Positions 1 through 33,473 of a DNA stretch of 33,473 nucleotides are shown piece after piece. The notes under the pieces are model-generated. The model was not told the origin of the DNA and made no database searches. It was given only the letters and a program-made list of their open reading frames with translations. This stretch comes from Chloroflexota bacterium (GTDB lineage Bacteria; Chloroflexota; UBA6077; CF-72): contig JAFAZN010000049.1 in NCBI GenBank assembly GCA_019239775.1, positions 1-33,473 of the forward strand, written 5' to 3'. Within the stretch, counting starts at the first letter, position 1. Each line of letters opens with the position of its first letter. A program made the position numbers and the translations under genes.

Positions 1-229
1 TGAGGTCCTCGGTGGCGCCGGGTTGTTCAGCAAACACCAGCAACGTGCGAAGCTCACCACCCGAGGCGTGCGCGGACTCCAGAATGCGTCGTTCCGCGGG
101 CAGGAGTGCCTGAATTTGTTCGCGCAAGTAGTCGGCGTCCGACAGCCGCCGCGCCAAAAGTGCGATCAGCTCTGCGCGGGTGGTGGCGTCATCATGCGCC
201 AGGCCATGGGAGTCGGCCACGCGGCGCAA
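1..229 (-). CDS. Hypothetical protein, N-terminal part (cut by left edge)
   Basis: An open minus-strand frame runs from about 299 off the left edge. It has no ATG and reads as a leucine/alanine-rich helical segment containing LIALLARRLSDADYL and AERRILESA. The usual start codons in this frame are TTG at 229 and GTG at 220; a GGAGGAG lies at 245-251, 15 nt before the TTG, so I chose TTG with little certainty. The gene lies about 95 nt downstream of hppA on the same strand and could share its transcript. I do not recognise the family; the composition suits a soluble helical or winged-helix N-terminus, but no catalytic motif is visible. The real start could be farther upstream if a non-standard codon such as CTG is used. 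Confidence 0.5.
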   Translation of the reverse strand, partial: MRRVADSHGLAHDDATTRAELIALLARRLSDADYLREQIQALLPAERRILESAHASGGELRTLLVFAEQPGATEDL

Positions 230-302
230 GACCGCGGTGGCCGACTCCTCCAGAGCCTGACGTACTAACGTTTCTTTAAGAGCCGCTGGCGCGAGCCATC
301 AC

Positions 303-314
303 GCCTCGCGAGGC
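303..314. repeat. 12-bp perfect palindrome between hppA and the left-edge gene
   Basis: GCCTCGCGAGGC is a perfect 12-bp palindrome 9 nt past the hppA stop codon. Read on the minus strand it lies in a longer structured stretch, where CGCGAG can also pair with CTCGCG across a 9-nt loop. No T-tract follows, so I do not call it an intrinsic terminator. A role in mRNA 3'-end stability is possible but unproven. Confidence 0.35.
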
Positions 315-323
315 TCATCGAGC

Positions 324-2507
324 TCATCGACCGATAAACAGTGGCGCCATCACCAACGTAATCGTGCTGAGCAGCTTGATCAGCACGTGCAACGAGGGTC
401 CGGCGGTGTCTTTGAACGGATCGCCCACGGTGTCGCCGACGACCGCCGCAGCATGGGCGTCGGTGCCCTTGCCGAGCACACTTCCGGCCGGATCCTTGAG
501 CTGGCCGAGCTCGATGAATTTCTTGGCGTTATCCCAGGTGCCACCGGAGTTATTGAGGACCGTTGCCATCAGGATGCCACCCATGGTTCCGACCATGAGC
601 AGCGCCGCCGCGGCTTCCGCCTTGAGCACCAGGCCAACCACGATCGGGAACAAGACCGCCAGCAGACCCGGCAGGATCATCTCGCGCAAACCAGCCTGGG
701 TGGTGATATCGACCGCCCGAGCGTAGTCAGGCTTCTCGGTGCCCTGCATGATGCCCGGGTGCTCGCGGAACTGGCGCCGCACTTCTTCGATGATGATGCT
801 TGCCGCGCGACCGACCGCTCGGATCGCCAGCGAGCTGAAGAAGAAGATCAGCATCAGGCCAAGGAAGCCGCCGATGAACACGGTCACGTTGGAGAGGTCG
901 ACCGGGAAGACTTGCGCGGCCGTGCGGCAGGCATCTCCGCCGGCGCCTGCGACGCACTGGGCGGCATTCCGCAGTTTGACCTCATCCAGGTACGCCGAGA
1001 ACAGCAGGAAGGCAGCCAGGGCCGCCGAACCGACCGCGTAGCCCTTCGTCAGGGCCTTGGTTGTGTTGCCGATGCCATCGAGTACGTCGGTGATGTGGCG
1101 GACCTCGGCCGGTGCCTGCGAGAACTCTGCGATACCTCCGGCGTTATCGGTGATCGGACCGAAGGTATCCATCGAGAGGACGTAGGCAACCGTTGTCAGC
1201 ATGCCCATCGTGGCCACCGCGGTGCCGAACAGGCCCGGGTTGACGTTGCCCTGCGCGAGCGAAGGCGTCAGCTGCGCGGCCTGGGTGCCGAAGAAGTACG
1301 ACAGCCCCAACGCCACGGCGATGATGATCGCGGTAATACCGGTACTTTCGAGGCCGACCGAGACGCCCGAGATGATGTTGGTGGCGGGGCCTGTGCGTGA
1401 GGCCCGCGCCAACTCCTGAACTGGTCGCCAGCCGCCGGCTGTGTAGTACTGGGTGATGTAGACGAAGGCAACGCTGGTGAGCAGGCCTGTGAGCCCAGCC
1501 AGCGCGAACCAGTAGTTGCGATCCAGCATGATCCAGACGGTGCCGAAAATGCCGATCGCCGCCACCACGGTCATCGCCCAATAGCCCTGGTCCAACTTAC
1601 GCTGCGGATCGGAGACGTCACCAACGGCGACAGCCAGGATGCCGACCATCGATGCGATGATGCCTACGGAGCGCACCACCAGCGGGAAGAACACCCAGGA
1701 GGTATTGCCGGTCACGACGTACAGGGCGACGCCGAGGATCATGGCGCCGATGTTTTCGGCGGCGGTCGACTCGAACAGGTCGGCGCCACGGCCGGCACAG
1801 TCGCCGACGTTATCGCCGACCAGGTCAGCTATGACGGCGGCATTGCGCGGATCATCTTCGGGAATACCCGCTTCGACTTTGCCGACGAGATCCGCGCCAA
1901 CGTCTGCGGCCTTGGTGTAGATGCCTCCACCCAGCTGGGCGAAGAGGGCTACGAACGAGGCGCCAAAGCCGAAGCCCACGATTTCGAATGGGACGGTGGC
2001 GGGGCCACTGGTTGCGGCGTTGCCAGTCAGGCTGAAGCCGCCATACAGCCAGAACATGAACAGCACGCCGAGCATGCTCAGCGCCACGACCAGGAAACCT
2101 GATACGGCGCCGCCGCGAAGCGAGACGTTGATGGCGTCTCTCACGCTCCGCTGAGCGGCCGCCGCCGTGCGCAGGTTGGCCTGTACTGCGATGTACATGC
2201 CGATAAAGCCCGCGAGACCCGAGCAAAACGCCCCGACCAGGAAGGCGATGGCGGTGCGGATGCCGTGGCCAGGATCGTTCGCCAGGCCACCGATCAGCAG
2301 GCCGATGATGACCGCCGCGACGATGGCCAGCATGGCGATCGTGCGGTATTGGCGATTCAGAAACGCCATGGCTCCCTCGAAGATCAGGCTGGCGACTTCC
2401 TGCATCCCCGGGGTGCCCTTGTCTTGTGACAGCACGTTGCGGGCAAGCCAGAGGGCAAAAGCGATCGCGATGACGCCCGCCAGCAACACGACCCACCAGA
2501 ACTCCAT
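324..2507 (-). CDS. hppA: K+-independent H+-translocating membrane pyrophosphatase
   Basis: This membrane protein couples hydrolysis of cytoplasmic pyrophosphate to proton export. Its 727 residues form about 16 hydrophobic segments, normal for the family. The substrate-binding signature is intact: DVGADLVGKVEAGIPEDDP followed by VGDNVGDCAGRGADLFES. A second acidic cluster, GGTWDNAKKFIE followed by VGDTVGDPFKDTAGPS, lies near the C-terminus. In the ion-specificity segment the sequence is GNTTKALT, with Lys at residue 484 and Thr at 487. In this family Lys/Thr at these places marks K+-independent H+ pumps, whereas Ala/Gly marks K+-dependent (including Na+) pumps. The ATG at 2507 is preceded by AGAGG at short spacing. 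The gene is divergent from acnA across about 240 bp. The assignment is secure; K+ independence is inferred from the motif. Confidence 0.97.
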   Translation of the reverse strand: MEFWWVVLLAGVIAIAFALWLARNVLSQDKGTPGMQEVASLIFEGAMAFLNRQYRTIAMLAIVAAVIIGLLIGGLANDPGHGIRTAIAFLVGAFCSGLAGFIGMYIAVQANLRTAAAAQRSVRDAINVSLRGGAVSGFLVVALSMLGVLFMFWLYGGFSLTGNAATSGPATVPFEIVGFGFGASFVALFAQLGGGIYTKAADVGADLVGKVEAGIPEDDPRNAAVIADLVGDNVGDCAGRGADLFESTAAENIGAMILGVALYVVTGNTSWVFFPLVVRSVGIIASMVGILAVAVGDVSDPQRKLDQGYWAMTVVAAIGIFGTVWIMLDRNYWFALAGLTGLLTSVAFVYITQYYTAGGWRPVQELARASRTGPATNIISGVSVGLESTGITAIIIAVALGLSYFFGTQAAQLTPSLAQGNVNPGLFGTAVATMGMLTTVAYVLSMDTFGPITDNAGGIAEFSQAPAEVRHITDVLDGIGNTTKALTKGYAVGSAALAAFLLFSAYLDEVKLRNAAQCVAGAGGDACRTAAQVFPVDLSNVTVFIGGFLGLMLIFFFSSLAIRAVGRAASIIIEEVRRQFREHPGIMQGTEKPDYARAVDITTQAGLREMILPGLLAVLFPIVVGLVLKAEAAAALLMVGTMGGILMATVLNNSGGTWDNAKKFIELGQLKDPAGSVLGKGTDAHAAAVVGDTVGDPFKDTAGPSLHVLIKLLSTITLVMAPLFIGR

Positions 2508-2669
2508 GGGAACCTCTATGTTCCTCCTACATTCCCGACGACCGACGCATGCAGACGACGATCAAAATGTCAGGGATGGCCGCCGACCGTGCGGAGCGAG
2601 GCTCTTGGAGGAAGACCACGCACGGTGACGCTTCACACGCTGCGTTGTGCAGTTTACCACCCGGCCGTG

Positions 2670-2697
2670 TTGGCCGCGTGCGTCGCGGCGCTACGAT
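2670..2697 (+). promoter_or_regulatory. Candidate acnA promoter
   Basis: TTGGCC at 2670-2675 and TACGAT at 2692-2697 are separated by 16 nt and lie about 50 nt upstream of the acnA ATG. The -10 fits TANNNT and the -35 keeps TTG. The rest of the hppA-acnA gap (2508-2748) shows no other convincing element, and I found no clear hppA promoter in it. Confidence 0.4.
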
Positions 2698-2748
2698 GTA
2701 GGCGACTGTGCTCAGAACGATGACTCCGTGGGCGGGAGGGCTGAACCG

Positions 2749-5546
2749 ATGACTAGCGGCCAGGCGCCCGGCAGCGCTTTTTCCGGTGCGCGCACGTCGC
2801 TCGAGACGAGCAGCGGCAGCGTCGCCTATTACCGGCTCGCATCTCTGGATCGCAACCTCGAGCGCATGCCGGTCACGCTCAAGGTGTTGCTGGAAAGCCT
2901 CCTGCGCAACGCCGGAAACGGGGTTGTGCGGGATGCAGAAATCGAAGGCCTGGCCAGGTGGAGCGGCGGGCGCTCGGGTGAAGAAGCCGAGTTTCCGTTC
3001 TATCCAGCGCGCGTGCTCATGCAGGACTTTACCGGTGTCCCCGCGGTGGTGGATCTCGCGGCAATGCGGTCAGCCATGGCGCGACTCGGCGGCGAGCCGA
3101 AGAAGATCAACCCGCTGGTTCCGTGCGACCTCGTCATCGACCACTCGGTGCAGGTCGATTATTTCGGTAGCAACGACGCCTTCGCCCTGAACGTGGACCG
3201 CGAGTACGAGCGCAACGTCGAGCGCTACGCGTTGCTGCGCTGGTCGCAGGCAGCGTTCGAGAACTTCCGCGTGGTGCCGCCAGGCCGCGGGATCGTCCAC
3301 CAAGTCAATCTCGAGTACCTGGCTTCGGTGGTGTTCAGACGCAAGGCGGATGGCCAGGCGGTGGCCTACCCGGACTCGCTCGTCGGCACAGATTCGCACA
3401 CCACGATGGTCAATGGTCTCGGCGTGCTCGGGTGGGGCGTCGGCGGCATCGAAGCTGAGGCGGTCCTCTTGGGCCAGCCGCTGTACCTGCTCACTCCCGA
3501 GGTCGTGGGATTCCGCTTCCATGGCCAATTGCCCGAAGGCGCTACCGCGACCGACCTTGTCCTGACGGTCACGCAGATCCTCCGCAAGCAAGGCGTGTCG
3601 GGAAATTCGTGGAGTTCACCGGTCCTGGACTGAGCCAGCTCGGTCTGGCGGACAGAGCCACGATCTCGAATATGTGCCCCGAGTACGGGGCGACCGCGGC
3701 GCTGTTCCCCGTCGACGATGAGACGCTGCGGTACATGCGACTGACCGGTCGCGACCCCGCGCTGCTGGATCTCGTCGAGCGCTACACAAAGGAGCAGGGG
3801 CTGTTCCGCACCGACACCTCCCCCGAGCCCGAGTTTTCGGAGCTCCTGGAGCTTGACCTGGGCACAGTCGAGCCGTCGCTCGCAGGTCCGCGTCGGCCGC
3901 AGGACCGAGTCAGCCTGGCCGCGATGGGTCAATCGATACGAAGCGCGTTTCCGAACCAGTTTCAGCAGACGGCCCCGAGCGGCAATGGGGGTGGATCGAT
4001 CCGGCTGGTGGACGCGAACACCGGGACGGTGCAGCAAGTGCCCGTACAGGCACCTGACGCGGCAGGCATCGAGGTCAAGCTCAACGGACACACCAGTCAC
4101 GTGCGCAACGGGTCGGTCGTCATCGCCGCGATCACCAGCTGTACCAACACGTCGAACCCGGTGGTCATGCTCGGCGCCGGGCTGGTGGCCAAAAAAGCCG
4201 TCGAAAAGGGGCTGACCGTCGATCCCGCCGTCAAGACCAGCCTGGCACCGGGCTCACGCGTCGTTTCGGATTACCTCAAGCGAGCCGGCCTGATGCCGTA
4301 CCTGGAAGCACTGCAGTTCCATGTCGTGGGCTACGGCTGCACGACTTGCATCGGGAATAGCGGCCCGCTGGCCGATCCGGTCGCCGATGCGATCCAGGAC
4401 AACGGCCTCGTGGTCGCGGCCGTGCTCAGCGGCAATCGCAACTTCGAAGCGCGCATTCATCCCCAGGTACGCGCTTCGTATCTGGCATCGCCGCCCCTGG
4501 TCGTCGCCTTTGCACTTGCGGGGACCGTTGACATCGACCTGACGCATGAGCCGATCGGCGAGGATCGCAGTGGCAACCCGGTCTACTTGCGTGACATCTG
4601 GCCGTCCCAGGCTGAGGTACGCGAAGTTATGCAGCAAGCCGTCGGGCCAGACCAGTTCCAGCACGAATACGCCGAGGTGTTCGAGGGTGACGAGCACTGG
4701 CGCAACCTGCCAATGGCTGAGCAAAGCGAGCTGTTCAGCTGGGACGCTGACTCCACTTACGTGCAAGAGCCACCGTACTTCGAAGGCATGACCACCGAGC
4801 CTGCGCCACTTACGGATATTGAAGATGCGCGCGTGCTGGTGATGCTCTCGGACTCGATCACCACCGATCACATCTCGCCCGCTGGCTCCATACCGAAAGA
4901 CGCACCCGCTGGCCGGTATCTGATCGAACATGACGTCGCGCAGCGGGACTTCAACTCCTATGGCGCGCGGCGCGGTAATCACCAGGTAATGATGCGCGGC
5001 ACCTTCGGGAACGTCCGTCTGCGCAACGAACTGGTGCCGGATCGCGAAGGCGACTGGACTCTGAAGCTGCCACCTGACTGGGTGCTCAACCCACAAGGGG
5101 AGGTGCAACGCATCTTCGATGCTTCGATGCAGTACCAGGCCGAACGGGTCCCGCTGGTGGGCATTGCTGGAAAGGAATACGGCAGCGGCTCGTCGCGGGA
5201 CTGGGCCGCAAAGGGCACCGCCTTACTTGGGGTGCGTGCCGTCATCGCCGAAAGCTTCGAGCGCATTCATCGCAGCAACCTCGTAGGCATGGGTGTACTG
5301 CCGTTGCAGTTCGTGGATGGGATGACCCGCTCGTCTTTGCAGCTCAACGGCAAGGAAACGTTCTCGATCAGCGGCATCGCGGCTGGCTTGCGGCCGGGCC
5401 AACGCCTCAACGTGCATGGGCGCCGCGGGGATGGCAGCGAGTTCGCCTTCGACGTGGTGTGTCGGATCGATACACCGATCGAAATCGAGTATTACCGCCA
5501 CGGTGGCATCTTGCCGTACGTGCTGCGCCTATTACTGAAGTCCTGA
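2749..5546 (+). CDS. acnA: Aconitate hydratase AcnA, interrupted by a one-base frameshift
   Basis: This TCA-cycle enzyme interconverts citrate and isocitrate with a [4Fe-4S] cluster. The ATG at 2749 has GGGAGG 8 nt upstream, which decides the start. The first frame runs to 3633 and ends in a short non-homologous tail; the conserved protein continues in the -1 frame from about 3606 ([12 protein letters not shown]). Joined, they give about 932 residues, normal for AcnA. The cluster cysteines are in SCTNTSNP and [28 protein letters not shown] and [17 protein letters not shown] mark the catalytic C-terminal part. The break lies at TCG GGA AAT TC (3598-3608), where one base is missing from a G or A run; rereading A3603 restores the expected Gly-Lys-Phe-Val-Glu. 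The rest is intact, so a sequencing or assembly error is likelier than old decay; a real mutation or ribosomal frameshift remains possible. Confidence 0.93.
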
Positions 5547-5562
5547 GGTGTGACCCCATTGT

Positions 5563-5568
5563 TAGACT
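5563..5568 (+). promoter_or_regulatory. Candidate -10 box for a leaderless tricorn transcript
   Basis: TAGACT (TANNNT pattern) lies exactly 7 nt before the tricorn ATG, and no Shine-Dalgarno sequence precedes that ATG. This geometry is that of leaderless genes, where transcription begins at the start codon. No good -35 hexamer is visible. Confidence 0.4.
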
Positions 5569-5575
5569 TCGGTTC

Positions 5576-8500
5576 ATGGCTGGTTCCGACCTTGGCTACT
5601 ACCGATTTCCTTCACTGCATGGTGAGGATCTCGTGTTCGCATGCGAAGACGACCTGTGGCGCGTCAGCGCCCGTGGGGGCGTTGCTTATCGCCTGACCGC
5701 GGGGGTCGGCGAGGCCAGTCGGCCGCGGTTCTCGCCGGATGGCAGCAGCATCGCGTTCGTCGGAAGGGAAGAGGGGCCTGCCGAGATCTATGTGATGCCA
5801 GCCGCGGGGGGCCCGTCACAGCGCCTCACGTACGACGGGTCGGCCGCGTCCAGCCTGTCCACCTGGTCGCTCGACGGCACAAAGGTCTACTACGCCAGCG
5901 CGGCGCACCGACCGTTTGCTCGCGAATACTGGCTCAGAGAAGTTCAGGTCGGGGCTTCGACGAAGCCGTCCAGGCAGGTGCCGTGGGGCCCGGCCAGCGC
6001 GATCGCTTTTGGACCAAATGCGGGCCTGGTGCTGGGGCGCAACACGGTGCGCGACCCTGCGCACTGGAAGCGTTACCGCGGCGGCACCGCGGGCACGCTG
6101 TGGGTAGATGCCCGGGGCGAGGGCGAGTTTCGGCCTCTCATTCGCCTCGATGGCAACCTGTCGAGCCCCTGCTGGGTGGACGGTCGGATCTTCTTCCTCT
6201 CGGATCACGAGGGCTACGGCAACGTGTACTCGACGACGCCGGCTGGCGAAGACCTGCGGCGCCACACCGATCACGAGGATTACTACGCGCGCAACCTCAC
6301 GACCGACGGCAAACGTCTCACGTACCACGCGGGTGCGGACATCTTTGTCCTCGATCCGAACGACTCGGCACCAGAGCGGCTGCACATTCGACTGAGTAGC
6401 TCGCGCACCCAGAGGAACAGGCGGTTCGTGTCCGCCGCTCGGTTCCTGCAAAGTACGTCGCTCAGTCCGGACGGGACCGGCCTGGCGGTCAGCTCGCGCG
6501 GCAAGGCCTTCACGTTCCACAACTGGGAGGGCGCCGTCTCGCAACACGGCGAGCCCGACGGTGTTCGCTATCGTCTGCTCACCTGGCTCAACGACCACAA
6601 GCGACTGGTTGCCGCCGCCTCGGATGGCGCGAGCGACCGCGAAACGCTGGTGCTCCTGACGGCGGATGGTTCGGCGCCGCCGCGGCAACTTGCTGATCTC
6701 GACGTCGGACGGGTGGTGGATCTCGAGGTCGCCCCGACGACGAACCACGTGGCAATGGCCAACCATCGCAACGAGCTATTGCTGCTGAACCTGGACGGCG
6801 ACGAGCCCAGCCTGAGGCAGTTGGACCGCAGCTCGTTCGGTCGCATCGAAGGCATGGCCTGGTCCTTCGACAGTCGCTGGCTTGCGTATGGCTTTGCGAA
6901 CACCGCGCAGACCATGGCCATCAAGTTGGCCGAAATCGAGTCTGGCCAAACGACGCAAATCACCAATCCCACGCTGCGCGATCGCAGCCCGTCCTTCGAT
7001 CCGGAGGGCAAGTACCTCTACTTCATCGGTCAGCGCGACTTCGACCCGGTGTACGACGAGCTGCACTTCGATCTGGGTTTCCCGAAGGGCTCACGACCGT
7101 TTGCCATCACGCTGCGCAAGGAGCTGCAGAATCCGTTCATTCCGCGGCCCAAAGCTCCCGAAAGCCAGGAGGCTGCCGCGAAGAAGAAGGCTGAGGCAGA
7201 AGAAGGCCCAGCCGCGCCTCCGCGCATCGAGATCGAGCTCGACGGCATCACCGAGCGCGTGCTCGCCTTCCCGGTGCGCGAGGCGCGCTACGGCCGGATC
7301 GAAGGCATCAAGGGCAAAGTTCTTTTCTCGAGCTACCCGATAGAAGGCACCCGCGGCCGCGATCGAGACGACGACCGCACTCAGCGCGGGCTCCTCGAAT
7401 CCTACGAATTCGAGACCCAGAAGCAGGATCGCCTCGTCGAGGGTGTTACCGATTTTCAGATTGGTCGCGATGGAAAGACGCTGCTGTACCAGTCGGGCGA
7501 TCGGCTGCGCGTGCTCAAGGCAGGGGAGAAGGCCCCCGACAAGAAGGACGATAAGCCTGGTCGCGAGAGTGGCTGGATCGACCTTGGCCGCGTCAAAGTC
7601 TCGATCCAACCAGTCGCCGAGTGGAAGCAGATGTTCCAGGAAGCCTGGCGCCTGCAGCGCGAGCAGTTCTGGACCGAGGACCTGTCAGGCATCGATTGGG
7701 ATGCCGTTCACGCGCTGTATCAGCCCCTGGTTGATCGAATCACCACGCGCTCCGAGTTCTCCGACCTGCTCTGGGAGCTTCAGGGCGAGCTCGGCACGTC
7801 CCACGCCTACGAGATGGGTGGCGAATACCGGCCTGGTCCGAACTACCGCCAGGGCTTTCTCGGCGTCGACTGGGCGTTCGACACCGAAACCAATGCCTAC
7901 AAGATTGGCCACATCATCCGTGGCGACACGTGGGAGCCCGAAACCTCTTCACCGTTGACAGGCCCGGGCCTGGAGGTCCAGGAGGGTGACTACGTCCTCG
8001 CGATTAACGGCCAGCCCCTCGGTCCGGAGGTTACGCCTGCGCAACGCCTGGTGAATCAGGCCGGCAATGAGGTGCTGCTCACCGTTCGCCGCGGTGCAGA
8101 TGGGGAGCCCCGCACCGTCACGGTCAAGGCGCTTGGCGATGAACGGCCTGCGCGCTATCGGGACTGGGTTGAGGCCAACCGGGAGAAGGTGCACATCGCG
8201 ACCGATGGTCGGGTTGGCTACATCCACGTTCCCGACATGGGGCCCGAAGGCTACGCCGAGTTCCATCGGGCGTTCCTGGTGGAGTACGACCGTGACGCGC
8301 TGATTCTGGACGTCCGCGTGAACGGTGGTGGCCATGTCTCTGGCTTGTTGCTGGAGAAGCTTGCTCGTAAGCGAGTCGGCTACGACTTTCCGCGCTGGGC
8401 GGCGCCCAAGCCGTACCCTGACGAATCTCCAACTGGACCGATGGTTGCCCTTACCAACGAGCTCGCCGGCTCGGACGGAGACATCTTCTCGCACACCTTC

Positions 8501-8911
8501 AAGATGATGAAGCTCGGTCCATTGGTGGGTAAGCGGACGTGGGGCGGTGTCATTGGCATTTGGCCGCGGCATCGACTGGTGGATGGGACGGTCACCACGC
8601 AGCCTGAGTTCTCGTTCTTCTTCGACGACGTGGGATGGCGAGTCGAAAACTACGGGACCGACCCGGACATCGAGGTCGACAATGCCCCGCACGACTACGC
8701 GCGTGGGGCTGACCCACAGCTGGACCGCGCAATACAGGCTGCGCTGGAAGAACTGGCCAAACGGCCACCCCACCGTCCGCGACCAACGGACCGACCCTTG
8801 CGGGTTGCGCCGCGCCTGGCGCCGAGGTCCAGGGTCTCAACGGCTGCCCCACCCAACGGCCGCACGGTACCCGAGCCGACTCCCGCGCAAGTGCGCGAGG
8901 CCTCCGACTAG
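5576..8911 (+). CDS. tri: Tricorn protease homologue, S41-type serine peptidase
   Basis: Tricorn is a large cytosolic self-compartmentalising peptidase that trims peptides released by other proteases. The ATG at 5576 gives 1111 residues, very close to Thermoplasma tricorn; the frame is open farther upstream but the early part overlaps acnA. The N-terminal half holds beta-propeller repeats with SPDG motifs. A charged linker (about residues 525-545) follows, then the core domain, a PDZ domain (about 795-850) and the S41 peptidase domain. The catalytic tetrad is present: Ser742-His743 in GTSHAY, nucleophile Ser966 in AGSDGD, and Glu1024 in VENYG, nearly the Thermoplasma numbering (745/746/965/1023). 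The C-terminal 45 or so residues are a Pro/Arg-rich tail, probably disordered. It starts 29 nt after acnA, and a hairpin follows its stop. Confidence 0.95.
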
Positions 8912-8914
8912 TGG

Positions 8915-8963
8915 ATCCCTCCGGGGGTCAAAGGGGGCTTTCAGCCCCCTTTGAAATCCCTCC
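8915..8963. repeat. REP-like 11-bp hairpin flanked by 8-bp direct repeats
   Basis: TCAAAGGGGGC (8928-8938) and its exact reverse complement (8944-8954) form a perfect 11-bp stem with a 5-nt TTTCA loop. ATCCCTCC occurs at 8915-8922 and again at 8956-8963, flanking the hairpin like a target duplication or paired repeat ends. No T-tract follows, so it is a poor intrinsic terminator. It fills the whole gap between the tricorn gene and the next start codon, 6 nt away. A dispersed REP/MITE-like element or an mRNA-stabilising structure fits best. Confidence 0.6.
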
Positions 8964-8969
8964 GTGATA

Positions 8970-10163
8970 ATGCGTGACCCTTGGTTACGAGCGCTGTCCA
9001 TCCTCGGATGCGCGATCGCGGGTATCTACCTGGTGGGACTGTTGTGGCAGGTAATCCAGGAGTTCTCCGACATCATCCTGCTGTTCTTCCTCGCCTGGCT
9101 GGTGGCCTTCGTCCTGGAACCCGTGGTGAGCACCCTTGTCGAGAGCCGCGTACCACGCTTGCCGGCGATCGGCCTCACCTACCTCACACTGCTCGTGCTG
9201 TTCTCACTGGGTGTGATCCTGCTGGTGCCAGCCCTCTCCCTTCAGGTGGTGGAAGTCGCGCGGAACTTGCCAACCTACGTGGAACAGGCCACAGCGCTGC
9301 TCAACGGCGTCCAGGCGACCGCCAACGACTGGCTCACCGGCCATGGCAGCCCAGTCCTGGTGGACCTCAAGTCGGCGCTGGACCCGCAGGAGCTCAGCCG
9401 CCGAGCCGACGCGCTCGGGCCGCCGATCCTCAGCAATGCGATCGGTCTGGCGACGGGAGCGGCCACCTTGCTGGTGCAGGTGGTGATCATGCTGATTCTG
9501 TCCTTCTACTTCATGGTCGACGGTGCGCGGCTCGCTGACAGCTTCATCATGGCCCTGCCGCTTCGTGCTCAAGACGATGCACGTTTTCTGGTTGCCAGCA
9601 TTCATCGGGCTTTTGCTGGCTTTCTCCGGGGCCAGATGATCCAGGCGGTGCTCGGCGGCGTCGGCACCGGCTTGCTGATGTCTGTACTGCAAGTCGACTA
9701 TGCGCTGCTCTCGAGCGTGGTCGCCGCGCTGGTGCTATTGATCCCGTTCGTTGGCCCGGTGGTGGCGGTAGTGCTGCCGGTAACCATTGCCCTCTTGACT
9801 CATCCGGATGCCGCCGTGTACCTGTTCGTGGCGTTGCTCGCGTTGCAACAGGTCCTGTTCAACGTCCTGGCGCCGCGCATCTTGAGTCAACAAATCGGCC
9901 TACACCCGCTCCTGGTGTTCTTCGCCGTCTTGGCGGGCGCCCGAGTTGCCGGAGTCTGGGGAGCGATCTTTGGCGTGCCAATTGTGGCGGTCGTGACGAC
10001 GATGACCTCGTTCTATCGCGCCAGCCACGAAGAGCGCGCCGCGCGGCTGCTGGAGCACCTGCCAGCTGAGGAACTGGTCTCGGTTGATCTCACCACCTCA
10101 CAAGAATCTGACGCTGAGCTGATGCCGAGCGGCGCCGGCGGAAAGGGAGTTGCTCGTTCGTGA
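8970..10163 (+). CDS. AI-2E/PerM family transporter
   Basis: This inner-membrane protein of the AI-2E (UPF0118, PerM/YdiK/TqsA) family has 397 residues, with hydrophobic segments in two clusters around a central soluble part (about residues 90-175), as is usual. The family-typical C-terminal half is recognisable, including SFYFMVDG, RGQMIQAVLGG, PFVGPVVAVV and GARVAGVWGAIFGVPI. Members have been linked to autoinducer-2 export, Na+/H+ exchange and other substrates, so the cargo cannot be told from sequence. I chose ATG 8970; an in-frame GTG at 8964 is possible, and neither has a Shine-Dalgarno. Its stop overlaps the galU start in GTGA, indicating translational coupling. Confidence 0.88.
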   Translation: MRDPWLRALSILGCAIAGIYLVGLLWQVIQEFSDIILLFFLAWLVAFVLEPVVSTLVESRVPRLPAIGLTYLTLLVLFSLGVILLVPALSLQVVEVARNLPTYVEQATALLNGVQATANDWLTGHGSPVLVDLKSALDPQELSRRADALGPPILSNAIGLATGAATLLVQVVIMLILSFYFMVDGARLADSFIMALPLRAQDDARFLVASIHRAFAGFLRGQMIQAVLGGVGTGLLMSVLQVDYALLSSVVAALVLLIPFVGPVVAVVLPVTIALLTHPDAAVYLFVALLALQQVLFNVLAPRILSQQIGLHPLLVFFAVLAGARVAGVWGAIFGVPIVAVVTTMTSFYRASHEERAARLLEHLPAEELVSVDLTTSQESDAELMPSGAGGKGVARS

Positions 10164-11047
10164 GTCGAGTGCGAAAAGCGGTGATCCCCGCGGCGGGATT
10201 GGGCACGCGGTTTCTGCCGGCATCCAAGGCCGTTCCGAAAGAGATGCTGCCGATCGTGGACAAGCCTGTCATCCAATACATCGTCGAAGGCGCGGTCGAG
10301 TCCGGCATCGAGGAGGTAGTGCTGGTGACCGCCTCGGCCAAACGCGCCATTGAGGACCATTTCGATCGGTTCTTCGAGCTCGAATATCGGTTGGAGGCCT
10401 CGGGCAAGCACGATCTTCTCGAAGAGACGCGGCGGCCTGCCGAGATGGCGCGTTTCGTGATGGTTCGCCAAGGGTCGCCGCTGGGCAACGGCCACGCCGT
10501 GTTGCTGGCGAAAGAGGTCGTTGGCGACGAGCCGTTTGCCATGTTGTGGGGCGACGACGTCGTGCTTGGCTCACCACCCTTCGTGCAGCAGCTGATCGAG
10601 GCGCACGAACGAACGGGCGGTTCTGTCGTTGGCGTCATGGCGGTGCCGCCCGAGGAAGCCATCAAGTACGGTGTGGTCGAGGTAGCCGAACGGCTGGACG
10701 ATCGGCTGGTGCGTTGCTCGCGGATCGTCGAGAAGCCGCCGCGGGAGCAGGTGCCTTCAAACCTCGCGGCCGTCGCTGGCTACGTGCTGACGCCGGACAT
10801 CTTCGGCTACCTGGAGGAAACCGGTGCAGGTCAGGGCGGCGAGATCTGGCTTGCCGACGGCGTGCAGAAGATCGCGGCCAAGGGCAACCTGTATGCACTC
10901 GAGTTTGTCGGGCGGCGCTACGACGCCGGCAACAAGCTCGAGTATCTGCAGGCGACCGTGGACCTGGCCCTCGCCCGCAGCGATCTCGGTCCCGCGTTCC
11001 GCGCCTACCTAGAGGAGGTGCTGCGCCAGCCCATCAGGACAGGCTGA
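10160..11047 (+). CDS. galU: UTP--glucose-1-phosphate uridylyltransferase
   Basis: GalU makes UDP-glucose from UTP and glucose-1-phosphate, feeding envelope polysaccharide, glycolipid and trehalose synthesis. The 295-residue protein opens with the nucleotide-binding signature AAGLGTRFLPASKAVPKEML, followed by VDKPVIQYIVE and the metal-binding WGDDVV. The product-side motifs VEKPPREQVPSNLA and GEIWLADGVQ are also present. The start is a GTG overlapping the stop of the preceding membrane-protein gene by 4 nt. Its 3' end overlaps the convergent lhgO gene by 14 bp, so there is no room for a separate terminator. Length and motifs are normal. Confidence 0.96.
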   Translation: MSRVRKAVIPAAGLGTRFLPASKAVPKEMLPIVDKPVIQYIVEGAVESGIEEVVLVTASAKRAIEDHFDRFFELEYRLEASGKHDLLEETRRPAEMARFVMVRQGSPLGNGHAVLLAKEVVGDEPFAMLWGDDVVLGSPPFVQQLIEAHERTGGSVVGVMAVPPEEAIKYGVVEVAERLDDRLVRCSRIVEKPPREQVPSNLAAVAGYVLTPDIFGYLEETGAGQGGEIWLADGVQKIAAKGNLYALEFVGRRYDAGNKLEYLQATVDLALARSDLGPAFRAYLEEVLRQPIRTG

Positions 11048-12248
11048 ACGCTTGCACGGCCGTGTTGGCAATTTCGCGCGCGATTGCCATCGAGGAGGTC
11101 GCGCCCGGAGACGGGGCGTTGCGCACGTGCACAATGCGGTTGCCTTGCGTGTTGAAGACGAAGTCATCCACCAGTGACCCGTCGGCTGCCAACGCCTGGG
11201 CGCGGACGCCGCTCGGACCGGGCAGCAGGTCCGCCATGGTCAGCTCGGGCACGTAGACCTGAAGCGACTTCAGAAAGGCTTCTTTGGAGAAGTCCCGGAC
11301 CATCTCCTGCAAACCCGTTTGCCAGAACTTTCCGGCAAGCCTTTGAAATCCGCGGAAAGCAAGCGCCTCGCCGAGATCGCGCGGGCGAATGTCCAATCGC
11401 CGGTAGCCTTCGCGTGCAAAGGCCAGTACGGCGTTGGGTCCGAGCCAGACTGAGCCGTCGTCCATTCGTCGCGTGAAATGGACGCCGAGGAATGGAAAGG
11501 CAGGATCCGGAACGGGGTAAATGAGATTGCGAGCCAGGTCGCGCCGGTCGGGTCGCAAGACCCAGTAGTCACCGCGGAACGGGACGATGCGAGGATCGGG
11601 CGGTCCGCCTGTGAGCCGCGCGACGCGGTCGGCATGCAGGCCTGCGCAGGCGATCACGTGCTGCGCCTCGACCTCACCAGCGGTCGTCTCGAGCACCACG
11701 CGGCCAGGCCGATCTGAGATTTTCTCGACGCCGTAACCCGGCAGCACCTCGCCACCAGCAGTCAGTACGTCATCCGCGTAGGCGCGATTGACGCGGTTGA
11801 AGTCGACGATGCCCGTGTTCGGCGACCAGATGGCCTTCACCCCGACGCAGTGCGGCTCGATCTCGCGTAGCCGTTCCGGGCCGATCATTTCGAGACCCTG
11901 GACGCCGTTGGCCGTGCCGCGTTGGAGGAGGTTCTCGAGGCGCGGCAACTCAGATTCGTTCGAGGCGACGATCACCTTGCCACAGCGATCGGTCGGGATG
12001 CCCTTCTGTTCGCAGTACTCGTAGAGCTCGCGCTGGCCCTGCACACAGAGTTTGGCCTTGAGCGACCCAGGCGCATAGTAGATGCCGGAGTGCAGTACGC
12101 CGCTGTTGTGGCCGGACTGGTGCTGACCGATGCTCGGTTCTTTGTCCAGGACGCCAAGCCGCATCTTTGGAAAGCGACACAGGAGCTCGCGGCTTACGGC
12201 AAGGCCGAGAATGCCGGCTCCAATGACGACGACGTCGTAGCTGCGCAC
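11034..12248 (-). CDS. lhgO: L-2-hydroxyglutarate oxidase (FAD-dependent)
   Basis: The enzyme oxidises L-2-hydroxyglutarate to 2-oxoglutarate, passing electrons to the membrane quinone pool; it repairs a toxic by-product and can serve in lysine/glutarate catabolism. The 404-residue protein begins with the FAD-binding Rossmann motif VIGAGILGLAVSREL, then the LhgO/YgaF signature GQHQSGHNSGVLHSGIYY and the C-terminal GPSGVRAQAL. The start is GTG at 12248, with no Shine-Dalgarno but TATCGT (TANNNT) 6 nt upstream, suggesting leaderless translation. It is divergent from an aminotransferase gene 20 bp away. A generic DAO-family oxidase is the alternative, but the N-terminal signature is specific. 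Confidence 0.93.
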   Translation of the reverse strand: MRSYDVVVIGAGILGLAVSRELLCRFPKMRLGVLDKEPSIGQHQSGHNSGVLHSGIYYAPGSLKAKLCVQGQRELYEYCEQKGIPTDRCGKVIVASNESELPRLENLLQRGTANGVQGLEMIGPERLREIEPHCVGVKAIWSPNTGIVDFNRVNRAYADDVLTAGGEVLPGYGVEKISDRPGRVVLETTAGEVEAQHVIACAGLHADRVARLTGGPPDPRIVPFRGDYWVLRPDRRDLARNLIYPVPDPAFPFLGVHFTRRMDDGSVWLGPNAVLAFAREGYRRLDIRPRDLGEALAFRGFQRLAGKFWQTGLQEMVRDFSKEAFLKSLQVYVPELTMADLLPGPSGVRAQALAADGSLVDDFVFNTQGNRIVHVRNAPSPGATSSMAIAREIANTAVQAFSLS

Positions 12249-12250
12249 CT

Positions 12251-12270
12251 ATCAACGATACTTCGTTGAT
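12251..12270. promoter_or_regulatory. Perfect palindrome between divergent starts: operator plus overlapping -10 boxes
   Basis: ATCAACGA-TACT-TCGTTGAT is a perfect inverted repeat with 8-bp arms. It begins 3 bp from the lhgO GTG and overlaps the first two bases of the aminotransferase ATG at 12269. Within it, TATCGT (minus, 12260-12255) lies 6 nt before the GTG, and GATACT (plus, 12257-12262) lies 6 nt before the ATG. One symmetric site could thus carry both -10 elements for two leaderless genes and an operator. The regulator is unknown and not encoded next to it. Confidence 0.6.
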
Positions 12271-13504
12271 GGCTCACGCGACCCGTCCCGCGCCGCGCTT
12301 TGCGACCTGGCTCATCGAAGGCGCCGATTCGCCAACGGATCGCGCCGTCTCTAATCCCGCTTCACTGGGGTATGGCGCGGACCTCGTCGGTTTCGGCGGC
12401 GGCCAACCAGCCGTCGAGACCTACCCTATCGAGGCGCTCGAACGCGCGTACGCTTCGGCGATTCGTGAAGCGGGACGTCAGGTCTTGCCGTACGGCGCGA
12501 CCCAGGGGCTGCCCGCACTGCGTGAGCTGATTTGCGCTCGATTGGCGCCGCGGGGAATCCGGGCTGAGCCCGAAAATGTTGCGATTCTGACCGGCTCGAT
12601 CCAGGGTCTCCACCTGGTCGGCCGCATCACGCTGGACCGCGGCGACACGATCATCACCGAAGCACCGACGTTCATGGGTGCACTTGCGGCGTGGGAGCAA
12701 CAGCAGCCGCGCTACGTTTCGGTGCCTGTTGACGAGCACGGCCTCGTCGTGGATCACCTCAGGGAAGCGCTCCGGGATGACCAGACCGGGGTCAAGTTCC
12801 TCTACCTTCTTCCGACGTTCCAGAACCCTTCCGGTGTTTCGCTCACCCGTGAACGGAGACATCAGTTGCTCGAAGTCGTGAGAGAGCACGATCTCCTGGT
12901 TATTGAGGACGATCCCTACGGCGAGTTCTGGTTCGACGACGGCAGCGAGCCGATCCCGCCGCTGCGGGCGCTGCCCGGATCAGAAGATCACGTGCTGTAC
13001 GTCGGCACGTTCTCGAAAATCCTGGCACCCGGCATCCGGCTGGCCTACATCGTCGGGCCGCGACAGATCATCGACGCGCTGTTACGCGCCAAGCGAGGGG
13101 TCGACTTTCATACCGACACGCTTCTCCAGGAGGCGGTCGTGCGGCTGCTGCACGACGACGCGTTCGACCTCGAGGCGCACGTGCAGGCTGGGCGTGAGCT
13201 CTACAGAGCCCGCCGGGATGCGATGCTGGACTCGCTCGAAGCCACCTTCGACTCGGAGACCAAGTGGACCCAGCCCGGTGGCGGGTTCTTCCTCTGGATG
13301 GACCTTCCACACGCGGTATCAGGTGAAGCCGTCGCCACCGCAGGCTTGCAGCTAGGCGTCTCTGTCCTGCCCGGCTATCTCTTCTACGCCAACCTCGACG
13401 GCGGGCGGAACGGTCTGCGGATGAGCTTTTCGAATACCCCGCCCGAGCGCATTCGCGAAGGTGTCGCGCGCCTCAAACAGGCGGTCGACACCGTGCGTGC
13501 ATGA
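12269..13504 (+). CDS. PLP-dependent aminotransferase, LysN/2-aminoadipate type
   Basis: This is a fold-type I aminotransferase of 411 residues related to LysN (2-aminoadipate transaminase) and the catalytic half of MocR regulators, but without a helix-turn-helix domain. Visible motifs are YGATQGLPALRELI, LTGSIQGLHLVGR, PTFQNPSGVSL, IEDDPYGEFWF and VGTFSKILAPGIRLAYI; Lys250 in FSKIL is the predicted Schiff-base lysine. The C-terminal PGGGFFLWMDLP and RMSFSN are typical. The ATG at 12269 overlaps the upstream palindrome. The stop overlaps the next gene in ATGA. The pairing with lhgO suggests 2-oxoglutarate-linked amino-acid metabolism (for example lysine or 2-aminoadipate), which is inference; broader substrate use is equally possible. 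Confidence 0.88.
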   Translation: MAHATRPAPRFATWLIEGADSPTDRAVSNPASLGYGADLVGFGGGQPAVETYPIEALERAYASAIREAGRQVLPYGATQGLPALRELICARLAPRGIRAEPENVAILTGSIQGLHLVGRITLDRGDTIITEAPTFMGALAAWEQQQPRYVSVPVDEHGLVVDHLREALRDDQTGVKFLYLLPTFQNPSGVSLTRERRHQLLEVVREHDLLVIEDDPYGEFWFDDGSEPIPPLRALPGSEDHVLYVGTFSKILAPGIRLAYIVGPRQIIDALLRAKRGVDFHTDTLLQEAVVRLLHDDAFDLEAHVQAGRELYRARRDAMLDSLEATFDSETKWTQPGGGFFLWMDLPHAVSGEAVATAGLQLGVSVLPGYLFYANLDGGRNGLRMSFSNTPPERIREGVARLKQAVDTVRA

Positions 13505-14697
13505 AAGCGCTGCTTCTTTCGAACGAGTACCCCCCGTACATCTACGGCGGCGCTGGCGTGCACGTAGAGTTCCTCAGTCGCGAACTGGCGCAGTTGATCG
13601 ACGTCGAAGTCCGCTGTTTTGGCGACCAGGACTCTGTCGACGGCCGTTTACGCGTGCGCGGCTACCCCGAACCGGAGGGCTTGACCGCCCCCGAGTACCT
13701 CAAGCCCGTGTATGGCGCGATGGCACGCGACGTTGCCTGGGCAGGCACAGCTACCGATGCCGATGTCGTCCACTGCCACACGTGGTACAGCCACCTGGGT
13801 GGCATCTTGCTGCGGCAGGGCTACGGCATTCCGCTGGTCGTGACCGTCCACTCGCTGGAGCCGCTGCGACCCTGGAAACGAGAACAGCTGCGGGGTGGCT
13901 ACGACGTCTCGTGCTGGATCGAACAGACGGCCCTGCGGATGGCCGATGCCGTCATCGCGGTCTCAGCGGGCACTCGCGCGGACATCCTGCAGGTAACGCA
14001 CGTGGCCCCCGAGCGCATTCACGTCATACACAACGGCATCGACACGTCGCTGTACCGCCCCGTCGTCGAAACCGATGCACTTACGAGGTATGGCGTGGAT
14101 CCATCGCGGCCGTACGTGCTTTTCGTCGGGCGAATCACGCGGCAGAAGGGCATCGTTTACCTGGCTCGCGCGCTGCCGTCGATTGACCCGAACGCGCAGG
14201 TGGTCCTGTGCGCCGGTCAGCCCGACACGCCCGAGATTGCGGCGGAAATGGAGCAGGCTGTCGCAGACGCGAGCCGCGTTCGCGATGGCGTGATCTGGGT
14301 CCAGCAAATGCTGCCGCGTGGCGACGCGATTCAGCTCTACAGCCACGCCTCCGTGTTTTGCTGCCCCTCGATCTATGAGCCGTTCGGCATCATCAATCTC
14401 GAAGCCATGGCCTGCGGGACGCCAGTGGTGGCCAGCGCTGTCGGCGGAATTCCCGAGGTCGTCGTCGATGGCGAGACGGGCATTCTCGTGCCGCTGGAGC
14501 AGCAGCGCGAAAGTCCCTTCGCGCCGCTTGACCCACCCAAGTTCAGCGCCGACCTGGCGGCGGCGATCAACCGAGTTCTCGCCGATCCCGCCGAGGGCAA
14601 ACGCATGGGCAGCGCCGGCCGAGAGCGGGTCGAACGCCACTTTGCCTGGAGCGCAATCGCCCAGCAAACCGTGGACCTCTATCGCACTCTTGTGTAG
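13501..14697 (+). CDS. glgA: Glycogen synthase, actinobacterial GT4 type (GlgA/GlgM)
   Basis: This GT-B glycosyltransferase of family 4 has 398 residues and resembles the corynebacterial/mycobacterial glycogen synthase group. In mycobacteria a member of this group (GlgM) makes maltose-1-phosphate from ADP-glucose and glucose-1-phosphate. N-terminal signatures are NEYPPYIYGGAGVHVEFL and HCHTWYS. The nucleotide-binding half has HNGIDTSLY, FVGRITRQKG and the EX7E motif Glu293-Glu301 within YEPFGIINLEAMACGTPVVAS. Its ATG overlaps the aminotransferase TGA (ATGA), so the two are translationally coupled although their pathways are unrelated. No glgC, glgB or glgE is nearby. Whether it extends glycogen or makes maltose-1-phosphate cannot be decided here. 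Confidence 0.9.
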   Translation: MKALLLSNEYPPYIYGGAGVHVEFLSRELAQLIDVEVRCFGDQDSVDGRLRVRGYPEPEGLTAPEYLKPVYGAMARDVAWAGTATDADVVHCHTWYSHLGGILLRQGYGIPLVVTVHSLEPLRPWKREQLRGGYDVSCWIEQTALRMADAVIAVSAGTRADILQVTHVAPERIHVIHNGIDTSLYRPVVETDALTRYGVDPSRPYVLFVGRITRQKGIVYLARALPSIDPNAQVVLCAGQPDTPEIAAEMEQAVADASRVRDGVIWVQQMLPRGDAIQLYSHASVFCCPSIYEPFGIINLEAMACGTPVVASAVGGIPEVVVDGETGILVPLEQQRESPFAPLDPPKFSADLAAAINRVLADPAEGKRMGSAGRERVERHFAWSAIAQQTVDLYRTLV

Positions 14698-14736
14698 TGC
14701 AAGGCAGGTTCTGAACACCTCCGCCTCTATTTGAAG

Positions 14737-14799
14737 TCGGGACAGAGGTCCAGGCCATCGGGACAGAGGTCCAGGACATCGGGACAGAGGTCCAGGACA
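14737..14799. repeat. Three tandem copies of a 21-bp repeat
   Basis: Three nearly identical 21-bp units starting TCGGGACAGAGGTCCAGG lie at 14737-14757, 14758-14778 and 14779-14799; copy 1 differs at one position (GCC for GAC). The period is seven codons. Read on the plus strand the array encodes SGQRSRP/T heptads; on the minus strand it encodes MSWTSVP heptads. It occupies the gap between glgA and the convergent adk. I see no gene that clearly owns it. Confidence 0.85.
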
Positions 14800-14876
14800 C
14801 TTCCTGGTTCGATCTCGCTACTGCATTTGGCCCTTGGGCTTACGCTGCCAGTGACCATACGCAGTAACGACAGAGT

Positions 14877-14983
14877 CTCTTCCGGAAGAGAAACAGAAAC
14901 AAGTTGCGAAATCTTCTCAGGGAGGGAAGCAGAAACTAGTTGGGAACTCTTCTTAGGGAGGGAAGCAGAACCTGGTTGGAACT
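14877..14983. repeat. Three degenerate tandem copies of a 36-bp repeat
   Basis: Units of 36, 36 and 35 bp lie at 14877-14912, 14913-14948 and 14949-14983. The last two share CTTCTNAGGGAGGGAAGCAG; the first is more diverged. The period is about 12 codons. In the plus frame the units read as S/FSGREAETSWEL-like repeats, in the same frame (TTG 14731 to TAG 14985) as the 21-bp array. The remaining glgA-adk gap (14698-14993) holds only a short non-repetitive spacer at 14800-14876 and no recognisable promoter or terminator. Confidence 0.75.
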
Positions 14984-14993
14984 AGAACGAAGT

Positions 14994-15677
14994 CTAGGCT
15001 GGGACGGGCTCGTCCTCGCTGATCGCTTGAAGCAGAGCGGCTTTGACCGCCTCGATGCTCTGGTTGCCATCCACCCGCTGGAGGACACCCTGGCGCGCGT
15101 AGCGCTCGACCACCGGCAGCGTGTCGCGCAGGTAGACCGCCACGCGGTTGCTCACTACCGCGCGCTTGTCGTCGGGACGCTGGTACAGCTCGCCGTCGCA
15201 GCGATCGCAGACGCCGTCCGAGGCCGGCGGGTTGAAAATCTCGTGGTACGACGCCTGACAGGTTTTGCACAGCCAGCGGCCGGCGAGGCGCTCGACCAGG
15301 ACGTCGGTCGGCACGTCGACGTAGATCGCGCAGCGCACGTGGCCCCCGCGTCGCCGCAAGCGATCGTCGAGCGCCTGCGCCTGGGCCACAGTGCGCGGAA
15401 AACCGTCGAGCAGCGCACCGCGCGCGGCGTCGCGCTCGTTGAGCCGGTCCACGATCATATCGACCACCAGGACATCTGGAACCAGGTCGCCACGGTCCAT
15501 GTACTCCTGAGCGGCTCTGCCAAGCGACGTACCGCGTTGGCGGTGCTCGCGCAGCAGGTCCCCACTGGCAACGTGCGGTACGCCCAGCGTCTCTGCCAGA
15601 AAGCGCGCCTGCGTGCCCTTGCCGGCGCCGGGCGCGCCGAGCAGCAATACCACCTCGTCGTGATGCTGCAACGCCAT
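14994..15677 (-). CDS. adk: Adenylate kinase with zinc-binding LID
   Basis: Adenylate kinase converts AMP plus ATP to two ADP. With the ATG at 15677 the protein is 227 residues, with the P-loop GAPGAGKGT at 14-22, the AMP-site segment SGDLLR, LLDGFPRT at 89-96 and a zinc LID with cysteines 137, 140, 157 and 160 (CKTC and CDRC). Gram-positive-type Adk commonly has this zinc site. The frame is open upstream, and an ATG at 15734 lies close to a predicted transcription start, which would add 19 residues; I prefer 15677 because the P-loop then sits near its usual distance from the N-terminus. It is not in a ribosomal-protein operon here, unlike in many Gram-positives. Confidence 0.95.
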   Translation of the reverse strand: MALQHHDEVVLLLGAPGAGKGTQARFLAETLGVPHVASGDLLREHRQRGTSLGRAAQEYMDRGDLVPDVLVVDMIVDRLNERDAARGALLDGFPRTVAQAQALDDRLRRRGGHVRCAIYVDVPTDVLVERLAGRWLCKTCQASYHEIFNPPASDGVCDRCDGELYQRPDDKRAVVSNRVAVYLRDTLPVVERYARQGVLQRVDGNQSIEAVKAALLQAISEDEPVPA

Positions 15678-15745
15678 TGTTGCTGGATTCCCCTCTCCGG
15701 GCAGGAAGTTCAGGACCGCGAGTGTAAGCGTCATTTTAGGCGCCC

Positions 15746-15774
15746 ACAATACTTGAGTGTTTCAGTCAGGTAAA
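15746..15774 (-). promoter_or_regulatory. Predicted adk promoter
   Basis: On the minus strand TTTACC (15774-15769) and TATTGT (15751-15746) are separated by 17 nt. Initiation would fall near 15739, about 60 nt upstream of the chosen adk start and only about 5 nt upstream of the alternative ATG at 15734. The rest of the glcF-adk gap shows nothing else. Confidence 0.5.
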
Positions 15775-15855
15775 CGCCGGGTTGACGGTTGGTATTCCGT
15801 ACCTTTGGCCGGTTGTGTACCCGTCCATCCAGCCACCTCGAGATTGGACGACGCC

Positions 15856-17100
15856 TTACGCTGCGTATGCTTCGTCGAGAAGTTCGATCACGTGGCGGAC
15901 CTGGGCATTCAGGCCGGCGCGTTGAACGCCGCGATGCAGCTGCATCAAACAGCCGGGGTTGGCGGTGACGATGGTCTCGGCGCCGGTGGCCCTGACGCCA
16001 GCCATCTTCTCGTCCAGGATGCGCGTGGACATCTCGGGCTGGGTCAGCATGTAGAGGCCGGCGCTGCCGCAGCACAGGTCCGCATGCGGCATGTCGCGCA
16101 GCTGCACGCCGGGGATCGCCGCCAGAAGCTCGCGCGGCGCGGCTTTGACACGTTGGGCGTGTACGAGGTGACAGCTCTCCTGCAGCGTGACCGTCCTCGG
16201 CACGGCCCTCTGCGGGGGGACGAGGTCGATGCTGGCCAGGAACTCGGTCACATCGCGCACGAGCGCTGAAAACTCACGCGCTTCTGGCTCTGAGAGCAAT
16301 TCGGCGTACTCCTTCATGGTCGCGCCGCAACCCGCGGAGTTCACGATGATGGCATCCAGGCCACGGCCGAGGAACGCTCGTGTGTTTTGTCGGGCTAACT
16401 CGGCTGCAACGCGCCGTTCGCCGCCGTGCACGTTAAGCGCACCGCAGCACACCTGCGCCTTCGGCACGTGCACCTCGCAGCCATTGATGCGCAGCACGCG
16501 CAGCGTTGCCCAGTGCACGGGTCCGTAGACCAACGGCATCACGCAGCCTGCGAACAGCCCGACACGGTAGCGCAGCCGTCCGATAGCGGGATACACCTCC
16601 CAGCGCGGCAGAAACGGCGCCGGTATCGGCGGCAGCAGCGTCTCCGCCTCCGCGAGCGGTCTTGGCAGCAGGCCGGTGAACCGGACGAGACGTTGCAGCC
16701 CCAACAGTTCGTAGATCTGAAGCGCTCCGACCATTGCGCGAAGACGACCAGGATGTGGAAGGAGCTCTTCGAAGGCGAGCCGCCGAAACACGCGGTCGCG
16801 CCACGAGAGCTGGGCGCGCTCGTAGAGCTGCGCGCGACCGGCTTCCATAATGCGCCCGAAGTGGACGCCGCTCGGGCACACGCTCTCGCAGTTCCGACAG
16901 ACGAGGCAGAGCTCCAGGTGCTCCCGATAGGCGGGCGTGGCGGTGATGCGCCCGTCGTTGAACGCGCCGATCAAGTGGATTCGCCCACGCGGGGACTCGG
17001 CCTCGTAGCCGGTCTGCAGATACGTGGGGCAGTTCGGCAAGCACAGCCCGCAATGGACGCACTGCGCCAGGTCCGCGGGCGACGGGGCTGTTAGATCCAC
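15856..17100 (-). CDS. glcF: Glycolate oxidase iron-sulfur subunit GlcF
   Basis: GlcF carries electrons from the flavin subunit of membrane-associated glycolate (or D-lactate) dehydrogenase. The 414-residue protein has two N-terminal [4Fe-4S] ferredoxin motifs: Cys14/17/20/24 and Cys65/68/71/75. Two CCG domains follow, ending in QVCCGALNVHGGE and HADLCCGSAGLY. The GTG start at 17100 overlaps the end of glcD by 10 bp. No glcE subunit is present, a two-subunit GlcD-GlcF arrangement common outside proteobacteria. D-lactate or D-2-hydroxyglutarate as substrate cannot be excluded. Confidence 0.93.
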   Translation of the reverse strand: MDLTAPSPADLAQCVHCGLCLPNCPTYLQTGYEAESPRGRIHLIGAFNDGRITATPAYREHLELCLVCRNCESVCPSGVHFGRIMEAGRAQLYERAQLSWRDRVFRRLAFEELLPHPGRLRAMVGALQIYELLGLQRLVRFTGLLPRPLAEAETLLPPIPAPFLPRWEVYPAIGRLRYRVGLFAGCVMPLVYGPVHWATLRVLRINGCEVHVPKAQVCCGALNVHGGERRVAAELARQNTRAFLGRGLDAIIVNSAGCGATMKEYAELLSEPEAREFSALVRDVTEFLASIDLVPPQRAVPRTVTLQESCHLVHAQRVKAAPRELLAAIPGVQLRDMPHADLCCGSAGLYMLTQPEMSTRILDEKMAGVRATGAETIVTANPGCLMQLHRGVQRAGLNAQVRHVIELLDEAYAA

Positions 17101-18527
17101 ACGTCCTGAGCCATGGCCGAGATGGCCGCGACTGCCTTCGTGGCTGCAACCTCACCACCCGGTGTTGGCAGCACCTTTCCGGGGTTGAAGTTGCCCGACG
17201 GATCGATCGCGCTACGCACCTTGCCCATGACGCCGAGGTCGTCGGCGCTGAAGATGAGCGGCATATACGCCTGCTTCTCCATCCCGACCCCGTGCTCGCC
17301 AGTGATGGTTCCACCCGCCTCAACGCAGGCGTTGAGCATTTCACGACCGGCGGCCAGAACGCGATCCAGTATTCCCGTTTCGCGGACGTCGAACAGGATC
17401 ATGGGATGCAGGTTGCCGTCGCCGGCGTGGAAAAGATTCGCGATAGGCAGCTCATAGCGTTGCCCAATCTCGATCACGTGGGCGAGGATCCGCGGCAAAC
17501 GCGTCCGAGGCACAACGGCGTCGTGAAGGTAGTAGTTTGGCGCGATACGGCCCATCGCGCTGGCGGCGCCTTTCCGGGCAGCCCACAGGCGAGCGCGATC
17601 TTCGTCTGAAGCTGCCAGGCGGATGTCCAGCGCACCGCTCGCGCGACACACTTCGTCCACCACTGCGGCCTGCGCTTCGACCTGCTCCAGTAAGCCGTCG
17701 ACCTCGACCAGGAGCACGGCGCCAGCCTCCGGTGGGTAGCCGGCATGGAAAGCAGCTTCGATCGCAGAGAGAGCCAGCTTGTCCATCATCTCCAGGGCCG
17801 ATGGCACGAGGCCGCGCCCGATCAGCGCCGAGACGGCTTCGCTGGCCGCGTCCACTGAAGCGAAGATTGCCAGTGCCGTGCGCACAGCCTCGGGCAAGCG
17901 CATCAAGCGCACAGTGACTTCCGTGACGACGCCCATCGTGCCTTCAGAGCCCACCATCACGCCTGTGAGGTCCAGGCCTAATGCCTCGGGGATGTTTCCG
18001 CCGAGTCGGACCACCTTTCCGTCCTGCAGCACAACCTCGAGCCCGAGGATGTGGTTGACCGTTGCGCCCAGTGACAGGCAGTGTGGTCCACCGGCGTTGT
18101 TGGCAACGTTTCCGCCGATGGTGCTGGCCTTCTGGCTCGACGGGTCCGGTGCGAAGAACAGCCCGAATCGCTCAGTTGCCTTGGAGAGGTCCAGATTTAC
18201 GACCCCTGGTTGGACGACCGCGCAGCGGTTCGCCTGATCGATCTCCAGGATCCGGTTCATGCGCGCCATGGAGATCACGAGGCCGCCGCGTACAGGCACC
18301 GCGCCGCCGGCGATCCCCGTGCCCGCGCCACGCGCCACGATCGGGACACCGGCCGAATGCGCTTCCCGCACCAGGAGTTGCACATCCGCGGTCGAGCGCG
18401 GCAGCGCGACCAGGTCCGGCATCGAGCGGTCCAGACCGTAGTCGTACTCGTACATCACGGTGTCTTCGACCGCCTCGAAGACCGAATCCGGTCCGAGCGC
18501 ATCGCGCAACCGCTGCGCGAGGCTCAT
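17091..18527 (-). CDS. glcD: Glycolate oxidase FAD-binding subunit GlcD
   Basis: This catalytic flavoprotein oxidises glycolate (or another 2-hydroxyacid) and is 478 residues, typical of GlcD. The PCMH-type FAD domain shows PIVARGAGTGIAGGAVP, ASTIGGNVANNAGG and VGSEGTMGVVTEV. The C-terminal FAD-linked oxidase domain contains ANLFHAGDGNLHP and TGEHGVGMEKQAYM. Its ATG overlaps the stop of the upstream aminotransferase gene in ATGA, and its 3' end overlaps glcF, so the three genes form one minus-strand operon. The neighbouring aminotransferase would be a natural consumer of glyoxylate, which supports glycolate as substrate, but this is contextual. Confidence 0.93.
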   Translation of the reverse strand: MSLAQRLRDALGPDSVFEAVEDTVMYEYDYGLDRSMPDLVALPRSTADVQLLVREAHSAGVPIVARGAGTGIAGGAVPVRGGLVISMARMNRILEIDQANRCAVVQPGVVNLDLSKATERFGLFFAPDPSSQKASTIGGNVANNAGGPHCLSLGATVNHILGLEVVLQDGKVVRLGGNIPEALGLDLTGVMVGSEGTMGVVTEVTVRLMRLPEAVRTALAIFASVDAASEAVSALIGRGLVPSALEMMDKLALSAIEAAFHAGYPPEAGAVLLVEVDGLLEQVEAQAAVVDEVCRASGALDIRLAASDEDRARLWAARKGAASAMGRIAPNYYLHDAVVPRTRLPRILAHVIEIGQRYELPIANLFHAGDGNLHPMILFDVRETGILDRVLAAGREMLNACVEAGGTITGEHGVGMEKQAYMPLIFSADDLGVMGKVRSAIDPSGNFNPGKVLPTPGGEVAATKAVAAISAMAQDVWI

Positions 18528-19606
18528 GCAGGTGTGGCTGCGGCCACGTAGCGCTTGAGCGCCTGCGCGGCGCGGTCGACATCTTGGACGGTGTTGTACA
18601 CGTGGGTTGACAGGCGTACGCTGCCCGCCCGCACGGCTGCTTTGACCCCAGCCGCGGCTAATTCCACCCGAACGGTTTCGGCGTCCTCCACCGGAACGGA
18701 CACGATCGTGCTCTCAGGTTCGTGTAATCCGAGCTGGTGTGCGAGTCGACGCGCCAGCGCGCGAGGTTCGTTCAGGACACCGGCAGCTTGCCAGTCCGCC
18801 AGCAGCGAAAGTGATTCGGCCGCGCCGGCCCAGGCCAACCACGCCAGCGAAACGTCGAATCGGGCGGCACTTGGCGCCTGGTCGAGTGGGCCACCGTAAT
18901 AGACGTGGTACGGATCACGCGCGCTGCGCCAGTTGGCCAACCACGCGGGGATTCGGTCCCATTGCTCTTTCGTGACAGAGAGGAACGCCACACCACGGGG
19001 ACTCAACAAGTGCTTGTATGCGGCGCAGACGACGAAGTCCGCGCGCGGATCCACGCCGACGAACGGGACCGCGTGGGTGGCATCGATCAGCGTTCTCGCG
19101 CCCACGCGTTGTGCTTCATCCAGCACTTCCCGCTGCCGTGCACTTTCGCCCGATTGCGAGCGCACCAGGCTGAACGCCACCAACGTGGTGCTTGGCCGAA
19201 TGTTGTCCAGGAGGTCGTCGAACGGAACCTCGCGCACCGTCACGCCATGGTGGTGTGCAGCAACGAGCAACGGAAACAGCACGGAGTTGAACTCCTCATA
19301 CGGAACCACGACCTCGTCGGTTTCCGTGAGGTTTGCCGCGACAAGCCCGACGCCGACAGAAGCTGACGGGATCAGCGCGATGCGCTGGGCCTCGACACCA
19401 ATGAGCGAGGCGAAGGCGGTGCGGCACGCCTCACCGCGAACGTCCCATTCCGTAACCCAGTCCGCCGTCCCGCGCTGCCAACGCTCCAGGGCGCGCTGCA
19501 TGACCTCGACGGTCGGGCGCGGCGGCAGCCCGTAGGTCGCCGAGTCCAGGTACGTACAACCAGGTTCTGGCGCAAATAACGCGCGAATGTCGTCCGGCAC
19601 CGCCAC
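18524..19606 (-). CDS. Class V PLP-dependent aminotransferase
   Basis: This 360-residue fold-type I enzyme belongs to the class V group (cysteine desulfurase, isopenicillin-N epimerase and serine-glyoxylate aminotransferase relatives). It has TYLDSATYGLPPR near the N-terminus, the cofactor Asp in IDATHAVPF and the Schiff-base Lys in CAAYKHLLSPRG. It lacks a clear desulfurase active-site cysteine loop. It heads an operon with glcD and glcF, overlapping glcD by 4 bp, so an amino donor:glyoxylate transamination to glycine is attractive but unproven. The GTG start at 19606 has no Shine-Dalgarno; TACCAT lies 7 nt upstream, as expected for a leaderless start. Confidence 0.87.
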   Translation of the reverse strand: MAVPDDIRALFAPEPGCTYLDSATYGLPPRPTVEVMQRALERWQRGTADWVTEWDVRGEACRTAFASLIGVEAQRIALIPSASVGVGLVAANLTETDEVVVPYEEFNSVLFPLLVAAHHHGVTVREVPFDDLLDNIRPSTTLVAFSLVRSQSGESARQREVLDEAQRVGARTLIDATHAVPFVGVDPRADFVVCAAYKHLLSPRGVAFLSVTKEQWDRIPAWLANWRSARDPYHVYYGGPLDQAPSAARFDVSLAWLAWAGAAESLSLLADWQAAGVLNEPRALARRLAHQLGLHEPESTIVSVPVEDAETVRVELAAAGVKAAVRAGSVRLSTHVYNTVQDVDRAAQALKRYVAAATPA

Positions 19607-19613
19607 AGTAGGG

Positions 19614-19619
19614 ATGGTA
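19614..19619 (-). promoter_or_regulatory. Candidate -10 box for a leaderless aminotransferase-glcDF transcript
   Basis: Minus-strand TACCAT (19619-19614) fits TANNNT and lies 7 nt before the GTG start at 19606. No ribosome-binding site and no convincing -35 are visible. The geometry matches the box before the tricorn gene. Confidence 0.4.
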
Positions 19620-19685
19620 GCGACACAGGGGTTCTCTCAGGGGGCGGAGTCGCCGTGGAAACGTGGGTGGGCGGAGGGACCTTGT

Positions 19686-21011
19686 TCAGGCTCCTTCGAG
19701 GTAGCGCGCGAGCTCCCAGCTGCTGATGTGACGTCCGAAGGCCAGCCATTCCTGCTCCTTGGCGGTCAGGAAGCGTTCGAATATTGGCTGGCCCAATGCG
19801 TCGCGCACGACGGGATCCCAGTTCAGTTCCTCGAGCGCTTCGCCGAGCGTTGCTGGCAGCGGATCGGCCACCTCGGCACCCTCGACATCCAGCTCCTGAG
19901 GTGCCTCGTCAGCAGGTTCGGGCAGCGGCAGCCGATTGCGAATGCCGTCCAGACCGGTCTTGAGCATGGCCGCGAGCGCAAGGTATGGGTTGCAGCTCGG
20001 ATCGGGCGCACGCAGCTCCAGTCGCGTCCCGCGGCCGGCCGCGGGCTCGGGCACACGCAGCAGCGCGCCGCGATGAATTCGCGCCCAGGTGACTCGGGCT
20101 GGCGCTTCAGCGCCACCGGACAGACGTTTGTACGAGTTGACCAGCGGCGCAATCACTGCTGAAAGTCCACGCGCATGCGCCAGTTGGCCAGCCACGAATT
20201 GGGCACCTACCTCGGACAGTGAGTACCGTTCCGCCGCATCGAAAAATGCGTCGTCGCCCGACGAGGGATCCAAAAGCAGCTGCGTAATGTGCATGCCCGA
20301 GCCGGGCGCGTCTTCCAGCGGCTTGGGCATGAAGCTCACGAGCATGCGGCCGCGCCGCGCCAGCGACCGCAACGCCCACTTCAGGGCGACGACCGCGTCG
20401 GCGGCTTCGAGTGCGCCCAGCTCGGCGATGTCGATCTCGTGCTGTCCGGGCCCGACTTCGGCGTGCGACGCCTCGACCTCCACGCCGAACCCGCGTAGCG
20501 CTTCGATTGCCTCCCGGCACAGATTCGCGGCACGCACTTCTTGAATCTCGAAATAGCCACTCCGATCCACCGGCGACAGCGAACGTGCAGCTTTGCCGGC
20601 GAGGTCGGGGTCTTCGAAGACGAAGAATTCAACCTCGATGCTGACGCGGTACTCGAAGCCTGGATAAAACTCGCGTGCTTCGGCCAGGACCGACTTGAGC
20701 GCGTGACGCGGATCGGCGGCAAACGGCGCGCCACCAGGCAGATGCACGTCGCAGATCAAGCGGGCGGTCGGTGTGGATTCCCAGGGCACGATTGCGAACG
20801 TATCGACGTCCGGTCGCAGGAACAGGTCGCTTTCGGCCGTGCGGGCCAGCCCTTCAACAGACGAGCCGTCGAACCAGGCGCCATGCTCGAGGATTCGCTC
20901 GAGCCTGCTGGATGGGATCGTCAGACTCTTGATGGCGCCGGGCACATCGGTGAACTGGAGGTGCACGACCTCGATGCCCGCGTCTTGCGCGCGTTGGACG
21001 ATGGATGTCAC
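19686..21011 (-). CDS. glnA: Glutamine synthetase, type I, GSI-alpha-like
   Basis: The enzyme makes glutamine from glutamate, ammonia and ATP. Its 441 residues match the short GSI-alpha form. The active site is complete: FDGSS at 48-52, metal ligands Glu126 and Glu128, Glu185 and Glu192 in EVGPGQHEID, His241 in GSGMH, NSYKRL and RLELRAPDPSCNPYLA. There is no adenylylation tyrosine motif: the region reads NRLPLPEPADE, so GlnE control is not expected. Arg57 in EGLAR aligns with the Bacillus arginine tied to glutamine feedback. The GTG start overlaps the kinase stop (GTGA) with a GGGGG-type ribosome-binding site 5 nt upstream. It is the last gene of a permease-PP2C-kinase-glnA operon, an unusual setting. 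Confidence 0.94.
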   Translation of the reverse strand: MTSIVQRAQDAGIEVVHLQFTDVPGAIKSLTIPSSRLERILEHGAWFDGSSVEGLARTAESDLFLRPDVDTFAIVPWESTPTARLICDVHLPGGAPFAADPRHALKSVLAEAREFYPGFEYRVSIEVEFFVFEDPDLAGKAARSLSPVDRSGYFEIQEVRAANLCREAIEALRGFGVEVEASHAEVGPGQHEIDIAELGALEAADAVVALKWALRSLARRGRMLVSFMPKPLEDAPGSGMHITQLLLDPSSGDDAFFDAAERYSLSEVGAQFVAGQLAHARGLSAVIAPLVNSYKRLSGGAEAPARVTWARIHRGALLRVPEPAAGRGTRLELRAPDPSCNPYLALAAMLKTGLDGIRNRLPLPEPADEAPQELDVEGAEVADPLPATLGEALEELNWDPVVRDALGQPIFERFLTAKEQEWLAFGRHISSWELARYLEGA

Positions 21012-22024
21012 GACGGCCCCCTTGCAGTGTGCGCCAACTGCGCAATGATGCCGATCACAGCCAGAAGGAGGATCGCTCCAATCACGACGGCCGCATTGAC
21101 CACGCGTTCGCGGGAGAGGCGTCCAGGCCTCGAGGACTCGGACGGATACTGGTTGGGAACGACGACGTCGTCAAGATGAAGCAGATCGTCACGTAGCGCA
21201 GCCATCGACGCGTATCGCTCCGAGGGTTCGCGACGCAGCGTCCGCCACACGACTGCCTCGAGTGACGGCGGCAACTCAGGCCGTTTTCGGCGTAACAACG
21301 GCGCGTCAGTGGTGACGCGCTGACTCATCACCGCCAGGGGACTGTCGCCGTGGTAGGGCACGTTGCCCGTCAGCATCTCGAAGAGCATCACGCCCAACGC
21401 ATAGATGTCCGTACGTGCGTCACCGCGATCGCCCTGGACCTGCTCAGGCGCCATGTAATCCGGCGTTCCAAAGCCGGACGTCAGCCGTCTGAAGGTGAGC
21501 CTCCGCGCGCCCTGCAGCAGCGCGATCCCGAAGTCGACGAGTTTCACCGTCCCGTCGGTTTCGATCAGGATGTTCTCAGGTTTCAGGTCGCGGTGCACCA
21601 CACCGTGCTCGTGGCAGTACTGCAGGGCATCAGCCAGTTGCACCGCGATGCGAACGGCTTCGTCGGGCGGCAGTGGCGCGTTCTGGCGGAGGTATTCGCG
21701 CAGCAACGTGCCGTCGACAAATTCGAGGACGAGGTACGGCGCCACCCCATCTTCCAGCCGACCTTCGTCGAGCAGCTGCTGAATATTGGGATGGTGCAGG
21801 CGTTTGCCGATCTCGAGTTCGCGCTGATACCGGCTGTAGGTCGACGGATCGCCAATGAGGCTGGTGAACGGCACCTTGAGCACGACGAGGCGTCCACTGG
21901 CACGCTCACGCGCTTTGTACGCGTCGTTCATGCCGCCCTGGCCAAGAGTCTCCAGGATGTCGTACTTGTTGTTGACGGTCTCGCCCGCCTGGTAGCGCAT
22001 GGTGCCGATGTGGGCGTAGCTCAT
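21008..22024 (-). CDS. Membrane-anchored Ser/Thr protein kinase (Hanks type)
   Basis: The 338-residue protein has a full cytoplasmic kinase domain (about 20-280) and one transmembrane helix (about 309-331) with a tail of only 7 residues, so it has no extracellular PASTA-type sensor. Catalytic elements are present: glycine-rich loop GQGGMNDAY (28-36), Lys50, Glu69 as probable helix-C partner, HRDLKPEN (144-151) and DFG (164-166), followed by GTPDYMAPEQ. Ala replaces the usual Val in the loop. It starts 2 nt after the PP2C gene and overlaps glnA by 4 nt. The phosphatase next door is the expected antagonist; the permease or glutamine synthetase are candidate substrates by context only. Confidence 0.94.
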   Translation of the reverse strand: MSYAHIGTMRYQAGETVNNKYDILETLGQGGMNDAYKARERASGRLVVLKVPFTSLIGDPSTYSRYQRELEIGKRLHHPNIQQLLDEGRLEDGVAPYLVLEFVDGTLLREYLRQNAPLPPDEAVRIAVQLADALQYCHEHGVVHRDLKPENILIETDGTVKLVDFGIALLQGARRLTFRRLTSGFGTPDYMAPEQVQGDRGDARTDIYALGVMLFEMLTGNVPYHGDSPLAVMSQRVTTDAPLLRRKRPELPPSLEAVVWRTLRREPSERYASMAALRDDLLHLDDVVVPNQYPSESSRPGRLSRERVVNAAVVIGAILLLAVIGIIAQLAHTARGPS

Positions 22025-22026
22025 GT

Positions 22027-22848
22027 TTAATCCACGCCCCGTTGTCGGAAGATACTGGAAAGCCAGCCGTTGCTTCTTTCAGGACTCGCGGCATCGACCG
22101 AAACCACCCGAATCACTTGTGCGCTGACGTTGTCCTGGCAGTCCCGCTCCAGGGCCATATCGATCAGCGTGCGTGCGGCAGCCTCAGGTGCGTTGCCCGA
22201 GAGAACCTCGCAGAGCTCTTCGTCTTCGATCTCAGACCAGAGGCCATCGCTACATAGCAAGAACTGGTCGTCGGCCTGGATGGGGTGGCGCACATAATCC
22301 GGCCGCGGGATGAGGCGGCTTCCGAGGGTGCGGGTGAGGCTGCTTCGGCCGGGATGGTCCTTCACCTTCTCGGGCTTCAGAATGCGCATCCGGACCAGCT
22401 CGGCGGCCTCGGAGTGGTCGGAAGTGAGCTGATTCAGCCGGCCATCACGCCAGTGGTAGACCCGTGTATCGCCGATGTGGGCAACGTAGGCCTGCGCACC
22501 GGCCAGCGCAATTGCCGATAGGGTCGTCTCCATCGAGCGATATTCGGGATTGCGATGCGTCAGCTCGTGGATACGCAGGTTTGCGGCCTGAACCGCCTGG
22601 CGCAGCGCTGGCTCGATACGCGTGTGGTTCGACCGTGAGTAGTACTCCTCGCCGAAACGTGCAACAGCTGTAGAACTGGCGACTTCACCGGCAGCGTGGC
22701 CGCCGAGTCCATCGGCGACCACGTAGAGATAGCCCTTGCGCTGAAGCGCGAGAGCATCGGGTGGCGCGAAGCACCCGATGCTGTCCTCGTTTGTTTCCCG
22801 ATGCGGTCCCGCGTCAGTGAGCCCGCATGCCTCGAGCTCGAGCCCCAA
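22027..22848 (-). CDS. PP2C-family Ser/Thr protein phosphatase
   Basis: This 273-residue metal-dependent phosphatase resembles PstP/PrpC/Stp. Conserved metal and phosphate motifs are RETNEDS (around 18-23), VVADGLGGHAAGE (43-55, Asp46), HIGDTRVY, LLCSDGL (Asp201) and QDNVSA (Asp239). No transmembrane helix is seen. The start is TTG at 22848, preceded by AGGA at 6 nt; it lies 20 nt after the permease gene. Placed directly before a kinase gene, it would reverse that kinase's phosphorylation, as in many bacterial kinase-phosphatase pairs. Confidence 0.94.
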   Translation of the reverse strand: MGLELEACGLTDAGPHRETNEDSIGCFAPPDALALQRKGYLYVVADGLGGHAAGEVASSTAVARFGEEYYSRSNHTRIEPALRQAVQAANLRIHELTHRNPEYRSMETTLSAIALAGAQAYVAHIGDTRVYHWRDGRLNQLTSDHSEAAELVRMRILKPEKVKDHPGRSSLTRTLGSRLIPRPDYVRHPIQADDQFLLCSDGLWSEIEDEELCEVLSGNAPEAAARTLIDMALERDCQDNVSAQVIRVVSVDAASPERSNGWLSSIFRQRGVD

Positions 22849-22868
22849 GAGAATCCTGAGGCTTCAGC

Positions 22869-24419
22869 TCAGCTCGCGCCCTTGGGTGCGGCGACCAGCG
22901 ATCGACCCGTTCGACGGTTGTTCACCACGATGTACGCCACGCTGGCGATCAACCACAGCGCGGCGATCCCAATGGCCATGAGCGACTCGGTCTGACTGTC
23001 GCCACCACCAATGAAGCCAACTCCAAGAATCACGACGAGCAGCAAGACGTTCGCCAGCAAGCCGAGGCCTGGAATGAGCAGGTGCTTGACGAAGTTGAAG
23101 TCGGGCCGGGATGCAAAGGCGATGATCGTCCACAGGCAGGTCAGGCCGTACAGAACAAACGTACCGAAGTTGGATGCCAGAGTGATGCCGGTCAGCGTCA
23201 CTACCGAGATGACACCGATCACGCCTATGACAGCCGAGACGACAACCATGGCGACAACCGCCATGTGTGGCGTTAGAAAACCTCCATGCAGCAAGCCCAG
23301 CGGCTCGGGCATTTCTGCATCCTGCGCCATCGCGAACGTAATGCGTACGCCTGTGTTCATGGCCGACAGGGTGGTGCCGAGAATCGCCAGGGCAACCGTG
23401 ATCGCCGTGATTACCATCAAGCCGAAGCCGATGCCGCCGAGGCTGTTGCCAATAACTTGAATGAGGTCACCCATGGGCGCGCCCGAGGCAGCCACCGCGT
23501 CGAGACCCGTGACAGGGTTGTTGTTGGCATCCGTACCCGCTAGTGACTGACCGATGGAGTAGTTCGCGGCGAAGTACTCGATCAGGTAGGCAAACAGGCC
23601 TTGAATGACGAGCGCGATGATGACCGCGCGCGGGACATCGCGCTTCGGGTTCTTGGCTTCCGCAGCGAACGCGGTGCACGATTCGAACCCGACCAGGATC
23701 AGGATCGCGATCGTCGCCTGCATCAGCGTGTTGAGAAGATCCTTCGGAAAGAGGACTGCCGATGCCGATGGCCAGACGAATTCAGTGTGGTCCGGGTTGG
23801 CGAGGCGGTACCAGATCGCGCCAACTGAGAACAACACCAGCGCGGTCAACTGGATGACGTTGATAATCAGGGAGGTCATCGTCGAGCCGCTGACGCCACG
23901 GTAGGCGATGTAGCCAACAAGAACGGCGAACAGTACGGCAATAACCATCTCAGGCACCGTGCCGATGTTCAGCCCGAACTGACCGAGCAGGTACTGAATC
24001 AGAATCGCCATGAAGGCGACCATTACGCCTGGGTAGACCCAGTAGAACAGGTGCGCTGCCCAGCCGGTAGCGAGCTTGGCAAGACGTCCCCACCGATGGT
24101 GGCGGCTCTCCTCCTTATCCATGAACGCCTTCTCGGCGAAGTAATAGGCCGACGCCGTACCTGCCTCGGGGTAGACCCGCGCCAGCTCCGAATAGGACAG
24201 CGCGGTAAAGAATGCCAGGACAAGGGCGAAGACGATGCCTGGCCACATGTCCAGGGCCGTCGAAGCGGTACCTCCTGGGACCGTCTGCGCAGCCTGGACC
24301 TGCAGCGTGATCCACAGAAACGCTCCAGGCGCGATCAGCGCCATGGCGTTGACTGTCACGCCAGTCAGCCCAAGCGTAGGGCGCATACCTGTGCTGTTCG
24401 CGGGACTCTCCACAGCCAC
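22869..24419 (-). CDS. APC-superfamily amino acid permease
   Basis: This 516-residue secondary transporter has about 12 hydrophobic segments and the APC hallmark in the first helix (TVNAMALIAPGAFLW). FTALSYSELARVYPEAG and the helix-6 region ILVGFESCTAFAAEAKNPKRDVPRA are also typical. A hydrophilic loop between helices 2 and 3 is rich in charge (MDKEESRHHRWG). The substrate is not deducible; amino acids, amines or polyamines are all possible. The start is GTG at 24419, with GGAG 9 nt upstream. It is the first gene of the operon ending in glutamine synthetase, which suggests a nitrogenous substrate. Confidence 0.92.
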   Translation of the reverse strand: MAVESPANSTGMRPTLGLTGVTVNAMALIAPGAFLWITLQVQAAQTVPGGTASTALDMWPGIVFALVLAFFTALSYSELARVYPEAGTASAYYFAEKAFMDKEESRHHRWGRLAKLATGWAAHLFYWVYPGVMVAFMAILIQYLLGQFGLNIGTVPEMVIAVLFAVLVGYIAYRGVSGSTMTSLIINVIQLTALVLFSVGAIWYRLANPDHTEFVWPSASAVLFPKDLLNTLMQATIAILILVGFESCTAFAAEAKNPKRDVPRAVIIALVIQGLFAYLIEYFAANYSIGQSLAGTDANNNPVTGLDAVAASGAPMGDLIQVIGNSLGGIGFGLMVITAITVALAILGTTLSAMNTGVRITFAMAQDAEMPEPLGLLHGGFLTPHMAVVAMVVVSAVIGVIGVISVVTLTGITLASNFGTFVLYGLTCLWTIIAFASRPDFNFVKHLLIPGLGLLANVLLLVVILGVGFIGGGDSQTESLMAIGIAALWLIASVAYIVVNNRRTGRSLVAAPKGAS

Positions 24420-24443
24420 CTCTGCACACTCCTTTAATCCACT

Positions 24444-24467
24444 CAGCGCGCTTTGCGCTGTGCACAG
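24444..24467. promoter_or_regulatory. Overlapping inverted repeats upstream of the permease operon
   Basis: CAGCGC (24444-24449) and GCGCTG (24455-24460) form a 6-bp stem with a 5-nt loop. A second perfect palindrome, CTGTGCACAG (24458-24467), overlaps it. A related repeat, TGTGCA-CAT-TGCACA (24529-24543), lies at the 3' end of the upstream gene. They occupy the gap before the permease start and could be operator sites or a weak terminator. No T-tract is present. Confidence 0.35.
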
Positions 24468-24524
24468 GCTAGGAGGCCGTCCACGAGCCCGGTGAGAGTC
24501 AACCGTTACGAAAGAGCCGACTTC

Positions 24525-24926
24525 TTATTGTGCACATTGCACAGTCAGGCCTTCGACTCGGATCAGCGCGTGGACCCGGTCGCGCAGCGTGCGCCGCAGA
24601 CCCTCAATGGTTGGGGCACCCTGCATGCTCCAACGCTCCACGATCAGTTGGGCGGTTGCGGGGTCCAGTTCTTCGGGTGTGACGAAGTGCGCAATGCCTT
24701 CGGCAGATACATCTGGCGCCCCTGGCACGCTCAAGCGCACCCACGGATCGCTGCGCCAGCGCCGCACCTTTTCCGAGAAGCCAAAGGAGAACAGGTACAC
24801 GACGCCCGGCTCGCCGATGACGAACCAGACGGGCACGGTGCCGCGCGTTGCGCCTTCCCTCGAGGACACCAGCACCTCCTCCTGGCCGGCCAGCGCCTGC
24901 AGAAAATCTGACGGTAACTGTTGCAA
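24525..24926 (-). CDS. Pyridoxamine 5'-phosphate oxidase-like flavin split-barrel protein
   Basis: This 133-residue protein has the length and pattern of small PPOX-class FMN/F420 split-barrel proteins. The pattern includes VLVSSREGATRGTVPVWFVI, YLFSFGFSEKVRRWRSDP and VRLSVPG. Cofactor and substrate are unknown; many members are F420- or FMN-dependent reductases or haem-binding proteins. The start is TTG at 24926, with GGTAGGG 8 nt upstream. The TTG overlaps the -35 of the divergent ilvB promoter. Its 3' end is about 105 nt upstream of the permease gene on the same strand. Confidence 0.8.
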   Translation of the reverse strand: MQQLPSDFLQALAGQEEVLVSSREGATRGTVPVWFVIGEPGVVYLFSFGFSEKVRRWRSDPWVRLSVPGAPDVSAEGIAHFVTPEELDPATAQLIVERWSMQGAPTIEGLRRTLRDRVHALIRVEGLTVQCAQ

Positions 24927-24949
24927 ACGGCTGGCCCTACCGATAGATT
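24921..24949 (+). promoter_or_regulatory. Promoter of the ilvB T-box leader
   Basis: TTGCAA (24921-24926) and TAGATT (24944-24949) are spaced by exactly 17 nt, placing initiation near 24956, just ahead of the T-box Stem I. The -10 region reads TAATCT on the other strand, so it may double as a -10 for the divergent flavin-protein gene. Confidence 0.65.
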
Positions 24950-24955
24950 AATGCG

Positions 24956-25223
24956 AGGCGTAGACGGAGACAGCGCCGCCCCACTTCTGAAGCTCCAGAG
25001 AGCCCACCAACTGGTGAAAGGTGGGTGCGTAGGACGAGGCAGAGATCCCTCCTGAGCCGCAGCCCGAAAAGCTCTTCGCGAGTTTGAGTAGGCGTTGCCG
25101 GGTTTGCCACCCGTTATCAGGGGCAGGGGTATACACGTACCTCGTGAGTGTTCCGCTTCGGCGGGGAAACAGGGTGGTACCGCGGACCGCAAGGTTCGTC
25201 CCTGAACTTGAAGGAGACGAACC
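24956..25223 (+). promoter_or_regulatory. T-box riboswitch controlling ilvB, probable isoleucine specifier
   Basis: The leader has the T-box landmarks in order. AGAGAG (24997-25002) is followed by a CCCACC/GGTGGG hairpin whose loop holds the GGTGAAA of Stem I apices (25003-25025). The specifier segment GAG-ATC-CCTCCTGAG begins at 25042 and aligns with the typical GAA-codon-ACCTTTGAG, putting ATC (Ile) at 25045-25047. A Stem III-like hairpin with a TTCG loop is at 25151-25168. The T-box AGGGTGGTACCGCG is at 25171-25184, with partner TCCCT-type bases at 25199-25203. Uncharged tRNA-Ile would bind and raise ilvB expression. A Leu CTC specifier in the same loop is the alternative. Confidence 0.9.
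25193..25223 (+). promoter_or_regulatory. Ribosome-binding-site sequestering hairpin of the T-box
   Basis: GGTTCGTC (25193-25200) pairs perfectly with GACGAACC (25216-25223), and CCT/AGG extends the stem past a bulged A. The 3' arm covers the Shine-Dalgarno AAGGAG (25211-25216), 11 nt before the ilvB ATG, and no T-run follows. The switch is therefore probably translational: pairing of the T-box AGGG with the 5' arm's CCCT would free the ribosome-binding site. Confidence 0.75.
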
Positions 25224-25227
25224 ACCC

Positions 25228-27006
25228 ATGGCCATCGCGGTAGAGACAGCTTCGCAAGCCACGCAGGCAACCCCCGAGACACGGACACGCACGATTACGG
25301 GCGGGGCGCTGGCGTGCGAGGCACTGCTGGCCGCGGGCGTGACGACGCTGTTTGGCTATCCGGGTGGTGCGGCGCTGCCCTTCTATCGAGAGCTCATGCG
25401 CTACCCGCGTCTTCACCATGTCCTGGTGCGACACGAGCAGAACGCGGCCCACGCCGCTGACGGCTACGCCCGCTCGACCGGCCGTGTCGGCGTCTGCGTG
25501 GCCACGAGCGGCCCAGGCGCCACCAACTTGCTGACCGGGCTGGCCACGGCGTTCATGGACTGTGTTCCGGTAGTGGCTCTCACAGGCCAGGTGGCGCGCG
25601 CCGCCATCGGCACCCAGGCGTTCCAGGAAGTTGACGTGGTCGGCATGGTTGGACCGATCACGAAAGGCGCCTTCCAGCTGCGATCAGCCGAAGAGATCCC
25701 TGCCGTTTTCGCCGAGGCGTTTCGACTGGCCGCCGAAGGACGTCCAGGTCCGGTACTCATCGACTTTCCCAAAGACGTCCAACTCGCCAACGTCGAGGTC
25801 TCGAGCGCCCTCCCGGACCTTTCCCCCAGTCCGCGTGAGTCCGAGTTGAGCGGCGCTGCGCAGTTCGCACTCGAGCAAGTCGTGGCACTGCTGCAAGCCT
25901 CAGAGAGACCCGTAGTTATCGCCGGCCACGGTGTGGCAATGGCTGGGGCTTCGGATGAGCTGCGTGAGTTCGCCGAGGCCAGTGGGGTGCCAGTAGGGAT
26001 GACCCTGCTTGGCTTGGGTGCGTTTCCTGAGCACCACCCACAGGGCCTCGGCATGGTGGGCATGCACGGGACGGTTCAGGCCAATATGGCAATGCATCAC
26101 GCTGACCTGGTGATTGGCGTCGGCATGCGCTTCGACGACCGCGTGGTTGGTCGGCCCAAGGACTTCGCCTCAGGTGCGCGCATCGTGCACATCGACGTTG
26201 ACCCACGAGCCTTTGGACGCGTCGTGCGCGCCGACCTGCCCGTCCTGGCCGACGCCCGTGCGGCGCTCCGGGCGCTGTCTGACCTGGTGCAACACCGCGA
26301 ACGCCCCGAGTGGTGGGGCCGGCTGCGGCAGTGGTCCTCCGAACACGCGGACTGCGGCCTGGTCGAGACGGAAAGCGCTTCCGCGGATGAACTACCCACC
26401 ACGCCCGAGGTGGTGCGTGCGCTGCGGCGCGTCATGGGCGGCTCGGCGGTCGTCGTTTCTGACATCGGCCAGCACCAGATGTTCGTTGCTCTCCACCACG
26501 GCTTCGATCGACCCAACCAGCTGCTGACCAGCGGTGGGCTGGGCACGATGGGCTACGCGCTGCCAGCCGCGCTCGGCGTCAAAGCAGCCCTTCCCGGACG
26601 GCCCGTATGGGCGGTCGTCGGCGATGGTGGCTTTCAGATGAGCGCTGCCGAGCTTTCCACGCTGGTTTCCTCACGCCTGCCGGTGAAGGTGTTGATCGTG
26701 AACAACCAGTGCCTGGGCATGGTGCGCCAATGGCAGGAGCTCTTTTACGACAACGTCTATAGCCATTCACTGCTGCCACAGCCGAGCTTCGAGGCGCTCG
26801 CGAAGGCGCACGGCTGCTGGGCAACCACCGTCAACCGCCGCGACGAGCTGGAAAATGCGCTGCGCGAAGCTGCATTACATCCAGGGCCATCAGTGGTGGA
26901 CGTGCGGGTACCGGTCGAGGAAACCGTTTACCCGATGGTGCCAGCCGGGTCGGTACCGGGTGAGGTGCGCTGCGTGGACGACGTGGACGCGTCGTTGTGG
27001 GCGTGA
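25228..27006 (+). CDS. ilvB: Acetolactate synthase large subunit
   Basis: This thiamine-diphosphate enzyme makes 2-acetolactate or 2-aceto-2-hydroxybutyrate, the first common step of Val/Leu/Ile synthesis. The ATG at 25228 follows AAGGAG and gives 592 residues; the frame is open upstream only through the leader. Motifs are GYPGGAALPFY, catalytic Glu70 in RHEQNAAHAADGYAR, and the ThDP/Mg site GDGGFQMSAAELSTL (465 onward) ending in VNNQ (491-494). GLGTMGYALPAALG is also typical. The T-box upstream strongly supports branched-chain amino-acid synthesis over other ThDP enzymes. No ilvN or ilvC follows, so the regulatory subunit must lie elsewhere. The last 79 bp overlap the convergent nadK. Confidence 0.95.
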   Translation: MAIAVETASQATQATPETRTRTITGGALACEALLAAGVTTLFGYPGGAALPFYRELMRYPRLHHVLVRHEQNAAHAADGYARSTGRVGVCVATSGPGATNLLTGLATAFMDCVPVVALTGQVARAAIGTQAFQEVDVVGMVGPITKGAFQLRSAEEIPAVFAEAFRLAAEGRPGPVLIDFPKDVQLANVEVSSALPDLSPSPRESELSGAAQFALEQVVALLQASERPVVIAGHGVAMAGASDELREFAEASGVPVGMTLLGLGAFPEHHPQGLGMVGMHGTVQANMAMHHADLVIGVGMRFDDRVVGRPKDFASGARIVHIDVDPRAFGRVVRADLPVLADARAALRALSDLVQHRERPEWWGRLRQWSSEHADCGLVETESASADELPTTPEVVRALRRVMGGSAVVVSDIGQHQMFVALHHGFDRPNQLLTSGGLGTMGYALPAALGVKAALPGRPVWAVVGDGGFQMSAAELSTLVSSRLPVKVLIVNNQCLGMVRQWQELFYDNVYSHSLLPQPSFEALAKAHGCWATTVNRRDELENALREAALHPGPSVVDVRVPVEETVYPMVPAGSVPGEVRCVDDVDASLWA

Positions 27007-27890
27007 AATTTGATTAAACCCGACTCCGGGTAGCCTGGTCGGATCCGATAGTTGAAGCGCTGACGAAACCGGCTGTAGAAGCTCGTGTCGCCAAACGTCA
27101 CGAGCTGAAACCGACGCGGATCGGCGGTGATGTGGGCCACGTCGTTAGGCGCGAACTCGTCGAATGACTCCTGGCCATCCACGCACACGCTGATGGGAAA
27201 GCGGCCGAGCTGAATGATGGTGATCGGCGTCGACTCGGCCACCGAGAACGAGGCACGCATCGGCGTGTGCGCGCAAATCGGCGTGATCGCAAACGTCTGG
27301 CTGCCGGGCGCGAGGACAGGGCCGCCCGCGGCCAGGTTGTAGGCGCTGGAGCCCGGGCTCGTGGCCACGATCAAGCCGTCCCCGGGCAACGGGTTCAGGT
27401 ATTTGTTGTCGATGTACAGCTCGAGCACCGCCATTTGTTGGCCATTGCCCGGCATAACAAAGGCATGAAAGACCACGTCCTGGACCGCCCACAGCGAGCA
27501 CAGCGGCTTCCCATCCCGCTCGAGGTCGACCTTGATGGTCGCGTCAACTCTGACGTCATAGTGGCCCGCCAGGACCTGCTTCAGCCGGGTCTCCCAGCGT
27601 GACGGCGGCACGTGCGCCAGAAATCCGAACTGGCCGAAGTCGATGCCGAGGACCGGCACCTCGCTGTGAGCTCGCGCCGCGCGGACCACCATGCCATCGC
27701 CGCCCAGGACGATCTGCAAATCCGCGTCGCAGGGCTCGTCGGCGTAGGCATCACGCTCGCGCAGCCATGCTTGCATTCGCTCGCCGAGCTGCACAGCTTC
27801 AGGCTTGCGCGGATCGGCAATCACGCTCAGCCGTCGCGGCTTCAATTCTGGATTAAAGGTGCGGCGCCGTCTGCGCGACTGAACCACCAC
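26928..27890 (-). CDS. nadK: NAD kinase
   Basis: NAD kinase phosphorylates NAD(H) to NADP(H). The 320-residue protein has the GGDG motif (63-66), then DFGQFGFLAHV and the second signature GDGLIVATSPGSSAYNLAAGGPV (170-192). Two departures stand out: the usual Asn-Glu/Asp pair is Gln137-Asp138, and the usual TPTGSTAY reads TSPGSSAY. The enzyme may still be active, but its nucleotide preference is uncertain. The GTG start at 27890 lies 56 nt after lexA, with no clear ribosome-binding site; the first 15 or so residues are Arg-rich and may be over-called. The C-terminal 26 or so residues overlap the end of ilvB on the opposite strand. Confidence 0.88.
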   Translation of the reverse strand: MVVQSRRRRRTFNPELKPRRLSVIADPRKPEAVQLGERMQAWLRERDAYADEPCDADLQIVLGGDGMVVRAARAHSEVPVLGIDFGQFGFLAHVPPSRWETRLKQVLAGHYDVRVDATIKVDLERDGKPLCSLWAVQDVVFHAFVMPGNGQQMAVLELYIDNKYLNPLPGDGLIVATSPGSSAYNLAAGGPVLAPGSQTFAITPICAHTPMRASFSVAESTPITIIQLGRFPISVCVDGQESFDEFAPNDVAHITADPRRFQLVTFGDTSFYSRFRQRFNYRIRPGYPESGLIKFHAHNDASTSSTQRTSPGTDPAGTIG

Positions 27891-27946
27891 GCGGCATTGT
27901 GCCTTACGGCGCCGTGGCTACGTCGTGGAGCCTGCTAACGCGGGAG

Positions 27947-28591
27947 TCAGAGGTCGCGCAGCAGTTTCACGACTTTGCCGCGCACCTCCACCTGCTCGGC
28001 AGGCACCAGGATCGGCTGCATGGCTGGATTGCGTGGCTGCAAGCGCACGGTGTCACCCTCTCGATAGAAGCGCTTGAGCGTGGCGCCGCCATTGGCCGTG
28101 TTGTCGTTGACGATCGCCACCGCGATATCGCCATTGTCCACCGCTTGCTGCGGACGGACCACCACCAGGTCACCATCGTCGATGTGGTCTTCAATCATCG
28201 AGGTGCCCCGCACGCGCAGCGCGAAGCAGTTGGACGGCACCGCGTCCGTGGGCAGCTCGATGACGTCATCCGGGTCCTCGATCGCCTCGATCGGCAGCCC
28301 CGCCGCGATCGTGCCGACAACCGGAATGCGCAGCACGCGCGGCTGGCTCTGCCGCTGCGAGCGCTGCACGCCCACCAGCTCCAGCCCGCGCGAGACCTCG
28401 CGATCCCGACGGATCCGCCCCTCGCGCTCGAGTACGCGCAGGTTGTAGTCCACTACGGACGTCGACGAGATGCCGACTTTATCGCCGATCTCGCGGATGC
28501 TCGGCGGATACCCACGTTCGTCGACGTAGTCCTCAATGTATTTCAGGATGTTCTTCTGGCGGTCCGACAGCTTCTTGGACGACACACTCAT
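27947..28591 (-). CDS. lexA: LexA repressor
   Basis: LexA is the SOS-response repressor and self-cleaves when stimulated by RecA. The 214-residue protein has an N-terminal winged helix (about 8-72), the cleavage site Ala97-Gly98 in GTIAAGLP, and the Ser131/Lys173 dyad in RGTSMIEDHIDDGD and GATLKRFYREG. The ATG at 28591 has a GAGGGG only 2 nt upstream; the in-frame GTG at 28585 has the same GAGGGG at 8 nt and may be the true start (two residues shorter). A LexA box and strong promoter lie upstream, giving autoregulation. It sits between the men operon and nadK. Confidence 0.97.
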   Translation of the reverse strand: MSVSSKKLSDRQKNILKYIEDYVDERGYPPSIREIGDKVGISSTSVVDYNLRVLEREGRIRRDREVSRGLELVGVQRSQRQSQPRVLRIPVVGTIAAGLPIEAIEDPDDVIELPTDAVPSNCFALRVRGTSMIEDHIDDGDLVVVRPQQAVDNGDIAVAIVNDNTANGGATLKRFYREGDTVRLQPRNPAMQPILVPAEQVEVRGKVVKLLRDL

Positions 28592-28631
28592 TTCCCCTCA
28601 CACCACAACCGGCGCTTCATTTTTGTGACCT

Positions 28632-28645
28632 AGAACAGGCGTTCG
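28632..28645. promoter_or_regulatory. LexA box (SOS operator) of lexA
   Basis: On the minus strand the site reads CGAAC-GCCT-GTTCT, matching the Gram-positive SOS box CGAAC-N4-GTTCG except for its last base. It overlaps the predicted transcription start about 50 nt upstream of lexA, the expected place for autorepression. Confidence 0.85.
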
Positions 28646-28650
28646 GGATC

Positions 28651-28680
28651 AATATAACAACGCTTCTCGTGATGTGTCAA
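28651..28680 (-). promoter_or_regulatory. lexA promoter
   Basis: Minus-strand TTGACA (28680-28675) is a consensus -35, and TATATT (28656-28651) a near-consensus -10 at 18 nt (TTATAT at 17 nt also fits). The -35 overlaps the menH stop codon. TTGACA is also one arm of the perfect repeat TGTCAA-TTTG-TTGACA (28675-28690). Confidence 0.8.
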
Positions 28681-29522
28681 TTTGTTGACAATGGGAAGTC
28701 TGCCGGCGTGACGCGATTGGTCTTTTCGCGCGCTGCATCGACGATGACGGCGAACGCTTGGGGTTGATCCAGGTGCACGGTGTGTCCCGCGTCGGGCACC
28801 ACGGAGACCCGGGCGTGTTGGAACAGCTGCGCCATCCGCTGTGCAATCGCCGCGTACCGCGTATCCGCCGCGCCTACGATCAGGTGCACGGGCACGCTGA
28901 GCTCCGAGAGCCTGGACCAGAGTGGCTTCTGCGCACCTGCGCCCATGCCGCGGAGGCTGTTGGCCAGGCCGACGGGATTGTTGCGCAAGCGTAGCTCGCG
29001 CTGCTGCTGACGCACTCCCGCGGACACGTGTGGCTGTAACGCCAGCAGCGGTTGTGCCTCCCACTCGGCGACAAAGGCGTCGATGCCGTTCGCCAGGATT
29101 CGCTGCGCCAGCGCTTCGTCGCTCAGCACGCGTCGGTGGCGCTCGGGCGGGTCTTCCAGCCCGGGTGAGGCGCTCTCCAGGATCAACGTCTGTACTCGGC
29201 TGGGCGCGTGCACCGCCAAGTGCAGGGCCGCCCGACCGCCCATCGAGTAGCCGAGCACGTTTGCGCGCTGGAGACCAAGGTGATCCAGAAGAGCGGCGAG
29301 GTCCCGCGTGCACCAGTCCAGCGTGTACCGGCTCGCATCAGCAGGTGACGCCGATTGGCCGTGGCCAATCAGGTCCACGGCGATCAGCCGCGCGTCGCGC
29401 GCAAGATTTGAACGAATGCCGTCCCAACTGCGGATGCTGCCCGTGAAACCGTGCAGCAGCAGCAACGGCGCACCCGCGCCTTCAATTTCGACGTGGAAGT
29501 CCAGCCCGTTGAGTTCAGGCAA
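28677..29522 (-). CDS. menH: SHCHC synthase MenH (alpha/beta hydrolase)
   Basis: MenH eliminates pyruvate from SEPHCHC to form SHCHC in menaquinone synthesis. The frame is open far into menD, but homology starts at about 29522, where a TTG overlaps the menD stop by 8 bp; this gives 281 residues, normal for MenH. Motifs are the oxyanion segment LLLHGFTGS, the nucleophile elbow GYSMGG (Ser93), IVGAADTRY and the catalytic His in DAGHTVHLDQP. No strong ribosome-binding site is visible, as expected for termination-reinitiation. Context after menF and menD makes the identification firm, as alpha/beta hydrolases are otherwise hard to assign. Confidence 0.9.
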   Translation of the reverse strand: MPELNGLDFHVEIEGAGAPLLLLHGFTGSIRSWDGIRSNLARDARLIAVDLIGHGQSASPADASRYTLDWCTRDLAALLDHLGLQRANVLGYSMGGRAALHLAVHAPSRVQTLILESASPGLEDPPERHRRVLSDEALAQRILANGIDAFVAEWEAQPLLALQPHVSAGVRQQQRELRLRNNPVGLANSLRGMGAGAQKPLWSRLSELSVPVHLIVGAADTRYAAIAQRMAQLFQHARVSVVPDAGHTVHLDQPQAFAVIVDAAREKTNRVTPADFPLSTN

Positions 29523-31245
29523 TGCCAGCTGGCTGCAGAGCTTCGGCCACGGCGCGCCACACCGCGCGGTGCTGGGCCACGTTGCGTGTGCGTTCCGTCG
29601 GCACCTCAATGACCTGGAGACCGCCGGCCTGCAGGCCACGAGTAACCGCATCCGTGAACTGCGACCAGTTGCCGATGCGCTGGAAACGGCCGCCATGCCC
29701 CTCGACGAATGGTCGGAAGTTGAGGCCGTGGGGTGTGCCAAACAGCAGCTCGAAGTGCTCGGGCACCGCCTCAGCCTGCGGTAAGAACGAGAAAATGCCG
29801 CCGCCGTCATTGTTTATCAGCACCACCAGTAGGTCGAGACCATGGCGGCGCGCAGCGAGCAACCCGTTCAAATCGTGGTAGAAGCTGAGGTCGCCGATCA
29901 CGAGCACCACACGCCCATGCCCCGCAGCGCTGGCGCCGAACGCGCTGGAAACAACGCCGTCAATTCCATTGGCGCCTCGATTACTCAGGCAGCGCAAACG
30001 TTTTTCCGATCGCGCTAGGAACGTGTCCAGGTCGCGTATGGGCATGCTGTTGCCGGCGAAGACGACCGCATCATCAGGCAACAGCTCGCCGAGCAGGCTG
30101 ATGACCTTGCCCTCGAAAAGCTCATGCGTTTCAGACAGGTGTGCATCGATGGCTCGTCGCGCGGCGGTGTTCACGCGCTGCCACTGCGCGGCCCACTCCG
30201 TTTCGCCATGCTCCGTGAGACTGCCAGCAAGCGCTTCGCACAGCAGGCTCGGATCGGCGTGGACCACGTCGGTCGCCGCGTTGCTCGGGTCACGCCAGCC
30301 GGCGGGATCGACCACGATCCGTCGCGCCTGGCGCTGGGCCTCCAGGTACTGCTGCAACGGCTTGGAGGTGGGCACCGCGCCGAATCGCATCACCAGCTCG
30401 AGCTCGGGGCCGAAGTCACCGCGTAGAAACGCATCGTAAGTATCGACGACTAGCGAGCGGTCGCGGTCGCCACACCTCACGCCCGAGAGCGCGTCTGCCA
30501 GAACCGGGTAGCCCGCCCGGGCGGCGAGGCATGTGACCGCATCTGCGAAATTGGGGTCGGCGTCCTCGGGACCGACCACGATGATCCCGCGCGGTGAACG
30601 CTCCATCGCGTCAGTGAGGTTGGCGACGGTCTCGACCGATGGCGCCAGGCGCGCGTGGTGGACGGCAACCGGTGAAATTGTCTCGACGTGCGGCGTCGGC
30701 GCCGGAATCAGCGGTTCGCGGAACGGCCAGTTCAGGTGCACGGCCCCGGCTGGCGCCGCCTGCGCGGTTGCCACAGCGCGAGCCGCCAGGGTCGCCGCGA
30801 ACTGACTCTGCTCAGGGCTGCCGTCCGGTTCCGGCAAGTCGAAGAACCATTTCGCGTGCGAGCCGAACAAGCGTAGCTGGTCGATCGTTTGCGCCGCACC
30901 GTTGTCGCGGAGCTCGTGCGGTCGATCGCCTGTCAGCACCACCAGCGGTACGCGCGCGAGATTGGCTTCCACCACTGCTGGAAAGAAGTTAGCCGCAGCC
31001 GTGCCCGAGGTCGCCAGCAACGCAACCGGCTGGCGGAGCGCTTTGGCGAGCCCAAGGCCGAAGTACGCGGCCGAGCGCTCATCGAGGTGCATCCACAGCT
31101 TGATGTCGCGACGTCGTGCGAATTCGATCGCAAGCGGTGTGGAACGCGACCCGGGACAGGCGGAGACGTGACGAATCCCGCTTGCCACAAGGCCCTCGAC
31201 GAACGTCGCCACCACATCGTGCAGGGCCTGCGCCGACGTCGTCAC
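29515..31245 (-). CDS. menD: SEPHCHC synthase MenD
   Basis: This thiamine-diphosphate enzyme joins isochorismate and 2-oxoglutarate to make SEPHCHC, the first committed step to menaquinone. The 576-residue protein shows CPGSRSTPLAIEFARR, catalytic Glu56 in HLDERSAAYFGLGLAKA, and LLATSGTAAANFFPAVVEA. TGDRPHELRDNGAAQTIDQ and the C-terminal ThDP site GDLSFYHDLNGLL with INNDGGGIFSFLPQ follow. The GTG start overlaps the menF stop (GTGA). Motifs and length are normal. Confidence 0.97.
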   Translation of the reverse strand: MTTSAQALHDVVATFVEGLVASGIRHVSACPGSRSTPLAIEFARRRDIKLWMHLDERSAAYFGLGLAKALRQPVALLATSGTAAANFFPAVVEANLARVPLVVLTGDRPHELRDNGAAQTIDQLRLFGSHAKWFFDLPEPDGSPEQSQFAATLAARAVATAQAAPAGAVHLNWPFREPLIPAPTPHVETISPVAVHHARLAPSVETVANLTDAMERSPRGIIVVGPEDADPNFADAVTCLAARAGYPVLADALSGVRCGDRDRSLVVDTYDAFLRGDFGPELELVMRFGAVPTSKPLQQYLEAQRQARRIVVDPAGWRDPSNAATDVVHADPSLLCEALAGSLTEHGETEWAAQWQRVNTAARRAIDAHLSETHELFEGKVISLLGELLPDDAVVFAGNSMPIRDLDTFLARSEKRLRCLSNRGANGIDGVVSSAFGASAAGHGRVVLVIGDLSFYHDLNGLLAARRHGLDLLVVLINNDGGGIFSFLPQAEAVPEHFELLFGTPHGLNFRPFVEGHGGRFQRIGNWSQFTDAVTRGLQAGGLQVIEVPTERTRNVAQHRAVWRAVAEALQPAGIA

Positions 31246-32495
31246 GCTTCGGCGCCGACCGCGGCCAACATCGGTCGCAGCTTCCAGCCGAGCTCGGCGT
31301 ACTCCGTTTCGGGATCCGAGTCGCCGACGATCCCACAGCCCGCGAACAGCGTGGCGGTGCCATCGCGTAGAAGCGCCGAGCGCAGACCTACAACGAACTC
31401 GCCCTGGCCCCGAGCGTCCACCCAGCCGAGCGGCGCGGCATACCAGCCGCGATCGAGCTCTTCGCGCTCGCGGATCACCGCCATGGCGTTTGCACGCGGG
31501 TAACCCCCCACGGCTGGCGTCGGGTGCAGCCCTGTTACCAGGTCGAGCACGCCGAAGCCCGGCCGGACCTGCGCCCGAATCGGCGTGATCAGGTGGTGGA
31601 GGTTGGGCAGCGTGTGGATGCGCGGCTCGGCATGGGCGATCACGCGCGTGCTGAAGGGCGAGAGATCTTCGCGAAGCGCCTCGACGACGACGGCGTGCTC
31701 GGTGCGCTCTTTCGGGTCGTGCAGCAAGCTCTCGGCGAGCTGGGCGTCACGCTCAGGGGTCGCGCCGCGCGGACCGGAGCCGGCCAGGGCCATCGTCGTC
31801 GCGGTGCCGTTGTGCAGCGCGACAAGGCGCTCCGGCGTTGCACCCACGAAGCAGGCATCGCCCATGCCGATGGCGAAGATGGTGCAGGTCGGGTACGTGG
31901 CGGCGAGCCTGCGGAGGACTGTTTCCAGTGGAGCCCGGGCCCGAACCTGCTGCGTGCGAGCCAGCACGACTTTACGTACGCCGAGCTCACCGGTCTTGAT
32001 GCCGCTCGCCACCTCTCGGACCAGGGTCCGCCAACCCTCTGGGGACAGGCCAAGCCGTGGTGGATCGAGCGCCCTGTCCTCTGATGGCCAATCGGGCTGC
32101 GTCACCCGGTTTGTAGTCAGCGTCGCAGCGCCAGGCTCGATGCGCCACAAGCGCTCTGGCAGCACCATGCGCGCGGCGCCGCCAAAGCCGGACCACAGTG
32201 CAGTTGGGGTTGCCTCGGCATCGAAACGCAAGCTACCCAGGAGGAGCGGGTCAACTGGCCCGTCGATCGCGGCATCCGCGACTAGAGCGCGCCAGGCCTG
32301 GGCCATATCGTGCGTCAGTGTGCTCGCGCGACCAGTACCAACGAGCGCTTCACCGCTGGACGGCCGCAGCCACAACCCGCGGGTCGCCTCGCCTGCAGCA
32401 GCCGCGAACACCTCGATCGGATCGACGGCCGCTACCGGTCGCGTGCTGCTCACCAACTGCGGCTCGCGCCGCGTGTGCTGCAGGTTAGTCGCCAT
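31242..32495 (-). CDS. menF: Isochorismate synthase MenF
   Basis: The enzyme converts chorismate to isochorismate for menaquinone. The frame is open to 32555, but the ATG at 32495 has GGGAG 9 nt upstream and gives 417 residues; it overlaps tetR by 11 bp. The chorismate-binding domain occupies the C-terminal half, with VRKVVLART, FVGATPERLV, LAGSGPRGATPERD and LPNLHHLITPI. HPTPAVGGYPRANA, GWYAAPLGWVDARGQGEF and FAGCGIVGDSDPETEYAE follow. Context with menD and menH selects the menaquinone over the siderophore role. Confidence 0.95.
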   Translation of the reverse strand: MATNLQHTRREPQLVSSTRPVAAVDPIEVFAAAAGEATRGLWLRPSSGEALVGTGRASTLTHDMAQAWRALVADAAIDGPVDPLLLGSLRFDAEATPTALWSGFGGAARMVLPERLWRIEPGAATLTTNRVTQPDWPSEDRALDPPRLGLSPEGWRTLVREVASGIKTGELGVRKVVLARTQQVRARAPLETVLRRLAATYPTCTIFAIGMGDACFVGATPERLVALHNGTATTMALAGSGPRGATPERDAQLAESLLHDPKERTEHAVVVEALREDLSPFSTRVIAHAEPRIHTLPNLHHLITPIRAQVRPGFGVLDLVTGLHPTPAVGGYPRANAMAVIREREELDRGWYAAPLGWVDARGQGEFVVGLRSALLRDGTATLFAGCGIVGDSDPETEYAELGWKLRPMLAAVGAEA

Positions 32496-33096
32496 GTAAC
32501 GCGGCTCCCGCCTGGATGCCCCGCAGGAGCAGGCGCTGCACCGTTGGGTACGCATCTTCCAGGCGACCTGGTCGTTCTGAGAGTGCCCAGTGTGTCACCA
32601 CTTCGTTCACCGCACCGAACCACGCCGTCGCGGCAACACTCGTGTCGAGCGGTGGAATCGCGCCTTGCGCCACCGCGTCGTCGAGATGAACGCGGATCAG
32701 GTCCGCAAAGTCCGCGCGAAGCTGAATCATGCGTGCGTTGAATTCGGGGCCAGCGCCGAGCGCCTCCACCAGGAACAGGCGCGCCAGCCGGCGGTGGCTG
32801 CCGAACGTTTCGAGCACAACGTGGAGCGCCGCCTCTGCGCGTTCGATCGGATCCTGCCTGGTGGCGACGGCGGCTTCGACGCGCTCGCGCAGGATGTTGG
32901 CCAGTCGATCCAATAGCGCCAGAAAGATGGCTTGCTTATTCGGGAAGTGGAAGTAGACACCGCCCTTGGAGGTCTCCGCTTCGGCGGCGATCTCGTCAAC
33001 CAGCGTGCCGTGATAGCCCTTGGTCGAAAACACGGCAACAGCGGCATCGAGGATGCGCTGGTGGCGCTGCTGGCTGCGCGCTTGCTCGATCGGCAT
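32485..33096 (-). CDS. TetR-family regulator, first gene of the men operon
   Basis: This 203-residue repressor has an N-terminal helix-turn-helix domain (about 13-60) with RILDAAVAVFSTKGYHGTLVDEIAAEA and TSKGGVYFHFPNKQAIF, and an all-helical ligand domain. The C-terminus overlaps menF by 11 bp, so it is co-transcribed with menF-menD-menH. An inverted repeat lies 29-62 nt upstream of its ATG and probably binds it. TetR ligands are often lipophilic, so control by a quinone-pathway compound or acyl-CoA is conceivable; the sequence does not say which. Confidence 0.93.
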   Translation of the reverse strand: MPIEQARSQQRHQRILDAAVAVFSTKGYHGTLVDEIAAEAETSKGGVYFHFPNKQAIFLALLDRLANILRERVEAAVATRQDPIERAEAALHVVLETFGSHRRLARLFLVEALGAGPEFNARMIQLRADFADLIRVHLDDAVAQGAIPPLDTSVAATAWFGAVNEVVTHWALSERPGRLEDAYPTVQRLLLRGIQAGAALHGD

Positions 33097-33124
33097 CTCT
33101 CAGTTACGGCTCTGCGTGTCTGTG

Positions 33125-33158
33125 AAACCGACCGACTCGTCAGTCGGTTTCTACTGAC
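33125..33158. promoter_or_regulatory. Nested inverted repeats upstream of tetR: probable TetR operator
   Basis: AAACCGAC (33125-33132) and GTCGGTTT (33143-33150) are perfect 8-bp arms. Nested inside is CCGACT-CGTC-AGTCGG (33132-33147), also perfect. A third pair, GTCAGT/ACTGAC (33139-33144 and 33153-33158), overlaps them. Such compound symmetry close to a TetR start suggests an autoregulatory operator with more than one dimer site. Confidence 0.7.
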
Positions 33159-33313
33159 AGCCTACACGAATCAGGTGCTGCGACGCGGCAAACCCTCGGA
33201 TCTCCTGAGTTCAGAGGTTACTGCTACTGCCCTCGGAGCTCGTGGCCTCTCGCAGTAGGCGCACAACACACTAGTGCAAGCACACAGGTCGTCGGTCGGG
33301 ACAACCGTACCCG

Positions 33314-33327
33314 CCACGTCGACGTGG
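33314..33327. repeat. 14-bp perfect palindrome near the right edge
   Basis: CCACGTCGACGTGG is a perfect palindrome about 20 nt past the stop of the right-edge gene. It could be a short hairpin at that transcript's end or a protein-binding site; no T-tract adjoins it. The rest of the gap between the tetR operator and this gene (33159-33348) shows nothing I can identify. Confidence 0.4.
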
Positions 33328-33348
33328 GCGTGGCCTTATCGCGCTACG

Positions 33349-33473
33349 TCAGGAGGTGGCGCGGCGGGTGCGGCTGGTGGTGGTGCTGCCCGAGGACTTG
33401 CGCGCGGTCGTGCTCTTGGTGCTCCGCGACGTGGTGGCGCGACGGGTCGGCGCTTTCGTCGGAGCAGTCGCTT
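33349..33473 (-). CDS. Basic, low-complexity C-terminal tail of a protein cut by the right edge
   Basis: The minus strand reads 40 codons from the edge to TGA at 33349-33351. The peptide is almost wholly Thr, Ser, Ala, Arg, Lys and Pro (for example RRATTSRSTKSTTARKSSGS). It has about ten basic residues and no acidic ones. Such tails occur on actinobacterial-type HU proteins, some Ku proteins and other nucleic-acid-binding proteins, so DNA or RNA binding is a reasonable guess, but the domain itself lies outside the window. Codon choice is GC-rich like the neighbours, supporting a real coding frame. Confidence 0.6.
   Translation of the reverse strand, partial: ATAPTKAPTRRATTSRSTKSTTARKSSGSTTTSRTRRATS

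Follow-up and report, generated by a model that had tools for sequence, protein, structure and literature searches.

A nitrogen transporter linked to a tail-anchored Ser/Thr kinase: a locus resembling an undescribed bacterial switch between nitrogen uptake and assimilation

A cluster of four genes on a Chloroflexota contig has the look of a bacterial switch, so far undescribed, in which reversible protein phosphorylation would connect the uptake of nitrogen with its assimilation; we read it in this way because the four genes travel together across several phyla and because the kinase among them almost always adjoins a nitrogen transporter. We consider it fairly likely that the cluster belongs to a widespread class of signaling cassette in which a nitrogen transporter is coupled to a tail-anchored Ser/Thr kinase of its own, with the transporter serving as sensor, as substrate or as both, and with uptake and assimilation coordinated as the outcome. 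The stretch of DNA analyzed here (the window, 33,473 nucleotides) is a 33.5 kb contig within a 7.2 Mb Chloroflexota MAG. On its minus strand, the open reading frames for a permease, a PP2C phosphatase, a Ser/Thr kinase and a glutamine synthetase (GS) are separated by 20, 2 and -4 bp, the GS start overlapping the kinase stop by 4 bp (Table 1). An initial annotation, made from the sequence alone, had given this layout with the same spacing, which matches the ORF coordinates exactly, and its four gene families are borne out by Pfam (AA_permease, PP2C/PP2C_2, Pkinase, and Gln-synt_N with Gln-synt_C). No Rfam match, to a riboswitch or any other RNA, was found near the cluster in the window or in seven related loci. 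Co-transcription of the kinase and the permease, for its part, is also expected if both merely serve one pathway. Glycolate-oxidase and aminotransferase genes downstream of the four (15856-19606) were considered as members of the system and set aside, since relatives outside the genus do not keep them.

Table 1. Coordinates of the genes and gene segments discussed, by position in the window.
Feature	Position	Strand	Basis
APC-superfamily amino-acid permease, 516 aa, operon gene 1	22869..24419	-	Pfam AA_permease 67.3 bits; AF2; 48 relatives
Permease N-terminus and TM1, residues 12-36, M[KR]xTLxLTG[VL]T[VI]NAMALIAPGAFLW	24312..24386	-	Conservation in 48 relatives
PP2C (PPM) family Ser/Thr protein phosphatase, 273 aa	22027..22848	-	Pfam PP2C_2/PP2C
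Hanks-type Ser/Thr kinase, 338 aa, C-terminal TM anchor, without sensor domain	21008..22024	-	Pfam Pkinase 181.7 bits
Kinase catalytic domain	21185..21964	-	Pfam Pkinase match 1-261 of 263
Kinase single C-terminal TM helix, residues 302-334	21023..21121	-	AF2 helix; 44 aligned relatives
Type I (GSI-alpha-like) glutamine synthetase, 441 aa, last gene	19686..21011	-	Pfam Gln-synt_N/C

The order permease, PP2C, Ser/Thr kinase, GS, searched for through GS first, recurs in many Chloroflexota, in Ignavibacteriota/Bacteroidota, in a Holophagaceae MAG and in Anaerolineae MAGs, and the linkage is kept across phyla at about 40-86% protein identity. The initial annotation had proposed a search of relatives for conserved linkage and would have given up its reading for an order confined to this contig or varying freely; what we observe is an order kept in many genomes of several phyla. 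Searches with the permease returned 40 matches in 400 Chloroflexota genomes and, in two further phyla sampled at about 300 genomes apiece, 4 matches and 1 match, indicating that the module is rare outside Chloroflexota. Among the 48 permease loci that were compared, each from a different genome, the kinase adjoins the permease in 44, and at the other four the contig ends no more than 501 bp beyond the permease. For three of these (G233, G250 and G264) a kinase was found at or near the end of another contig, accompanied in G233 by PP2C and one end of a permease, and followed by glutamate synthase (GltB) in G264 and by a PPP phosphatase in G250; G036 is probably the one exception to the pairing. 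GS is encoded at 25 of the 48 loci, GltB at 10, PEP carboxylase at 11 and an ammonium transporter (Amt) at 6; a single locus has both GS and GltB, and at nine loci without GS the GltB gene lies downstream of the kinase. The tree of the permease and that of the kinase agree in their five groups and in placing the Ignavibacteria/Acidobacteriota set together with Chloroflexota loci, a congruence that suggests that the cassette moved as a unit.

Other transporters and other kinases served as controls. Forty loci of other APC permeases, mostly from the same genomes, include one with a kinase neighbor, a KimA potassium transporter that, in the genome of the window itself, adjoins a second kinase, and at 20 loci of other kinases this permease was never found and PP2C was found once. 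These two sets of loci rule out a chance neighborhood. The cluster could also be a plain neighborhood of nitrogen genes that includes a kinase/phosphatase pair of general function with no specific functional link, and PP2C and Ser/Thr kinase genes do often share an operon (PMC6213207). However, the control permeases and control kinases show no linkage of this kind, and the orthology of the kinase, its co-occurrence with the permease over 400 genomes, the conservation across phyla and the independent partner swaps described below likewise argue against this explanation, which we regard as highly improbable.

The kinase consists of a PknB-like catalytic domain and one C-terminal TM helix, followed by a tail of few residues. 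Its AF2 model (pLDDT 87.3) finds its closest fold, the best Foldseek match, in the PknB kinase domain 5u94 (38% identity), and the catalytic Lys50 and the HRDLKPEN, DFG and APE motifs are invariant or nearly so across the family. The short membrane anchor and missing sensor domain remarked upon in the initial annotation agree with the model and with the 44 aligned relatives, all of which lack an ectodomain and end alike at the C-terminus. Against NCBIfam NF033483 the kinase scores 304 bits, the cut-off being 450, and the extracellular PASTA repeats are absent; Pfam found Pkinase-type domains only, and no TPR domain. With the Pfam cut-off applied, the window genome of 7.2 Mb encodes only nine kinases. 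In ten of ten genomes with 2-69 kinases among the matches listed per genome, two of them with 43 and 69, the kinase that adjoins the permease is the one that matches the window kinase best. Three tail-anchored paralogs (G000:C439, G040:C34 and G002:C6) are not adjacent to a nitrogen transporter.

To count co-occurrence, we accepted kinase orthologs at E values up to 1e-68 in the 400 Chloroflexota genomes, and found them in 46: in 38 of the 40 that bear the permease and in 8 of the 360 that lack it. We give these values as counts with no p-value, because related genomes are not independent. G036 has the permease and no kinase ortholog above the threshold, and G222 carries a truncated kinase copy adjoining its permease. 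Seven of the eight kinase-only genomes are members of one family (f56); each of the seven has the kinase directly downstream of an Amt gene, confirmed as Pfam Ammonium_transp in the two that were tested; in the eighth, G215, the locus is cut at a contig end. The Amt-linked kinases nest inside the clade of permease-linked kinases, with 99% support against 16 other kinases. A different set of partners is found in family f30 (genomes of 3-14 Mb), where glutamate synthase takes the place of GS and the permease-kinase pair also occurs with PEP carboxylase, Amt, an ACT-domain protein and a GltC-like LysR regulator, and in several members with a PPP-type phosphatase. The phosphatase is thus exchangeable: PP2C is present at 29 of the 48 permease loci, and at seven, in part of f30, a PPP-type metallophosphatase whose best solved match is a protein-tyrosine phosphatase, not ApaH, stands in its place. 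The window PP2C itself scores 212.7 bits with the NCBIfam Stp1 model NF033484 (cut-off 230). Since GS and the phosphatase can both be replaced, what stays constant in the cassette is the pairing of a nitrogen transporter, which may be the permease or Amt, with a tail-anchored kinase that has no ectodomain. With no ectodomain in 44 relatives and a tie to a nitrogen transporter that can be swapped, the kinase is most simply interpreted as having the transporter as its source of signal, as its substrate or as both.

The window permease is a member of a distinct subfamily that nearly always adjoins the kinase. Its AA_permease score lies above the gathering score of 24.6, and its AF2 model (pLDDT 84.5) has an APC fold, with the bacterial CAT homolog 6f34/5oqt, LAT1 and AdiC as nearest folds (TM-score 0.71/0.80 to 6f34). 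Over the 48 relatives, residues N24-A27, A30-P31 and A33-W36 are invariant. TM1 carries APGAF where the usual APC motif is of the G-S/T-G type. Thr15, just ahead of TM1, is present in 46 of the 48. An ordinary APC TM1 starts with [KR]-x-L-G, and because the motif around Thr15 resembles this start, the residue is only a weakly suggestive candidate phosphosite. It bears on the possibility that the permease is purely a substrate, in which case the kinase would read an intracellular signal (e.g. glutamine, 2-oxoglutarate or energy status) and gate transport, and the transporter would not be a sensor. The cytoplasmic kinase domain, the dedicated phosphatase close by and the conservation of this cytoplasmic threonine would all fit such an arrangement, but the kinase has no cytoplasmic sensor domain, and Amt can take the place of the permease apparently without a phosphosite in common. 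We hold a pure-substrate role to be rather unlikely.

The metal, ATP and glutamate-binding motifs of the window GS are conserved in the motif columns of the alignment, and with NCBIfam TIGR00653 it gives a divergent yet full-length match (372.4 bits, cut-off 429). The tyrosine of the adenylylation loop is missing from the window protein, as the initial annotation had noticed, and this loss is ordinary because the enzyme is closest to those of the GSI-alpha type, such as 7tdp and 7tf6. In two f41 genomes, G109 and G179 (MAGs of 95% and 89% completeness), no full-length GS other than the operon copy was found, which makes it probable that the enzyme functions as a GS; the conserved catalytic residues and this sole copy also argue against a gamma-glutamyl-amine synthetase, which we had considered for the window protein, although in the window clade the flap tyrosine is lost (GYEAP to G-x-EAP). 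Operon GS sequences fall in two or three clades among those of Chloroflexota, and three Bacteroidota loci carry a second, GSI-beta-like GS.

Were GS the principal substrate, its activity would be switched by the kinase and the phosphatase in place of adenylylation, and the permease would be merely a supplier of substrate. Many loci do have GS at the end of the operon, several of them with an overlap of 4 bp, and in f41 the operon copy is the sole full-length GS; a review lists the GlnA of B. subtilis among the substrates of PrkC (PMC6213207 Table 1). Against this, 23 of the 48 permease loci have no GS, yet the kinase is kept; one locus has GS in divergent orientation, and the f56 kinase is paired with Amt and no GS. 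We also found no Ser or Thr that is both conserved in the operon GS and rare among 97 other GS sequences, which leaves the idea of GS being controlled directly at a conserved residue without support. GS as the main target is, in our view, quite unlikely. The dedicated switch on an amino-acid transporter and/or GS that the initial annotation had put forward therefore stands in one part, the linkage to the transporter, which is conserved across phyla, and finds no support in the other, a privileged role for GS, on account of the loci without GS, those that encode GltB and the lack of an operon-specific Ser/Thr.

Under the reading that we favor, a kinase with no sensor of its own would take its signal from the adjacent transporter (the APC permease here, Amt in f56), which would be its membrane sensor and/or its direct substrate, and the adjacent phosphatase, PP2C or, in part of f30, the PPP-type enzyme, would remove the phosphorylation. 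The output would be nitrogen uptake coordinated with the co-encoded enzymes, namely GS in the window and glutamate synthase and PEP carboxylase, together with Amt, in f30; the contact between transporter and kinase, the ligand, the identity of the phosphorylated protein and the direction of regulation are putative elements of this scheme. More tentatively, as a possibility that we would not yet favor, the unfused permease or Amt may be the receptor (a transceptor), the tail-anchored kinase the transducer and PP2C/PPP the off-switch, with GS/GOGAT and the transporter as targets.

Several known systems offer precedents, and none shares this cassette composition. The closest in context is PknG-GlnX-GlnH of Actinobacteria, in which the operon of a Ser/Thr kinase makes glutamate metabolism respond to extracellular amino acids by way of a distinct membrane protein (PMC6069109, PMC9769921). 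Its sensor is a solute-binding lipoprotein with a 4HB membrane protein, whereas the window kinase is partnered by a transporter; PknG is soluble, has TPR and (often) rubredoxin domains and acts on GarA/OdhI, whereas the window kinase has a tail anchor and no further domain; and the cassette, unlike the PknG system, includes a phosphatase and GS/GOGAT. Neither glnX nor glnH lies beside the window kinase, whose neighbors are the permease, PP2C and GS. In the ammonium sensor histidine kinase Ks-Amt5 of Kuenenia (PMC5764959) and the Pseudomonas transceptor CbrA (PMC13022988), a transporter is the sensory part of a nitrogen or amino-acid kinase, the role that by analogy we propose here; there it is fused to a histidine kinase, whereas here a Ser/Thr kinase is encoded by a separate gene adjoining the transporter. 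The yeast SPS amino-acid sensor combines the APC-superfamily protein Ssy1 with the membrane-anchored casein kinases Yck1/2, opposed by PP2A (PMC12958826), and a single amino-acid sensing circuit with the same three kinds of component may exist here, but SPS is eukaryotic and acts via Ptr3/Ssy5 proteolysis and transcription, and we claim no homology of the kinase arrangement. Finally, a PP2C adjoins a PknB-like kinase in PrkC/PrpC and Stk1/Stp1 as it does in the window, where, unlike in those pairs, PASTA repeats are lacking and the linkage is to a nitrogen transporter and GS/GOGAT, not to cell-wall genes.

We found no description of this gene set in the full text of open-access papers. How bacterial Ser/Thr kinases are activated is acknowledged as an open question in the abstract of PMC6069109. 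In the cassette, a kinase subfamily that lacks any sensor domain is linked to a nitrogen transporter in several phyla, and the cluster also encodes a phosphatase and core enzymes of nitrogen metabolism; one exchange of the partner transporter has taken place, and the cluster names a candidate receptor, a candidate substrate and a candidate output. It points to phosphorylation-based control of nitrogen in Chloroflexota and Ignavibacteria. If the transceptor reading is true, the cassette would be the Ser/Thr-phosphorylation counterpart of the transporter-histidine kinases, and its kinases would form a family signaled by an unfused nitrogen transporter.

Within the cluster at locus L171 lies an additional kinase copy, apparently disrupted by a frameshift or stop, and the permease gene of G028, a relative of the same class (L035/L120), contains an in-frame TAG, which reflects either a sequencing error or a pseudogene. 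Three Bacteroidota loci (L182, L183, L184) have an extra GSI-beta-like glutamine synthetase, placed inside the operon or behind it; immediately upstream they carry the gene of a BBP2 (OmpL-like) porin. In at least two genomes of the Chloroflexota family f56, the Amt-kinase pair is followed by the gene of a PLP-dependent enzyme. The menaquinone biosynthesis genes of the window bear no relation to the operon finding.

Coordinates of the features described
Feature	Locus	Positions
KdpD-like sensor kinase, response regulator, KimA and second kinase	L192 (G000:C339:4000-12794)	3017-8795
Additional kinase copy	L171	9551-10547
PLP-dependent (TrpB-like) enzyme	L286	8222-9604
PLP-dependent (TrpB-like) enzyme	L285	3299-4666
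Isochorismate synthase and MenD	window	29515-32555

Tail-anchored paralogs of the operon kinase also occur without an adjoining nitrogen transporter, at L262 (G000:C439; flanked by MFS and MacB-like genes), L293 (G002:C6) and L263 (G040:C34). The genome from which the window comes has a further transporter-kinase pair: the potassium transporter KimA and, after it, a second kinase (48% identical; incomplete at the contig end). Genes of a KdpD-like sensor kinase and of a response regulator lie ahead of this pair.
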